Origin: an uncultured Pelagibacteraceae bacterium
GTDB lineage: Bacteria; Pseudomonadota; Alphaproteobacteria; Pelagibacterales; Pelagibacteraceae
Length of the DNA: 55,786 nt
Assembly: GCA_902595105.1 (NCBI GenBank)
Contig: CACJPA010000006.1
Location: forward strand, 1-55,786
Direction: 5' to 3'
The notes beneath the pieces are model-generated. The model was not told where the DNA came from, made no database searches, and worked only from the letters and a program-made list of their open reading frames with translations. The translations under genes were made by a program, and so were the position numbers. Position 1 is the stretch's first letter. Each line of letters opens with the position of its first letter. Positions 1-55,786 of the stretch are shown here, piece by piece.

Positions 1-378
1 TAAATTTCCTGGAAAACCTTGGTCAAGATTTTTGGATAATAATTGATAGATAATTTTAGTTTTTGAATGATAATTTATTTTCCATTCTAATCTATCAAAT
101 CCTATTTTTCCTCCATGTAATGTATTTTTTCCTTCATTGCCATCGAGTTTAAAATTTTTATTTTTAATCTTAAATCTTGAATTTGATATTCTACCTGCGT
201 ACCTGCCACAAGTTGCGCCTACATAAAAATTTTTACTCTCATAATTTTTTGTAGGACCTAAATTTAAGATTAAATTAATTTTCTTTTGCTTGTCATAAAC
301 CTCATACAAGCAAGCACCAATATTAATTGATTTAACTCTTAAATACCTATTCTCTATTGTTGAGCTTTGTACTTTCAC
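1..378 (-). CDS. Aldose 1-epimerase (GalM-like), N-terminal 126 residues, cut by window edge
   Basis: Reading the minus strand from 378 gives an open frame to base 1 that matches the N-terminal half of aldose 1-epimerases. Visible blocks are GATCGRYAGRI (residues ~56-66), then a GNEGKNTLHGG stretch followed by GFDRLEW, the usual GR.A.RI...F.L.GN.G.N.LHGG pattern. The family interconverts alpha and beta anomers of free aldoses in the cytoplasm. The start is GTG at 378; no ATG lies nearby in frame. The gene begins 8 bases after the stop of the XylB-like dehydrogenase, so it is probably the distal gene of the sugar operon, feeding the correct anomer to that dehydrogenase. The catalytic His and Glu of the C-terminal half lie outside the window, so activity cannot be judged. 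Confidence 0.85.
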   Translation of the reverse strand, partial: MKVQSSTIENRYLRVKSINIGACLYEVYDKQKKINLILNLGPTKNYESKNFYVGATCGRYAGRISNSRFKIKNKNFKLDGNEGKNTLHGGKIGFDRLEWKINYHSKTKIIYQLLSKNLDQGFPGNL

Positions 379-386
379 AAAGCTTC

Positions 387-1148
387 TTACAACCAGCCTT
401 TATCAACAATATAGGATTGATTTGTGCATCCACCTGATTGATCTGATGAAAAAAACAACACTGCTTGAGCAAGCTCATGAGGTAACAATCTCTCTTTTAA
501 ACACTGGTTTTTCATTAAATCTTTTTCAGACTCTTCGTTTAACCAAAGATCAATTTGTCTTTGTGTTAATACCCAACCTGGAACTACTGAATTAACTCTA
601 ATATTAAATTCTCCTAAATCTCTAGCAAAGGATCTTGTTAAACCAACGACGCCAGATTTTGCAGCTGTATAAGCGGCCATACCACCTTGACCTATCATCC
701 ATGAAGTTGATCCCATATTAACAATGACACCACCTTTATTTTCAATCATTGATTTTTTAACAGATTGAACTGTAAAAAAATAATGTCTTAGATTTACATT
801 CATTCTTTCATTCCAATATTCTTCTGTAACCTCATCAATTTTATGCCTTGTGTCATTGGCGGCATTATTTATTAAAATATCAATTGGACCTTTTTGACTG
901 ATGATGTCTGCAATTGTCTTTTGAAGTTGTTTTATATTTAACAAATCACATTCAATAAAAGTTGGTATTAAATATTTTTTATTTTTTATATCTTCAATTA
1001 ATTTTTTAGCTTCTGTTACATTAATATCTATAAAGTAAACCTCAGAACCTTGTTCACAAAAATGTTCAACAATCGAAGCACCAATTCCAGATCCTCCACC
1101 TGTTATAAATACTCTTTTGTTTTCTAGATCGTAATACTTTACTTTCAT
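387..1148 (-). CDS. SDR-family sugar 1-dehydrogenase, XylB (D-xylose dehydrogenase)-like
   Basis: This 253-residue classical short-chain dehydrogenase has the TGGGSGIG cofactor loop (~16-23), NNAAND (~93-98) and the YTAAK catalytic Tyr/Lys pair (~160-164). From my memory of Caulobacter D-xylose 1-dehydrogenase XylB it shares the less common blocks NDxRHK, ERxNVNLRH, VVPGxVxTxRQ, QCLKxR and CTxQxYxVDxGW. The expected reaction is NAD(P)+-dependent oxidation of an aldose at C1 to a lactone or acid; the exact sugar is not shown. It sits between a PhyH gene and the GalM-like gene, downstream of the sugar ABC importer. A second copy lies at 11456-12217, and a broken piece of a related 5' end lies immediately upstream. 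Confidence 0.85.
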   Translation of the reverse strand: MKVKYYDLENKRVFITGGGSGIGASIVEHFCEQGSEVYFIDINVTEAKKLIEDIKNKKYLIPTFIECDLLNIKQLQKTIADIISQKGPIDILINNAANDTRHKIDEVTEEYWNERMNVNLRHYFFTVQSVKKSMIENKGGVIVNMGSTSWMIGQGGMAAYTAAKSGVVGLTRSFARDLGEFNIRVNSVVPGWVLTQRQIDLWLNEESEKDLMKNQCLKERLLPHELAQAVLFFSSDQSGGCTNQSYIVDKGWL

Positions 1149-1149
1149 T

Positions 1150-1205
1150 TTTCTAATCCTCCACCTTTTATAAATGCTCTTTTATTTTTTAAATCGTATT
1201 GTATG
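1150..1205 (-). pseudogene. Decayed 5' fragment of a XylB-like dehydrogenase (about 18 codons)
   Basis: Read on the minus strand, this stretch encodes QYDLKNKRAFIKGGGLEK and then a stop. This matches the N-terminus of the intact gene just downstream (KYYDLENKRVFITGGG) and even better the DLKNKRA of the paralogue at 11456-12217. At DNA level 1154-1201 repeats 1089-1136 with about 40 of 48 bases equal, at an offset of 65 bases, which is out of frame. It lacks a start codon and ends before the catalytic residues, so it is a remnant. It is probably the scar of a tandem duplication or of recombination between paralogues. Confidence 0.7.
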
Positions 1206-1288
1206 CAAATTTTATTATCTTAAAATTTTTAATTCTGTTTTTTTTATTTTTAAGTAGTTATAGAGAATTTAAATTAAAAATATAGATT

Positions 1289-2137
1289 TTATTTAGCTTT
1301 ATAACCTAAACCAATATTATTTATTTTTTTACTCGCATCCATAATTTTTGGATATTCATAATTTAATCCTAAAAGCTGTCGCACTTTTGGATTTGATTTA
1401 TTTTTGAAATCTTCAGATAAATAAGTAACTAAATCTTCAACAGGTTTTATATACTTGGGAAGAAACTCTATCAGTAATGCAGCTCTTTGGTGATTTGATT
1501 TATTTGGTGATGCACCATGCCAGCAGTTACCATTAAAAAAAACTAAATCACCAGGATTAGCTATCATTTGTTGTTTGTTTGAAAAGTCATCATTTTCATT
1601 TGGATAGTGTAGTTTCTTTTGCGACCCTGGTATGTATGCAGTTGCTCCTGATTGTTCTGAGCAAATATCCAGAGGTATAGTAACCTGACAGTTTTGTGCA
1701 AATGAACTATTAAGACCCATAGGAAAAGTCTCACTATTATAAAAATCCCAATACGGATAATCGATATGGAGTTCCTGTCCTATAGAACCTGGCAACAATC
1801 TACTTGCGCAATAAGATCCACAAAAAAACTCTGAACCTAAAAGTTTAGACATTAAGCTAAAAATAATGTCATTTGTTATTAATTTGCTAAAAACCTCTCC
1901 TTTACCAAATAAATTCCATATCCTTTGCTGAAGTTCAATTTTATCAGATGCTTCAGCCTCAGCATTAAAGTGAGTTTCTTTTTGCTCTTGTGTGTCTGCG
2001 AAATGGTTAACAATGTGTCTTGCTTCTTTAATATCTTTTAAATTATATGCATTTTCAATAACGATAACTCCAGTTTCATGCATTAATTCGTTGATTGCTT
2101 CCGTAATATTAAAACTATCTCTTGAGAATTTACGCAT
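1289..2137 (-). CDS. Phytanoyl-CoA dioxygenase (PhyH) family oxygenase
   Basis: This 282-residue protein has the PhyH-type double-stranded beta-helix signature: HxD metal ligands at H124/D126 (in ELHIDYPYW), the distal His H207 in NCWHGASPN, and a downstream Arg (RAALLIEF) suited to bind 2-oxoglutarate. Members hydroxylate unactivated carbons of small molecules using Fe(II), O2 and 2-oxoglutarate. No signal peptide is seen, so it should be cytoplasmic. It lies 44 bases downstream of the ABC ATPase gene and upstream of the XylB-like dehydrogenase, so it is probably co-transcribed and may act on the imported compound or a derivative. No strong ribosome binding site is visible. The substrate is unknown; homologues include several halogenase and hydroxylase types. 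Confidence 0.82.
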   Translation of the reverse strand: MRKFSRDSFNITEAINELMHETGVIVIENAYNLKDIKEARHIVNHFADTQEQKETHFNAEAEASDKIELQQRIWNLFGKGEVFSKLITNDIIFSLMSKLLGSEFFCGSYCASRLLPGSIGQELHIDYPYWDFYNSETFPMGLNSSFAQNCQVTIPLDICSEQSGATAYIPGSQKKLHYPNENDDFSNKQQMIANPGDLVFFNGNCWHGASPNKSNHQRAALLIEFLPKYIKPVEDLVTYLSEDFKNKSNPKVRQLLGLNYEYPKIMDASKKINNIGLGYKAK

Positions 2138-2181
2138 TGATAAATTTTAAGTGAAAAAAAATTAAAAAAAAATAAAAAAAA

Positions 2182-2961
2182 TTAATGCTCTAATTCTTTA
2201 GCTAGATCGCCAATTTTAGCACCACCTGCCATCAATCTTTTCACATCTTCATTACCAAGTTCTGATGACAATCCTGAACCAATTACTTCTCCTAAACTTA
2301 AAAAAGTATATCGATCAGCTATAAGACGTGCATGAATTTCATTGTGCGTAATAAGTATAATTGCAATATTTCCTAAACTTTGCACTTTTTTAATAGTTTT
2401 TAAAACTTCCATTTGCTGCTTTTGACCTAATGCTGAAGTAGGCTCATCTAATATTAGTATCTTTGCACCAAAGTAAATTGCTCTTGCAATAGCCAAAGTT
2501 TGTCTTTGTCCACCTGACATTGTTCCTACTGGTTGATTGGGGTTTGCAATGTTAATTCCAATTTTGGACATTTCCTCTGTTGTAATTTTATCCATCTCAT
2601 CCATTTGCATTAAACCAAATCCGCTAGGTCCTTTTATTAATTCACGTCCAAGGAAAAAATTTCTTGTTACTGATGTTAGAGCATTGAGTGCTAAATCTTG
2701 ATAAACTGTTCCAATACCTGCATCAGATGCTTGACGTGGTGTAGTGAAGTTAACAATTTCTCCATCTACTTTTATTTCTCCACTTGTCATTGGATGAACA
2801 CCAGATAATACTTTGATCAAAGTTGACTTTCCAGCACCATTGTCACCTAAAAGTGCGTGAACTTCGCCCGGATAAACATCTAATGAAACCCCGTTTAAAG
2901 CTGTAAATGCTCCAAATTTTTTTACTAAATTCTTTATTTCAATTAATGGTTTTTTATCCAT
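2182..2961 (-). CDS. Sugar ABC transporter ATP-binding protein (single-domain, FrcA type)
   Basis: This 259-residue ATPase has Walker A GDNGAGKST (~39-47), signature MSGGQRQ (~149-155), Walker B ILILDEPTSA and the switch His in LITHN. Unlike RbsA/XylG, which carry two fused nucleotide-binding domains, it has one, like the FrcA fructose transporter ATPase, so it should work as a homodimer. Its ATG overlaps the permease stop in a TAATG junction, giving translational coupling. With the permease and the periplasmic protein at 4629-5534 it forms a complete carbohydrate importer (CUT2 class). The neighbouring ROK kinase, GalM-like and XylB-like genes support a monosaccharide substrate, but which one cannot be read from sequence. 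Confidence 0.9.
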   Translation of the reverse strand: MDKKPLIEIKNLVKKFGAFTALNGVSLDVYPGEVHALLGDNGAGKSTLIKVLSGVHPMTSGEIKVDGEIVNFTTPRQASDAGIGTVYQDLALNALTSVTRNFFLGRELIKGPSGFGLMQMDEMDKITTEEMSKIGINIANPNQPVGTMSGGQRQTLAIARAIYFGAKILILDEPTSALGQKQQMEVLKTIKKVQSLGNIAIILITHNEIHARLIADRYTFLSLGEVIGSGLSSELGNEDVKRLMAGGAKIGDLAKELEH

Positions 2962-4556
2962 TAGATATTTCCCATAATTCGTTTTCTAATATTCTCATTT
3001 GTTAAAGCAGCAGTAACAAGAACTGCTCCAAGGAATACTCTGTAGAACGATCCATCAATTCCAGGAATATAAAAGAATGCTTCTTTTGCAATTCCAAAAA
3101 TAATTGTACCTAAGATTATTCCACCTATTGTTCCAAAACCTCCTGTTAACACAACACCACCAATAACCGCTGCAGCAATTGCCTCTAATTCTTTTAAATT
3201 ACCTTTAGCTGTATCCGCAGTATTAACTTCAAATACTTGACACGCTGCAAACATGGTCGCACAAAACGCAGTGAACATAAATAATGAAATCTTAACTTTA
3301 TTCGTTGGCACACCATTAGCCTTTGCGGCACTAAGATTTCCACCAGTTGAATAAATCCAGTTACCTGCTTGAGTTTTACTTAAAATTAAATAACAAATAA
3401 ATGCAATAAGTCCCCAAATCATTAAACAGGAATACATTCCTTTAGCAAAAATGTTTCCAAAGTTATTTACATTCCAATCTGCCGTAAAATATAACCAATT
3501 AAATACTGGCTCCATAATGTCGCCTCCAAAGAAATTAGCAACCGGTCTTGCAGTAACTATTGTATCTAAGTAAGCTCTTGCTATATCAATATCAGTAACT
3601 GCTTTTGCTGCAACATCAGGAACATTAACTCCAGCTTCTATTTTCTTTGTCAAAATTTCAACCATTGAATCATTTCCAGATTTTTTAGCTCCAGCTAATG
3701 ATTTTTCTAAAGTTGCAACCATCTTTTCAGCATTCATGGCAGTTTTGTAAGCTGCAACTTTCTCGTTAATATATGTTAATCGTTCAGTTAATTTTGCAAC
3801 CGTACTTGCAGGCACAGTGCTAAGAATTTCTAATAATTGGTCATTTGGTAAGGCTTTAGCCGCATCTCTTTCCATTTCTCCATGACCTGGAACATTTATA
3901 ATGTTTTTAATATCCGGTAAATCTGTAACAGTTGTTGATCCAGCAGTTTGATCAGGAGCTCTATTAAAAGCTCTATATGATACCTCTGTTAAACCTCTTA
4001 AAAAGAAAAGTCCACCTAGCGTTACAATGAAAGAAGCTATTCCACTTTTAACAATTATCCATCCTTGTATCCATCCAAAAGATAGCGTCATACATAATGT
4101 AATTAAAATTGCTAGTAGTGGCGAAACATCTTTAATTTTAAATAATGTGTATCCTTCAAAATGAAAACCTCCTTCAAAAGATATGTAAGGAATAACAACA
4201 GCAAAACCCCATTTTAGTATCATTGCCATACAACCTCCGGCAAAACCGATCATTGAACCAACAGAAAGATCAAATTCACCTGCAATGATTAACATTCCAG
4301 CAGCAAGTGCAACGATTCCTAATTGTGCAATTACCCTAAAATTATTTCTAATTCCCAAAGCATTAAAACCTTCACCAGAAAAAGGGTTAAGAGAAAATTG
4401 TCCCTCTGGAATAGAAAAGTATCCCAACATACAAAAAAGTAAAACCATAACTCCAAAAGGTCCAACCTCTGGACGAGACGTAAATGCAGAGTACCATTTT
4501 TTTTCACCTTGTCGGTCGGACTCTTGTCTTGGTTTTTTTGTTGTTGATGTATTCAT
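2961..4556 (-). CDS. Sugar ABC transporter permease with a large internal insertion
   Basis: This 531-residue inner-membrane protein belongs to the RbsC/FrcC permease family, which usually has about 320-360 residues. The typical blocks are present: GEFDLSVGS (~93-100), the SFIVTLGGLFFLRGL segment (~175-189), GGNLSAAKANG (~405-415), and the C-terminal GGVVLTGGFGTIGG glycine run. Between RGL and the next membrane segment (near 352) lie about 120-150 extra hydrophilic residues (~200-345) rich in Ala, Lys and Glu, likely helical or coiled coil. The flanking topology puts them most likely on the periplasmic side. The ATPase follows with a TAATG overlap. A hairpin separates this gene from the binding-protein gene. 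Confidence 0.88.
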   Translation of the reverse strand: MNTSTTKKPRQESDRQGEKKWYSAFTSRPEVGPFGVMVLLFCMLGYFSIPEGQFSLNPFSGEGFNALGIRNNFRVIAQLGIVALAAGMLIIAGEFDLSVGSMIGFAGGCMAMILKWGFAVVIPYISFEGGFHFEGYTLFKIKDVSPLLAILITLCMTLSFGWIQGWIIVKSGIASFIVTLGGLFFLRGLTEVSYRAFNRAPDQTAGSTTVTDLPDIKNIINVPGHGEMERDAAKALPNDQLLEILSTVPASTVAKLTERLTYINEKVAAYKTAMNAEKMVATLEKSLAGAKKSGNDSMVEILTKKIEAGVNVPDVAAKAVTDIDIARAYLDTIVTARPVANFFGGDIMEPVFNWLYFTADWNVNNFGNIFAKGMYSCLMIWGLIAFICYLILSKTQAGNWIYSTGGNLSAAKANGVPTNKVKISLFMFTAFCATMFAACQVFEVNTADTAKGNLKELEAIAAAVIGGVVLTGGFGTIGGIILGTIIFGIAKEAFFYIPGIDGSFYRVFLGAVLVTAALTNENIRKRIMGNI

Positions 4557-4581
4557 TTATAAAAGACTTATTAATTTTGTT

Positions 4582-4615
4582 AAAAAAAAAGGGCCGATTG
4601 AATAATCGACCCTTT
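4582..4615 (-). terminator. Hairpin plus U-tract between binding-protein and permease genes
   Basis: On the minus strand the sequence reads GGGTCGATT, loop ATTC, AATCGGCCC (one G-U pair), then a run of about nine T. This is an intrinsic-terminator structure directly after the binding-protein stop at 4629. Such partial terminators commonly make the binding-protein message far more abundant than the permease and ATPase messages. Confidence 0.8.
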
Positions 4616-4628
4616 AAATTATTATAGA

Positions 4629-5534
4629 CTATCTGTCAATTCCTGCTAAAGCAGCAACTGAAGAAGCGTTAGACTTGTCTACGAAGCCAGGTCCTGATGG
4701 GATGTTAGCTCCTGGTAAAAGTCCAGCACTGTTGTTGTACAAGTGTAATACGATAACTGGCATATAACCTTGTAGTCTTTGTTGTTGATCGATAGTGAAA
4801 GAAACTCTTCCAGATCCGATTAAGTCCATAACTGCAGGACTCAAGTCAAAACAAGAATGGTGTACAGTCATACCAAGATCAACTAAAGCTTTGTCAACAG
4901 CTTCACAAACGTGTGGTCCTACTGAAAGGATCGCATCGATATCTTTGTTAGCTTGTAAAGCAGCAGTTGCTCTAGTTTGAATAGTTGCAGGGTCAGATGT
5001 AGTATCAGTCATTTGCATAGGTACAGCTGAACCATAACCTTCACATCTGTCTACAAGAGCTGTGTTGTATGCTTCTTGAATCATACAAAGTGCTTTAGAA
5101 GCACCTTCAGCTTTTGCTCTTTCACCAGCTTTTTGTCCAGCAAGTAATTCTGGCTGACCAACATGCATTAAAGCACCTAGGCTAGCAGAAGACTCTAAAC
5201 CAGAGTTCATTGTAATTACTGGAACACCAGCAGCAACAGCAGCTTTAATAGCTGGGCCTAATGCATCTGGATCTGGTAAAGAAATTACCATACCATCTGG
5301 TTGAGTAGCTGCAGCAGCTTGAATTGAGCTTGCCATATCAGCCATATCAGCAGAAGGGTTGTAGATATATTCGAAGTCAGCACCGATTGCTCTAGCTGCA
5401 TCTTCACCACCTTTTTGAACTACTGGCCAAAAAGGATCTTTTCCTTCACCATGAGTAATCATGACATATCTTTCAGCGAACGCAGAAGTTGCAAATAATG
5501 CAAGAGCTGCAATCGAAAGTATAAGTTTTTTCAT
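4629..5534 (-). CDS. Periplasmic sugar-binding protein of ABC transporter (LacI/RbsB fold)
   Basis: This 301-residue protein has a clear Sec signal peptide (MKKLILSIAALALFATSAFA, cleavage after residue 20) followed by YVMITHGEGKDPFW..VQKGGEDAA, the opening of type I periplasmic sugar-binding proteins. A typical PDPDALGPAIKAAVAAGVPVITMNSG block supports a RbsB/FrcB-like fold. It should bind the sugar in the periplasm and deliver it to the permease at 2961-4556. A good ribosome binding site (GGGAGAA) sits 4-5 bases before the ATG. The codons are less AT-biased than in neighbours, consistent with high expression. The hairpin just after the gene fits its being the most abundant product of the operon. 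Confidence 0.9.
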   Translation of the reverse strand: MKKLILSIAALALFATSAFAERYVMITHGEGKDPFWPVVQKGGEDAARAIGADFEYIYNPSADMADMASSIQAAAATQPDGMVISLPDPDALGPAIKAAVAAGVPVITMNSGLESSASLGALMHVGQPELLAGQKAGERAKAEGASKALCMIQEAYNTALVDRCEGYGSAVPMQMTDTTSDPATIQTRATAALQANKDIDAILSVGPHVCEAVDKALVDLGMTVHHSCFDLSPAVMDLIGSGRVSFTIDQQQRLQGYMPVIVLHLYNNSAGLLPGANIPSGPGFVDKSNASSVAALAGIDR

Positions 5535-5589
5535 TATTTCTCCCTTTTTATTTATGTTTTTAAATTAATTTAAAAAAGGAAATATACCC

Positions 5590-5603
5590 ACTTTGAACAA
5601 AGT
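5590..5603. promoter_or_regulatory. Perfect 14-base palindrome upstream of the binding-protein gene
   Basis: ACTTTG-AA-CAAAGT lies 56 bases before the ATG of the sugar-binding protein, in the 191-base gap 5535-5725 that should hold the transporter promoter. Its size and position fit an operator for a LacI-type sugar repressor, but no such regulator gene is in the window. A second, weak hairpin (TAGAAAA/TTTTCTA, 5679-5699) lies near the end of the upstream operon. The rest of the gap is poly-A/T with no gene. Confidence 0.4.
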
Positions 5604-5725
5604 TCATAACAAAAAATTTAAATACAACTTTTAATTGATTTTTTTTTTTTAAATTTTTTTCCCAAATTTACTTATGTTTAGAAAATTAGAATTTTTCTAG
5701 ATTAATTCTGATCGGAAACTAAACA

Positions 5726-6628
5726 CTAATATGTCGCGCTTCTTCCTAATCTTGCAGCACCTCTAACGCCACTAGCATCACCATATCTTGGTTTTAAAAA
5801 AACACCTTCGTATTCTCTTCCAATTACAAATTTTCGTACAAGTGAATCTATTTCATGTAAGAAATCAATTTCGTTTGAAACTCCTCCTCCAAATATAAAA
5901 GCATCAGGATCTAAAATATTTATTATACTTGAAAGTGACATTGCTAAATTGACTTTAAAATCGTCTATAAACTTTTCAGCATCTAAATCATGTTTTCTAT
6001 TTAATTCAAAAATTTCATTTGTTTTTAAATTTTTTCCATAAAGTTTTTTAAATCTTTTTGCTAAGCCTAAGCCAGATAGAAAACTCTCAATCTCAGCTTC
6101 TCTGGGGTTTGACGAGTCGAAGTTTTCCTTCTTAGCAGCAAAATAAGGAATTTGATTATGACCCCATTCTCCTGCAACACCATTAGGACCACTTACAATT
6201 TTTTTATCAATTACTAAACCACCTCCAACTCCAGATCCTAAAATAATTCCATAAACAATCTTGTAATGTTTCCCTGCTCCGTCTATGGCCTCTGATAAAG
6301 CAAAACAATTTGCATCATTTTCACAAAACACTTCTTTACCAAGTGCTTTACGTAAATCATTTTGAAAAGGTTTTTTTTCTAACCAACTGATATTAGGAAC
6401 GTTTTTAACCAACCCTGTTTGAGGAGAGTGGACTCCAGGATGACAAACACCAATTGGAAGTTCTTGTTTAAACTCTTCTTCTAATTTTTTATGAATATCT
6501 CTTATTGCAGTTATAATCTGAGTGTAATTTTTTGGGCATGATATTCTAGATCTATGTTTTTCTTGTCCATCTTTTTCAAGTACAACACTCTCTATCTTTG
6601 TTGCACCAACATCAATACCTACTTGCAT
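5726..6628 (-). CDS. ROK-family sugar kinase
   Basis: This 300-residue protein has the ROK/ASKHA layout: phosphate-1 loop GIDVGATKIE (~4-13), NDANCFALSEA (~119-129, with the likely catalytic Asp), and the GIILGSGVGGGLVID phosphate-2 region. The ROK His motif is GEWGHNQIPY, but the Cys cluster that usually follows (CxCGxxGCxE, zinc binding) is absent; the matching stretch, NFDSSNPREAEIESFLSG, contains no Cys. It probably phosphorylates the imported monosaccharide (fructokinase/glucokinase type), or a catabolic intermediate of it. The gene starts 5 bases after the SDR stop, so it is the last gene of the tctCBA-SDR-ROK operon, just ahead of the sugar ABC operon. Loss of the zinc site is seen in some ROK members, so activity remains plausible. 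Confidence 0.85.
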   Translation of the reverse strand: MQVGIDVGATKIESVVLEKDGQEKHRSRISCPKNYTQIITAIRDIHKKLEEEFKQELPIGVCHPGVHSPQTGLVKNVPNISWLEKKPFQNDLRKALGKEVFCENDANCFALSEAIDGAGKHYKIVYGIILGSGVGGGLVIDKKIVSGPNGVAGEWGHNQIPYFAAKKENFDSSNPREAEIESFLSGLGLAKRFKKLYGKNLKTNEIFELNRKHDLDAEKFIDDFKVNLAMSLSSIINILDPDAFIFGGGVSNEIDFLHEIDSLVRKFVIGREYEGVFLKPRYGDASGVRGAARLGRSATY

Positions 6629-6633
6629 AATTA

Positions 6634-7383
6634 TTAGTAAGTTGCTCTACCACCACTTAGATCAAATACTGCGGCTGTTGAGAAAGAGTTTTCTTCGCTT
6701 GATAACCAAGTAACTAAAGAGGCTAATTCCTCTACTTTAGCAAATTTGTTTCTTGGTATTTTTGAAAGCATATAATTTATATGCTCCTCAGTCATTTGAT
6801 CAAAAATTCTAGTTTTTGCTGCTGCTGGAGTAACACAGTTTACTGCAATATTTTTTTGAGCAAGTTCTTTACCTAAAGATTTTGTTAATCCAATAACTCC
6901 TGCTTTTGAAGTACTGTAAGCACTTGCATTTGGATTTCCTTCTTTACCTGCAATAGATGCAATATTAACAATTCTTCCATAATCATTCTTAGCCATAAAT
7001 GGAACAACTGCTTTGCAACAATAAAAGACTGCATTTAAGTTTAAATTAATTACCTTATTCCACTCTTCAATTGGATATTCTGCAACGGTAGTATTCATAC
7101 CTGCTACACCAGCATTATTTATAAAGATATCAATCTTACCATGTGATTTTTCAACTTCAGATAATTTTGAATTAATTGTTTCATAGTTGCTTACGTCAAC
7201 TATTTGATAAGTTAAATTTTCAGAATTTACTTTTTCTAATGCTTTTTTAGCTTCACCTTCATCTATATCCCAAATTACTACCTTAGCACCAGAATCGATA
7301 AATCTTTCAGTAATAGCTAATCCAAACCCTTGGGCTCCACCTGTTATAATTGCTACTCTGTTGTTTAAATCAAATTTAATCAT
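6634..7383 (-). CDS. Short-chain dehydrogenase/reductase (SDR)
   Basis: This 249-residue classical SDR has TGGAQGFG (~14-21), D-rich VVIWDIDEGEA suggesting NAD(H) preference, NNAG (~89-92), the catalytic Ser in NIASIAG, and YSTSK (~154-158). It ends in GGRATY, a common SDR C-terminus. It resembles 3-oxoacyl-ACP reductase-like and sugar-acid dehydrogenases; the substrate is not readable. It lies 2 bases after tctA and 5 before the ROK kinase, so it should act on what TctABC brings in or on a sugar product. It is only distantly related to the XylB-like SDRs in this window. Confidence 0.82.
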   Translation of the reverse strand: MIKFDLNNRVAIITGGAQGFGLAITERFIDSGAKVVIWDIDEGEAKKALEKVNSENLTYQIVDVSNYETINSKLSEVEKSHGKIDIFINNAGVAGMNTTVAEYPIEEWNKVINLNLNAVFYCCKAVVPFMAKNDYGRIVNIASIAGKEGNPNASAYSTSKAGVIGLTKSLGKELAQKNIAVNCVTPAAAKTRIFDQMTEEHINYMLSKIPRNKFAKVEELASLVTWLSSEENSFSTAAVFDLSGGRATY

Positions 7384-7385
7384 CT

Positions 7386-8858
7386 TTATTTTTTAATTTT
7401 TTTTGCTCTTATTAAAGGAAAAGCTAAGGCAATTAAAGATAAAACAAAGAATGTTAAAGCTATTGGTCTTGTGAAAAACATTAACCAATTTCCATCAAAT
7501 ATAACTAGAGATTGTCTCAAAGTACCTTCAACTAGCTCTCCTAAAATCAATCCAATGATAACAGGGACAACTGAGAAACCGTATCTTCTCATGAAAAAAC
7601 CAAGCACACCAAAAAATAACATTATCCAAACATCAATTATAGATTGATTTAGCGAATAGGTTCCACAAACTGAAACTGCAAAAATCATTGGCCACAATAT
7701 TTTATTTGGTACCAATGTTATTCTTGCAAAAATTTTTGCACCAAAAAAACCAAATATAAAAAACAACACATTGGCAATTAACATTGCTCCAAAAATTCCA
7801 TATAAAAAATCAGGTTGTTCTCTAAATAAATCAGGTCCAGGTCTTACACCATGTATAATTAATCCTGTTAAGATAACAGCTGTTGTTGCACTACCTGGAA
7901 TTCCTAGTGCAAGTGTTGGAACCATCGCACCACCTGTTGCTGCATTGTTCGCAGCTTCTGCACCCGCAATACCCTCTATAGATCCTTTTCCAAATTCCTC
8001 TGGTTTTTTTGAAAATCTTTTTGCCTCTGAATATCCAATTAAAGAAGCTACTGTTCCACCTTCAGCAGGCAACACTCCAATAAAAGAACCAATACCACTA
8101 GATCTTAAAATTGTTTTCCAAGTTTTTTTGTAATCATCTTTAGTTGGAAGTTTGATTGCCTTTAAGGCTATTCTATTAAATACCTGATTAATTAAAGTTG
8201 ATTGTGTTAACATTTCACTCATTGCAAACAACCCAACTACTACCGGAATAAAACCAATCCCTTCTGTTAATTCATTAATTCCAAAAGTAAAACGATCAAT
8301 TGAGGTCATAAAATCTTTACCAACTGTTGAAATTAAAATTCCAAATGCACCTGCAATCAAATTCTTAATTGGACTTCCCTCTCCAATTGATGCAAGCATT
8401 GTTAAACCAAAGATAGCTAATGCAAAATATTCTGGTTGACCAAATTCATATGCAAGCTGAGCCAATATAGGTGCAAAAAAGACAAGGATTATAACGCTAA
8501 AAATACCTCCAACTGTACTTGAAACAGTTGCCATTCCTAAAGCTCTTCCAGCCTCTCCTTTTTGTGCTAAAGGATAGCCATCTAAACAAGTTGCTGCAGC
8601 TGCTGGAGTTCCTGGTGTATTTATTAAAACTGCTGTTATTGCACCACCGTAAGTACCAGCACAATAAATAGAAGTTAACAATACTATTGCAGACAATGGA
8701 TCAAGTGTCATTGTAAATGGTAAAATTAATGCACCACCTGTTGTTGGTCCTAGACCAGGTAGAACACCCAATATTAAACCAAACAAAGTTCCAAAAAATA
8801 AAACTAACAATAGCTTTGAGCTAAACAAAGGAGCCATCATTAATAATAAATTATCCAT
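7386..8858 (-). CDS. tctA: Tripartite tricarboxylate transporter large permease TctA
   Basis: This 490-residue, strongly hydrophobic protein has the TctA signatures GVLPGLGPTTGGALILPFT near the N-terminus, CAGTYGGAITAVLINTPG, and a second GGAMVPTLALGIPGSATTAV repeat. About 11-12 membrane segments can be drawn. TctA is the channel-forming subunit that imports carboxylates using an ion gradient, with TctB and the periplasmic TctC. It directly abuts tctB (zero spacing) and is followed after 2 bases by the SDR. The substrate class (tricarboxylate, tetronate or other hydroxy acid) cannot be told from the permease. Confidence 0.92.
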   Translation of the reverse strand: MDNLLLMMAPLFSSKLLLVLFFGTLFGLILGVLPGLGPTTGGALILPFTMTLDPLSAIVLLTSIYCAGTYGGAITAVLINTPGTPAAAATCLDGYPLAQKGEAGRALGMATVSSTVGGIFSVIILVFFAPILAQLAYEFGQPEYFALAIFGLTMLASIGEGSPIKNLIAGAFGILISTVGKDFMTSIDRFTFGINELTEGIGFIPVVVGLFAMSEMLTQSTLINQVFNRIALKAIKLPTKDDYKKTWKTILRSSGIGSFIGVLPAEGGTVASLIGYSEAKRFSKKPEEFGKGSIEGIAGAEAANNAATGGAMVPTLALGIPGSATTAVILTGLIIHGVRPGPDLFREQPDFLYGIFGAMLIANVLFFIFGFFGAKIFARITLVPNKILWPMIFAVSVCGTYSLNQSIIDVWIMLFFGVLGFFMRRYGFSVVPVIIGLILGELVEGTLRQSLVIFDGNWLMFFTRPIALTFFVLSLIALAFPLIRAKKIKK

Positions 8859-9365
8859 CTAGCTATAATAAATATTAGTTATAATTCCAGGTGGAAATCT
8901 TAAACCTAAAATTGTTTCAAAAAATACAAAGACAATTACAGGAAATATAATTCCAACAAGTAATAAATATAATATTCTTTTCTCTCCCCAATAATAAGAA
9001 ACAAAAATAGATAAAGCCGAAATTGCTAAAAAGAAATCTAATGTTTTTGAAATCACTACAAAAATAAAAAAACTTAGAAGAGTTAAAAAGAACGATTTAG
9101 GTAATTTTTTTTGAATCTTCCAAGGATTTTTAGTTGCTAAATAATAGATCAACAAAGTCATAACTATTATTAAAACCAAAAGTGCTTTTGGAAATGTTGC
9201 AGGTTGTATTCCTCTATTTAAAATTGGAGGAACAATATCAAAAGTAAAAGTAGTGATTAATAATGCTACAGATGTAAATATAATTACAAAAGAGACTTTA
9301 AACTCGTCTCTAAAAAAAAAGGGCAAACTTTTGTTTGCCCTTTTTTGTTTTTGTACATTTTTCAT
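8859..9365 (-). CDS. tctB: Tripartite tricarboxylate transporter small subunit TctB
   Basis: The 168-residue protein has about four membrane helices (from ~29, ~64, ~91 and ~130) and the ILNRGIQPATFPKAL block common in TctB after the first helix. It bridges TctA and the binding protein. I chose ATG 9365 over the TTG at 9371. The first ~20 codons contain a perfect 8-base hairpin followed by a T-run, so the peptide KRANKSLPFFF is a by-product of a terminator-like element. No better downstream start codon is present before the first helix. Confidence 0.85.
   Translation of the reverse strand: MKNVQKQKRANKSLPFFFRDEFKVSFVIIFTSVALLITTFTFDIVPPILNRGIQPATFPKALLVLIIVMTLLIYYLATKNPWKIQKKLPKSFFLTLLSFFIFVVISKTLDFFLAISALSIFVSYYWGEKRILYLLLVGIIFPVIVFVFFETILGLRFPPGIITNIYYS
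9321..9346 (-). terminator. Terminator-like hairpin inside the 5' coding end of tctB
   Basis: GGGCAAAC-TTTT-GTTTGCCC (9321-9340) is a perfect 8-base stem with A/T runs on both sides (9312-9320 and 9341-9346), so it would work on the minus strand after tctC. It lies 45 bases past the tctC stop but within codons 7-15 of tctB. It should trim or weaken transcription from the abundant tctC into tctBA, and could also affect tctB translation. Confidence 0.8.
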
Positions 9366-9388
9366 ATGCAAATGTACTTTTAATTAGA

Positions 9389-10363
9389 TTAGTTAATGTA
9401 ACCTAAAGCTTTTAACTGAGCAGTCATTTCAGCAAGCATTTCTTCCATTTGCTTACCCCACGCGTCAGCACCAACTACACTAGTGTCATCAAGACCAATT
9501 TCAGTTAAGAAATTTTTGTAATAGTTGTGGCTCATAGCTTTCATCATTCCAGCTTCTAGTTGTTTAACTCTTTCTGCTGGAGCACCTTTTTTAGTTACGA
9601 AACCTCTAACAGTAGATAAAGAAACAGGAATTCCTAATTCTTTAGCTGTTGGAGAGTCTCCAATTTTAGCCATTCTATCGTTTGCTAAAACAACTGATAC
9701 ACAAAGTTTACCTTCGTTGATTTCAGTTAATGCTTCACCTAAGTTTAAAACACCTACATCGATATCACCTTTGATGAGGTTAGTTTTAATTGGTGCTACA
9801 CCTTTGTAAGCAACAATAGTTGGATCTGTTAATCCACCTTTTTTAGTAAATGCAATTGCACTAACATCATCAATACCACCAGTGTGTGTTGTTCCATATT
9901 TTAGTGATTTTGATTTTTGCGCGCTAATGAATTTTTTAGCATCTTTAATTTCATTGTTACAGTTTACAACAAATAATTGAGGATCGTCAGTACCTCTTGC
10001 TAAAGGCTGCATATCGCTCAATTTAACTTTAGTTTTTCCTAAAGCCATTGATACTGCGTGACCAGTAGTCCAAGTTAAAGTGTGGTTACCATCTGCGGGT
10101 AAAGACATCATGTAATCCATAGATGCTGCTCCACCACCACCTTTTTTGTTAACTAACTGCATATCTTGTTTAAGAACTCTTCTTGCTCTTAATAACATCA
10201 TTCTAGTAGTAACGTCAGTTCCACCACCAAAACCAGCGTGAGTAATTGCTTGGATTGGATGCCCATCAGCTTTTGCTGAAGTGATCATTAATGGAAGAGC
10301 TACAACAAAAAATTCAGTTACTAAAAAAGCAGCTGCTAAAAATAGTTTAAAGCTTTTTTTCAT
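9389..10363 (-). CDS. tctC: Periplasmic substrate-binding protein TctC (Bug family)
   Basis: I place the start at ATG 10363, preceded by GAGGGAAAT and giving a 324-residue protein that opens with a signal peptide (MKKSFKLFLAAAFLV..., cleavage near AKA, residue ~32). A longer frame to 10459 would add a non-signal extension and overlap the divergent gene. The mature part has the Bug/TctC features: ITHAGFGGGTDVTTRM, VNKKGGGGAASMDYM and a C-terminal MLAEMTAQLKALGYI. It captures a carboxylate for TctAB. The ORF is followed by a hairpin and then tctBA. Confidence 0.9.
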   Translation of the reverse strand: MKKSFKLFLAAAFLVTEFFVVALPLMITSAKADGHPIQAITHAGFGGGTDVTTRMMLLRARRVLKQDMQLVNKKGGGGAASMDYMMSLPADGNHTLTWTTGHAVSMALGKTKVKLSDMQPLARGTDDPQLFVVNCNNEIKDAKKFISAQKSKSLKYGTTHTGGIDDVSAIAFTKKGGLTDPTIVAYKGVAPIKTNLIKGDIDVGVLNLGEALTEINEGKLCVSVVLANDRMAKIGDSPTAKELGIPVSLSTVRGFVTKKGAPAERVKQLEAGMMKAMSHNYYKNFLTEIGLDDTSVVGADAWGKQMEEMLAEMTAQLKALGYIN

Positions 10364-10395
10364 TATTTCCCTCTTTAGTTTATTTAGTTTATATA

Positions 10396-10409
10396 TATAA
10401 TTTATATAC
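10396..10409 (+). promoter_or_regulatory. TATAATTTATATAC motif in the tctC/pdxA2 divergent spacer
   Basis: The 87-base spacer between tctC (start 10363, minus) and the PdxA2-like gene (start 10451, plus) must hold both promoters. It contains TATAATTTATATAC, which differs at one base from TATAATTTCTATAC at 19858-19871 and is related to the perfect palindrome at 27698-27712. It could be an operator for a shared regulator, or simply a -10-rich AT promoter. Confidence 0.35.
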
Positions 10410-10450
10410 GAATATTTAATCATACTCTTACACAGAACGTAAAGTAAAAA

Positions 10451-11452
10451 ATGGAACAAAATAAAAGTAACATTGCTCTTTTACTCGGGGATCCAGCAGG
10501 AATAGGACCTGAGCTTATTTCAAAACTATTAAAGGAAGAAGTTACTAATAAAGCAAATATTGTTGTAATCGGTGAAAAACAAATTTTTGAAAGTGGAAAT
10601 AATGTAACTGGCAACTCTCATCAACTTGAAATCGTAGAAGATTTCGATCAAATTGATTTTAATAAATCAAATAGATTTTTATTAGATATTTCAAAAGGTA
10701 AAAATCATAAATATAAAATAGCTGAACCTTCAAAAGAATCAGGTGAAAGTGTTTTAGAAGCTTTAGATTTAGCACTAACTCTCGCTAAAGAAAAAAAAAT
10801 TGATGCAATTAATTTTGCTCCAATGAATAAGACAAGTTTAAAACTTGGAGGAAACACTCATTCAGATGAATTACAATTAATGGCTGAAAAATTGGATGTC
10901 AAAAGTTTTTGTTGTGAGTTTAATGTAATAGACAATTTTTGGACTGCAAGAGTAACATCTCACATTCCTATTAAAGAAGTTGCACAACACATTACAAAAG
11001 AAAATATCTTAAAGCCGATTAAATTAATTAATGAAGTTATGGAATTGAATGGTGTAAAAAATCCTAGAATAGCAGTTCAAGCACTTAACCCACATGCAGA
11101 ATTTGGCACTGAAGAAAAAGATGAAATTATTCCAGCAATAGAAGAGGCAAAAAAACTTGGATTTAATACGGATGGACCATTACCGTGTGATACATCTTTT
11201 GTAGTTGCATATAAAAATAAAAATCATGATTGTATGGTTGGCATGTATCATGATGCACTTCAGTCTGGACTGAAAGCATTTGGTTTTGATAGAGGAGTTA
11301 CAGTTCAAGGCGGATTAACAGTTCCTGTAACAACAACTGCACATGGATCTGCATTTGCAATTGCTGGCAAAAATGAAGCTAACTTAGCCCCGATTTTAAA
11401 TTCATTTAAAATTGCATTATCAATGGCCGAAAATAAAAAGAAGTTAAGCTAA
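10451..11452 (+). CDS. PdxA-family dehydrogenase (PdxA2-like, 4-phospho-hydroxy acid oxidation)
   Basis: The 333-residue protein carries PdxA marks: GDPAGIGPE near the N-terminus, a THSDELQ substrate segment, a His in TSHIPIKEV, LNPHAEFGTEEK and a metal His in MVGMYHDALQ, ending in TTAHGSAFAIAGKNEA. PdxA oxidises 4-phosphohydroxythreonine in vitamin B6 synthesis; PdxA2 paralogues oxidise 4-phospho-D-erythronate or threonate in tetronate catabolism (known for the family). Divergence from tctC and distance from any B6 gene suggest the catabolic role, but no DUF1537 kinase (the usual partner) is in the window. The ROK kinase at 5726-6628 might supply a phosphorylated substrate; that is inference. 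Confidence 0.8.
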   Translation: MEQNKSNIALLLGDPAGIGPELISKLLKEEVTNKANIVVIGEKQIFESGNNVTGNSHQLEIVEDFDQIDFNKSNRFLLDISKGKNHKYKIAEPSKESGESVLEALDLALTLAKEKKIDAINFAPMNKTSLKLGGNTHSDELQLMAEKLDVKSFCCEFNVIDNFWTARVTSHIPIKEVAQHITKENILKPIKLINEVMELNGVKNPRIAVQALNPHAEFGTEEKDEIIPAIEEAKKLGFNTDGPLPCDTSFVVAYKNKNHDCMVGMYHDALQSGLKAFGFDRGVTVQGGLTVPVTTTAHGSAFAIAGKNEANLAPILNSFKIALSMAENKKKLS

Positions 11453-11455
11453 GCT

Positions 11456-12217
11456 TTAAATTAAACCAGCATCTACTGTAAAATTTTGTTTAGTACATCC
11501 GGATGAAACATCTGATGCCAAATATAAAACCATTCTTGAGACATCCTCGGGTAATACTTGTTTTTTAAGACACTGTTTATCTAAAATTTCTTTTTTAAAT
11601 TTTGGATTTAACCATAGTTTTGACTGTCTTTTAGTTGCAACTGAACCAGGGGCAATGGAGTTTATTCTAATATTGTGTTGTCCTAAATCTCTAGCTAAAG
11701 ATTTAGTTAAACCATAAATTGCTGCTTTTGAAGTACTATATGCTGGAAACATTACTGCTCCTCTAATCCAGCTAACAGAGCCTAAATTAATTATTGAACC
11801 ACCTTTGTTTTTAATCATGCTTTTTTTTACTGCTTGAATAGCAAACAAATAATGCCTCAAATTTATTGCCATTCTTTCATCCCAGTATTTTTCTGTAACT
11901 TCCTCAAGAGTATGTCTTTGGTCATTTGAAGCGTTATTTACTAAAATATCAATTTGACCTTTCTTTTTAATAATATTCTGAATTAGAGATTTGTATTTTT
12001 TTACATTTTTAATGTTGCAAAATTGAAAACTAGGAATTTTTTGTTTTTTCTTTTTAATTTTCAAAATTAATTTTTGAGCTTCTTTTTTATCTATATCAAA
12101 AAAATAAACCTCAACACCTTGCTCACAAAGATGTTCTACAATTGATGCTCCAATACCAGATGCTCCGCCTGAAACTAAAGCACGTTTATTTTTTAAGTCA
12201 AAATATTGAACTTTCAT
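11456..12217 (-). CDS. Second XylB-like sugar 1-dehydrogenase (SDR)
   Basis: A paralogue of the gene at 387-1148, also 253 residues, with SGGASGIG (~16-23), NNASND (~93-98), YSTSK (~160-164), ERMAINLRH, QCLKKQ and CTKQNFTVDAG. It shares the XylB-type hallmarks and so should oxidise an aldose or a related cyclic polyol at C1. It is convergent with the PdxA2-like gene (3-base gap). It lies 16 bases after the MocA oxidoreductase that follows IolD, so it is probably the last gene of an iolD-mocA-SDR operon. Its different operon suggests a different sugar from the first copy. The N-terminal DLKNKRA resembles the decayed fragment at 1150-1205. Confidence 0.84.
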   Translation of the reverse strand: MKVQYFDLKNKRALVSGGASGIGASIVEHLCEQGVEVYFFDIDKKEAQKLILKIKKKKQKIPSFQFCNIKNVKKYKSLIQNIIKKKGQIDILVNNASNDQRHTLEEVTEKYWDERMAINLRHYLFAIQAVKKSMIKNKGGSIINLGSVSWIRGAVMFPAYSTSKAAIYGLTKSLARDLGQHNIRINSIAPGSVATKRQSKLWLNPKFKKEILDKQCLKKQVLPEDVSRMVLYLASDVSSGCTKQNFTVDAGLI

Positions 12218-12233
12218 ATTTTGATTATAAATA

Positions 12234-13391
12234 TTATTTCAATATTTTCTTTATATCTTTTGTTAGGAATAAACTTGGCTTTTTGCATGTAGTTTTAATT
12301 ATTTGTGGTTTATTTGTCTTACATGCATTCATTGTTGATTGAATAATATCTAAAACATGAAGAGATAGTTCTCCATTACATTTATTTATTTTTTTATTTT
12401 CAATTGAATAAGCCATTTCCGCTAGTCCTGCCCCACGGTAATTTGCATTTGTAGGAGACTCGTTTGCTCTAGAACTCTGTGATCTTATGTTGATTTTACC
12501 AAGATGCATTTTATTTGTTTTATATTCTTTCCAAGGGTCCCCTAGTTTATTGCAAACATAAACAGATCCGCCAAACATATTTGGGTCTGGTACAATCATG
12601 GAACCTTTGCTTCCATATAATTCAATGTGATTTCTTTGATGTGCAATAACATCGAATGATAAAGTTAATCTTATAATTGTGCCATTCTCAAACTGGATTG
12701 TTGATAAATATGTTGTTGGACATTCAACTTTAAAAGTTTTATTTTTTTTAGGTCCTATTCCAATTATTCTTCTCTTTACTCCTTCCATTATGCTGCCAGT
12801 TACTTTTTTAGCTGGTCCCAATAAATTCACTAAAGCTGTTAGATAGTAAGGTCCCATATCTATAACTGGACCACCTTCTTTTTTAGCAAACCAGGGTTCT
12901 GGATTTGGATGATAGGATTGAACACCTGGGAATGCAAAAATTGCATTTCCTAATGAAATTTTACCTAATATATTTTTTTCTACTAACTCTTTTGATTTTT
13001 GAATTCCACCACCTAAAAAAGTATCAGGTGCATTTCCTATATAAAGTTTTTTCTTATTCGCGATTTTAACGAGATCTAAACCATCTTTAAAATTAATGGC
13101 CATAGGTTTTTCAGAATAAACATGTTTACCATGCAATAATGATTGCTTAGCAACTTGATAATGAGCTTTTGGAATGGTTAGATTTAATATGATTTCTATT
13201 TCTTGATCTTTTAATAAATCTTTTACTGACAATGCTTTAATTTTGTATGCCTTTGCACATTTAATTGCATTAGTGTGATTAATATCAGCACATTTAATTA
13301 TCTTTATATTATTAAAATATTTTTCAGCTCTAAAGTATGTTTCGGAAATATGACCACATCCTATAAGACCTACTTTGTATACTTTGTTCAT
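12234..13391 (-). CDS. Gfo/Idh/MocA-family oxidoreductase
   Basis: The 385-residue protein begins with the Rossmann loop GLIGCGHISETYF, has the family's EKP motif (YSEKPMA, ~94-100) and a C-terminal sheet domain with GSKGSMIVPDP. MocA-family enzymes use tightly bound or free NAD(P) to oxidise sugars, inositols or their derivatives. The GGPVIDMGPYYLTALVNLLGP segment, with D and Y in the position of the substrate His region, is of the subtype often annotated as dehydrogenase or oxidoreductase of unknown substrate. The gene is 6 bases after iolD, so one of its likely substrates is an inositol-like or keto-sugar compound. Confidence 0.82.
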   Translation of the reverse strand: MNKVYKVGLIGCGHISETYFRAEKYFNNIKIIKCADINHTNAIKCAKAYKIKALSVKDLLKDQEIEIILNLTIPKAHYQVAKQSLLHGKHVYSEKPMAINFKDGLDLVKIANKKKLYIGNAPDTFLGGGIQKSKELVEKNILGKISLGNAIFAFPGVQSYHPNPEPWFAKKEGGPVIDMGPYYLTALVNLLGPAKKVTGSIMEGVKRRIIGIGPKKNKTFKVECPTTYLSTIQFENGTIIRLTLSFDVIAHQRNHIELYGSKGSMIVPDPNMFGGSVYVCNKLGDPWKEYKTNKMHLGKINIRSQSSRANESPTNANYRGAGLAEMAYSIENKKINKCNGELSLHVLDIIQSTMNACKTNKPQIIKTTCKKPSLFLTKDIKKILK

Positions 13392-13397
13392 AAAGGA

Positions 13398-15242
13398 TTA
13401 AATACCTTGTCTTTGCTTGCTTTTTCCTTCTTTGTAAAGTTTTAAAGCTTCTTCATTTTCTTTAGTATTTGGAATTTCTAAAGTTGGGCTATCCCAAAAA
13501 GATGAACCTTCGACCCATTTGTAAGCATGGGTTTTAATTGAAATAACATAAGTCACATCAGATGCTTTGGCTCTTTTAAATGCAGCTTCAAGATCTGAAA
13601 TTGAAGTAACGTGTTCAGATTTTGCGCCCATACTTTCTGCATGTTTTGCAAAATCTACGTCTACTAAACCAGGTGTATTAGAACTCTTTAATAAGTTGTT
13701 GTACTCTTTACCACCTTTGAATAATTGCAATCTATTAATAACTGCAAAGCCTCCGTTGTCACAAACAATTATAATCAATTTATTTTTTGTGATTACTGAA
13801 GAATAAATGTCAGTATTATTTAATAGATAAGATCCATCTCCTACAAAAGAAATTACTTCTTTATCTGGATTAGCCATTTTAATTCCTAAAGCTCCAGATA
13901 TTTCATAACTCATACAACTAAAACCCCATTCTGTTTCGTGAGTATTGAGTTCTCTTGGTCTCCAAACTTGAATTACTTCACCTACTAAACCTCCTGCAGC
14001 TGTAACCGCAATATCAGTTGGATCAGAATTTCTATAGATTGCACCAATTGCTTGAACATAACTTGGGACTTCCTGATTGGTTGGAGCACTCTCTTTATCT
14101 ATATGTTCATTCCATGACTTAAGCTCAGTTTGAGATTTTTTATTCCAATCTTCTCCTGCTTTCCAATCACCTAAAGCTTGAGAAAGTTCAGTCAACGAAA
14201 CTTTTGCATCTCCAACGACTGCTTGAGCTAAGTGTTTATTGGCATCATATCTTGATACATTGATAGAAACTAATTTGAAATTTTCGTTTTCAAAGTTTGC
14301 CCATGATCCAGTTGTAAAATCAGCAAGTTTTGTTCCAACAGCAATAGCAAGATCAGTTTCTTTAGCTAATGTGTTTGTGTTTTTTCCTCCCAGTCCTCCA
14401 ATTTGACCTGCAAAATGCGAATGGTCTCTCTTCATTGTTGAATAACCCATTACAGTTTGTGTAACTGGAATGTTATGTTTGATTGCAAACTGACTTAATT
14501 CTTCCATTGCATCTGAATAAAAAACTCCACCTCCAGATATTATGATTGGATTTTTTGAAGATTTAATTTTCTTAGCTGCTTCTTTAATTTGAAACTCATC
14601 TGGTCTTGGTCTACGAATTGTGTGAACTCTTTCTTGAAAAAATTCCTCTGGATAGTCAAAAGTTTGTCCTTGGATATCTTGACTTAACGCAATACAAGCA
14701 GGTCCACAATCAGCAGGATCTAACATTGTTTGAACTGCTATTGGAAATGATTGAATTATTTGTTCAGGTCTTGTGATACGATCAAAATATCTTGTAACTG
14801 GTTTAAAAGCATCGTTTGCAGTTGTGCTTGGATTGTTAAAATGTTCAACTTGTTGCAATACTGGATCTGGCATTCTATTTGCATAAGTATCACCAGGTAA
14901 AAATAAAATTGGCAATCTATTACTCATTGCAACTGCTGCTGCTGTAACCATGTTGGTTGCACCTGGACCAACCGACGATGTTGCTACAAAAATTTGTTGT
15001 CTTCTCTTAGCTCTAGCATAACCTATGCCAGTTAAAGCCATATTCTGTTCATGATGACCTCTATAAGTTGGTAATTCTTTTTGATTTTCTTCAAGTGCCT
15101 GGCCTAAACACGCTACATTTCCGTGTCCAAAAATTCCAAAGACACCAGGAAAGAGTGGTTCTTTTTTACCATTAATTAATATTTTTTGAGCAATCAAATA
15201 TTTAACGATTGCATGCGCACAAGTAAGAGTAATTTTTTTCAT
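13398..15242 (-). CDS. iolD: Trihydroxycyclohexane-1,2-dione hydrolase, IolD-like (ThDP enzyme)
   Basis: A 614-residue thiamine-diphosphate enzyme with PYR, central and PP domains. The conserved Glu that activates thiamine lies in YRGHHEQNMAL (~residue 61-71), and the ThDP/Mg motif GDGSYLLNN...DNGGFAVINRLQ lies near residue 460-505. EWGFSCMSYEISGALGIKMA is characteristic of IolD rather than acetolactate synthase. IolD opens the ring of 3D-trihydroxycyclohexane-1,2-dione to 5-deoxyglucuronate in myo-inositol catabolism. iolE and iolG homologues are present 17 kb away, but iolB, iolC and iolJ are not visible here. It starts an operon with the MocA and XylB-like genes and is divergent from the aldehyde dehydrogenase. 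Confidence 0.85.
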   Translation of the reverse strand: MKKITLTCAHAIVKYLIAQKILINGKKEPLFPGVFGIFGHGNVACLGQALEENQKELPTYRGHHEQNMALTGIGYARAKRRQQIFVATSSVGPGATNMVTAAAVAMSNRLPILFLPGDTYANRMPDPVLQQVEHFNNPSTTANDAFKPVTRYFDRITRPEQIIQSFPIAVQTMLDPADCGPACIALSQDIQGQTFDYPEEFFQERVHTIRRPRPDEFQIKEAAKKIKSSKNPIIISGGGVFYSDAMEELSQFAIKHNIPVTQTVMGYSTMKRDHSHFAGQIGGLGGKNTNTLAKETDLAIAVGTKLADFTTGSWANFENENFKLVSINVSRYDANKHLAQAVVGDAKVSLTELSQALGDWKAGEDWNKKSQTELKSWNEHIDKESAPTNQEVPSYVQAIGAIYRNSDPTDIAVTAAGGLVGEVIQVWRPRELNTHETEWGFSCMSYEISGALGIKMANPDKEVISFVGDGSYLLNNTDIYSSVITKNKLIIIVCDNGGFAVINRLQLFKGGKEYNNLLKSSNTPGLVDVDFAKHAESMGAKSEHVTSISDLEAAFKRAKASDVTYVISIKTHAYKWVEGSSFWDSPTLEIPNTKENEEALKLYKEGKSKQRQGI

Positions 15243-15336
15243 AATTGGGTTTATTTTTTTTATGTATAATGTTTATATATATTTATATTTATAAATTAAA
15301 AAACCCAACTTAGTAAACCTTAAAAAAATAAAAATT
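15243..15336. promoter_or_regulatory. Divergent promoter region flanked by an 8-base inverted repeat
   Basis: The 94-base spacer between iolD (minus) and the aldehyde dehydrogenase (plus) is almost pure A/T except for TTGGGTTT (15245-15252) and its exact complement AAACCCAA (15301-15308), 48 bases apart. Each arm lies near one gene start. The GGG/CCC cores stand out from the AT background, suggesting paired operator half-sites for a regulator that controls both directions. Confidence 0.45.
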
Positions 15337-16779
15337 ATGTATAGCAAATTTGGACAATTCATTGATGGAAAATGGCAAGAAGCAGAAAAAAAAGAAACAT
15401 ATGATGTAATCAATCCTGCAACAGAAGAAGTGATTGGAAAAGCATCAAAAGCATCTTCGGCAGATGTACAAAAAGCATTAAAGTCAGCTGAGAAAGGTTT
15501 GGAAGTTTGGAAAAACACTGCGCCGTGGCAAAGAGCATATGTGCTTAGAAAAATTGCTGATCTAATGAGAGAAAAAAAAGATGTTATTGCAAAATGGTTA
15601 ACTCTTGAAGTTGGTAAACCTCTTACTGAAGCAGTTGGTGAAGTTGGTGGTGGAGCTGATATTTTTGAATGGAATGCAGAGGAGACAAAAAGGATCTATG
15701 GTCAAACTCAACAAAGTAGATTTCCAGATACAAGAGTTCATGTTTATTATCAGCCAGTAGGAGTTGTTGCAGCTTTAGTTCCATGGAATTTTCCAATAGT
15801 TTTAGCTTCAAGAAAAATTTCTACTGCTTTAGCAGCAGGTTGTTCTGTTATATGTAAACCAGATGTAATTACTCCTGGAGCTGTTATGGAATTAGTTAAT
15901 ATTTGTAAAGAAGCTGGAGTGCCAGATGGTGTAGTTAGTCTTTTATCGGGTGATCCTGCTGAAATATCAAATGAATTAATGGAATCTGATATTATTAAAA
16001 AAGTTTCGGTCACTGGATCTACTAGAGTTGGAAAAATTATTTTAAAAAAAGCAGCTGATAAAGTTCAAAGAGTTACAATGGAACTAAGCGGACACTCACC
16101 TTTTATTGTATGTGAAGATGTGGATATGAACAAAGTAGCCGACATAGCAATAACTGGTAAGTTTAGAAATAATGGACAAGTTTGTATTTCTCCAAATAGA
16201 TTTTACATCCAAGAAAATAGAAAAGATGAGTTTGTTAATGCTTTCATGGAAAGAGCAAAAAAATTAAAAATTGGTAACGGTATGGATGAAGGTGTAGATC
16301 TAGGACCTTTAACTACCGCTAAGAGATTAGAAGAAATAGAAAAATTAGTTGATACTACAAAAAAAGAAGGTGCTAAAGTATTGATGGGTGGACAACGACC
16401 TTCTGGTTTCAACAAAGGATATTATTATGAGCCAACGGTATTTGATGATGTAAAAGATAATTTTACAATAATGAAAGAAGAACCTTTTGGCCCACTAGTT
16501 CCGATTTTAACTTTTAAAACTTTTGATGAAGTAATTGAAAGAGCAAACGATAATGATTTAGGATTATGTAGCTATTTGTACACAAATTCTATGGATAAAG
16601 CTCACATTGGATCAGAAAAATTAGAGTCTGGATGTGTAGCAGTTAATACCGGTGTTGTTGCAATAGCTGAAGCACCTTTTGGAGGTATAAAGCAAACAGG
16701 TTATGGACGTGAAGGTGGTTCTGGGGCAATAAAAGATTACCTTAATGTAAAATACACACACATGGGATTAAAAATATAA
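15337..16779 (+). CDS. NAD(P)-dependent aldehyde dehydrogenase
   Basis: The 480-residue protein has PWNFP (~149-153), the VTGSTRVG cofactor loop (~223-230), ELSGHSP around the catalytic Glu (usual form ELGGKSP), the nucleophile Cys in NNGQVCISPNR (~284-294) and the EEPFGPL end motif. It belongs to the succinate-semialdehyde/2-oxoglutarate-semialdehyde/glycolaldehyde dehydrogenase group. The HpcH/HpaI aldolase gene follows after 3 bases, so the enzyme likely oxidises the aldehyde that the aldolase releases (for example glycolaldehyde or glyceraldehyde); this is inferred from context. Confidence 0.88.
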   Translation: MYSKFGQFIDGKWQEAEKKETYDVINPATEEVIGKASKASSADVQKALKSAEKGLEVWKNTAPWQRAYVLRKIADLMREKKDVIAKWLTLEVGKPLTEAVGEVGGGADIFEWNAEETKRIYGQTQQSRFPDTRVHVYYQPVGVVAALVPWNFPIVLASRKISTALAAGCSVICKPDVITPGAVMELVNICKEAGVPDGVVSLLSGDPAEISNELMESDIIKKVSVTGSTRVGKIILKKAADKVQRVTMELSGHSPFIVCEDVDMNKVADIAITGKFRNNGQVCISPNRFYIQENRKDEFVNAFMERAKKLKIGNGMDEGVDLGPLTTAKRLEEIEKLVDTTKKEGAKVLMGGQRPSGFNKGYYYEPTVFDDVKDNFTIMKEEPFGPLVPILTFKTFDEVIERANDNDLGLCSYLYTNSMDKAHIGSEKLESGCVAVNTGVVAIAEAPFGGIKQTGYGREGGSGAIKDYLNVKYTHMGLKI

Positions 16780-16782
16780 AAA

Positions 16783-17577
16783 ATGAGAAAAAATAAAATT
16801 AAACAAATGATGAAAGACGGCAAATCCGTCATTAATGGTTGGTGTGCAATTCCAAGTACTGCATCTGCAGAGGCAATGGCTCATCAAGGTTGGGACTCAT
16901 TAACAATAGACATGCAACATGGGTTGGTTGATTACAGTAATGCTCTTCCAATGCTTCAAACAATTTCAACAACAGACGTAACTCCACTTGCTAGAGTTAA
17001 TTGGAATGAACCAGGTCAAATAATGAAAATTTTAGACGCGGGTTGCTATGGAATTGTTTGTCCAATGGTAAGTAACAGAAAAGAAGCTGAAAATTTTGTT
17101 CAAGCTTGCATGTATCCACCTGATGGCTATAGAAGTTTTGGTCCAGTAAGAGGCTTAATTTACGGTGGTGCAGATTATGCAGATCACGCTAATGAGGAAA
17201 TTCTAAAACTGGCAATGATAGAAACAAAAGAATCTTTAGAAAATTTAGACGAAATAATGTCTACACCAGGTGTTGATGGTATTTATATTGGGCCTGCAGA
17301 CTTAAGTTTAGCAATCGGTGAAAAACCTGGATTTGATCGAGCTGAAACAACAAAAGCTTATTCTGAAATTTTGAGAATTCTAGAACATGCAAAGAAAAAT
17401 AATATTTTTGCTGGAATTCACAATGGTACAACTGAATACGCAACAAAGATGATTGAAAAAGGTTTTGATTTTGTAACAATAGCCTCTGATTTGAGAGCTT
17501 TAAGTGCTGGTGCAAAAGCAACTGTAGATAAGATGAAAGGTTCTTTGTCTAAAAAAGACAACGACGCTACTTATTAA
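16783..17577 (+). CDS. HpcH/HpaI-family aldolase (2-keto-3-deoxy acid aldolase)
   Basis: The 264-residue class II aldolase has IDMQHGLVDY (~46-55; catalytic His), LARVNWNEPGQIMKILDAGCYGIVCPM, the metal Glu in MIETKESL and YIGPADLSLAIG with a metal Asp. Members split 2-keto-3-deoxy sugar acids into pyruvate and an aldehyde. Coupled to an aldehyde dehydrogenase (3-base gap), it fits a non-phosphorylating sugar-acid route such as Dahms-type cleavage. The gene ends overlapping the convergent PanB-like gene by 4 bases. Which keto acid is cleaved is unknown. Confidence 0.88.
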   Translation: MRKNKIKQMMKDGKSVINGWCAIPSTASAEAMAHQGWDSLTIDMQHGLVDYSNALPMLQTISTTDVTPLARVNWNEPGQIMKILDAGCYGIVCPMVSNRKEAENFVQACMYPPDGYRSFGPVRGLIYGGADYADHANEEILKLAMIETKESLENLDEIMSTPGVDGIYIGPADLSLAIGEKPGFDRAETTKAYSEILRILEHAKKNNIFAGIHNGTTEYATKMIEKGFDFVTIASDLRALSAGAKATVDKMKGSLSKKDNDATY

Positions 17578-18389
17578 TCAAGTTGATTTAAAAATTCTTC
17601 AAACTGACTTTTATCTAAATTAGATGATTGTTTCTTACCTGGAAATTTTCCAGTCATAGAATCTTTTTTAAATGCTTTAAGTGCTTTAATTCTCTCAACT
17701 TTAATTTCATTTCTAAGTTTTAATAAGTTTCCATAAGCTTTAGAGTGTCTTGGAGGATTTTCGGTGTCACCACAAATATCTTCCATAAATAAATACATCA
17801 CATCTGCATTTCTTCCAGAACCTAATGAGACAGTAACAATATCTGTTCGTTTAGAAATTTCTCCCATTACATTTTCAGGTATTACTTCACACTCAGCAGA
17901 AAAAGCTCCTGCATCCTCTAATCTTTTAAATTTTTGAAATAACTCATAAGCCTCATTTGCGGTTTTTCCTACTGCTCTTAGTCCACCTATCCAAGTAGAT
18001 TTTCTTGGAACTAATCCTAAGTGACCCATCACAGGTACATCTTCTTTTGCTAACATTTCTACTATGTCCATACTTCTTGGTGTCATCACAGCATCAGCAC
18101 CATTTTCTAAAGCTTTAAATGCTCCACGCATAATGTCATCTGCTGTAACAAATTCATTCAAAACTAAGGCTGCAGTTAAAAAAAGATTTTTAGATCCTTC
18201 TCTTACTGGAATAACATTTTTGGCGTTAGAAATAATCATATCAAAGCCAGCTGTTTCTGCTGCAGTGGCTTCATCAACAGTATTTGCAGTAACTTGAGTA
18301 AATTTTTTTTTGCCTTTAGCCGTTTTTAAATCACCTACTGTAGTTGATCTTTTTGCTGGTTTTGCCGCCCATGTGTATACATTCTTCAT
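17574..18389 (-). CDS. PanB-superfamily protein (ketopantoate hydroxymethyltransferase-like)
   Basis: The 271-residue protein looks like PanB of the PEP-mutase/isocitrate-lyase fold: ETAGFDMIISNAKNV, VPVMGHLGLVPRKS (PanB usually GHIGLTPQ), LEDAGAFSAECEVIPENV (PanB LE.AGA..VLE.VP). However the PanB GIGAG motif is SLGSGRNADVMY, and the C-terminal part differs. True PanB condenses formaldehyde from methylene-THF with 2-oxoisovalerate; this divergent copy in a catabolic region more likely handles another 2-keto acid. The start codon forms a TAATG junction with the winged-helix gene upstream. With the PanE-like gene at 19896-20840 it makes a PanB/PanE-like pair, but panC is not seen here. Confidence 0.7.
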   Translation of the reverse strand: MKNVYTWAAKPAKRSTTVGDLKTAKGKKKFTQVTANTVDEATAAETAGFDMIISNAKNVIPVREGSKNLFLTAALVLNEFVTADDIMRGAFKALENGADAVMTPRSMDIVEMLAKEDVPVMGHLGLVPRKSTWIGGLRAVGKTANEAYELFQKFKRLEDAGAFSAECEVIPENVMGEISKRTDIVTVSLGSGRNADVMYLFMEDICGDTENPPRHSKAYGNLLKLRNEIKVERIKALKAFKKDSMTGKFPGKKQSSNLDKSQFEEFLNQLD

Positions 18390-18802
18390 TAAACACCTCT
18401 ATAAAGAATATCTCTTCGATCGATAAATTCCTCAAAAGTCTTGATAGTGACAACCGATGGTAAAATAAAAATTGACCTTTTGTCCTTTTCGTTTCTAATA
18501 ATTCTAAAATAACCCTTTTTGATTGCTGTATCGATATAAACATTAGAAGTTAAATAAGATTTCTCTATAACCCTTAAAAGTTCATTTTTAGTGATAGATT
18601 TATTTTTATAATAAGCAAGCATTACCATATGCAACATGATCCAATGCTGAGGAGTAAGAGAAAACCAATTTAACAAATCATTTGCTAACCTTCCCTCAAA
18701 ATCTCCAAGAGAAATTTCAGCTAATTTAATTCTCTTTTGAGTTAATTTTGGAATTCTCTTCTGTTCTTCAAAATTTTTTGGATACTTAAACTGTCTTTTC
18801 AT
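18389..18802 (-). CDS. Putative winged-helix (MarR-like) regulator
   Basis: I do not recognise a named family. The 137-residue protein has LTPQHWIMLHMVML (~50-63), SITKNELLRVIEKSYLTS (recognition helix region), AIKKGYFRIIRNEKDKRS (wing), the pattern of a winged helix-turn-helix with MarR-like order. It is basic and has no membrane segment. Translation is coupled by TAATG to the PanB-like gene, so it may regulate that gene or the divergent operon at 19896-23657. No paralogue is in the window. Confidence 0.55.
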   Translation of the reverse strand: MKRQFKYPKNFEEQKRIPKLTQKRIKLAEISLGDFEGRLANDLLNWFSLTPQHWIMLHMVMLAYYKNKSITKNELLRVIEKSYLTSNVYIDTAIKKGYFRIIRNEKDKRSIFILPSVVTIKTFEEFIDRRDILYRGV

Positions 18803-18830
18803 TTAAATAAACTTAAACTTATTAAGTTTT

Positions 18831-19808
18831 CTATTCAATAATATTTTTACTTAATAGCTCTTTATAAATGTTATTTACTCTATGCACTTCTGAAGCAGTA
18901 TTAAAATATCCCTCATATTGTATTTCGTCTGGTGTTACATCAAAATGATAATGACCAGCATCTTTATCATCGTCATAAGAATGAAAATGCGTATGTTCAC
19001 CTGACTCTCTTAAATTCAGTTCTCCTCCTGTAGGATCTCCAGTCCAAAGAACTGTATAACATTGTAATTTTGGACCAACAGGTTCATAAAATTGAAGAAA
19101 ATCTTTTACGCACTTCATTTGTTTTGGGTCATAGTATTCATGTTTAATGTCTTTATAATCTGGTTGAACATGAGATCTTACTTTTCCTTCTAAAATTCTA
19201 AACACACCTGCAATAGCAATATGTTCATTTTCTTTAAGATTTAAATTACTTGATAATGAAGACCTCATTGCTTGCGGGAGTGAACCTTGATCTCCTGATC
19301 TTCCTTTGATTTTTATTCTTATTACTTTACCTTGTTTACCATCTGTATAATAAATATTTCCAAGTCCTCCATGTTTTCTTGCAGTATATTTTTCAACAAT
19401 ACATTTTTTATCAGGACTTACTCTTGCAATTATAGATCTAGACTCATCAGTAATTAAATTTTCATTAATTACCAATTCTCCACAATGACCATCCAAACAC
19501 GACATTGCACCAGACCCAGCACCTAAAGCGTAAGATTTTTCTGATCCAATCATTTTGGAAATTTCTTGGTAATCAAATTCAGCACCAATAAAATTAGGAT
19601 CATGCATGTATGGCTCACCACCAACATCTATTATTTTTTGATTACCGCTTATTCCTTCAGATGGACAATCCCACTCTCGAAGATTAGGACAATCCACAAC
19701 TTCTACTTCAACATTTTTAAAATTTTTAGATAAACCTTTTTTTAATGCATCTGCTACATCTTCAAGTGAATGATTTGTGAAAGTCCCCTTTTCTATTTTT
19801 AATTGCAT
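18831..19808 (-). CDS. DUF1907 protein, homologue of animal C11orf54 (PTD012)
   Basis: This 325-residue protein matches my memory of human C11orf54/PTD012 over most of its length: VDCPNLREW..., an early VVDCP block, ALGAGSG (C11orf54 LGAGAG), VEKYTARKH (LEKYS), GKVIRIKIKGRSG and, most telling, EHTHFHSYDD...AGHYHFDVTPDEIQYEGYF (residues ~271-299; human EHTHFFSRHGEGGHYHYDTTPD). The two His groups (H272/H274 and H286/H288) fit the metal site of this putative ester hydrolase. A lactonase role after the sugar dehydrogenases is possible but unproven. It is divergent from the PanE-like operon, with a near-palindrome in the 87-base spacer. The family is far better known in eukaryotes than in bacteria. 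Confidence 0.82.
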   Translation of the reverse strand: MQLKIEKGTFTNHSLEDVADALKKGLSKNFKNVEVEVVDCPNLREWDCPSEGISGNQKIIDVGGEPYMHDPNFIGAEFDYQEISKMIGSEKSYALGAGSGAMSCLDGHCGELVINENLITDESRSIIARVSPDKKCIVEKYTARKHGGLGNIYYTDGKQGKVIRIKIKGRSGDQGSLPQAMRSSLSSNLNLKENEHIAIAGVFRILEGKVRSHVQPDYKDIKHEYYDPKQMKCVKDFLQFYEPVGPKLQCYTVLWTGDPTGGELNLRESGEHTHFHSYDDDKDAGHYHFDVTPDEIQYEGYFNTASEVHRVNNIYKELLSKNIIE

Positions 19809-19837
19809 AATGTAAATAAGCTATAATTTATTTTGCA

Positions 19838-19871
19838 TATTGTCTATAGATAATATATATAATTTCTATAC
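19838..19871. promoter_or_regulatory. Near-perfect palindrome and TATAATTTCTATAC motif in a divergent spacer
   Basis: The 87-base spacer between the DUF1907 gene and the PanE-like gene holds TATTGTCTATAGATAATA (19838-19855), an 18-base palindrome with one mismatched pair, followed at 19858-19871 by TATAATTTCTATAC. The latter is nearly the same as motifs upstream of pdxA2/tctC and of dctP. Both could be operator sites of a common regulator. Confidence 0.45.
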
Positions 19872-19895
19872 ATAAATAATTTTAAAAAGGTAACG

Positions 19896-20840
19896 ATGAT
19901 AAATAAAGATTTAAAAGTAGCTGTATTAGGTGCAGGTGCTATGGGATGCCTGTTTGGAGGATTGCTGGCTGAAAAAGGATTAAATGTAACTTTAATTGAT
20001 GTTTGGAAAGAACATGTCGATGCAATTAACAAAGATGGTTTAAAAATGGATGGTCATGGTGGAGATCGTATAATTAAAGTTAAAGCTACTTCGGATCCAT
20101 CTTCGTTAGATAAAATGGATGCAGTAATTGTTATGTGCAAAGCAACAGCATTAGAACCAGCATTAAATAGTATAAAAAATATTATTGGCGAAAAAACAGT
20201 CTTCATGTCTTTTCAAAATGGTATTGGTCATGAGGCAATAATTCAAAATATCGTTGGAGGTGAAAAAGTAATCGGTGGAACAACAACACAGGCTTCAAAT
20301 ATTTTAGGACCAGGTCATATAATGAACCACGGTGCATTACCTTCATGGATTGGTGAATATGAAGGAGGAATAACAGAAAGAATTTCAGAAATAGCTGATA
20401 CTTTTACTGCACATAATTTAGAAATGATTGCAGCTGAAGATGTAAAAAAAAGAAAATGGATGAAACTTTTTGCTCTGACTGCAATTGGTCCTCTTTCAGC
20501 TATCTTTGATCTACATCACACCGATCTTTACGTAAATAATAAAGCTAACGATGTATCGAGAGGACTAGGTAAAGAAATCATTTTAGAGACGAGAGAAGTA
20601 GCGCTTGCTGATGGAGTTAATGTTTCTGAAGATGAATGTCTATTTATGTTCAATAAAATTGTAGATTCTATGCAAACAAACAAATCTTCAATGGCTTTTG
20701 ATGTTCAGTACAAAAGAAAAACAGAAATTGATTTTATTAGTGGTGCTGTTTCAAAAATTGGAAAAAAACATGGAGTAAAAACACCTTTAAATGATCTTAT
20801 GTATAAAATGATTAAGGTTAAAGAAGGTATGTATAGTTGA
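19896..20840 (+). CDS. PanE/ApbA-family 2-ketoacid reductase (ketopantoate reductase-like)
   Basis: The 314-residue protein has the GAGAMG loop (residues 12-17), SFQNGIGHEA (PanE: QNGLGN), the catalytic Lys region KRKWMKLFALTAIGPLSA (PanE: W.K...N..NPLTAL, here with changed Asn positions) and the C-terminal SSMAFDVQYKRKTEIDFISG (PanE: SS...D...GR.TEID). It likely reduces a 2-keto acid with NADPH. The changes at the Asn positions argue against true ketopantoate. It heads an operon: its stop overlaps the next gene's ATG (TGATG). Confidence 0.78.
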   Translation: MINKDLKVAVLGAGAMGCLFGGLLAEKGLNVTLIDVWKEHVDAINKDGLKMDGHGGDRIIKVKATSDPSSLDKMDAVIVMCKATALEPALNSIKNIIGEKTVFMSFQNGIGHEAIIQNIVGGEKVIGGTTTQASNILGPGHIMNHGALPSWIGEYEGGITERISEIADTFTAHNLEMIAAEDVKKRKWMKLFALTAIGPLSAIFDLHHTDLYVNNKANDVSRGLGKEIILETREVALADGVNVSEDECLFMFNKIVDSMQTNKSSMAFDVQYKRKTEIDFISGAVSKIGKKHGVKTPLNDLMYKMIKVKEGMYS

Positions 20841-21709
20841 TGCTTAAAATCAATCGATTAAAAAAAATTAAAAGTAATTTTCCTGTACTAGTTGGAGACA
20901 AAATTGTCGAAAAAAATAAATGTAATTTATTAATTGATGAGATTAGTAAATCTAAAGCCTTTGACGACATGATTATGGGTGGTCGAAGTAGAATTAATAA
21001 AGGCTCAAAAAATTTTAATAATTATATTAAATCTTCAAATAATTCTGCAAAACTCTTCAAACTTTTTAATAGCAAAACATTTTATAAAAAAATTGAAAAT
21101 CTTTTTTCTAAAAATTTTAAAGATGGATCTTGGATAAACAGTCACAAGCCAAAAATATTTAATCAAAAAAAATTTACCATTAAAAAGAAATTAAATTCAA
21201 GTGAATTAAAAAAATTATTAGGAAACAATTATACTAACCCAAAAGTTAATTTAGATATTGATTTTTCAGTTTCTAAGGGAGGATACAGATTGCGTCCTCA
21301 TAGAGATGACATCACAAGGTTGTACAATTTCTTAATTTATCTAACGGATATTCCAAAAAAAAATGGAGGATCGCTAACAATTTATAGAAAAAAGTCTAAG
21401 AAAAATTTAAGAAAAAGTTTCAGAAGATTTCCAAAAATGAGTGAATTGGAAATAGTCAAAGCATTCACCCCAAAGAAAGGAACAGTGGTGTTTTTTCAAT
21501 CTACACCAAATTCTTATCATGGGGTTAAGCGTTTTATAGAAAAAAACTGTCCAAAAAGATTTTTTATTTATGGAAGTTATGCTCTCAATAAACCAGTTAT
21601 TTGGAATTATAAAGGAACTGCTTACTATCCGCACATCATCAGTACCAAAAAAAGAATGTTAACTTCTTTTCATGATGCAAACTATTTAACAACTGCTCCT
21701 AAGAATTGA
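20840..21709 (+). CDS. 2-oxoglutarate/Fe(II) oxygenase, prolyl-4-hydroxylase-like
   Basis: I start it at ATG 20840, which overlaps the PanE-like stop (TGATG), rather than the TTG at 20837. The 289-residue product has HxD ligands H154/D156 (LRPHRDDITR), the distal His H227 (NSYHGVKRF) and a 2OG-binding Arg (R240). It is Lys-rich and lacks a signal. It likely hydroxylates a soluble metabolite or protein. It sits in an operon with a PhyH protein and two dehydrogenases; the substrate is unknown. Confidence 0.75.
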   Translation: MLKINRLKKIKSNFPVLVGDKIVEKNKCNLLIDEISKSKAFDDMIMGGRSRINKGSKNFNNYIKSSNNSAKLFKLFNSKTFYKKIENLFSKNFKDGSWINSHKPKIFNQKKFTIKKKLNSSELKKLLGNNYTNPKVNLDIDFSVSKGGYRLRPHRDDITRLYNFLIYLTDIPKKNGGSLTIYRKKSKKNLRKSFRRFPKMSELEIVKAFTPKKGTVVFFQSTPNSYHGVKRFIEKNCPKRFFIYGSYALNKPVIWNYKGTAYYPHIISTKKRMLTSFHDANYLTTAPKN

Positions 21710-21740
21710 TATTGTTAATAAATTCTACTAGGTTCTATTA

Positions 21741-22724
21741 ATGGCAAATAATCTACAAAAGAAATTATTTGAACAAGGGTATTTGAGAGTAAAAAATGTT
21801 CTTAACTATCAAAGAGATTTAAAGCCAATCCTTAATGACATGGAATTTGTAATGGATTGCTTAATCCAAAAATTTGCAAAAAAAAAGGATGTAAAAAAAG
21901 TTCTTAATTTAGATTTTAAAAAAAAATATTCACATATATCAAAATTAAAAATTGATGATTTAGATCAATATTTTAATACGAGATTACCAAGAGATCACGT
22001 TAAGAAAGACAGTGATTATTTTGCTACTCAATCTTTATGGAATTTGATTACTAATAAAAACATTTTAGATGTTGTTGAAAAAATTTTAGGAAAAGAAATC
22101 ATGTCTAATCCAGTGCAAAATACTAGAATTAAACAACCTGAAAAAAAATTACCAAAAGGTTCGGTATTTGATGGTTTAAGTGGAAGAACACCTTGGCATC
22201 AGGATGCTGCTGTTCTTAATACTAAAGGACAAAAATTAACTGACATGGTTACTGTATGGATACCTTTTACAAAAACTACAAAAAAAAATGGGTGCATGAT
22301 TACTGTTAAGAAAATTAATAAAATGGGATTATTAAATCATATTGCTGGTTATAGAGGTCAAGTAGAAATTAAAGACAGTAAATTACTAGATGAAATGAAG
22401 CATATTCACTTAGAAGCAAATGTTGGGGATGTAATTCTTTTACACAAACATTCAATTCATTGTTCTCTGCCTAACAGATCAAATGATTTTAGAATAAGTG
22501 CAGACCTTAGATATAACGTAGCCGGCCAACCTTCTGGAAGAGATCCGTTACCAAATTTCTATGTAAGAAGTAAAAATAAAAAAAACCTTAAAATTCAGAA
22601 TTTTAAACAATGGTTGGCTCTTTGGGAAAAAGCAAAAGAAAAGTGTATCCCTCGTAAATACGCTTTTAAATATCCTCTTCCTACTTTTAAAACAAATAAA
22701 AGAGATCTTTCAAAATTATTATAA
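21741..22724 (+). CDS. Phytanoyl-CoA dioxygenase (PhyH) family oxygenase
   Basis: A 327-residue PhyH-family protein: H153/D155 in TPWHQDAAV, distal His at H240 (KHSIHCSLPN), Arg at 251 (FRISADLRY). The VTVWIPFTKTTKKNGCM and SGRDPLPNF blocks are seen in related marine PhyH proteins. It follows another 2OG oxygenase after 31 bases and is 12 bases before a hydroxyacid dehydrogenase, so hydroxylation followed by oxidation of the new hydroxyl group is a plausible sequence. Confidence 0.82.
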   Translation: MANNLQKKLFEQGYLRVKNVLNYQRDLKPILNDMEFVMDCLIQKFAKKKDVKKVLNLDFKKKYSHISKLKIDDLDQYFNTRLPRDHVKKDSDYFATQSLWNLITNKNILDVVEKILGKEIMSNPVQNTRIKQPEKKLPKGSVFDGLSGRTPWHQDAAVLNTKGQKLTDMVTVWIPFTKTTKKNGCMITVKKINKMGLLNHIAGYRGQVEIKDSKLLDEMKHIHLEANVGDVILLHKHSIHCSLPNRSNDFRISADLRYNVAGQPSGRDPLPNFYVRSKNKKNLKIQNFKQWLALWEKAKEKCIPRKYAFKYPLPTFKTNKRDLSKLL

Positions 22725-22736
22725 AAAAAATTAATT

Positions 22737-23657
22737 ATGAAAATTTTAATAACTGAATTTATTAATAAGAATAGTTTAGACGAATTAAATAATACTTTTG
22801 AAATCAAATTTGATGAAAAGCTTTGGGAAAAAAAAGAAGAACTTAAAGAAATCATTAAAGATTATGATGGTTTAATTGTCAGAAATAAAACTCAAGTAAA
22901 TAAAGATATTTTATCTAATGCTAATAATTTAAAATTTATAGGAAGATTGGGTGTTGGTTTAGACAACATTAATACTGAATTTTGTAAAACCAAAAATATT
23001 CATGTCCAACCTGCAACTGGCATGAACGCAGACTCTGTAGCTGAGTATGTGATTTCATCCTCGATGTCTTTGATAAAAAAAATTCCTATGTTTCATCATG
23101 GAACGGTCAAAGGTGATTGGCCTAGAACAACTATTAAATCTGCTGAAATAAATGGAAAGTGTATTGGAATAGTAGGTTTTGGTACAATCGGTAGAAAGGT
23201 AGCTGACTATAGTTTGAAAAATGGCCTAAATATTTTGGCTTATGATCCTTACATTAAAAAATTAGATGATAATGAAAAAAATTATAAATTATCTTCATTG
23301 GAAGATGTATTTAAAAATGCAGATATTATTTCTTTGCACTTACCATTAACAGAAGAGACTAAAAATTTAATCAACAAGTCTTCATTCTCTAAAATGCAAA
23401 AACAGCCAATAATAATTAATACTTCTAGAGGTAGTGTTGTAAATGAGAATGATCTTATAGATGCTTATAATCAAAATATAATTTCAGGATTTGCATTAGA
23501 TGTGTTTGAAAATGAACCTATTAAAAAAGATTTATACGAAAGAATAACTTCTGAAATGAATTGTATTTTAACTCCTCATATTTCAGGTGTAACAACAGAG
23601 TCAAATATAAGAGTTAGTAATTTTATAGTTAAAAAGGCGATAGATTTTTTTAAGTAA
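22737..23657 (+). CDS. D-2-hydroxyacid dehydrogenase (SerA/GyaR family)
   Basis: The 306-residue protein has the NAD loop GIVGFGTIGRK (~143-153), the catalytic Arg in NTSRGSVV, Glu in FENEP and His in LTPHISG. It oxidises or reduces D-2-hydroxy acids with NAD(H). It lacks the ACT regulatory domain of full-length phosphoglycerate dehydrogenase, so it is a catabolic or generic enzyme. It ends overlapping the convergent MocA gene by 8 bases and closes the PanE-2OG-PhyH-dehydrogenase operon. Confidence 0.86.
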   Translation: MKILITEFINKNSLDELNNTFEIKFDEKLWEKKEELKEIIKDYDGLIVRNKTQVNKDILSNANNLKFIGRLGVGLDNINTEFCKTKNIHVQPATGMNADSVAEYVISSSMSLIKKIPMFHHGTVKGDWPRTTIKSAEINGKCIGIVGFGTIGRKVADYSLKNGLNILAYDPYIKKLDDNEKNYKLSSLEDVFKNADIISLHLPLTEETKNLINKSSFSKMQKQPIIINTSRGSVVNENDLIDAYNQNIISGFALDVFENEPIKKDLYERITSEMNCILTPHISGVTTESNIRVSNFIVKKAIDFFK

Positions 23658-24732
23658 TTATCTCGTTTAATTTAACTACTCTCCCAAGTTTAATTGATGT
23701 CTCAGCAGCTTCTCCAACAGCAACTGCAATTAATCCATCATTCAAAGATACCTCTGGCTTTAATTTATTTTTTACTGCATTTATAAAGGCTAAATGCTCA
23801 TAATAAGTTGAACCATGATGATGTCCTGCTTCAAGTATTTTTGGATCTACACTAACACTTTCTTGTTTAATTTTTCCATCTCTCATACCAATTCTTACAT
23901 CAGAAGTAGTTTTTCCAGACTCGTTTGAAGGAACTGAAGTTTCAATTTTACCAATATTTCCTGTTGCAGTTAACTCTTCTTGCATTTCAGAATTTTCAGC
24001 AAACATACAAAGCTCAAGCATACTTCTTGAGCCATTCTCAAAATTAACAATTACATAAGCATTATCAATAATATCTGGTTTTTTCCCATCATACTCTTCA
24101 TCTAAATGATTTACATCTTGTCCCCCACTTGCATAAACACTTATGGGCTCACTCTTAACAATAAAACGCATTAAATCAAAAAAATGACAACACTTTTCAA
24201 CTAAAGTTCCTCCAGTATTTTTTTCAAATCTGTTCCAATCATTTACTTTTTTTAAGAAAGGAAATCTGTGTTCTCTTATTGTCAATGTTTTTAGGTCACC
24301 AATTGTTTTGTTGTGAATTTCTTTGATAAATTTTGAAACAGGAGGCATATACCTATATTCCATTGCAATCCAAAAAACTGAAGGGTAATTTTTAGTAAGT
24401 TTTTCTATTTCTAAACAATCTTTGGTCTTAGTGCACAAGGGTTTTTCAACCAATATATGTTTCTTAGTTTTAATTACATCTTTTAAAATTTGAATATGAG
24501 TAAAATTAGGAGACGAAATTATATAAACATCAACTAAATTTTCTTTTATCAGATCTTGATGATTTTTAAAGCAAACAACTTCTGATTTGAGTAATTCTTG
24601 GCACTGCTTCAAGGATTCCTCATGTGGATCAGAAAGAGCAACTACTTCAGCTTCATCTATTAAAGATAAATTTAAAATATGTTCTCGAGCCATTGTGCCA
24701 GCTCCAATAATTCCATATTTAATTTTTTCCAT
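23650..24732 (-). CDS. Gfo/Idh/MocA-family oxidoreductase
   Basis: The 360-residue protein has GIIGAGTMAREHI at the N-terminus, the EKP motif (LVEKPLCT, ~94-101), and a KCCHFFDLMRFI segment with the substrate-site His. It looks like the MocA/inositol dehydrogenase class that acts on cyclic polyols or keto-sugars. This is the second of three MocA-type genes here and is not close to the other two in sequence. It runs against the hydroxyacid dehydrogenase and is 31 bases upstream of the peroxidase gene on the same strand; they need not share a function. Confidence 0.82.
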   Translation of the reverse strand: MEKIKYGIIGAGTMAREHILNLSLIDEAEVVALSDPHEESLKQCQELLKSEVVCFKNHQDLIKENLVDVYIISSPNFTHIQILKDVIKTKKHILVEKPLCTKTKDCLEIEKLTKNYPSVFWIAMEYRYMPPVSKFIKEIHNKTIGDLKTLTIREHRFPFLKKVNDWNRFEKNTGGTLVEKCCHFFDLMRFIVKSEPISVYASGGQDVNHLDEEYDGKKPDIIDNAYVIVNFENGSRSMLELCMFAENSEMQEELTATGNIGKIETSVPSNESGKTTSDVRIGMRDGKIKQESVSVDPKILEAGHHHGSTYYEHLAFINAVKNKLKPEVSLNDGLIAVAVGEAAETSIKLGRVVKLNEIIT

Positions 24733-24763
24733 ATTTATTATCTATCAGTTTAATTAAATAAAT

Positions 24764-26101
24764 TTAATCAATTGTTAATCCACTTGGTACTTTTTCTGGT
24801 TTACCGAGTGGTCTTTGATTTCCACTTTTACCAGTTAGAGATTTTAAAAAAGATACTAATTGGTCAATTTCTTTTTCACTCAAATCTATTGGTTTGATAT
24901 CTATACTTGAAATGATTCTATCCTGTTCTCTTTTGTCTGAAAAAGTTACAAAATCAATTTGTTCTAGCCATGGAGCCTTTGGTAAATTTGCATATTGAGG
25001 TTTCCAATTTTTATTCATAGCTACTGGATTTAAATGATGTTTAATTATGCCTTTAAGTGTTGGATAAGCACCATTATGGCCATAAGGTGCTGTTAAAGAA
25101 ACATTTCTTAGCGCAGGTGTCTTAAATTTATACATGTCATTCACATCATCTGTTTCAACCATTCTACCAACATCGCGCGCATAAGGATCAAAAGGTCTAG
25201 TTCTACCTGGTCCAAATTGTGGAATGCCTATTGAATGAAATTTTTGATCAGACAATAATGATCCAGAATGACATGAGCTGCAATTAGCTTTGCCATAGAA
25301 TAAATTCATACCAGCAATCTGATTTAAATTTAAAGCTGTTTTATTTCCATTTAAATATTCATCAAATGGAGAGTCAAATGATGTCCATTCATGAATTTCA
25401 AAAGCTGCAATTGAGTTTACTATATGTGTGATATTTATATCTAAAGCGTTATCTACATCATCAAAAGCATTTTTAAACATTTCAACATATTCAGGAACTC
25501 CTCTTATTCTATGAGTAATTACAGGCCAAACTCTATCAATTCTCATACTGTCTTTACCAACTTTTGACACAAGTCCTATAATTTCATTTTCACCTGGATT
25601 TCCAGCCATTTCGAATTGTCTTGTCATTGGAAATAAAGCTTGTACAGCAACTATATTATCAAGACCTTTTGGAAGCAGTTCTTGTGCTGGGGTATTAAAA
25701 CCATTACCAAATATGTCAGATTTAGTCACTCTTCCATCGTGAAGTAGTGTTGTAATATCTTTAAATCCTAAATTCCATAATGCTAGAGCATTTCTAGGAA
25801 TACGTTTTTTAATTTTATCATCTCCTGATCCAGCTGTTCTTTCTAATCCAATACCATGTCCACCTTCACCAATTCCTAATGAAAGTCCATCAGACCCTCC
25901 TAGATCATGGCTATGACAAGTTGCACAAGCAATATTACGATTGGCTGATAAAATTTTATCATGAAATAAAAATCTTCCAATTTTAACTTTTTCCATATCA
26001 ATTTTATGAAAATCATTACTTGTCAAAGGTTTTGGTAATTCAATTGAATATGTTTTGTTTGCTGAAATTAAAAATGGAATTATAAATATTAATATTTTTA
26101 T
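24764..26101 (-). CDS. Dihaem cytochrome c peroxidase (MauG/CcpA family)
   Basis: The protein has two c-type haem motifs, CATCH (about 65 residues from the start) and CSSCHSG, with the RPFDPYARDVGR, KFKTPALRNVSLTAPYGHNGAYPTL and DQLVSFLKSLTG blocks of bacterial dihaem peroxidases. These reduce H2O2 or oxidise partner proteins in the periplasm. A signal-like peptide KILIFIIPFLISANKTYS is encoded from 26098, but no ATG, GTG or TTG precedes it in frame; the codon at 26101 is ATA. The nearest ATG (25996) would delete the signal. The longer frame to 26527 is an antisense shadow of the Sel1 gene. I give 26101 as the most sensible start, with a possible unusual ATA initiation. The product is about 445 residues. 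Confidence 0.75.
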   Translation of the reverse strand: MKILIFIIPFLISANKTYSIELPKPLTSNDFHKIDMEKVKIGRFLFHDKILSANRNIACATCHSHDLGGSDGLSLGIGEGGHGIGLERTAGSGDDKIKKRIPRNALALWNLGFKDITTLLHDGRVTKSDIFGNGFNTPAQELLPKGLDNIVAVQALFPMTRQFEMAGNPGENEIIGLVSKVGKDSMRIDRVWPVITHRIRGVPEYVEMFKNAFDDVDNALDINITHIVNSIAAFEIHEWTSFDSPFDEYLNGNKTALNLNQIAGMNLFYGKANCSSCHSGSLLSDQKFHSIGIPQFGPGRTRPFDPYARDVGRMVETDDVNDMYKFKTPALRNVSLTAPYGHNGAYPTLKGIIKHHLNPVAMNKNWKPQYANLPKAPWLEQIDFVTFSDKREQDRIISSIDIKPIDLSEKEIDQLVSFLKSLTGKSGNQRPLGKPEKVPSGLTID

Positions 26102-26572
26102 ATGTTGAGATACTTTTTTATAATTTTTTTTATTCCATCTATAGTTTTTGCAGAAATTGAAAATGCTAGAGATTTGATGGAAGCTGGAAAATTTCAAGAA
26201 GCTATGGAAGAGCTGATGCCAGCTGCTCGATCTGGAAACGCTGATGCTGAAGAGCTTATTGGAATTATGTATGCAATGGGTCTTGGAGTTGAACAAGACG
26301 ATGTTAGAGCTTTTGAATGGTATCTTAGATCTTCGATGAAAGGTCATCCTGGTGCTCAATCGGGTGTTGGATGGTATTATGAAGTCGGTAGAGGACTCCC
26401 TGCTCCTGATCTTGTTCGAGCTTACATGTGGTATGGTTTGTCTGCTATTGGAGGTGATCCCGATGCTGCGATTTCTCAAGAGGAAGTGATTAAAAAAATG
26501 ACTCCTGAACAAATTGAAAAAGCGCATATACTTATTAAAGATTACAAAGCTTGGATTTATCCGTTTAGGTAA
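26102..26572 (+). CDS. Sel1/TPR-like repeat protein, exported
   Basis: The 156-residue protein starts with a signal peptide (MLRYFFIIFFIPSIVFA, cleavage near residue 17), followed by about three Sel1-like helical repeats, e.g. AEELIGIMYAMGLGVEQDDVRAF, and RAYMWYGLSAIGGDPDA. Such proteins are periplasmic scaffolds of unclear function. Its ATG at 26102 directly abuts the presumed first codon of the divergent peroxidase gene, so both promoters must lie inside the neighbour. No good ribosome binding site is seen. Confidence 0.78.
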   Translation: MLRYFFIIFFIPSIVFAEIENARDLMEAGKFQEAMEELMPAARSGNADAEELIGIMYAMGLGVEQDDVRAFEWYLRSSMKGHPGAQSGVGWYYEVGRGLPAPDLVRAYMWYGLSAIGGDPDAAISQEEVIKKMTPEQIEKAHILIKDYKAWIYPFR

Positions 26573-26600
26573 TGAGGCGAATAATTAAATCCGCCCCATT
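26571..26600. terminator. Bidirectional hairpin between Sel1 gene and dctP
   Basis: AATGAGGCGAAT pairs with ATCCGCCCCATT (12 positions, two mismatches) around a six-base loop, in the 40-base gap between two convergent genes. GC bases in the stem are conspicuous against the local background. A short T/A-rich stretch follows each side, so it can end transcription from both. Confidence 0.65.
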
Positions 26601-26612
26601 ATTTAATTAAGA

Positions 26613-27665
26613 TTATAAGTCTTTGTCGTATGCACTTGATGCTCTTTTCTCAGCATCAGCAACTGCACTAGTTAAAGCGTCAAAGATTTGTCCACCACCT
26701 TTAACATTTGACTTAAACCAATCATAAACTGGACTAGCAGCTTTTTTAAAGCTAGCTTTTTGTGCTGGAGTTGGAACATATAGATCTCCACCACCTGCTA
26801 CAAAGTCTTCATATGCTTTGATTGATTTTCTTTTTGGAGATGCAAATGTTGCTTGTTGCAATGCATAAAATCCATCCGTAATAACTTTCTTAAGTTCTTT
26901 TGGCATAGATTGATATTTTGCATTGTTCATCCACCAAAGTGCTCCCATGTATGCATGACCATCTAAAGTAACATATTTTAGACCCGCATCTGGAAACTTC
27001 ATATTCATAATGTCAGTTATTCCATTTTTAGAACCTTCAACTACACCTGTTTGAAAAGATGTAAATAATTCTGGCCATGGAATAGGAGTTGGTGATGCAC
27101 CTAAAGCTCTTACAAGCTCTTGAGGTAAATCAGCTACAACAGTTCTGATTTTTAGACCTTTCATGTCAGATGGTTCTGCAACTCTTCTTTTTGTGTTAGC
27201 AAAATTTCTCCATCCACCAGTGTTTCCAATAGTCATTAATCTAATTGTATCACTTGAATCTTTAAGAGCCATTTGTCTCATAGTTCTTACAAAATCACCT
27301 TGCATAACATCTTCAGCAATTCTGTCATCTGCCATTAGATATGGTAAATCTAAAACTTGAACATATGGGAATACACCAGCTGCTCCTCCAGAAGTAGAAA
27401 TGTAAATATCGATACTTCCATCGGAAACACCTTGTAAACATTCTGCTCCTTTAGAACATAACTGTGTACCTACAAAAAGTTCCACAGATATTTTTCCATT
27501 TGATGCTGCTTCTACGTAGTTTTTAAATACTACTGAACCATCATAGTCTTCATCTTGATCATTAGAGTTCATTGTCATTCTTAAATTGTAATCAGCAGCT
27601 GAAACAGAAGCTGTAAAACTAATTAAGAATAATAATGAAAAAAATGATTTAATTAATTTACTCAT
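26613..27665 (-). CDS. dctP: TRAP transporter periplasmic binding protein (DctP family)
   Basis: The 350-residue protein has a signal peptide (cleavage after about 23, ASVSA|ADYN) and the DctP family's GSVVFKNYVEAAS, GVSDGSIDIYIS, NTKRRVAEPSDMKGLKIRT and ALGASPTPIPWPELFTSFQTGVVEG motifs, including the conserved Arg of RTVVAD. It captures a carboxylate or a similar solute for the DctQM permease upstream. The gene is separated from dctM by 88 bases with its own ribosome site (GAGGGAAAT) and a palindromic motif. The ligand cannot be determined from sequence. Confidence 0.9.
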   Translation of the reverse strand: MSKLIKSFFSLLFLISFTASVSAADYNLRMTMNSNDQDEDYDGSVVFKNYVEAASNGKISVELFVGTQLCSKGAECLQGVSDGSIDIYISTSGGAAGVFPYVQVLDLPYLMADDRIAEDVMQGDFVRTMRQMALKDSSDTIRLMTIGNTGGWRNFANTKRRVAEPSDMKGLKIRTVVADLPQELVRALGASPTPIPWPELFTSFQTGVVEGSKNGITDIMNMKFPDAGLKYVTLDGHAYMGALWWMNNAKYQSMPKELKKVITDGFYALQQATFASPKRKSIKAYEDFVAGGGDLYVPTPAQKASFKKAASPVYDWFKSNVKGGGQIFDALTSAVADAEKRASSAYDKDL

Positions 27666-27697
27666 TATTATTTCCCTCTCTTTAAATATATATTTAA

Positions 27698-27712
27698 GTA
27701 TAGAAACTATAC
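27698..27712. promoter_or_regulatory. Perfect palindrome GTATAGAAACTATAC upstream of dctP
   Basis: GTATAG-AAA-CTATAC is a perfect 15-base inverted repeat 33 bases before the dctP ATG. It matches 13 of 14 positions of TATAATTTCTATAC (complement strand) at 19858-19871. This fits an operator for a dimeric regulator. It would let dctP be regulated separately from dctQM. Confidence 0.45.
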
Positions 27713-27753
27713 CTAATTTGTACCTCTGTGTCTATTATCTAAAAAATTTTAAA

Positions 27754-29043
27754 CTATTTTGCAAAACCTGTAAGCAAAGGAATGGTCATTGAGATTGACG
27801 GGAAGTATGTAATTAAAAATATTACAATAGCTTCAACTGCTAAAAACGGCAATATTGCTTTTGATATAGTTTCAACTCTTTCTCCAGAAACTGAGGATGC
27901 TACAAATAACACTAAACCCATTGGTGGTGTTGCTAAACCAACAGTTAAGTTAACTGACATAATAATTGCAAAATGAACTGGGTGTACACCTAGTTCTACA
28001 AACACAGGTCCAAGTATTGGTCCTAAAATAATTATTGCTGGACCTGCATCTAAAAACATGCCGACAACAAATAGTAAAATATTAATAAGAAATAATAAAA
28101 TATAAGGATTGTCGGTCAATCCCAAAACAAATTCAGCGAGATATTCTGGTGCATGAGATAAACTAACAACTGTTTTGAAAGCCATTGCAGCACCAACCAA
28201 AAGTAATACTACAGATGAAACCATTGCAGCTTTTGTCATAACCTTTGGTACATCTTTCCACTCTAAAGATTTTAAAACAAACAAACCAATAAACATTGCA
28301 TAAGCAGCAGCAACTGCAGATGCTTCTGTTGGAGTAAAAATTCCTCCAAGTATACCCCCCAGAATTATGACTGGGGTCATCAATGGGAAAAAAGCTTTCA
28401 AAGAAGCTTTTCCTCTTTGACTCCATGTTGTCTTTTTTGTTACGGCAGGAAAATTATATCTTTTAGCCATAAACTTAATTGTAACCATCAAACTAACACC
28501 AACTAAAATTCCAGGAATAATACCTGCTAGGAATAAGGCGGCTACACTCTCTCCCATAACGTATGCATAAATAATCATTATTCCTGATGGTGGAATAATT
28601 GGACCAATAACTGAGCTTGCTGCAGTAATTGCTGCTGAAAATTTTTTAGTATAACCTTGTTTCTCCATTGCAGGAATTAACATTGAACCGATTGCAGAAG
28701 TATCTGCAACTGCAGATCCAGATAGGCCAGCAAAAAGCATCGAAGTTAAAACGTTAACATGTGCTAAACCACCTTTTAAATGACCCATCATCGCTTGGCT
28801 AAATTCTACTAATCTTTGAGTAATTCCTCCCCTATTCATTAGCTCACCAGCTAACATGAAAAATGGAATTGCCATTAAAGGAAAACTATCAATACCATTG
28901 TAAATATTTCTATAAAGCATTGCTCCATCTCTAGATTGATCATTCAGCCAAAGTAAAATTCCAGGAGCAGCCAACAATCCAAAAAATACTGGTAATCCAA
29001 TTAACAAAAATAATAAAAACAAAGGGAGAAACCAAATTAACAT
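27754..29043 (-). CDS. dctM: TRAP transporter large permease DctM
   Basis: The 429-residue hydrophobic protein has about 12 helices and the DctM blocks GIDSFPLMAIPFFMLAGELMNRGGI, GLSGSAVADTSAIGSMLIPAM, PPSGIMIIYAYV and ATPPMGLVLFVAS. It forms the transport channel with DctQ, driven by sodium or proton gradients. Its ATG overlaps the dctQ stop (TAATG). The transcription order dctQ-dctM-dctP places the binding-protein gene last, where many TRAP operons begin with dctP. Confidence 0.92.
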   Translation of the reverse strand: MLIWFLPLFLLFLLIGLPVFFGLLAAPGILLWLNDQSRDGAMLYRNIYNGIDSFPLMAIPFFMLAGELMNRGGITQRLVEFSQAMMGHLKGGLAHVNVLTSMLFAGLSGSAVADTSAIGSMLIPAMEKQGYTKKFSAAITAASSVIGPIIPPSGIMIIYAYVMGESVAALFLAGIIPGILVGVSLMVTIKFMAKRYNFPAVTKKTTWSQRGKASLKAFFPLMTPVIILGGILGGIFTPTEASAVAAAYAMFIGLFVLKSLEWKDVPKVMTKAAMVSSVVLLLVGAAMAFKTVVSLSHAPEYLAEFVLGLTDNPYILLFLINILLFVVGMFLDAGPAIIILGPILGPVFVELGVHPVHFAIIMSVNLTVGLATPPMGLVLFVASSVSGERVETISKAILPFLAVEAIVIFLITYFPSISMTIPLLTGFAK

Positions 29044-29639
29044 TATTGTGTCTCCAATTTTTGTTTATCTAAATCTTCAGGTAACTCTAATTTTGTAAAA
29101 TTACTTAAAAAATTTCTTAAAATTAACTCTATATTTACTGAAATCAAAAAAACAATTCCAACAGGTAAGGACATATACATCCAAGCTAATTTTATTGGCT
29201 CAGCTTTGCCGCCAATTAAATTAAATGGAATTTTGATTGAAGCAGAATTAAATATCCATCCAGCATTAATATGCTTTAAACCTAATTCAAGTCCAATGAT
29301 CAAAACAAACAAAGATATAATTAATAGAAATAAAGTTAATAAAGTGGATATGATTTTAGGTAAAAATCTTTCCAACATATCAATAGAAACAAAACCTCCC
29401 CACCTATAGGCTGAAGGAGCGATTAAACCAGTCATCCATAACATTAAAAATCTTGCAACTTCATCTGGCCAAGGTAAGGCATTGTTGAGAACATATCTAA
29501 AGAAAACCTGGATCATAATTACGACAACCATTAAAAAAATTGCGATCCACGCAAATTGTCTTCCAATTCTAAGAAAAAAAGTATTAATCTTTTCAAGAAA
29601 GTTAAAAATATAAAGTAGAGTTTTTATAGTTAAATTCAC
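29043..29639 (-). CDS. dctQ: TRAP transporter small permease DctQ
   Basis: The 198-residue protein has four predicted membrane helices and the typical QVFFRYVLNNALPWPDEVARFLMLWMTG region (around residues 45-72) plus AYRWGGFVSIDML. It supports DctM in the tripartite ATP-independent transporter. Its start is about 112 bases from the divergent hydroxyacid dehydrogenase gene. That spacer (29640-29751) is AT-rich and holds no further gene or hairpin that I can see. Confidence 0.9.
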   Translation of the reverse strand: MNLTIKTLLYIFNFLEKINTFFLRIGRQFAWIAIFLMVVVIMIQVFFRYVLNNALPWPDEVARFLMLWMTGLIAPSAYRWGGFVSIDMLERFLPKIISTLLTLFLLIISLFVLIIGLELGLKHINAGWIFNSASIKIPFNLIGGKAEPIKLAWMYMSLPVGIVFLISVNIELILRNFLSNFTKLELPEDLDKQKLETQ

Positions 29640-29751
29640 AACTAAATTTATTTTAATAAGAAAATAATTACAACTTTTTAAAAAACTATTTTACATTGTT
29701 TGATATTTTTCGTATTAGGAAAGCCTTCAATAGAAAAGCTTAAATAAAATT

Positions 29752-30717
29752 ATGAGTAATAAAAAGAAGATTCTAGTTATCCAAAAAGTTCATGATAAAG
29801 GCATGGAATTAATTAATAACCATCCTGATTTTGATGTGGAAGTAACTGACGATGTTTCAGTAGAAAATTTAAAGACTAAAATAAAAGATTGTGATGGCGC
29901 TTCAATTAGAATAGCAAAACTACCAAGTGAGGTAATTAACGAGGCAAAAAATCTTAAAATAATTTCTAGACATGGTGTTGGCTACGATAATATTGATTTA
30001 AAAACAGCCAAAGAAAGAGATATAAAAATTGCTATTACAGCTAATGCAAATGCAGTTACAGTTGCTGAGCATGTAATGTTTGTTTTGCTAAATATTGCAA
30101 AGAGAAGAGAGCTTTATCATACGACAGTTAAAGAAGGTAACTTTAAGGACCGAAATAAATTACCTAAAACTATTGAAGTATGGAAAAAAAATTTCCTAAT
30201 TATGGGATTTGGTAGAATAGGTAAAGCACTTATTAAACGGTGTTTGGGATTTGAAATGAATGTATTCGTCTACGATCCATTTGTAGATAAAGACACAATA
30301 GAAAAGCTTGGTGGAAAAAAAGTTGATAATCTTGAAGAGGCAGTAAAAACAATGGATGTAATATCTCTACATATGCCTTTAACAGAAAAAACAGAAAATC
30401 TTATTAATTATGATTTACTTAAAACGATGAAGAAAAATTGTATCATCATTAATGCTGCTAGAGGTGGAATTATTCACGAAGAAGATCTTGATAAGGCATT
30501 AAATGAAGATTTAATTTTTGGAGCAGGAATTGATGTATTTAAACAAGAACCACCCGAAATTGACAATCCTCTTTTAAAAAATGAAAAAGTTTATTTAAGT
30601 CCACATACTGCAGCATTTACTGATGAATGTATGACAAGAATGGGTGTAGAAACAATTCAAAATATAATTGATTATTTTGATGATACATTAGAAAAATCAA
30701 AAATTGTAAGACTGTAG
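29752..30717 (+). CDS. D-2-hydroxyacid dehydrogenase (phosphoglycerate dehydrogenase-like)
   Basis: The 321-residue protein has the NAD loop MGFGRIGKA (~150-158), the catalytic Arg in NAARGGII, Glu in FKQEPP and His in LSPHTAA, and lacks an ACT domain. It oxidises or reduces a D-2-hydroxy acid. Divergence from the TRAP operon suggests that the imported solute may be a 2-hydroxy acid oxidised by this enzyme; this is inference. It is more like the catabolic SerA-type enzymes than the copy at 22737-23657. It ends at a long hairpin before iolE. Confidence 0.86.
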   Translation: MSNKKKILVIQKVHDKGMELINNHPDFDVEVTDDVSVENLKTKIKDCDGASIRIAKLPSEVINEAKNLKIISRHGVGYDNIDLKTAKERDIKIAITANANAVTVAEHVMFVLLNIAKRRELYHTTVKEGNFKDRNKLPKTIEVWKKNFLIMGFGRIGKALIKRCLGFEMNVFVYDPFVDKDTIEKLGGKKVDNLEEAVKTMDVISLHMPLTEKTENLINYDLLKTMKKNCIIINAARGGIIHEEDLDKALNEDLIFGAGIDVFKQEPPEIDNPLLKNEKVYLSPHTAAFTDECMTRMGVETIQNIIDYFDDTLEKSKIVRL

Positions 30718-30720
30718 TAA

Positions 30721-30779
30721 GAGATTTAATCTAAAAGTTAAGCTTTATTATTTATTGAAAGTTAACTTTTGTAAATCTC
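30721..30779. terminator. Long nested hairpin between convergent genes, overlapping the iolE stop
   Basis: GAGATTTA (30721-30728) pairs with TAAATCTC (30772-30779), and inside it AAAAGTTAA (30733-30741) pairs with TTAACTTTT (30762-30770): two stems of 8 and 9 bases in series. It covers the 44-base gap and the last codons of iolE, so it can end transcripts from both sides. Confidence 0.65.
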
Positions 30780-31664
30780 AATACCACTAAGATTTAAAGT
30801 TTCAGTTAAATACTTGTATCCTATCTTTGCATACTCAAATGGGTTTGCTTTTGCAGGATCTTGTTCCGCCTCTACCACTAACCATCCAGAATAATTTTTT
30901 TCTTTTAACACATCGAACAAAGGCTTGTAATCAATACATCCATCACCTGGAACTGTAAATGCACCCTCTAAAAAGGCTCCTCTAAAACTTAAATCCTCTT
31001 TTAAAGATTTTTCTAAAACGCTTTTTCTAATATCCTTGCAATGCATATGAATTAATCTTTCACTAAAATCATTTAATATTTTTAAAGAGTCTCCCTGAGC
31101 AAACAACATGTGACCAGTATCTAATGTAAGTTTTACACTATCATGAGTGTTCTCAAGTAATCTTACTGTATCCTCTTCAGTCTCTATTACGGTTCCCATA
31201 TGATGATGATAAGCAAGCGGCATACCCTCGTCTTCAAGATATTTTCCCATTTCTGAAATTTTTTTATAATATTTTTTAGACTCTTCGAGATCCATTTGAG
31301 GTCTTGTAGATAATTTTCGATTTGGGTCTCCTTGAATAGAGCCAGAAACTTCAGCAAAAACCATACAAGGTGAATTACAATCTTTAAAAAGTTTTAACTG
31401 ATCTTGAATTAAATTTTTTTCTTCATCAACACTATTTGTTCTTAAATTAGCTCCATACCAACCTGAGCAAAGATTTAATTTAAACTCAGTAAGTTTCGGA
31501 ATTAATTCTTCTGATTTTTTTGGAAATTTACCACCAGATTCAATTCCAATAAATCCTGCCTGACTAGCTTCAGACAAACATTGTTCTAAAGAAGTGTCAC
31601 CACCCAATTCTGGCATATCATCATTACTCCATGCAATTGGTGCTATTCCTAATTTTACTGACAT
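30762..31664 (-). CDS. iolE: Inosose dehydratase-like sugar epimerase/isomerase (IolE)
   Basis: This 300-residue TIM-barrel of the xylose isomerase-like superfamily has the IolE hallmark start GIAPIAWSNDDMPELGGDTSLEQ, then GFIGIESGGKFP and SGWYGANLR. Metal and catalytic residues lie in YHHHMGTVIET, LTLDTGHMLFA, HMHCKDIR and VVEAEQDP. IolE converts 2-keto-myo-inositol to the trihydroxycyclohexanedione that IolD cleaves. It is divergent from iolG with a shared promoter region. iolB and iolC are not in the window, so the pathway is incomplete here. Confidence 0.86.
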   Translation of the reverse strand: MSVKLGIAPIAWSNDDMPELGGDTSLEQCLSEASQAGFIGIESGGKFPKKSEELIPKLTEFKLNLCSGWYGANLRTNSVDEEKNLIQDQLKLFKDCNSPCMVFAEVSGSIQGDPNRKLSTRPQMDLEESKKYYKKISEMGKYLEDEGMPLAYHHHMGTVIETEEDTVRLLENTHDSVKLTLDTGHMLFAQGDSLKILNDFSERLIHMHCKDIRKSVLEKSLKEDLSFRGAFLEGAFTVPGDGCIDYKPLFDVLKEKNYSGWLVVEAEQDPAKANPFEYAKIGYKYLTETLNLSGIEIYKS

Positions 31665-31805
31665 ACAAAAATTTATTAAAAAAGTTAAATGGATATTTAA
31701 ATGATGATGTTATGTGCATCAAGAAAATTATATTTTTAATTTATGTTTAATTCATCATTAAAAAATGTTTCTTGATTTTGTTTTTTAATTCTGTTCTATA
31801 TTCTT
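31665..31805. promoter_or_regulatory. Divergent iolE-iolG promoter region with nested inverted repeats
   Basis: This 141-base spacer carries ATCAAGAAA (31718-31726) and its exact complement TTTCTTGAT (31768-31776), plus AATGATGA (near 31700) against TCATCATT (near 31754). The symmetric layout between two divergent starts suggests operators shared by iolE and iolG, but no local repressor gene is seen. Confidence 0.4.
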
Positions 31806-32807
31806 ATGATTAACTTTTCTTTAATGGGAGCAGGACGGATTGGAAAAATGCACGCTAAATTTATAGCAGCACATCCAAATGCAAAATTAAAATACATTTA
31901 TGATGTTAATTCTCAATTTGCTGAAGAAGTAGCAAAATCAACAGAGTGCTCAATTGCATCTTCACCAGAGGAAGCAATCAATTCAGATGAAATAGATGCG
32001 GTTCTTATAGCGTCTGCAACACCAACTCATACTCAATTTATTACAATGGCAGCAAAAGCAGGAAAGGCAATTTTTTGTGAAAAACCAATTGATTTAGATA
32101 TTAATAAAGTAAATGAATGTATGGAAAATATTAAAGGGATAAATGTTCCTATTCAAATAGGATTTAATAGAAGATTTGATGCTAGTCATGCAAAGGCACA
32201 ACAAGCAAGAGTAAAAAAAGAAATCGGCGAATTAGAAATGGTTGTCATTACAAGTAGAGACCCTGAGCCTCCAGGTATTGAATATTTAAAAGCTGCGGGA
32301 GGATTTTTTAGAGATACTACTATTCATGATTTTGATTTAACTAGATTTATATTGGGTGACGATCCTGTGGTTCAAGTATCTGCATTCGGAGATGCTTTAT
32401 TTGATAAAAATTCACAACAGGTAAAAGATCTAGATACTGCAATGTTTATATTAAAATCAAAAAAAGGTGTTTTAATTCATATTAATAATTCCCGAAGAGC
32501 AGTTTATGGGTATGACCAAAGAGTCGAAGTATTTGGTAGTAAAGGAATGGTTATCTCTGATAATCAAACTCCTACTTCTTTAGAGAGATACACAAATTCA
32601 TCTACAAATGAAAAAGAACCAATACATTTCTTTTTTATTGAAAGATATGAACAAGCTTATAGAGATCAATTTAATGAGTTTGTAAAATGCATTAAAAATA
32701 AAACAAAACCTTTAGTAGGATTTGAAGATGGTAGAAATGCATTGATAATAGCTAATGCAGCATATGAATCATTTGAAAGTGGTAAAGTAATAGATATAAA
32801 ATTCTAA
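31806..32807 (+). CDS. iolG: Inositol 2-dehydrogenase-like MocA oxidoreductase (IolG)
   Basis: The 333-residue protein fits inositol 2-dehydrogenase: MGAGRIGKMHAKFI at the N-terminus, FCEKPIDLD (EKP, ~93-95), QIGFNRRFDASH, FFRDTTIHDFDLTRFI with the catalytic Asp/His pair, and GSKGMVISDNQTPTS. IolG oxidises myo-inositol to 2-keto-myo-inositol, the substrate of IolE. The divergent placement with iolE supports the call. The SDR gene follows with a TAATG overlap. Confidence 0.86.
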   Translation: MINFSLMGAGRIGKMHAKFIAAHPNAKLKYIYDVNSQFAEEVAKSTECSIASSPEEAINSDEIDAVLIASATPTHTQFITMAAKAGKAIFCEKPIDLDINKVNECMENIKGINVPIQIGFNRRFDASHAKAQQARVKKEIGELEMVVITSRDPEPPGIEYLKAAGGFFRDTTIHDFDLTRFILGDDPVVQVSAFGDALFDKNSQQVKDLDTAMFILKSKKGVLIHINNSRRAVYGYDQRVEVFGSKGMVISDNQTPTSLERYTNSSTNEKEPIHFFFIERYEQAYRDQFNEFVKCIKNKTKPLVGFEDGRNALIIANAAYESFESGKVIDIKF

Positions 32808-33661
32808 TGTCTAATAAATATATATCAGAACAATCTAACCAATTTAAAAATAAAATAATAATTGTAACAGGAAGCACTCAAGGAAGCGGAGCAGAGACTG
32901 CAAAATTGCTAGCAAGCAGAGGTGCTAAAGGAATAACTATCTGTGGAAGAAATAAAGAGAAAGGAAACAAGGTTAAATCTGAAATAGAAAGCATAGGTGC
33001 AGAATGCCTATACGTTCAAGCAGATTTAGAGAAGCTTGCAGATTGTAAAAAAATAATTTCTGAGACTGATAAAAAATTCAATACTGTAGATAGTTTTATC
33101 AATGTTGCTGCTTTTACTGAGAGAGGAACGATCTTAAGCACAACAGAAGAAAATTTTGATAAAAATTTTAATGTAAATGTAAAAGCTCCTCTTTTTATGA
33201 TGCAAGATGTTATCAAAATAATGATTAGAGATAAAAAAAAAGGAACTATTGCTCATATTTTATCAATGGCAGGATATAGTGGCATGCCTTTCTTAACTGC
33301 TTACAGCTCTTCTAAAGCAGCATTAGCAGTAATGATTAAAAATGTTGCAAATTCAGTTTCTGGTCATCAAATAAGAGTAAATGGAGTAAATTTAGGTTGG
33401 ACAGATACACCAGCAGAAACAGTAATTCAGAAAAAATTTCACAACGCAGATGATGATTGGTTAAAAAAAGCTGAAGCAAAAGTTCCTTTTAAAAGATTAA
33501 ACAAACCTTTAGATGTTGCTAGGATTTTAGCTTTCTTGTGCTCAGATGAATCGGGAATTATGACTGGAAGTATTATTGATTTTGATCAAACGGTTGCAGG
33601 TTGGCATTCTTATTCGGCGTATGACACTAAAATATTAGATGATAGTATTTTAGGTGAGTGA
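32807..33661 (+). CDS. Short-chain dehydrogenase/reductase
   Basis: The 284-residue SDR has TGSTQGSG (~21-28), CGRNKEKG (Arg at the cofactor site suggests NADP preference), the Ser in HILSMAG and YSSSK catalytic residues. The NNAG motif is changed to INVAAFT. Its start overlaps iolG (TAATG), so it is translated with iolG. It might oxidise another inositol isomer or a keto-sugar of the same pathway. Confidence 0.8.
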   Translation: MSNKYISEQSNQFKNKIIIVTGSTQGSGAETAKLLASRGAKGITICGRNKEKGNKVKSEIESIGAECLYVQADLEKLADCKKIISETDKKFNTVDSFINVAAFTERGTILSTTEENFDKNFNVNVKAPLFMMQDVIKIMIRDKKKGTIAHILSMAGYSGMPFLTAYSSSKAALAVMIKNVANSVSGHQIRVNGVNLGWTDTPAETVIQKKFHNADDDWLKKAEAKVPFKRLNKPLDVARILAFLCSDESGIMTGSIIDFDQTVAGWHSYSAYDTKILDDSILGE

Positions 33662-33680
33662 GCCTAATTTAAATTAATTT

Positions 33681-34643
33681 ATGAAAAAAAATAAAATTAA
33701 AGATACTGGTGTTGAAGTTACTGAATTGAGTTTTGGAACATCTTCTTTAGGGAGTATGCCAGATACTTATGGCTATGAAGTACCACAACAAAGAGCTCAG
33801 GAAGTGTTAAAAAGATTTTTTCAAGGTCCGGTAAATATGCTTGATACTTCAAGAAATTACGCAATGGGAGAAAGTGAAAAAAGAATTGGGACAGCAATAA
33901 AAGAAAATGGTGGGTGGCCAGAAAAATTTGTTTTATCAACTAAGATCGATAGAAATATGGATACATTAGTTCTTGATAAAAAAAGAACGAGAGAGTCTGT
34001 TGAAGAAAGTTTAAGAACTTTAAACGTTGATTCTGTAGATGTTTTATTTCTTCATGATCCCGAATACGTAAAAGATATAAATGACGTAACTAAAAAAGAT
34101 GGGGCATTGGATGAATTGTTTAAAATTAAAGAAGAAGGTTTGGCAAAAGCAGTTGGTTTAGCTATGGGAAGAATAGATATTATGTTTCCTATCTTAAAAA
34201 AGTGGGACTTTGATGTCATAATAAATCACAACAGATACACGTTGTTAAATAGAGAAGCAGGTGAAATGTACAGCTATGCCCATAGTAAAAATATATCTAT
34301 TTTCAACGCAGCCCCTTACGCAGGTGGTGTTTTGGCAAAAGGTCCAAATAATTTTAAAAAAATAACTTACCAGGATGCTACTGAAGAAAAACTTGCACCA
34401 GTTAGAGAAATAGAAAAAATTTGTAAAAAATATAATGTCGAAATGGGTGCTGCAGCTTTACAATTTTCAATGAAAGATAAAAGAATAACATCTACCATTT
34501 GTGGTGTTACTAGCGTTCAGAGCATTGAGAAAAATATTTCTTGGGCTGAAACAGATATACCACAGGAATTTTGGAATGAAGTTTTAAAATTACCTTACTC
34601 AAGCAAAGATCCAGAATCTGAAAGAGTATACACCCCTGGTTAA
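33681..34643 (+). CDS. Aldo/keto reductase (aldose dehydrogenase-like)
   Basis: The 320-residue TIM-barrel AKR has the catalytic tetrad Asp/Tyr in LDTSRNYAMGESE, Lys in LSTKIDR and His in LFLHDPE, with C-terminal GVTSVQSIEKN for the NADP phosphate. It resembles L-fucose/D-threo-aldose 1-dehydrogenase members of the AKR family. It follows the SDR by 19 bases and so belongs to the iolG-SDR-AKR operon. Whether it acts as a reductase or sugar oxidase is not visible. Confidence 0.82.
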   Translation: MKKNKIKDTGVEVTELSFGTSSLGSMPDTYGYEVPQQRAQEVLKRFFQGPVNMLDTSRNYAMGESEKRIGTAIKENGGWPEKFVLSTKIDRNMDTLVLDKKRTRESVEESLRTLNVDSVDVLFLHDPEYVKDINDVTKKDGALDELFKIKEEGLAKAVGLAMGRIDIMFPILKKWDFDVIINHNRYTLLNREAGEMYSYAHSKNISIFNAAPYAGGVLAKGPNNFKKITYQDATEEKLAPVREIEKICKKYNVEMGAAALQFSMKDKRITSTICGVTSVQSIEKNISWAETDIPQEFWNEVLKLPYSSKDPESERVYTPG

Positions 34644-34707
34644 ATTAAAAAATTTAATTTAAAATAATTCTAATAGTGAAGCTTCAAAAAAAGATAATAA
34701 TTAAAAA

Positions 34708-35547
34708 CTAATCTGAAGTTTCATATAGAGTGGGAAACATTTCACCCTCAACAGGATCTCCATTTTTATAACCTGCTTCTTGCATTGCTTTTCTGTAATT
34801 AAAACTTGTCCAATCTCCATCATAACTTATTTTTGCATCTTCTTTGGAAACTCTTAAAGTATATCGGCTTAAAGTTTTATCAGGAATACTCTCATTCAAA
34901 CTTCCATGAAGTGTTCTCATATCAAAAACTACCGCATCCCCTAATTCACAATCCCATTGTAAAAACTCATATTTATCTTTGTTTCCTAAAATATCTGGAG
35001 GTAATTCATATTTTTTTCCATTAACCAAACATTCGTTACCTTCAATTTTATGCCCATCCTTAAATAAAACTCTTAAAAACAATTTATTCCATAAATGTGA
35101 TCCTTTTACCCAAACAACTCCTTCATCTTTTCTAGTGGGTTGCAAGGGTAACCATAAAACACACATAGTACCATCCATATCGAAATAACTTATGTCATGA
35201 TGGAATGGAGTAGATGATTTAGACCCTGCTTCTCTAAGAAACCAATTATCCATTACCAAATTGATTTTTTTAGCTGACATTAACTCAGATGCTATTTGAG
35301 CATATGGAGAATTATAAACAAAATCTTTAAATTCAGGCACTAAATGCCATGTCCAATAATCCTCTATATATTCAGGAACACCTTTTTCTACAGTGTGAGA
35401 TTTGAACCTTGGACTAGGTTTCGCAATATCCCTTTCAATTCCTTTTTGCAGTTTATTAATCCACTGAATATCAAATTTATTTTTAAGAAAAACAGCACCT
35501 TCCTCTTTAAATTTTTTTATTTCATCATTTGAAAGAATTTTGTTCAT
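34708..35547 (-). CDS. Phytanoyl-CoA dioxygenase (PhyH) family oxygenase
   Basis: The 279-residue protein has FHHDISYF (H116/D118), the distal His H214 in RTLHGSLNES, and Arg at 228-232 for 2OG. VLWLPLQPTRKDEGVVWVKGSH is typical of PhyH. It stands alone on the minus strand, divergent from moaA (36-base spacer 35548-35583) and convergent with the aldo/keto reductase. The gap 34644-34707 holds only AT-rich palindromes of low information. Substrate unknown. Confidence 0.83.
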   Translation of the reverse strand: MNKILSNDEIKKFKEEGAVFLKNKFDIQWINKLQKGIERDIAKPSPRFKSHTVEKGVPEYIEDYWTWHLVPEFKDFVYNSPYAQIASELMSAKKINLVMDNWFLREAGSKSSTPFHHDISYFDMDGTMCVLWLPLQPTRKDEGVVWVKGSHLWNKLFLRVLFKDGHKIEGNECLVNGKKYELPPDILGNKDKYEFLQWDCELGDAVVFDMRTLHGSLNESIPDKTLSRYTLRVSKEDAKISYDGDWTSFNYRKAMQEAGYKNGDPVEGEMFPTLYETSD

Positions 35548-35583
35548 ATTATTAGTATTAGAATATAATATAAATTAACCTTT

Positions 35584-36576
35584 ATGAATATTCTTAAAGA
35601 TACCTTTGGTCGAAAATTTCCATACATAAGATTATCAATCTCTGATGTATGTAACTTTAAATGTGGCTACTGTTTACCAAATGGTTACAAAATAGACAAA
35701 AGTGACAACAGAACTTTTATAACTAAAGAAGAAATTGGAAGACTTGCAAAAGCTCTATCAGAATTAGGTGTGTCTAAAATAAGAATAACTGGAGGAGAAC
35801 CTACGGTTAGAAAAGATTTTTTAGATATCATTAAAATAATTAAAAAAAATTCAGGTATTAAGAAAACTGTAATTACTACTAATGGATATCACCTGAATAG
35901 AATTGCAGATGATTTAAATGAAAGTGGGCTTGATGGCATAAATATTAGTATTGATAGTCTTGATCCAGAGACTTTTAGAAAAATTACAGGACATGATAGA
36001 TTAAATGAGATTTTAGAAGGAATAAAAAAATTACAAAAACTAAATTTTAAGAATATTAAAGTTAATGCAGTTCTTCTTAAAGGCGTTAATGATAAGGAAG
36101 AAGATTTTAAAAGTTGGGCTAATTTTGTAAAAAATAATCAAATTGATTTTAGGTATATAGAATTAATGCAAACTGGAGATAATTTAGATTATTTCAATCA
36201 GTATCATGTATCTGCAACTAAATTTACAGATTATTTAAATGATAATGATTGGGTAATTCAAACATTTGGGAAAGACGCTGGTCCATCTAAGAATTATATA
36301 AATCCTGAATACAAAGGAAAATTTGGTGTTATTGCACCCTACTCAAAAGATTTTTGTAAGAGTTGTAATAGACTAAGAATAACTGCCAAAGGTGATTTAA
36401 GATTATGTTTGTTTGGAAATACTGGAATAAATATTAGACATTTGATGCAAAGAGATAACCAAACAGAAGAGCTAAAAGATTTAATTTTGAAACAATTAAA
36501 TTATAAAAAAGAGTCTCACTATTTAGAAATAGGAGAAACAGGATTAACAAAAAATCTATCAACAACCGGTGGATAA
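35584..36576 (+). CDS. moaA: GTP 3',8-cyclase MoaA (molybdenum cofactor synthesis)
   Basis: The 330-residue radical SAM enzyme carries C23/C27/C30 in CNFKCGYC for the first 4Fe-4S cluster, GGEPTVRKD, and a second-cluster set CKSCNR...LCLFG. The C-terminal STTGG tail needed for activity is present. With MoaC it makes cyclic pyranopterin monophosphate from GTP. It begins a tight run of moaC, moaD, moaE, msrP and msrQ on the same strand. Confidence 0.96.
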   Translation: MNILKDTFGRKFPYIRLSISDVCNFKCGYCLPNGYKIDKSDNRTFITKEEIGRLAKALSELGVSKIRITGGEPTVRKDFLDIIKIIKKNSGIKKTVITTNGYHLNRIADDLNESGLDGINISIDSLDPETFRKITGHDRLNEILEGIKKLQKLNFKNIKVNAVLLKGVNDKEEDFKSWANFVKNNQIDFRYIELMQTGDNLDYFNQYHVSATKFTDYLNDNDWVIQTFGKDAGPSKNYINPEYKGKFGVIAPYSKDFCKSCNRLRITAKGDLRLCLFGNTGINIRHLMQRDNQTEELKDLILKQLNYKKESHYLEIGETGLTKNLSTTGG

Positions 36577-36577
36577 A

Positions 36578-37123
36578 ATGAAAAATTTAAAAATTGTAAC
36601 TAATAATGATTTAAAAAACTGGGCAAAAGAGATTTTTGAAAAAAACTCATTTAAAATGATTGATGTTTCTGAAAAAAAAGAAACATTTCGAAGAGCTTTA
36701 GCATCAGGAAAAATTTATGTTGGCAAAGAGGTATTTGAACTTATTAAAAATAAGGAGATGCCTAAGGGTGATCCAATTACTTTAGCAGAGGTTTCGGCAG
36801 TATTAGGAGTTAAAAAAACTAGTGAATTAATACCTTTATGTCATCCGTTATCTATAGATCATACGGCTACTAAAATTATAATGAATGAGGAAGACTCTTC
36901 ACTAGAGGTATACTGTGTGGTTTCTACTTATGCCAAAACAGGTGTAGAGATGGAGGCAATAATGGGTGTAAATGCAGCTCTAATTACAATTTATGATTTA
37001 AGTAAAATTGTAAACCCTCACCTTAGAATTGATAATGTAAAATTATTAATTAAAGAAGGTGGAAAAAGTGGATTGTGGAAAAATCCAGATGGACTTCCAA
37101 ATTTTTTAAAAGATTTTTTCTAA
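36578..37123 (+). CDS. moaC: Cyclic pyranopterin monophosphate synthase MoaC
   Basis: I take ATG 36578, one base after the moaA stop, giving 181 residues; an earlier GTG would overlap moaA. Family motifs are present: KMIDVSEKKETFRRA, LIPLCHPLSIDH and STYAKTGVEMEA with the active Lys/His/Glu. About 20 residues longer than average at the N-terminus (KNLKIVTNNDLKNWAKE), a Lys-rich extension not needed for the fold. MoaC finishes the rearrangement that MoaA begins. Confidence 0.95.
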   Translation: MKNLKIVTNNDLKNWAKEIFEKNSFKMIDVSEKKETFRRALASGKIYVGKEVFELIKNKEMPKGDPITLAEVSAVLGVKKTSELIPLCHPLSIDHTATKIIMNEEDSSLEVYCVVSTYAKTGVEMEAIMGVNAALITIYDLSKIVNPHLRIDNVKLLIKEGGKSGLWKNPDGLPNFLKDFF

Positions 37124-37129
37124 AACTTT

Positions 37130-37399
37130 ATGAAAGTTAAAATTGAGTTATTTGGTGCTGCAAGAGATTTTAGCGACCAAAGTTTATTAGAACTAGATCT
37201 GGGTCAAAAGACAACAATTAAGGATATAAGGAATAAAATAATTCAATATGTAGATCAGAAATTTTATGGAAATGAAAATTATATAAAAATCATTAACTCT
37301 TCAGCTTTTTGCTCAGAAAAAAATAATATTGTTAGCGACAATTATAAAATCACAAATAATGAAAAAATTGGTATTATACCTCCAATCGGAGGAGGTTAA
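37130..37399 (+). CDS. moaD: Molybdopterin synthase sulfur carrier subunit MoaD
   Basis: The 89-residue ubiquitin-like protein opens MKVKIELFGAARDFSDQ and ends PPIGGG, the C-terminal Gly-Gly that carries thiocarboxylate sulfur. It lies 6 bases after moaC, and its stop overlaps the moaE start in a TAATG junction. No moeB gene for activation lies in the window. Confidence 0.93.
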   Translation: MKVKIELFGAARDFSDQSLLELDLGQKTTIKDIRNKIIQYVDQKFYGNENYIKIINSSAFCSEKNNIVSDNYKITNNEKIGIIPPIGGG

Positions 37400-37851
37400 T
37401 GCTTCATACTGACATTGTAGATAGTAAAGTTAAAAAATTATCATTAATTGATGCTGAAAAATTTATAGCATCCAATGATTTTGGAGCTTCGTTAATTTTT
37501 AGTGGAACAGTACGTAGTCAAAACAATAATAAAAGTGTTTTAGGTATTACATATGACAGTCATGATACTTTGGTAATTAAGAGTTTTGAAGAAATTTATA
37601 ATGAGGCTGAACAAAAACTAAATATTAAGAATAAGAGTGTTTTTATTGAACATGCTAAAGGTTACTTAAATTTAGGTGAAATTAGTATCATTATAGCAGT
37701 TGCTTGCATACATAGAGATGAGGCTTATGTTTTATCTAGGTATATTATAGAAGAAATTAAAAAAAGATCTCCTATATGGAAAAAAGAACATTATACAAAT
37801 AATCAAAGTGACTGGTTAAAAGGTAACCCTATAGTTAATGAAAAAAATTAA
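37399..37851 (+). CDS. moaE: Molybdopterin synthase catalytic subunit MoaE
   Basis: The 150-residue protein has ASLIFSGTVRSQNNNKSVLGITYDSHD, EIYNEAEQKLN, HAKGYLNLGEISIIIAVACIHRDEAY, and the KKRSPIWKKEHY active site with catalytic Lys. It transfers sulfur from MoaD to make molybdopterin. Its last 14 bases overlap the msrP gene, an arrangement that couples cofactor synthesis to the molybdoenzyme. Confidence 0.94.
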   Translation: MLHTDIVDSKVKKLSLIDAEKFIASNDFGASLIFSGTVRSQNNNKSVLGITYDSHDTLVIKSFEEIYNEAEQKLNIKNKSVFIEHAKGYLNLGEISIIIAVACIHRDEAYVLSRYIIEEIKKRSPIWKKEHYTNNQSDWLKGNPIVNEKN

Positions 37852-38749
37852 ATACTCAGAAATAACACCAGAAAATATTTATAAAAACAGAAGAAACTTT
37901 ATAAAAAAATTTGGGCTCGCTGCAGGGTCTGTTTTTTTAAGTCAAAATTTAAATTTTTCAGCAAAAGCTGCTCCAAAAAATGAAGATTTAAAATTAACAG
38001 AATATAGATACGTAACGACATATAATAATTATTATGAATTTGGTACAGGTAAGTCTGATCCAGTTGAAAGATCAGAAAAATTTAAAACTACCCCATGGGA
38101 TGTTGTTATTGATGGAGAGGTCGAAAAACCTTTAAAGCTCTCTATTGAAGAAATAACAACTATGTTTCCTTCAGAAGAAAGAATTTATAAGTTAAGATGT
38201 GTTGAGGGATGGTCAATGATTATCCCTTGGCTTGGATTTCCTCTAAATAAAATTTTAAAAAAAGTTTCACCAACTAGTAAAGGGAAATTTGTTAAATTTA
38301 CTTCTATACTAGATCCAGAACAAATGATTGGACAAAGATTTCCAATTTTAGATTGGCCTTATAAAGAAGGTTTAAGAATAGATGAGGCTATGCACGATCT
38401 GACTATTATGGTTACTGGATTGTATGGAAAAAAACTACCCAATCAAAATGGGTCACCTTTAAGATTAATTGTTCCTTGGAAGTATGGATTTAAAAGCTCC
38501 AAAGCAATCGTGAATATAAAATTAGTTGAAAAAATGCCTACCTCCTCATGGATGAAAGCTTCTCCAAATGAGTATGGTTTTTATTCAAATGTAAATCCAA
38601 GAGTGGATCATCCTAGATGGTCTCAGGCAACAGAAAGGGTTATTGGAGAAAGTATAATCAGTCCAAGAATTCCAACAACTATGTTCAATGGTTACGGAGA
38701 TCAAGTTGCGAATTTATATACTGGAATGGATTTAAAAAAATATTTTTAA
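37838..38749 (+). CDS. msrP: Periplasmic methionine sulfoxide reductase catalytic subunit MsrP (YedY)
   Basis: The 303-residue protein has a twin-arginine signal (NRRNFIKKFG, residues 17-26, with cleavage near residue 45), and the Mo-ligand Cys in LRCVEGWSM (C121). PFAM-like oxidoreductase molybdopterin domain motifs include WDVVIDGEV, YKEGLRIDEAMHDLTIMVTGLYGKKLPNQNGSPLR shortened here as GLYGKKLPNQNG. It repairs oxidised methionines of periplasmic proteins using electrons from MsrQ. MsrP uses plain Mo-molybdopterin, so moaACDE suffices apart from insertion. Confidence 0.95.
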   Translation: MKKIKYSEITPENIYKNRRNFIKKFGLAAGSVFLSQNLNFSAKAAPKNEDLKLTEYRYVTTYNNYYEFGTGKSDPVERSEKFKTTPWDVVIDGEVEKPLKLSIEEITTMFPSEERIYKLRCVEGWSMIIPWLGFPLNKILKKVSPTSKGKFVKFTSILDPEQMIGQRFPILDWPYKEGLRIDEAMHDLTIMVTGLYGKKLPNQNGSPLRLIVPWKYGFKSSKAIVNIKLVEKMPTSSWMKASPNEYGFYSNVNPRVDHPRWSQATERVIGESIISPRIPTTMFNGYGDQVANLYTGMDLKKYF

Positions 38750-39333
38750 TGACAAAATATTTGAAGCCAGGTGTTTTCATTTTGAGTTTATTTCCATTTC
38801 TTATCATCACTTACAAAATTTTTTTTAATAAACTAGGTCCTGAACCAGTAAAAGAAATTACTCATTTTACGGGAGAATGGACGCTTATTTTTATTTGTTT
38901 AACTTTGAGCATAAGTCCACTTAAAAAATTTACTAAATTATCATTATGGATAAATTTTAGAAGAATGTTAGGTTTATTTGTGTTTTTCTACGCAACACTT
39001 CATTTGTTAACATATGTTGGATTAGATTATAGATTTGATTGGCAACCAATATTTGATGATGTTGTTAAAAAAAAATATGTATTCATTGGTTTTGCAGCAT
39101 GGCTACTATTAATTCCTTTGGCAATTACCTCTTCAAGAAAAATGGTAATGTTACTTAAAAATAATTGGAAAAAATTACACAGACTAATTTATGTAATAGC
39201 CATTTTTGGTTCTCTCCATTATATTTGGTTATCAAAAACTATTTTTTTTAAGCCTTTAATATACTTTATAATAATAATATTGTTGTTAGCATTTAGAATA
39301 AAAATTAAAAATAAAAATATAAATTATGGATGA
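38749..39333 (+). CDS. msrQ: Haem-binding membrane subunit MsrQ (YedZ)
   Basis: Start at ATG 38749, overlapping the msrP stop (TAATG); a longer frame from 38617 lies within msrP. The 194-residue protein has about six membrane segments, with FYATLHLLTYVGLDY and the KKLHRLIYVIAIFGSLHYIW block supplying haem His ligands. MsrQ passes electrons from the quinone pool or cytosol to MsrP. It ends overlapping the next gene by 8 bases. Confidence 0.93.
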   Translation: MTKYLKPGVFILSLFPFLIITYKIFFNKLGPEPVKEITHFTGEWTLIFICLTLSISPLKKFTKLSLWINFRRMLGLFVFFYATLHLLTYVGLDYRFDWQPIFDDVVKKKYVFIGFAAWLLLIPLAITSSRKMVMLLKNNWKKLHRLIYVIAIFGSLHYIWLSKTIFFKPLIYFIIIILLLAFRIKIKNKNINYG

Positions 39334-39571
39334 TAATTTAAAAAAAGAAATTCAATCAGCTACACTTGAAAGATTAATGAAACATCTAGATGAAAGAAAA
39401 GATGTACAAAACATTGATTTGATGAATTTAGCAGGGTTTTGCCGAAATTGTTTATCTAGATGGTACAGAGAAGAAGCTGAGAAAAAGGGAGTAGAGATAT
39501 CAGATCCTGATGCAAGGCAACATGTTTATGGAATGCCCTACTCTGAGTGGAAAGAAAAATATCAGAAGTAA
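39326..39571 (+). CDS. DUF1244 family small protein
   Basis: This 81-residue protein has the DUF1244 signature FCRNCLSRWYREEAEKKG and QHVYGMPYSEWK. The family has a CxxC-like Cys pair; function is unknown. It begins inside the msrQ gene (8-base overlap), so it should be co-expressed with MsrPQ. It is convergent with moaB (adjacent stop codons). Confidence 0.9.
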   Translation: MDDNLKKEIQSATLERLMKHLDERKDVQNIDLMNLAGFCRNCLSRWYREEAEKKGVEISDPDARQHVYGMPYSEWKEKYQK

Positions 39572-40072
39572 TTATTTTTCTTTTAATCTTGGAAATAATT
39601 CAACGAAATTACAGGGTTTATGATTTATATCTAATTGATATTTTAAAATACCATCCCAAGCATCTGTTACTCCTCCTGAAGATCCAGGTAAAGCAAATAT
39701 GTATTTGCCATTTGATAGAACTGCGCAAGCTCTGGATTGAATTGATGACGTACCAACTGTTTTTAAACTAATAGTTCTAAAAACTTCACCAAATCCTGGA
39801 ATATGTTTGTCTGCTATTTCATCAACAGCTTCAGGTGTAATGTCTCTTCCAGTCAAACCTGTGCCACCAGTTGTAATGATAACATCAATATCTTTATGAT
39901 TGGTCCAATCTTTTAAAATTTTGACTATATCTGCTTTATTATCTTTACAAATTTTTCTATCAATTAATTGATGATTGGCCTCTTTAATTTTTTCAACCAA
40001 GATTGCACCCGATTTATCGTTATCAATTGTTCTTGTATCTGTTACAGTTAGTAAAGCTATATTTACAATCAT
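39572..40072 (-). CDS. moaB: Molybdopterin adenylyltransferase-type protein MoaB
   Basis: The 166-residue protein has ALLTVTDTRTIDNDKSGA, VIITTGGTGLTGRDITPEA and ALPGSSGGVTDAWDGIL, the MPT-binding loops of MoaB/MogA. It adenylates molybdopterin before Mo insertion; MoeA (insertion) is not in this window. It runs against the moa-msr operon and starts only 15 bases from the divergent TauE/SafE gene. Confidence 0.93.
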   Translation of the reverse strand: MIVNIALLTVTDTRTIDNDKSGAILVEKIKEANHQLIDRKICKDNKADIVKILKDWTNHKDIDVIITTGGTGLTGRDITPEAVDEIADKHIPGFGEVFRTISLKTVGTSSIQSRACAVLSNGKYIFALPGSSGGVTDAWDGILKYQLDINHKPCNFVELFPRLKEK

Positions 40073-40087
40073 AAATAAATTTTTTTA

Positions 40088-40834
40088 ATGATTATACTTA
40101 CAATATTTTTTTTTATAACTGCAATATTATATTCAAGTATAGGATTTGGTGGTGGCTCCACTTATCTTGCTTTGCTTTTAATTTGGGATGTCCCTTACTA
40201 TATCTTTCCAATTTTAGCTTTGATTTGTAATATTATTGTAGTTTCTGGAAATTCTATAAATTTTTTAAAATCAAAGAATATTAATTTAAATTTACTTTAT
40301 CCTTATTTAATTGGTTCCATACCTTTTGCTTTTATAGGAGCATCTATCTCAATTGAAAAAAATTTATTTGAGATTTTGCTTTTCTTTATTTTAATATTAG
40401 CTGGAATTTTTTTACTTATTGAGAGTAAATCCTTTAACAAAAAAGACATTATTGTTAAAAAAATACCACTAGTATTATCAATATTAATAGGATCGATTAT
40501 TGGTTTTATGTCTGGTTTGGTTGGAATTGGTGGTGGGATATTTTTAAGTCCGATTTTATTTTTGATGAAAGCAGGATATCCAAAACATATAACAAGCACT
40601 GCGTCTTTGTTTATTTTGGTAAATTCAATTTTTGGTATAGGTGGACAATTAACTAAGGATATAGTCTTTAATGAATTTTTAAATTACTGGCCGCTATTTA
40701 TTGCTGTATTAATTGGTGGCCAAATTGGAAGTTTTTTAAATATAAAATTTCTTTCAAACAAAATATTAGCTCTGTTGACTGCATGTTTGGTAATTTTTGT
40801 CGCTATAAGAATGGGCATAACACTTATAGCATAA
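40088..40834 (+). CDS. TauE/SafE-family sulfite exporter-like permease
   Basis: The 248-residue membrane protein has about eight helices in two repeats, with GFGGGSTYLALLL and GIGGGIFLSPILF as the two TauE repeat signatures. The family exports sulfite or sulfoacetate or moves other anions. Proximity to a methionine sulfoxide repair and molybdopterin module suggests a sulfur-related role, which is inference. Confidence 0.87.
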   Translation: MIILTIFFFITAILYSSIGFGGGSTYLALLLIWDVPYYIFPILALICNIIVVSGNSINFLKSKNINLNLLYPYLIGSIPFAFIGASISIEKNLFEILLFFILILAGIFLLIESKSFNKKDIIVKKIPLVLSILIGSIIGFMSGLVGIGGGIFLSPILFLMKAGYPKHITSTASLFILVNSIFGIGGQLTKDIVFNEFLNYWPLFIAVLIGGQIGSFLNIKFLSNKILALLTACLVIFVAIRMGITLIA

Positions 40835-40870
40835 GTTGAATTAATTATTTTTTAATATATTTAATCATTC

Positions 40871-41461
40871 ATGAAAAATTTTAAACCATTTGGACCTTCA
40901 ATAGGAAAATCTAAAATTTCTAGAAAATTTTTAAAAAAACTTAACATGGAAGTTGATACGAAAATTTTCTCAAAATCGAATGATTATAGTCCAAAACTAG
41001 TAAGTCAAATTAGAAAAGAAGTTCAAATTTCAAAAAATTTTATAAAAAAATATTTGGAAAAAGAATTAATAAAAAATATTAAAATTTTTCTTATGAAAGA
41101 AAATATTAAAAAAATTAAAGAAATTAAAATTTTAAACTTGTGGGTCGTTAGTCAATACAAAAATGAGTATAACCCTATACATTATCATGAAGGTGACTTG
41201 TCAGGAGTTGGTTATTTGAAAATTCCTAAATATATGACAAAAAATAAAAATGTTAAAAATAAAAAAATTAAAACCAATGGTACAATTGATTTTATAAATG
41301 GACAAAAAGCTTTTCTTTCTAAAAGTATTTTTAATTTGATACCAAAAACAGGTGATCTTTTAATATTTCCAAATTACTTAATGCATACAGCCTATCCATT
41401 TAATATTGAAGAAGAAAGAAGATCGTTTTCTTTCAATGCTAAAATAATTTTTACTAAATAA
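40871..41461 (+). CDS. Putative 2OG-Fe(II) oxygenase (small, TIGR02466-like)
   Basis: The 196-residue protein has NPIHYHEGDLSGVGYLKIP (H104, H106, E107) and LLIFPNYLMHTAYPF (H172) with nearby Arg residues at 183-184. This fits the putative 2OG-Fe(II) oxygenase family where the first ligands appear as HxH/HxE. It is Lys- and Asn-rich, no signal peptide. Its 3' end is directly upstream of the promoter of the homocysteine methyltransferase gene. Confidence 0.7.
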   Translation: MKNFKPFGPSIGKSKISRKFLKKLNMEVDTKIFSKSNDYSPKLVSQIRKEVQISKNFIKKYLEKELIKNIKIFLMKENIKKIKEIKILNLWVVSQYKNEYNPIHYHEGDLSGVGYLKIPKYMTKNKNVKNKKIKTNGTIDFINGQKAFLSKSIFNLIPKTGDLLIFPNYLMHTAYPFNIEEERRSFSFNAKIIFTK

Positions 41462-41489
41462 TTTACAAATTTTAAAAATATTATATAAG
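41462..41489 (+). promoter_or_regulatory. Sigma-70-type promoter for the riboswitch-controlled methyltransferase gene
   Basis: TTTACA (41462-41467) and TATAAG (41484-41489) are spaced by 16 bases, right after the upstream stop codon. A start of transcription near 41495 would place the first riboswitch at the very 5' end of the message. Confidence 0.6.
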
Positions 41490-41494
41490 TCTAA

Positions 41495-41537
41495 TTGCCG
41501 ATTTGATCCTATTGCAGGCATAAACTGCTAAAATGGA
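41495..41537 (+). ncRNA. SAM-II-type riboswitch aptamer
   Basis: The fold matches SAM-II: P1 TGCC (41496-41499) with GGCA (41517-41520), a 17-base loop GATTTGATCCTATTGCA, then TAAACTGCTAAAATGG. From memory, the SAM-II core reads GAUUU..CCGUAUUGCA and AUAAA..GCUAAAA.GG, with the same loop length. Loop TCC can pair with GGA at 41535-41537 for the pseudoknot. Downstream ATTTGATC/GATCAAAT pairing (41501-41508 with 41549-41556) gives an alternative fold. SAM would lower expression of the downstream homocysteine methyltransferase. Confidence 0.8.
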
Positions 41538-41575
41538 AATTTCCTACAGATCAAATTAGCAAGGTAGTTGAACTA

Positions 41576-41620
41576 TATTGTGCACCTGCATATCGCTTAA
41601 GCACTAAAAAAGTGAGGATG
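41576..41620 (+). ncRNA. SAM-V-like riboswitch covering the ribosome binding site
   Basis: P1 GTGC (41580-41583) pairs with GCAC (41601-41604) around a 17-base loop ACCTGCATATCGCTTAA, followed by TAAAAAAGTGAGGATG. Loop CCT (41585-41587) can pair with AGG (41615-41617), which is the Shine-Dalgarno sequence of the next gene. This is the translation-blocking design of SAM-V, known from Candidatus Pelagibacter ubique in tandem with SAM-II. The class assignment of this second element is less sure than the first. Confidence 0.72.
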
Positions 41621-41622
41621 AA

Positions 41623-42528
41623 ATGAATAAAGATTTTTTTAAAACGACAAAAATTTTAGATGGTGGAATGGGTCAAGAATTGTTGGCTAGAGGAATGAAA
41701 CCTAGAGGAACCTTGTGGAGTGCTAATGCTTTAGTCGATGAAAAATACCACAACTTAATCCTTAATATTCACAACGATTTTATAAAATCTGGAGCTGATG
41801 TAATTGTAACTACAACTTTTACTACACGAAGAAAAAGGTTAAAAGAAAATGGTTTAGAAGATCAATTTAAATACTTAAATCAAAAAGCCTGTGAAATTGC
41901 ACAAAAAGCTAAATCAAAAAATCCTAATGTTAAGATTGCAGGCGGACTTCCACCTCAAAATTTAACCTATGAAGAAGACAAGAGAAGTGAAGAAGATATT
42001 GTTAAAGACCATTCGGAATTAGCAGAAATACTAAACCCTTATGTTGATTTTTTCTATTTTGATGTCTGGAGTAGTATCAAAGAAATCAAATGTGGAATTG
42101 AAGCTATTAAAAAATTTAATAAACAATACTTGGTTGGAGTTCATATTTCTGAAGGAAACTCATTACCAAGTGGTGAAAAAGTTTCTGAAATTAACGCAAT
42201 AATTACCGAGAATTGCCTAGGAATAATTCTAGCATGTGTTTCACCTGAAAATTATGAGAATAATTTAGATGAAATTCAAAAACTTAAAGTTCCTTTTGGG
42301 TTTAAATTAAATGGGTTTATAACAACTAAACCAAAAGGTGGTTATACTTCTCAGTATAAAAAGAAAGATGGGACCAACCCTAATAATTTTTTAGGTCAAA
42401 GAAAAGATCTAGATCCTAAAAAAATATCAATTTTTGCAAAAAAATTTAAAGAAAATGGCGCCACTATTCTTGGAGGGTGTTGCGAAACAAACCCATCGCA
42501 CATTAAAGCAATTGCAAAAATTAAGTAA
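41623..42528 (+). CDS. Homocysteine S-methyltransferase family protein (BHMT-like)
   Basis: The 301-residue TIM-barrel has LDGGMGQELLARG at the start, GADVIVTTTF, and the zinc-binding Cys pair in LGGCCETNPSHI (plus a further Cys in LACVSPENY). It makes methionine from homocysteine with betaine, S-methylmethionine or SAM as donor. The tandem SAM riboswitch leader supports a methionine/SAM cycle role and betaine as donor is often annotated in SAR11 (bhmT). It starts at ATG 41623, and the GAGG at 41614-41617 is masked by the SAM-V element. It ends overlapping the convergent exporter gene by 8 bases. Confidence 0.87.
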   Translation: MNKDFFKTTKILDGGMGQELLARGMKPRGTLWSANALVDEKYHNLILNIHNDFIKSGADVIVTTTFTTRRKRLKENGLEDQFKYLNQKACEIAQKAKSKNPNVKIAGGLPPQNLTYEEDKRSEEDIVKDHSELAEILNPYVDFFYFDVWSSIKEIKCGIEAIKKFNKQYLVGVHISEGNSLPSGEKVSEINAIITENCLGIILACVSPENYENNLDEIQKLKVPFGFKLNGFITTKPKGGYTSQYKKKDGTNPNNFLGQRKDLDPKKISIFAKKFKENGATILGGCCETNPSHIKAIAKIK

Positions 42529-43408
42529 CATTTTTGTAATCTGCTTTTCTTGCTAAATATATACCAATAAATACAGCAATTAATGCAACTACAATTTTAG
42601 ATGTAATTATTTCATTAAGAAAAATATATCCTAAAATAATTCCAAATATTGGAATGATGTACGAGACTTGCGAATGAAATATGAGTCCATTTGTCTTTAA
42701 AATTCTAAATCTTAACAACCATGCTATACCGGTAGGAAAAATTCCTAAATATATTACAGATATAATAGAGTCCATTGAAGGGTTTAGTGTCCAAGGTTTT
42801 TCAAAAATTAAGGTTAATGGAAAAAGTATAATTGTTGACCAAATTAAAATTGAACCTGTAACATTTTCATTTTCTTTGTTACTTATTTTTAAAGTTATTA
42901 CTCCTCCTATTACATAACAAGTTGATCCAAGGAGAATTAAAAGTGCTGCAAGAAAGTTATTTTCATTTATTAAAAAATTATCTGAAAATAAAAAAACTAT
43001 TCCTGAAAAACCTATTAACAAACCAATTGTTTTTAATAAATTAAATTTTTCTCCTTTTAAAAAGAAGTGAGCTAGAACAGTAGAACTCAATGGTGTTGTT
43101 GACATTAAGATAGCAGCCAAGTTACTTTGAACAAAATTTACTCCATATGATATTAGTATGAATGGAATAACTAAATTAATTAACCCTATAATTGCAAACC
43201 ACTTCCAATCCTTTGAAAATGCTTCAATTTTTATTTTTTTATAAAAACATAAAATTAAAACTGGTATAGCTCCTAAAAGGGATCTTAAAAAACCTATTGT
43301 AATAGGTCCAAATGAATATGTGGCAATCTTTATATTAAAAAAAGCTGATGCCCATATTAATGATAATAAAGTCAATAATAAATAATCAACTAATTGAGGT
43401 TTTCTCAT
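42521..43408 (-). CDS. EamA/DMT-family permease
   Basis: The 295-residue protein has ten membrane helices in two EamA repeats, with the typical LTLLSLIWASAFFNIKIA start and LIWSTIILFPLTLIFEKPW midpoint. These pumps usually export amino acids or other small metabolites. It follows ybaK with a 4-base ATGA overlap, so the two are translated together. Confidence 0.85.
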   Translation of the reverse strand: MRKPQLVDYLLLTLLSLIWASAFFNIKIATYSFGPITIGFLRSLLGAIPVLILCFYKKIKIEAFSKDWKWFAIIGLINLVIPFILISYGVNFVQSNLAAILMSTTPLSSTVLAHFFLKGEKFNLLKTIGLLIGFSGIVFLFSDNFLINENNFLAALLILLGSTCYVIGGVITLKISNKENENVTGSILIWSTIILFPLTLIFEKPWTLNPSMDSIISVIYLGIFPTGIAWLLRFRILKTNGLIFHSQVSYIIPIFGIILGYIFLNEIITSKIVVALIAVFIGIYLARKADYKNVT

Positions 43409-43887
43409 TCAGTTATCTCTTTTGTTTCACCTGAAGTTAATGCAATTAAATTTTCAAAATTTATTTCAAAAACTGCATTAGGATGACCTGCAGCAGCAAA
43501 AATTGAAGAAAATCTATTTAAAGTTTCATCTATTAAAATTTTTATTTTTTTTAAATGTCCTGTTGGAGATACTCCACCGATTGTATATCCAGTTATTTTT
43601 TTAACATCATCTGGATTAGCCATTGAAACATCATTTTCCTCCAAAATTTTTTTTAATTTATTTAATGAACACCTTTTGTCTCCAGAAACTAAACATAAAA
43701 CAAAACTGTCACCTGCCTTAAAAAGTAAGCTTTTAACAATAGCTCCAACTTTACAACCTAGAGCTGTAGCAGCATCGTTTGCTGTTCTTGCGGTTTGCTC
43801 TAAAACAATCACTTTTAGCTCCGGGTTAAATTGTTTTAGAGATTTTTCAGCTCTTATAACTGGCTCTTTATTTAGTATCGAATTCAC
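43405..43887 (-). CDS. YbaK/EbsC-family aminoacyl-tRNA deacylase
   Basis: The 160-residue protein has the YbaK-like block TANDAATALGCKVGAIVKSLLFKA, LCLVSGDKRCSL, the GYTIGGVSPTGH catalytic-loop region and FAAAGHPNAVFEI. Members remove mis-charged amino acids from tRNA (proline type editing). It is divergent from glnA with a 137-base spacer. Confidence 0.88.
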   Translation of the reverse strand: MNSILNKEPVIRAEKSLKQFNPELKVIVLEQTARTANDAATALGCKVGAIVKSLLFKAGDSFVLCLVSGDKRCSLNKLKKILEENDVSMANPDDVKKITGYTIGGVSPTGHLKKIKILIDETLNRFSSIFAAAGHPNAVFEINFENLIALTSGETKEITE

Positions 43888-44024
43888 AAGTTTAATTAAT
43901 TTAATATTTTAGTGACTAATTACACTACTTATGTGAAAATTGCATAGGTGTTATTTATTAAATAAGCAATATTTTTAAGTATTTTTTTGCTATTTAGGCC
44001 AAACAAAATTACATAGGAGACAAA
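43888..44024 (+). promoter_or_regulatory. glnA upstream region with an AT-rich palindrome
   Basis: This spacer between ybaK and glnA holds TTATTTA-T-TAAATAA (perfect 15-base palindrome near 43950) and a strong ribosome site AGGAGA 6 bases before the glnA ATG. The palindrome is all A/T, so it may be an operator or chance. No sigma-54 (GG-N10-GC) site was found by eye. Confidence 0.35.
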
Positions 44025-45431
44025 ATGAGTGCAGCAAACGTTTTAAAATATATTAAAGAAAAAGATGCAGAATTTGTGGATCTAAGGTTCACTGATCCAA
44101 GAGGAAAGCTTCAACATTTAACAATGGATGCTTCAATAGTTGATGAAGATATGTTGAATGAGGGTGTATTTTTTGATGGTTCATCTATCGCTGGTTGGAA
44201 AGCAATTAATGAGTCTGACATGATTTTAAAACCAGATACAGCAAGAATGTTTATGGACCCTTTCACGTCACATAATACTGTAGTTTTGTTCTGTGATATT
44301 CTTGATGCAGTAAAAAAATCTCCATATGAAAGAGATCCTAGAGGTGTTGCTAAAAAAGCAGAAGAATATTTAAAAGCTTCAGGTGTAGGAGATAAAGCTT
44401 TTTTTGGTCCTGAACCTGAATTTTTTGTCTTTGATGATGTTAGAATTAAAAATGATATGAATGAATGTGGATTTAAAATAGATAGTAAAGAAGGTCCATA
44501 TAATTCTGGAAAAGAATATGAAAATGGTAACATGGGTCATAGACCTCCGGTTAAAGGTGGTTATTTTCCAGTGCCACCAGTTGATAGTGAACAAGATATG
44601 CGTGGTGAATATCTTAAAAATTTAAAGGAAGTTGGTATTAAAGTCGAAAAACATCATCATGAAGTTGCCCCCAGTCAGCATGAACTTGGGATGTATTTTG
44701 GAACTTTAGTTGATCAAGCAGACAATGTTCAATTATACAAGTACGTCGTTCAAATGGTTACACATTCTTTTGGGAAAACTGCAACATTTATGCCAAAACC
44801 AGTTGCGGGTGATAATGGATCTGGTATGCATATTCACCAATCTATTTGGAAAGGTGATACTCCAGTATTTTCAGGTGATGCATATGCTGGATTAAGTGAA
44901 ACTGCTTTACATTATATTGGAGGAATTTTAAAACATGCTAAAGCTATCAACGCTTTTGCTAACTCTACAACAAATAGCTACAAAAGATTAATTCCAGGTT
45001 TTGAGGCTCCAGTTCTTTTAGCTTATTCAGCAAGAAATAGATCGGCATCTTGCAGAATACCTATCACTTTAAGTAAAAAAGGTGCAAGATGTGAAATAAG
45101 ATTTCCAGATGCTTCTGGAAACCCATATTTGACATTTGCAGCAATGCTTATGGCGGGACTTGATGGAATTAAAAATAAAATTCATCCAGGGGAGTCTTTT
45201 GATAAAGATTTATATGAATTACCACCAGAAGAAGTAAAAGCTATTCCAACTGTTTGTGGATCTTTAAGAGAAGCAATGGAAAGTTTAGATAAAGATAGAG
45301 AGTTTTTAACTCAAGGTGGAGTATTCACTGACGATCAAATCGATGCTTACATAGCTCTAAAGTTTGAGGAAATTCATAAATTTGAACACGCACCTCATCC
45401 TGTTGAGTTTGAGATGTATTACAGTAGTTAA
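44025..45431 (+). CDS. glnA: Glutamine synthetase type I (GlnA)
   Basis: The 468-residue protein matches [52 protein letters not shown], the NRSASCRIP block, and [12 protein letters not shown]. It assimilates ammonium into glutamine in the cytoplasm. Tyr397 in DLYELPPEE sits at the adenylylation site known for Escherichia coli GlnA, so GlnE-type control is likely. It has good codon usage and a strong ribosome site, fitting high expression. Confidence 0.97.
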
Positions 45432-45440
45432 TTTATTTAA

Positions 45441-45611
45441 TTACTGTTTGGTTGTTGCAATTGTATCTTTGTTAATACCTTTTTTAACAACGTAGTCTTG
45501 AGTGCCGTTAGCACCGGTCTCTACCTCTTTACGAAGATCTTTAAAGAAAGTTCTTTCTTTAATTGTATCCTTTAGGTTTTTAACAAGATTTTTAAATTCA
45601 AATTTGTTCAT
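45441..45611 (-). CDS. Small conserved-looking protein of 56 residues, no recognised family
   Basis: On the minus strand an ATG at 45611 opens a 56-residue frame (MNKFEFKNLVKNLKDTIKER... ending DTIATTKQ) closed by TAA at 45441. It has a basic, amphipathic N-terminal helix and a TGANGTQDYVVKKG centre. The codons are distinctly less AT-biased than the neighbouring spacers (e.g. GAG ACC GGT GCT AAC GGC), suggesting real, well expressed coding. It lies downstream of sufA in the same direction, 72 bases past it, behind its own inverted repeat and -10-like TATATA. It is convergent with glnA (9 bases). Function unknown. Confidence 0.7.
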   Translation of the reverse strand: MNKFEFKNLVKNLKDTIKERTFFKDLRKEVETGANGTQDYVVKKGINKDTIATTKQ

Positions 45612-45634
45612 ACCTAAACATATATACTAGGTAT

Positions 45635-45658
45635 GCATATCATGCAATACTGATATGC
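45635..45658. promoter_or_regulatory. Inverted repeat upstream of the small protein gene
   Basis: GCATATCA (45635-45642) and TGATATGC (45651-45658) are exact complements with an 8-base loop, lying between the sufA stop and the small gene's ATG. On the minus strand a TTGCAT and TATATA with about 15 bases between them overlap it. There is no T-run, so it looks more like an operator than a terminator. Confidence 0.45.
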
Positions 45659-45683
45659 GTTAAATGGGAATATTCAACTTTTG

Positions 45684-46016
45684 CTAGATTTTAAAGGATT
45701 CCCCGCAACCACATCTCTCTGTTTCGTTAGGGTTATTGAATACAAATGAAGATGATAATTCCTCTTTTTTATAATCCATTTCTGTTCCAAGCAAATACAT
45801 GATAGCTGCTGAGTCGACAAAAACTTTCACACCTTTTTCCTCGATAACTTCGTCATTTGGATTTACCTCTTTGGTATATTCCATGACATAAGACATACCG
45901 GCACAACCACCTGATTTAACTGAAACTCTTACGCCTAAAGAATCTTTTTCTGCATTTGACATGATTTCTTTAATTCTTTCTGCAGCATTATCACTTAATT
46001 TAATAATTTGATTCAT
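45684..46016 (-). CDS. sufA: Iron-sulfur carrier protein SufA (A-type)
   Basis: The 110-residue protein has the three A-type Cys: C in SGGCAGMSY and CGCG in ERCGCGESF. It takes assembled Fe-S clusters from SufBCD and passes them to target proteins. Its ATG overlaps the sufT stop (TAATG); it is the last gene of the suf operon. Confidence 0.94.
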   Translation of the reverse strand: MNQIIKLSDNAAERIKEIMSNAEKDSLGVRVSVKSGGCAGMSYVMEYTKEVNPNDEVIEEKGVKVFVDSAAIMYLLGTEMDYKKEELSSSFVFNNPNETERCGCGESFKI

Positions 46017-46315
46017 TATAAATTTAACTCCAGTTTTGCAGCTTCTGACATCATATCTTTATTCCAAGGTGGGTCCCAAACTAATTCAAGATCAACGTCC
46101 TCAATACCTTCGACTTGCATGGCACCGTCTTTCACCTCTTTCGGCAAACTTTCCGCAACCGGACAGTTTGGGGTTGTCAAGGTCATTTTGATAATGGCAA
46201 ACTTTTCATCTTTTACTTTGATATCATAAATCAAACCTAATTCGTAGATGTTTACAGGTAACTCTGGGTCATAAATTTTTCTTATTTCTTCAATGATCTG
46301 TTCTTTTTTTGACAT
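46016..46315 (-). CDS. sufT: SufT/MIP18-like DUF59 protein
   Basis: The 99-residue protein has DPELPVNIYELGLIYDI and MTLTTPNCPVAESLP with the conserved Cys, typical of the DUF59 (MIP18) domain. SufT helps mature Fe-S proteins. It sits 3 bases after sufU and overlaps sufA. Confidence 0.93.
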   Translation of the reverse strand: MSKKEQIIEEIRKIYDPELPVNIYELGLIYDIKVKDEKFAIIKMTLTTPNCPVAESLPKEVKDGAMQVEGIEDVDLELVWDPPWNKDMMSEAAKLELNL

Positions 46316-46318
46316 AAT

Positions 46319-46783
46319 TTAATTCTCTGTTTTTACTTCTTCTGTTTTTTCATCAAAAGCAGAAACCATTGTGTGCCAAGATAGCGTTGCGCATTTAACT
46401 CTCATTGGATATTGCTTAACACCAGATAAGCACATTAGTTTAGTTTTTTCATCTTCACTTAAATACTCAGATTTTAATTCAGGATTTTCTTTAATCATGC
46501 CTAAAAAATCCTCAACTATTTCTTTAGCCTCATGCTCATTTTTTCCTTTAATCAAATCTGTCATTATAGAAGCCGAAGCCATTGAAATTGCACAACCACT
46601 CCCTTCGAAGGATGCATCTTCTACAATTTTTTGTCCATTTAGTTTTAAATAAACATGAACATTATCACCACAAAGTGGATTGTTACCTTTGGCATCTTTA
46701 TTAAAACCTTCTGTCTTTCTAAGATTTCTAGGATTCTTGCCGTGTTCTAATATAATTTCTTGATAAAGCTCTTTTAAATTCAT
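46319..46783 (-). CDS. sufU: SufU/IscU-type Fe-S scaffold or sulfur transfer protein
   Basis: The 154-residue protein has Cys38 and Asp40 in NNPLCGDNV, Cys63 in GSGCAISMA, and Cys130 in VKCATLSWH, the pattern of SufU. SufU accepts sulfur from SufS in Gram-positive bacteria, with zinc bound; here no SufE is seen. Its ATG overlaps the sufS stop (TAATG). Confidence 0.92.
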   Translation of the reverse strand: MNLKELYQEIILEHGKNPRNLRKTEGFNKDAKGNNPLCGDNVHVYLKLNGQKIVEDASFEGSGCAISMASASIMTDLIKGKNEHEAKEIVEDFLGMIKENPELKSEYLSEDEKTKLMCLSGVKQYPMRVKCATLSWHTMVSAFDEKTEEVKTEN

Positions 46784-48000
46784 TATAGATTAAATATTTT
46801 TTTACAATTGTTTATCGACTCATTGAGCTGATCTAAATCTTCTTTTGTATTATAAATACCAACTGATGCTCTAGCACTTGCTGGGATATTTAATTTATCG
46901 TGTAAAATTTGACAACAATGATGTCCTGCTCTTATTGCAACCCCATCTTCATCCAGGATGGTTGCTATATCATGAGGATGAACTCCTTCTACCGTGAAAG
47001 ATAAAACTCCACCTTTATTTTTTGGATTACCTATTAGTTTTACTGAATTATTTTTTTGCAGTAATTCCTGCCCGTATGCAACTAAATCAGCTTCATGCTT
47101 CATTACATTTTCTATACCAATGCTTTCTAAAAATTTTATTGATTGATCAAAAGCAATCACTTGTGCTGTAGCCATAGTACCTGCCTCATACTTATTTGGC
47201 AATTCACCATAGGAAATCCTGTCTTTTTTAACCTCGTTAATCATTCCTCCACCACCTTGGTATGGAGGTAATTCTTCTAACCATTTTTTCTTACCGTAAA
47301 GAACTCCTAAACCTGTAGGTCCATACATTTTATGACATGAAATTGCATAAAAATCACAATCTAAGTCTTGCATATCTAATTTTAAATGTGGTGCCCCCTG
47401 ACATCCATCAACTACAACAATTATTCCCTTTGAATGTGCAAGCTGGGTAATTTCTTTTACCGGTAAAATTGCACCTGTTACATTGGACAAATGAGTAATT
47501 GAGATTAATTTTGTTTTTGAAGTTATTTTCTTTTCTATTTCTTCAAGAGTAATTTCACCTTCTTCGTTTATTTCAGCAAAATTAATTTTAATATTTTTTG
47601 ATTTTCTTAAGAAATGCCATGGCACATAATTTGAATGATGCTCAAGTTCTGTGATCAATACTTCGTCACCCTCCTGTAAATAGCTTTGACCTAATGTATT
47701 AGCAATCAAATTTAATGCTTCCGTAGCACCTTTTGTAAAAACAATTTCATTTTTTTCTTTAGCGTTAATATATTTTTGAACAGATGTTCTGGTATTTTCA
47801 TATAAATTAGTAGCAGCAACTGCAAGATAGTGGACACTTCTACCAACATTTGAAAATTGTTTGGTATAAAATTCATTAATTCTGTCCACAACTATTTTAG
47901 GTTTTTGTGATGAATTTGCACTATCTAAATAAACTAGATCATTATTTTGAATTTTTTCATCAAAAATAGGAAATTCTTTTTTTATCTGTTCAATATTCAT
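46783..48000 (-). CDS. sufS: Cysteine desulfurase SufS
   Basis: The 405-residue PLP enzyme (group II) has the Schiff-base Lys in SCHKMYGPTGLG (residues ~223-234), EHHSNYVPWH, DGCQGAPH and the catalytic Cys in RAGHHCCQ. It takes sulfur from cysteine and passes it to SufU. It overlaps sufD by 4 bases (ATGA). Confidence 0.95.
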   Translation of the reverse strand: MNIEQIKKEFPIFDEKIQNNDLVYLDSANSSQKPKIVVDRINEFYTKQFSNVGRSVHYLAVAATNLYENTRTSVQKYINAKEKNEIVFTKGATEALNLIANTLGQSYLQEGDEVLITELEHHSNYVPWHFLRKSKNIKINFAEINEEGEITLEEIEKKITSKTKLISITHLSNVTGAILPVKEITQLAHSKGIIVVVDGCQGAPHLKLDMQDLDCDFYAISCHKMYGPTGLGVLYGKKKWLEELPPYQGGGGMINEVKKDRISYGELPNKYEAGTMATAQVIAFDQSIKFLESIGIENVMKHEADLVAYGQELLQKNNSVKLIGNPKNKGGVLSFTVEGVHPHDIATILDEDGVAIRAGHHCCQILHDKLNIPASARASVGIYNTKEDLDQLNESINNCKKIFNL

Positions 48001-49244
48001 TCTTTAATTCCAATCATATTTTTTATTAAGTTTTTTATTTCTGAGTCAGTAATTTTTTCAACAACATCAAGCAGAAAACCATTTATTAATAGCTCTCTTG
48101 ATTGCTGATAACTTAAACCTCTAGACATTAAATAAAATATAGAATCCTCATTTAAACTACCTGAAGCTGAACCATGCGAGCATTTAACATCATCTGCATA
48201 AATTTCTAATTCTGGCTTAGCATTAAACTCAGACTCTTTTTTTAGTAATATTGCTTTGCTTAATTGGTATCCATCAGTTTTCTGAGCATCTGAATTTACA
48301 AATATTTTTCCTTGATACACTGCTTTAGAATTTTCATCTAAAACACTTTTAATTAGTTGATAACTTTTTGTATTTTCAGTTAAATGATTTATTATTGATC
48401 TAATTTCGTGATGTTTGTCATTATTCAATGAAAAAACACCGTTTACAAAAGCTGATGCATAAACTCCATTCAAATTACAATTTATCTCATTTTTTGAAAA
48501 ATTTGATCCAGAAGATAAAATAAATGTTTCAGAAATACTGTTTTTATCTTGATCAATATTGTTAAAAGAATACTTAATATTTTTATTTTCAAATTTATCT
48601 ACTTTATAATTTTTTAAAACTGCATTTTCCTTTAATTCAAAGTTGTAAAATATATTTAAAAAATTCTTTTGAGATGTATCATTAAATAAATCAATTAATC
48701 GTAGAGAGCTATCTTTATCTAATTCAAAATTAAGTCTTAAATTAATGTTTTTAGACCAAATTTTTGAGTTTGTTGTATGATAAATAATAAGAGGTTTTAC
48801 TAATTGATAACCTTTTTTTACCAATATTTTAAAACATTTATTAGTAAAGGCATTATTCAAGTCAGATAATGAATTGCTATTTTTAAATTCATTTATAGTT
48901 TCTGATTGATCAATTATTTCTATTTGATTTTTTTTTTCATATTCAAAGTCAATTTTTTCAATTCTTCCATTTATAAAAACTATTTTATTATGCTCTAATC
49001 CATCTACAAATACAGACGTATCGACTTTATTAGTAGACGCTTGATCATTGTAAAAACTAAGTTCTCCAATATTTTTTTTTATTATTTGATTAAGATCTGA
49101 AAATTTCCAATCTTCCTCTTTTTTGTTTGGAAAACCTTTGTCTATAAAATTTTCTAAACAAAATTTTTTTATTTCAATATCTTTTTGAGATAAACTTAAA
49201 TTTTTTATACTGTTATCAAAATCTTTTTGTAATTGTTCTTTCAT
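47997..49244 (-). CDS. sufD: Fe-S cluster assembly protein SufD
   Basis: The 415-residue protein has the C-terminal SufB/D core: KCSHGSASGSLNEDSIFYLMSRGLS around residue 350-375 and a beta-helix body; the N-terminal half is divergent and Lys/Asn-rich. SufD partners SufB and SufC in the scaffold. It lies 4 bases after sufC. Confidence 0.92.
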   Translation of the reverse strand: MKEQLQKDFDNSIKNLSLSQKDIEIKKFCLENFIDKGFPNKKEEDWKFSDLNQIIKKNIGELSFYNDQASTNKVDTSVFVDGLEHNKIVFINGRIEKIDFEYEKKNQIEIIDQSETINEFKNSNSLSDLNNAFTNKCFKILVKKGYQLVKPLIIYHTTNSKIWSKNINLRLNFELDKDSSLRLIDLFNDTSQKNFLNIFYNFELKENAVLKNYKVDKFENKNIKYSFNNIDQDKNSISETFILSSGSNFSKNEINCNLNGVYASAFVNGVFSLNNDKHHEIRSIINHLTENTKSYQLIKSVLDENSKAVYQGKIFVNSDAQKTDGYQLSKAILLKKESEFNAKPELEIYADDVKCSHGSASGSLNEDSIFYLMSRGLSYQQSRELLINGFLLDVVEKITDSEIKNLIKNMIGIKE

Positions 49245-49248
49245 TTAA

Positions 49249-49980
49249 TTAAAATTTTTCATATCCTTTTTTTTCTAATTCTAAAGCTAAATCTGGACCA
49301 CCAGATTTTACAATTTTTCCATTCATCAAAACATGAACGAAGTCAGGTTTTATATAATCAAGCAATCTTTGGTAGTGTGTAATAATTAAAAATGAATTGT
49401 TTTTATCTCTCAATGTATTAACTCCATCTGCAACAATCTTTAAAGCATCAATATCTAAACCAGAGTCAGTTTCATCTAAAATTGATAGTTTTGGAGCTAG
49501 CAATGACATCTGTAAAATTTCATTTTTCTTTTTTTCTCCTCCAGAAAAACCGACATTTAATTGTCTATTTAATTTTTCCTCATCAAATTTTAGTTCTTTA
49601 GATTTTTCTTTTACCAATTTTAAAAATTCAATAGCATCAAGCTCTTTCTCACCCCTAGCTTTTCTTACAGCGTTTAAAGAAGTTTTTAAAAATATATTTG
49701 TATTTACACCTGGAATTTCTAGAGGATATTGGAAAGCTAAAAATATACCCTTGTGCGCTCTTTCCTCTGTTTCAAGCTCAAATAGATCTTTTTCTTCAAA
49801 AAGAACTTCCCCAGAGACTTCATAGCCCTTTTTTCCAGATAGAATATTTGATAATGTACTTTTTCCAGATCCATTAGGGCCCATAATTGCATGAACCTCA
49901 CCAGGATTTATATCTAAGGATAGCCCGTTTAAAATAGACTTGTTATCAATTGTTGCATTTAAATTATTTATTTTAAGCAT
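49249..49980 (-). CDS. sufC: Fe-S assembly ATPase SufC
   Basis: I use ATG 49980 (MLKINN...), one base after the sufB stop; the earlier codon at 49992 overlaps sufB. The 243-residue ATPase has MGPNGSGKST (Walker A), SGGEKKKNEILQM (SufC-specific signature), and LDETDSGLDIDAL (Walker B). It energises the SufBCD complex. Confidence 0.95.
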   Translation of the reverse strand: MLKINNLNATIDNKSILNGLSLDINPGEVHAIMGPNGSGKSTLSNILSGKKGYEVSGEVLFEEKDLFELETEERAHKGIFLAFQYPLEIPGVNTNIFLKTSLNAVRKARGEKELDAIEFLKLVKEKSKELKFDEEKLNRQLNVGFSGGEKKKNEILQMSLLAPKLSILDETDSGLDIDALKIVADGVNTLRDKNNSFLIITHYQRLLDYIKPDFVHVLMNGKIVKSGGPDLALELEKKGYEKF

Positions 49981-49981
49981 A

Positions 49982-51424
49982 TTAACCAACACTTCCTTCT
50001 AGACTGATACCTACAAGTTTTTGAGCTTCTACAGCGAATTCCATGGGCAATTGTTGCAATACCTCCTTGCAAAAACCGTTAACAATCAAGCCAACAGCTT
50101 CCTCTGGATTTAATCCTCTTTGTTGACAATAATGTAACTGCTCTTCACTAATCTTAGATGTAGTTGCCTCATGAGCAATATTAGATTCAGAATTTTTATT
50201 TTTTATATATGGAACAGTGTGAGCCCCACATTTATTGCCCATTAACAAAGAGTCACACTGAGTATAATTAGTTGAATTTTTAGCTTTTGATGAAATATCA
50301 ACTAATCCTCTGTAAGTCATATCTGAACTACCAGCCGATATTCCTTTCGAAATTATTTTACTTTTAGTATTTTTACCTAAATGAATCATTTTAGTACCTG
50401 TATCAGCTTTTTGATAATTGTTAGTAATAGCTATTGAATAAAACTCACCAACAGAATTATCTCCTTTAAGAATACAACTAGGATACTTCCAAGTAATTGC
50501 AGAACCTGTTTCAACTTGTGTCCATGAAATTTTTGAATTTTTTCCTTTGCACAAACCTCTTTTTGTTACAAAGTTATAAATTCCACCTTTACCATCTTTA
50601 TCGCCTGGATACCAATTTTGAACTGTTGAATATTTAATTTCTGCATCATCAAGTGCAATTAATTCTACATTGGCAGCATGTAATTGATTTTCATCTCGCA
50701 TTGGAGCTGTACATCCTTCTAAGTAGCTAACATAGCTTCCTTTATCAGCAATAATTAAAGTTCTTTCAAATTGACCTGTATTAGATGCATTAATTCTAAA
50801 ATAAGTTGATAGTTCCATTGGACATCTAACACCCTCTGGAATGTATACAAAAGAACCATCTGTAAAAACTGCTGAATTTAATGTTGCAAAAAAGTGATCG
50901 CTTGTTGGGATTACTGAGCCTAAATATTTTTTTACTAATTCAGGGTGATTTTGAATTGCCTCTGATATAGGGCAAAATATAATTCCTTGTTTTGTCAATT
51001 CATCTTTAAAAGTAGTAGCTACTGAGACTGAGTCAAATACAGCATCGACAGCTATTCCATTTAATCTCGCTTGCTCTTGCAAAGGAATTCCAAGTTTTTT
51101 ATAAGTTTCTAAAAGTTTAGGATCCAATTCATCTAAGCTCTTTGGCTTATCTTTCATACTTTTAGGAGCAGAGTAATAATATAAATCTTGATAGTCTATT
51201 TTTGGAAATTTAGGTTTTTGCCAATCTGGTTCTTTTAATACTTTAAATCTTTCAAAAGCTTTTAATCTAAACTCAAGCATCCATGCAGGTTCTTTTTTAA
51301 TATTAGAAATAAATTTAATAACATCTTCATTCAAACCTTTTGGAGCTTGAATATTTTCTATATCTGTAGAAAAACCATATTTATAATCTTTTAAATTATT
51401 TATTTCTTTTTGTCTGTTATCCAT
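49982..51424 (-). CDS. sufB: Fe-S assembly scaffold SufB
   Basis: The 480-residue protein has the SufB blocks [27 protein letters not shown], and C-terminal [25 protein letters not shown] shortened here to HEATTSKI, ending VGLIVNGF. It assembles the nascent cluster with SufC and SufD. It lies 1 base after the iscR-type gene. Confidence 0.95.
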
Positions 51425-51425
51425 T

Positions 51426-51851
51426 CTAAACTCTTGTTTCTTTATTGTTATTTAATAAATCTTTTAGGCTTTTATTTTCAAAGAATGTATTTATATGTAT
51501 CTCTAACTCATCCCATAAATTATGAGTAATACACTTTGTGGCTTTACCGTTGCATCCTTTTTTTGATTCTTTTTTACATTGAACAGTTTTTACTTTTTCA
51601 TCTACCGCATGAAAAATATTTGTTAATTTAATTTCGTTTGGGTTTTTATTAAGAACATATCCTCCTTGGGTTCCTCTAATACTTTTAACAATTTCATTTT
51701 TTTTTAGTTTAGAAAAAATTTGCTCTAGATAATCTAATGATATGCCTTGTCTTAACGATATATCTCTTAGTGATACAGGATTGATATTATCAAACCTTGC
51801 TAGATCAACTAATGCCATTACGGCATATCTTCCTTTTGATGTTAGTTTCAT
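51426..51851 (-). CDS. iscR: Rrf2-family Fe-S regulator (IscR type)
   Basis: The 141-residue winged-helix protein has the IscR pattern: [12 protein letters not shown] at the N-terminus, and C92, C100, C107 and H110 in the same relative positions as the cluster ligands of IscR (Cys92/98/104 and His107 in Escherichia coli). It senses the cell's Fe-S status and controls the suf operon, which it heads. An IscR-like box overlaps its own promoter, so it probably represses itself. Confidence 0.92.
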
Positions 51852-51873
51852 TTTTACCCTTAAATTCGAGCTT

Positions 51874-51907
51874 TTTATACATACCCGACTAAAATGGTCA
51901 AGTTTAT
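51874..51907 (-). promoter_or_regulatory. suf operon promoter overlapped by an IscR-type operator
   Basis: On the minus strand TTGACC (51901-51896) and TATAAA (51879-51874) form -35 and -10 boxes with 16 bases between them. ACTTGACCATTTTAGTCGGGT covers the -35 side and spacer and resembles the type 1 IscR site (ATA..TTGACTA...AGTC.GGTAT). A second, partly matching box GACTACCATTTTGTCGC lies at 51920-51936, closer to the divergent hydrolase gene. Confidence 0.7.
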
Positions 51908-51987
51908 AAAGTAAAAAAAGACTACCATTTTGTCGCTCAGTTGTGATAAACGTACCTTTTTTTTGAGAACAATAATCAATTGCACAT

Positions 51988-52644
51988 ATGGATAATAAAA
52001 TTTTAGAAATTTTTATACCTGGACCTGCTGGTAGATTAGAAGCTAAGTATTATAAAAGTAAAAAAAATACTTCTCCTATAGCATTAGTCCTACAACCTCA
52101 TCCACAGTATGGGGGAACTATGAACAATAAAGTAGTTGTAGATACATTTCACACATTCATGGAAAATGATTTTTCAGTTTGCAGAGTAAACTTCAGAGGA
52201 GTTGGGAAAAGTGATGGAGAATTTGATAATGGTCAAGGTGAGCTGGCAGATGCTGCTGCTGCATTAGATTGGTTGGAAAGAGAAAACTTTGATAACTCGC
52301 AATGTTGGGTTTCAGGATTTTCTTTTGGTTCTTTAATTGCAATGCAACTACTAATGAGAAGACCAGAAATAAATAGATTTATAGCTATATCCCCACAACC
52401 CAATGTTTATGATTTTTCTTTTTTATCTCCATGTCCAACGTCTGGGATGGTTGTATATGGAAAAAAAGATGAATTGGTGCCAATAGAATATATTACCGAA
52501 TTGGATAAAAGATTAAGTGCTCAAAAAGGTATCGAAGTCGAATTCCAAACAATAAGTGAAGCAAATCATTTTTTTTCTAAAACTGATGATGCTTTAACTA
52601 AAACATTAGATAAATATATCAAAAAAGAAACAGCTTTATATTAA
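51988..52644 (+). CDS. Alpha/beta hydrolase
   Basis: The 218-residue protein has QPHPQYGGTMNNKVV, VNFRGVGKSDG (oxyanion-loop region), GFSFGSL (nucleophile elbow with Ser), KDELVP with the acid, and ANHFF with the catalytic His. The family (CocE/NonD or DUF-type hydrolases) is common in alphaproteobacteria. It is divergent from the suf operon and may be controlled by the same region. It overlaps anmK by 4 bases. Confidence 0.85.
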   Translation: MDNKILEIFIPGPAGRLEAKYYKSKKNTSPIALVLQPHPQYGGTMNNKVVVDTFHTFMENDFSVCRVNFRGVGKSDGEFDNGQGELADAAAALDWLERENFDNSQCWVSGFSFGSLIAMQLLMRRPEINRFIAISPQPNVYDFSFLSPCPTSGMVVYGKKDELVPIEYITELDKRLSAQKGIEVEFQTISEANHFFSKTDDALTKTLDKYIKKETALY

Positions 52645-53786
52645 TAATTATTTGCTAGCTTACCTCCAACGACCGGAGCATTACATCTTGTCGTATTTGG
52701 AAAAGAAATTGGTAAGTTTAATTTAGATCTAATAGCTAAATATGCAAATGCTTGTGACTCGATATAATCTCCATTTAAATGAAAATTATCAATTATATCA
52801 AAATTATTCTTATTTAAATTTGAATTTCTAATAATTGACTCAATCAAAAATTTGTTCTTTCGACCACCACCACAAAATAAATATTTATTAGAATTATCTT
52901 TATTTAAAAATTTTATTCCTTCTGCAATCAAATATGCTGTAAATTTTGTAATTGTTGAACACCCATCTTCAAAAGACAAACCTCTTGCAAAAGATATATC
53001 AAACTCTTTTACATCTAGTGATTTTGAATAAGATTCGATTTTGAAATTATCTATTGCTTGATTTAGAATTAGTTGATCAATTTTTCCAGATTTTGCAATT
53101 TTACCATCTTCATCAAACTTTAAATTTGAATTATTTCTGATCCATTCATCAATTAAACAATTGCCTGGACCTATATCATAAGCAATCAAATCATCTTCTA
53201 AATTGTTAGATATATCATTTATTATTGTAGCATTAGATATTCCTCCAATGTTAACAATACAAATAGGATTGTCTGAATTATCTCTTTCTTTATTTAAAAA
53301 ATTATTAACTAATAATCTATGGTAAATTGGTGTTAAAGGTGCTCCTTGACCATTGTTATCAATATCTGCTTGTCTAAAATCATAAATTACTGATTTTTTT
53401 AATAATTGAGATAATAAATTTCCATCACCTAGTTGTTTTGTAATTTTTATTTGAGGGTTATGGAAAATTGTTTGACCATGAAAACCTATAAGATCAATTT
53501 CTATTCCATTTTTTATTACTATTTTGCTAATTTTTTCAGCATGAAAAATAGTTATAGCTCTCTCTAAATCATTCAATTCTTTAGAATAATTTATCAAATC
53601 TTCACTATTTTTAATTTTTTCTCTCATAGATGATAATTGCTTATAGAGATCATTGTCGTACTCAAAATATTCATCCAAAATTAGCTCTACCTCATCAAAT
53701 CCATCAGAATTAATTATTGAAATATCGACTCCATCCATGGATGTGCCACTCATTAAGCCCATAGCTGAAAATAATTTTTTTTTCAT
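52641..53786 (-). CDS. anmK: Anhydro-N-acetylmuramic acid kinase AnmK
   Basis: The 381-residue protein has the opening MGLMSGTSMDGVDISII, IGFHGQTIFHNP, ADIDNNGQGAPLTPIYH, IGGISNATII, AYDIGPGNCLID and CGGGRKN motifs. It phosphorylates 1,6-anhydro-MurNAc while opening the anhydro ring, for recycling of peptidoglycan. It is divergent from tyrS by 45 bases. Confidence 0.94.
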   Translation of the reverse strand: MKKKLFSAMGLMSGTSMDGVDISIINSDGFDEVELILDEYFEYDNDLYKQLSSMREKIKNSEDLINYSKELNDLERAITIFHAEKISKIVIKNGIEIDLIGFHGQTIFHNPQIKITKQLGDGNLLSQLLKKSVIYDFRQADIDNNGQGAPLTPIYHRLLVNNFLNKERDNSDNPICIVNIGGISNATIINDISNNLEDDLIAYDIGPGNCLIDEWIRNNSNLKFDEDGKIAKSGKIDQLILNQAIDNFKIESYSKSLDVKEFDISFARGLSFEDGCSTITKFTAYLIAEGIKFLNKDNSNKYLFCGGGRKNKFLIESIIRNSNLNKNNFDIIDNFHLNGDYIESQAFAYLAIRSKLNLPISFPNTTRCNAPVVGGKLANNY

Positions 53787-53831
53787 TGATATTATTTTTA
53801 AAAAAAATTTGTATATAGTAACTATAGTCTT
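53787..53831. promoter_or_regulatory. Short divergent anmK-tyrS spacer with a TATAG-TAA-CTATA palindrome
   Basis: The 45-base spacer has TATAG-TAA-CTATA (53814-53826), which resembles the palindrome before dctP. It may reflect a shared -10 element rather than an operator, which is a caution for the motif family noted elsewhere. Confidence 0.35.
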
Positions 53832-55061
53832 ATGAATAAATTTTTAAAAGAATTTAAAGATAGAGGATATTTCTATCAATGTACTAGTGAAGCTGACTTA
53901 TCTAATTTATTAGATAAAGAAAAAATTAAAGCTTACATAGGATTTGATTGCACTGCTGAAAGTTTGCATGTTGGTAGCTTGTTACAAATCATGTGTTTAA
54001 GGTTGTTGCAAAAAAATGGACACCAACCAATTGTATTATTGGGAGGTGGAACAACAAGAATAGGTGATCCCTCAGGAAAAGATAAAACAAGAAAAATTTT
54101 AGATGAAAGTGAAATTGAAAAAAATATTAAAAATATTCAAAATATTCTTAAAAAATTTCTAGATAATGATGATCCAAAAACTAAACCTATATATGTCAAT
54201 AATTATACTTGGCTTAAAGATTTAAATTATATTTCTTTTTTAAGAGATATAGGGAAACATTTTACCATCAATAGAATGCTTACATTTGATAGTGTAAAAC
54301 TAAGATTGGAAAGAGAACAGTCGCTTAGTTATATGGAATTTAATTACATGATACTCCAAGCCTATGATTTTTTAGAATTAAATAAAAAAGAACATTGTGT
54401 TCTACAAATAGGTGGTTCAGATCAGTGGGGGAACATTGTAAACGGTGTCGAGCTTATAAAAAGATATTCTAATAACCAAACTTATGGATTAACAACGCCA
54501 TTGATTACCTTAGCCACAGGTGCAAAAATGGGAAAAACTGAAAATGGCGCAATTTGGTTAGACGAAAAATATTTATCTGCTTATAACTATTGGCAATTTT
54601 GGAGAAACGTTGATGACAGAGATGTAATAAAATTTTTGAAAATGTTTACTGATATTAATATAAATGAAATCAATACTTTAGAGGGAAAAAATATTAACGA
54701 ACTAAAAATATTATTAGCAAACAAAGCTACAGCTATGTTACATGGAGAAGATGCTGCTCAAAATTCTGAACAAGCAGCAAAAGAGGCATTTTCTGGAAAT
54801 TCTTTAGGGTCTAATTTACCAAGTGTTAAAATTGAAGCAAAACAATTGGAAAATAATATCAATATAATCGATTTGATAATTTTATCTAAAGTAGAAAATT
54901 CAAAAAGTGAGATAAGAAGATTAATTAAGGGTAAAGCTATTAAGATTAATGATGCTATAGTTTCAGATGAAAAATTTATTATTAATAAAGAGCTATTTTC
55001 AGAAAATTATTTAAAGCTCTCCATAGGTAAAAAAAGACACATTAAAGTTGAATTAGGTTAG
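53832..55061 (+). CDS. tyrS: Tyrosyl-tRNA synthetase TyrS
   Basis: The 409-residue class I synthetase has HVGS (46-49, the HIGH motif), KMGKT (232-236, the KMSKS motif), SYMEFNYMILQAYDF (Tyr site) and a C-terminal S4-like RNA binding domain (LIILSKVENSKSEIRRLIKG). It charges tRNA-Tyr. It overlaps the convergent AsmA-like gene by 4 bases. Confidence 0.96.
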   Translation: MNKFLKEFKDRGYFYQCTSEADLSNLLDKEKIKAYIGFDCTAESLHVGSLLQIMCLRLLQKNGHQPIVLLGGGTTRIGDPSGKDKTRKILDESEIEKNIKNIQNILKKFLDNDDPKTKPIYVNNYTWLKDLNYISFLRDIGKHFTINRMLTFDSVKLRLEREQSLSYMEFNYMILQAYDFLELNKKEHCVLQIGGSDQWGNIVNGVELIKRYSNNQTYGLTTPLITLATGAKMGKTENGAIWLDEKYLSAYNYWQFWRNVDDRDVIKFLKMFTDININEINTLEGKNINELKILLANKATAMLHGEDAAQNSEQAAKEAFSGNSLGSNLPSVKIEAKQLENNINIIDLIILSKVENSKSEIRRLIKGKAIKINDAIVSDEKFIINKELFSENYLKLSIGKKRHIKVELG

Positions 55062-55786
55062 TTTCTTTTAATTTTTTCAAGAGTTCTAGTTATAAATCTT
55101 GGTGTTAATGTTTTTATTGGGTTTACTGAAGTTTCAAGATCTTTTGGTGGTCCTTTTATTTTAAAACTTACTCCAAAAACACCTTCGCCTGTTTTATCAC
55201 CAACTAAAATCTTACCTAATAGCGGAATTTTACTTATTGTTTTATTTACAGTAGTTGCTGGCACCAAAGTACCTCTTAGACTTATCAATTTTTCTTCTTC
55301 CACATAACCACTCATTAATATCGAAATAGCTGGGCCAATTGCATAAAGTTCATCTATTGTCATTAGATTTTTTTGATTATTGAATTTCATTTCAAACTCA
55401 TCAAATCTTATTCCCTCTCCAGTTAAAATATCAGAAATTCCTTGTAGGGAAGCTAGTGTTAAAAGTTTTGTCAATGCTGGAACTTCTTTTAACTTAAAGT
55501 CATATATTTTAAGATTTGATACTGATTTTTTATTTTTTTTTGTCGATATAAAATCTAAGTTGCCATCATCGAATCCTTTTATAAATTTATATCTTTTTAC
55601 TAATGGTTTTGCTTTAGATGAATAAAGTTTAGTTATTTTTTCACCGTTATCTGTTGTTTCAATAGAAAAAATTATGTTTTTATTATTTTCAAAATTTGCA
55701 GATAAATTTGCATCAACAACTTTATTTTCTTTGATGAAAATTAACCCTTGTAAATTTTTAACAAAATTAATTTCATCTATATAAAC
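55058..55786 (-). CDS. AsmA-like/YhdP-family protein, C-terminal 242 residues, cut by window edge
   Basis: Reading through from the right edge gives one open minus-strand frame to the stop at 55058; an internal TTG at 55474 is not a true start. The C-terminal part LLTLASLQGISDILTGEGIRFDEFEM, then SLRGTLVPATTVNKTISKIPLLGKILVGD, is that of AsmA-like/DUF3971 proteins of alphaproteobacteria, which are large envelope proteins for lipid transport or outer membrane assembly. The N-terminal half and the start lie outside. Confidence 0.8.
   Translation of the reverse strand, partial: VYIDEINFVKNLQGLIFIKENKVVDANLSANFENNKNIIFSIETTDNGEKITKLYSSKAKPLVKRYKFIKGFDDGNLDFISTKKNKKSVSNLKIYDFKLKEVPALTKLLTLASLQGISDILTGEGIRFDEFEMKFNNQKNLMTIDELYAIGPAISILMSGYVEEEKLISLRGTLVPATTVNKTISKIPLLGKILVGDKTGEGVFGVSFKIKGPPKDLETSVNPIKTLTPRFITRTLEKIKRN

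Follow-up and report, generated by a model that had tools for sequence, protein, structure and literature searches.

Among the described systems closest to the locus reported here are the human protein C11orf54 and the bacterial myo-inositol pathway. The function of human C11orf54 (PTD012) was reportedly assigned only in 2025. The protein is a 3-dehydro-L-gulonate decarboxylase that acts in the conversion of L-gulonate to L-xylulose; three histidines bind zinc in its family, and the DUF1907 domain also occurs in other bacteria (PMC12435205). The bacterial myo-inositol pathway comprises IolG-E-D-B-C-J-A, and the available part of one survey counts iolB, iolC, iolD and iolE as the core inositol genes, of which three of the four are required (PMC9430895).

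We analysed a window of 55,786 nucleotides from an uncultured SAR11 bacterium (Pelagibacteraceae), in which a C11orf54-family gene lies in a group of six genes at 17574–22724. We found no description of this gene set or locus in the titles and abstracts listed by literature searches on C11orf54/DUF1907, SAR11 inositol use and IolB/5-deoxyglucuronate, in agreement with the earlier note, which knew of no named pathway with this set.

The inositol locus around the module

The six-gene module is an insert in a locus for myo-inositol breakdown that carries genuine IolD, IolE and IolG. On one side lie IolD (13398–15242, minus strand; TIGR04377, 802 bits against a cut-off of 715), adjoined by the Gfo/Idh/MocA dehydrogenase GfoA (12234–13391, minus), an SSADH/KGSADH-like aldehyde dehydrogenase (ALDH; 15337–16779, plus) and an HpcH/HpaI aldolase (HpaI; 16783–17577, plus). 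On the other side are the 2-hydroxyacid dehydrogenase HADH2 (29752–30717, plus), IolE (30762–31664, minus; TIGR04379, 399 bits against 290) and IolG (31806–32807, plus; TIGR04380, 400 bits against 355). The earlier note had missed this setting, which is the most informative clue to the module, and had drawn the boundaries too narrowly: the locus extends to IolD, ALDH and HpaI (13398–17577) and to HADH2, IolE and IolG (29752–32807).

Among 101 genomes (the window's own and 100 relatives), IolD is present in 21, 20 of them scoring over the cut-off and one (G050) carrying a fragment at a contig end. The module occurs in IolD-bearing genomes only (12 of 12). HADH2 directly follows ALDH-HpaI in all eight IolD loci that lack the module, and the module stands between HpaI and HADH2 in all seven module regions with HADH2 in view. 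A small gene, u8, follows HADH2 in the eight module-free loci; we discounted it as a functional substitute, since by eye it encodes a short membrane-anchored protein and not an enzyme.

With the bacterial myo-inositol pathway the SAR11 locus shares IolG, IolE and IolD, all over curated cut-offs, and MMSDH (IolA family), which is over the cut-off in 17 of 23 genomes. It differs in two steps. None of the 23 genomes, including the 21 with IolD, matched IolB, and the three positive-control genomes were detected; IolB is also absent from the closed SAR11 genome G307. IolC over the cut-off was likewise found in none of these 23 genomes; in 22 of them weaker matches were seen, the best scoring 99.7 bits where the cut-off is 300. 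The locus also contains ALDH, HpaI and HADH2. Since no IolB and no IolC over the cut-off were found, the locus most likely continues oxidatively after 5-deoxyglucuronate.

Lack of an IolB match is frequent among IolD-bearing genomes of the class (22 of 55) and so not peculiar to SAR11, which counts against the oxidative reading. Within the 21 non-SAR11 IolB-negative genomes, four of whose loci span only 3.1–4.1 kb, HpaI lies near IolD in G449 alone. This genome, unrelated to SAR11, lacks IolB and groups IolD and IolG with HpaI, a Gfo protein and a 2-hydroxyacid dehydrogenase; neither ALDH nor IolE was matched within its 15.8 kb. HpaI was near IolD in one of 19 IolB-positive controls (G115). 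Thirteen genomes have sub-cut-off IolB matches; in the three examined, an HADH2 relative lies near IolD in each and HpaI in none.

A conserved six-gene unit and its putative operator

All seven open reading frames of the stretch singled out earlier (17574–23657) are present, closely packed and in the divergent order then described. On the minus strand are genes for a PanB-like protein (17574–18389), a putative winged-helix regulator (18389–18802) and the DUF1907 protein (18831–19808); on the plus strand are those for a PanE/ApbA-family protein (19896–20840), two oxygenases, Ox1 (20840–21709) and Ox2 (21741–22724), and a 2-hydroxyacid dehydrogenase, HADH (22737–23657). Their Pfam families are PF02548, PF08925 (DUF1907), ApbA/ApbA_C, 2OG-FeII_Oxy_3, PhyH and 2-Hacid_dh.

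We assessed co-occurrence in 80 named Pelagibacteraceae loci. As the closest 80 of 149, they favour the clade of the window itself, and for each gene we counted only those loci whose flanking sequence was long enough. In this sample the winged-helix gene was present in 79 of 79 loci, the PanB-like gene in 69 of 77, the PanE-like gene in 72 of 72, Ox1 in 67 of 68 and Ox2 in 68 of 68, together with HpaI (74/74), ALDH (71/71) and IolD (67/67); the gap between the PanB-like gene and HpaI was 2–5 bp in 69 loci. HADH was found in only 35 of 67. The earlier claim of one co-occurring set thus stands for six genes and not for the seventh: the six genes at 17574–22724 are a conserved unit in SAR11, and HADH, by this count and by left-flank patterns, belongs to a variable insertion with GfoB, MauG and DctPMQ and not to the core module. 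In the search of the relatives, the winged-helix gene was absent from four of the 12 module-bearing genomes (G004, G044, G047 and G054) and the PanB-like gene from two (G038 and G044). For the seven genes dN/dS lay between 0.015 and 0.148; each was compared with at most seven further loci, HADH with three and the winged-helix gene with five.

The divergent spacer contains a putative palindromic operator, TATTGTCTATAGATAATA, at 19838–19855, with 16 of 18 positions self-complementary; its core is retained in 78 of the 80 named loci (the closest 80 of 149). Of the two palindromic motifs reported earlier, this one is clear, and the sole candidate for the second, ATAATATATATAAT at 19850, is a weak, AT-rich stretch. 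The winged-helix protein (SarA/MarR-like) has no Pfam match and a weak NCBIfam SarA-type match (TIGR01889, 25.2 bits), so far below the cut-off of 62.6 that the label is tentative. Operator and regulator are present or absent together: the palindrome is missing in all four genomes whose module lacks the winged-helix gene. The protein is probably an autoregulator of the divergent promoter. An operator-like site in the IolD/ALDH spacer, matching at 13 of 18 positions, was rejected, as 109 of 1,000 shuffles reached the same score; co-regulation of the module and the inositol genes is not supported by that site.

Protein families of the module

The DUF1907 protein matches PF08925 with 202.8 bits (gathering score 25) over positions 1–285 of 285, and aligns with human PTD012 (1xcr) over 304 residues (E 5.9e-40), including the HTH...HYH zinc motif. 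This motif is invariant among 20 SAR11 DUF1907 sequences, and we take three of its histidines to be the zinc ligands. By analogy with human C11orf54, the protein is most likely a zinc-dependent beta-keto-acid decarboxylase; given the activity of the family and the 1xcr alignment, this is a better reading than the metal-dependent hydrolase proposed in the earlier note. Unlike its human relative, it is bacterial and encoded in an inositol locus with oxygenases. DUF1907 was found in 12 of the 101 genomes, all among the 21 with IolD, and, beyond the window's own genome, in none of 385 class and 398 phylum genomes (overlapping samples), which leaves no bacterial neighbourhood outside SAR11 for comparison; none was found among the plasmids and viral contigs searched.

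The assignment of the PanE-like protein to a 2-keto acid reductase family was confirmed: TIGR00745 scores 235.6 bits against a cut-off of 141, both Pfam domains (ApbA and ApbA_C) are present, and a weak 3HCDH_N match accompanies the best Pfam hit. By family it would act as a reductase of 2-keto acids or a dehydrogenase of 2-hydroxy acids. Pfam likewise bears out two 2OG-Fe(II)-type oxygenases. Ox1, whose start is most likely the ATG at 20840 that overlaps the PanE stop as TGATG, exceeds the 2OG-FeII_Oxy_3 cut-off and contains HRD and a downstream YHG in its unaligned translation. Ox2, of the PhyH type (PF05721), has the HxD...H facial triad: H153, D155, H235/H237/H240 and R251 are unchanged across 22 sequences.

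The PanB-like protein is homologous to PanB (KPHMT) over residues 62–251 of 271 (PF02548, 120 bits; below the NCBIfam panB cut-off) and retains H136 and E181. It differs in having A74, M102 and P104 where PanB has D84, K112 and E114 (E. coli numbering) and, in a MAFFT alignment with SAR11 PanB, in a deletion of the D45 segment. We take D45 and D84 of E. coli PanB to be metal ligands and K112 and E114 to be substrate residues. Because these metal and substrate residues are missing, a C-C bond enzyme of the PanB type, as suggested earlier, should not be assumed. PanB-like paralogues adjoin other PhyH-like oxygenases outside an inositol locus (L114–L117). AlphaFold2 models of the PanB-like protein and Ox2 were of low confidence (mean pLDDT 41.9 and 32.2).

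Possible roles of the module

Our preferred reading, with a probability of about one half, is that the six genes serve catabolism under local control, as an add-on to an inositol locus of the SAR11 type with an oxidative lower route. IolG, IolE and IolD would open the inositol ring to 5-deoxyglucuronate, which ALDH would convert to 5-deoxyglucarate; HADH2 (or GfoA) would oxidize the 2-hydroxyl, the HpaI-type aldolase would split the resulting 2-keto-3,4-dihydroxy acid, giving hydroxypyruvate along with malonate semialdehyde, and MMSDH would turn the second of these into acetyl-CoA. The add-on would most likely supply this lower route with a related acid, either a substituted sugar acid or one derived from a cyclitol. 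The earlier note had suggested a hydroxy acid, and we regard a substrate of the hydroxy/keto-acid type as likely; the evidence speaks neither for nor against the branched or methylated form named there. Ox1 and Ox2 would hydroxylate it, the PanE-like enzyme would interconvert hydroxy and keto acid, the DUF1907 enzyme would remove the carboxyl group from a beta-keto acid, and the winged-helix protein would act on the palindrome at 19838–19855 to control the divergent promoter. We infer the reactions of the lower route and of the add-on, and the DNA binding, from sequence.

HpaI has its nearest solved relative in SwHKA, a hydroxyketoacid aldolase of Sphingomonas wittichii (205 bits over 246 residues, against 132 bits for 4-hydroxy-2-oxoheptanedioate aldolase chains), which, according to the available part of its description, was crystallised with hydroxypyruvate (PMC10099721). 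Against the proposed cleavage, the hydroxypyruvate-contacting Phe of SwHKA is probably His in the SAR11 protein, by an alignment with inferred numbering. A variant in which a dehydratase converts 5-deoxyglucarate to 4-hydroxy-2-oxoadipate, which is then split into pyruvate and malonate semialdehyde, ranks lower than HpaI cleavage because the locus has no dehydratase gene as a constant member; u11, judged by eye to be enolase-superfamily-like, occurs in five of 20 regions.

Alternatively, module and inositol genes may lie together through insertion into a variable island, with no function in common. Gene content varies between TctC/PdxA and moaA: three arrangements follow Ox2 (a TRAP set, an ABC set, or directly HADH2-IolE), and G002 (72% complete; no IolD over the cut-off) has other genes there. 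An independent catabolic operon that shares only the island and serves another marine compound (a branched or methylated hydroxy acid, for instance) would fit this variability, the module's own regulator and putative operator, and the PanB-like paralogues beside PhyH-like oxygenases elsewhere. Occasional occurrence away from inositol genes would then be expected, whereas the module is confined to IolD-bearing genomes and adjoined by HpaI wherever flank permits a count in the closest 80 of 149 loci, mostly within 2–5 bp; we hold this explanation to be possible but doubtful.

It is unlikely that DUF1907 and the PanE-like protein carry out L-gulonate to L-xylulose chemistry, with 3-dehydro-L-gulonate decarboxylation, as a bacterial glucuronate/gulonate branch. 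The human family member performs that chemistry (PMC12435205) and aligns well with the window protein, but none of the six genes encodes a 3HCDH-family dehydrogenase by best Pfam hit, the PanE-like protein having its weak 3HCDH_N match only, and such a branch would not account for the PanB-like protein or for either oxygenase. Still less probable is a biosynthetic module, although PanB- and PanE-like steps with two oxygenases, as in tailoring pathways, could suggest as product a pantoate-like compound or a hydroxylated small metabolite: the PanB-like protein lacks the KPHMT residues, no ligase or acyl carrier was found among the scanned window genes, and the neighbours are catabolic. Elsewhere the genome has a true PanB (G000:C2, 303.6 bits), a further point against this reading and our reason for discarding pantothenate synthesis as such.

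SAR11 bacteria are among the most abundant organism groups in the sea, and their diet is incompletely known. An inositol locus that lacks the usual later enzymes and holds this module suggests that some of them may use inositol-like compounds in a manner not yet described. More tentatively, SAR11 and a few other alphaproteobacteria might share an undescribed, oxidative and non-phosphorylating inositol route through 5-deoxyglucarate, 2-keto-5-deoxyglucarate and HpaI cleavage, with the DUF1907 module as a regulated decarboxylating branch for a modified inositol (for example, O- or C-methyl inositol); the C11orf54 decarboxylases would then have a pathway in bacteria. The module gives the C11orf54 family a bacterial genetic setting and offers a defined candidate operator-regulator pair. 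If the reading is true, an inositol route without the IolC kinase step exists, and surveys that need three of iolB, iolC, iolD and iolE, as set out in the available part of one of them (PMC9430895), would miss SAR11 inositol users.

Gene content and conservation of the module

The earlier note had described seven genes as a possible undescribed pathway, and all seven ORFs exist in the window, which is contig C6 of a 1.0 Mb genome in 64 contigs with a completeness of 70.8%. Its assignment to SAR11 rests on named Pelagibacteraceae contigs that are nearly identical to it. Pfam searches assigned the PanB-like ORF to the ketopantoate hydroxymethyltransferases (PF02548), the C11orf54-like ORF to DUF1907 (PF08925), the PanE-like ORF to ApbA and ApbA_C, the two oxygenases to 2OG-FeII_Oxy_3 (Ox1) and PhyH (Ox2), and the 2-hydroxyacid dehydrogenase (HADH, 22737–23657) to 2-Hacid_dh. 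For the small winged-helix ORF (18389–18802), there was no match in Pfam and a weak hit, of SarA type, in NCBIfam. In comparison with up to seven other SAR11 loci, the seven genes had dN/dS values of 0.015–0.148 and are therefore under purifying selection.

A DUF1907 relative occurred in 149 named Pelagibacteraceae loci; we mapped the genes of the window onto the best 80 of these, a sample skewed toward the window's clade, taking as denominators the loci with enough sequence on the relevant side. Among these 80, the winged-helix gene (79/79), the PanE-like gene (72/72), Ox1 (67/68) and Ox2 (68/68) were near-universal, as were the aldolase gene HpaI (74/74), the aldehyde dehydrogenase gene ALDH (71/71) and IolD (67/67), and the PanB-like gene was found in 69 of 77. 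By contrast, HADH was found in just 35 of 67 loci, and GfoB, the Gfo/Idh/MocA dehydrogenase gene next to it, in 34 of 64. Downstream of Ox2, most of the 80 loci carried HADH-GfoB-MauG-TRAP transporter, a Gfo-isomerase-ABC transporter set, or HADH2-IolE directly, with single loci differing. HADH therefore belongs to a variable insertion; the proposed co-occurrence holds for six genes (17574–22724) and fails for the seventh. With HADH left out, the earlier finding is real, and the remaining six genes are better seen as an accessory module attached to a variant inositol locus. The literature search found no description of it, and its function is predicted from sequence.

Two of the six genes are not always present. 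In the eight named loci, among the best 80, that lack the PanB-like gene, the winged-helix gene lies 3–118 bp from HpaI, and among 12 module-bearing genomes from a search of relatives, the winged-helix gene was absent in four and the PanB-like gene in two. Both genes are thus dispensable to the set.

The wider region from the TctA/TctC/PdxA genes to moaA/moaC (7386–36576) behaves as a variable island, with catabolic sets differing between SAR11 genomes. It contains a MauG-like ORF of 587 amino acids (24764–26572, minus strand) whose start overlaps a plus-strand ORF of 156 amino acids by 426 bases; its true start is probably further downstream. Besides Ox1 and Ox2, the window has two other PhyH-type oxygenase genes, at 1289–2137 and 34708–35547.

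An inositol locus with no IolB match and no IolC over the cut-off

On one flank, the module is accompanied by IolD (TIGR04377, 802 bits against a cut-off of 715) and a Gfo/Idh/MocA dehydrogenase (GfoA); on the other, past the insertion, lie IolE (399 against 290) and IolG (400 against 355). In 101 genomes (its own and 100 relatives), IolD exceeded the cut-off in 20, with an additional contig-end fragment in G050, and DUF1907 occurred in 12, all within the IolD-bearing set. The nine IolD genomes without DUF1907 comprise G005, whose contig ends at the PanB-like gene, and eight in which HADH2, a separate 2-hydroxyacid dehydrogenase gene (29752–30717 in the window), directly follows ALDH-HpaI (15337–16779 and 16783–17577). 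In all seven fetched module regions showing HADH2, the order is HpaI, six-gene set, HADH2. Together, these arrangements suggest that the six genes were inserted into an ALDH-HpaI-HADH2 operon that is older than the insertion.

IolE was over the cut-off in 18 of 23 genomes, the exceptions being G005, G013 and G050, whose loci reach contig ends, and the IolD-negative G009 and G012. IolB had no match in these 23 genomes, of which 21 carry IolD, whereas the three positive-control genomes gave matches. IolC exceeded its cut-off of 300 bits in none of the 23, with best matches of at most 99.7 bits. MMSDH (IolA family) was over the cut-off in 17, including both IolD-negative genomes, and so is not inositol-specific. 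Outside this sample, the SAR11 genome G307, which is one contig and rated 99% complete, carries IolD and gave no match for IolB; its layout is GfoA-IolD / ALDH-HpaI-HADH2 / IolE / IolG. The lack of IolB is common in the class: 22 of 55 sampled genomes with IolD over the cut-off, and 16 of 47 such genomes of good quality, lack an IolB match at E ≤ 0.001.

Predicted roles of the module proteins

The spacer between the divergent DUF1907 and PanE-like genes is 86–88 bp long in 78 of the best 80 loci, and its core is nearly unchanged across these 78 (39 distinct variants), while synonymous differences in the flanking genes amount to 0.25–0.63 of sites in four named loci compared. It contains the palindrome TATTGTCTATAGATAATA, self-complementary at 16 of 18 positions. 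Its part TGTCTATAGATAAT is kept in 78 of the best 80 loci and does not occur in the other loci fetched, which total 977 kb. In all four genomes with the module but without the winged-helix gene (G004, G044, G047 and G054), the spacer is shorter and TGTCTATAGATAAT is absent; G031 has both gene and motif, though it groups with those four by ALDH identity. This joint presence and absence supports the winged-helix protein as the predicted ligand of the TATTGTCTATAGATAATA site. A similar operator-like site before IolD/ALDH was rejected as not significant.

The PanB-like protein scored 89.8 bits against the NCBIfam panB cut-off of 207.6, and a true PanB (303.6 bits) is encoded on contig C2 of the same genome. 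E. coli PanB residues D84, K112 and E114 are replaced by A74, M102 and P104 and the segment with D45 is deleted, whereas H136 and E181 are retained; the lost residues include PanB's metal ligands (D45 and D84) and its substrate residues. Outside the inositol locus, paralogues lie beside PhyH-like oxygenase genes in SAR11 genomes G006 (L114:7780–8595), G041 (L115:7753–8568), G002 (L116:7420–8229) and G019 (L117:1025–1834). The oxygenase gene is divergent in the first two (PhyH-like by blastp, E 1.7e-6); in the last two it is on the same strand, its product sharing 61–62% identity with the PhyH encoded at 34708 in the window. This recurrent pairing, to us the most suggestive clue to the role of the PanB-like protein, may reflect a working link between its family and PhyH oxygenases.

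Human C11orf54 (PTD012), whose earlier ester-hydrolase label rested on p-nitrophenyl acetate, was shown in 2025 to be a 3-dehydro-L-gulonate decarboxylase with a three-His zinc site and a fold akin to that of acetolactate decarboxylase (commentary, PMC12435205). The DUF1907 protein aligns with PTD012 across 304 residues (E 5.9e-40), and 20 SAR11 sequences all keep its HTH...HYH motif unchanged; our best guess is thus that it would act as a beta-keto acid decarboxylase.

A candidate oxidative lower route

The IolD product, 5-deoxyglucuronate, carries an aldehyde and hydroxyls at positions 2 and 4. We infer an oxidative route in which the aldehyde would be oxidized to give 5-deoxyglucarate, the 2-hydroxyl would then be oxidized to give a 2-keto-3,4-dihydroxy acid, and an HpaI-type retro-aldol cleavage would yield hydroxypyruvate and malonate semialdehyde. 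The ALDH is closest to succinate and alpha-ketoglutarate semialdehyde dehydrogenases, and HADH2 to 3-phosphoglycerate dehydrogenases. The nearest solved relative of the aldolase is the Sphingomonas wittichii hydroxyketoacid aldolase SwHKA (205 bits, against 132 for 4-hydroxy-2-oxoheptanedioate aldolase chains), which was crystallized with hydroxypyruvate (PMC10099721). Counting against the route, the Phe that contacts hydroxypyruvate in SwHKA seems to be His in the SAR11 aldolase, by an alignment with inferred numbering.

Beyond SAR11, G449, an unrelated alphaproteobacterium (98% complete), combines IolD, IolG, HpaI, a 2-hydroxyacid dehydrogenase and a Gfo protein, with no IolB match in the genome and no ALDH or IolE match within the 15.8 kb covered. 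HpaI was not found near IolD in 20 of 21 IolB-less non-SAR11 genomes of the class, four of those loci spanning only 3.1–4.1 kb, so other solutions exist and the absence of IolB is no proof of the HpaI route. Among genomes with IolB over the cut-off (19 of 20 examined), HpaI lay beside IolD in one, G115, whose IolB is on another contig; among those with weaker IolB matches (3 of 13 examined), all three had an HADH2 relative near IolD and none had HpaI there.

The HpaI-type aldolase genes beside IolG/IolD in the two non-SAR11 alphaproteobacteria lie within L144:2504–9633 (G449) and L164:7556–11553 (G115), and an SDR gene follows IolD in both. These neighborhoods raise the prospect that an HpaI-type aldolase may be a general alternative to IolB.
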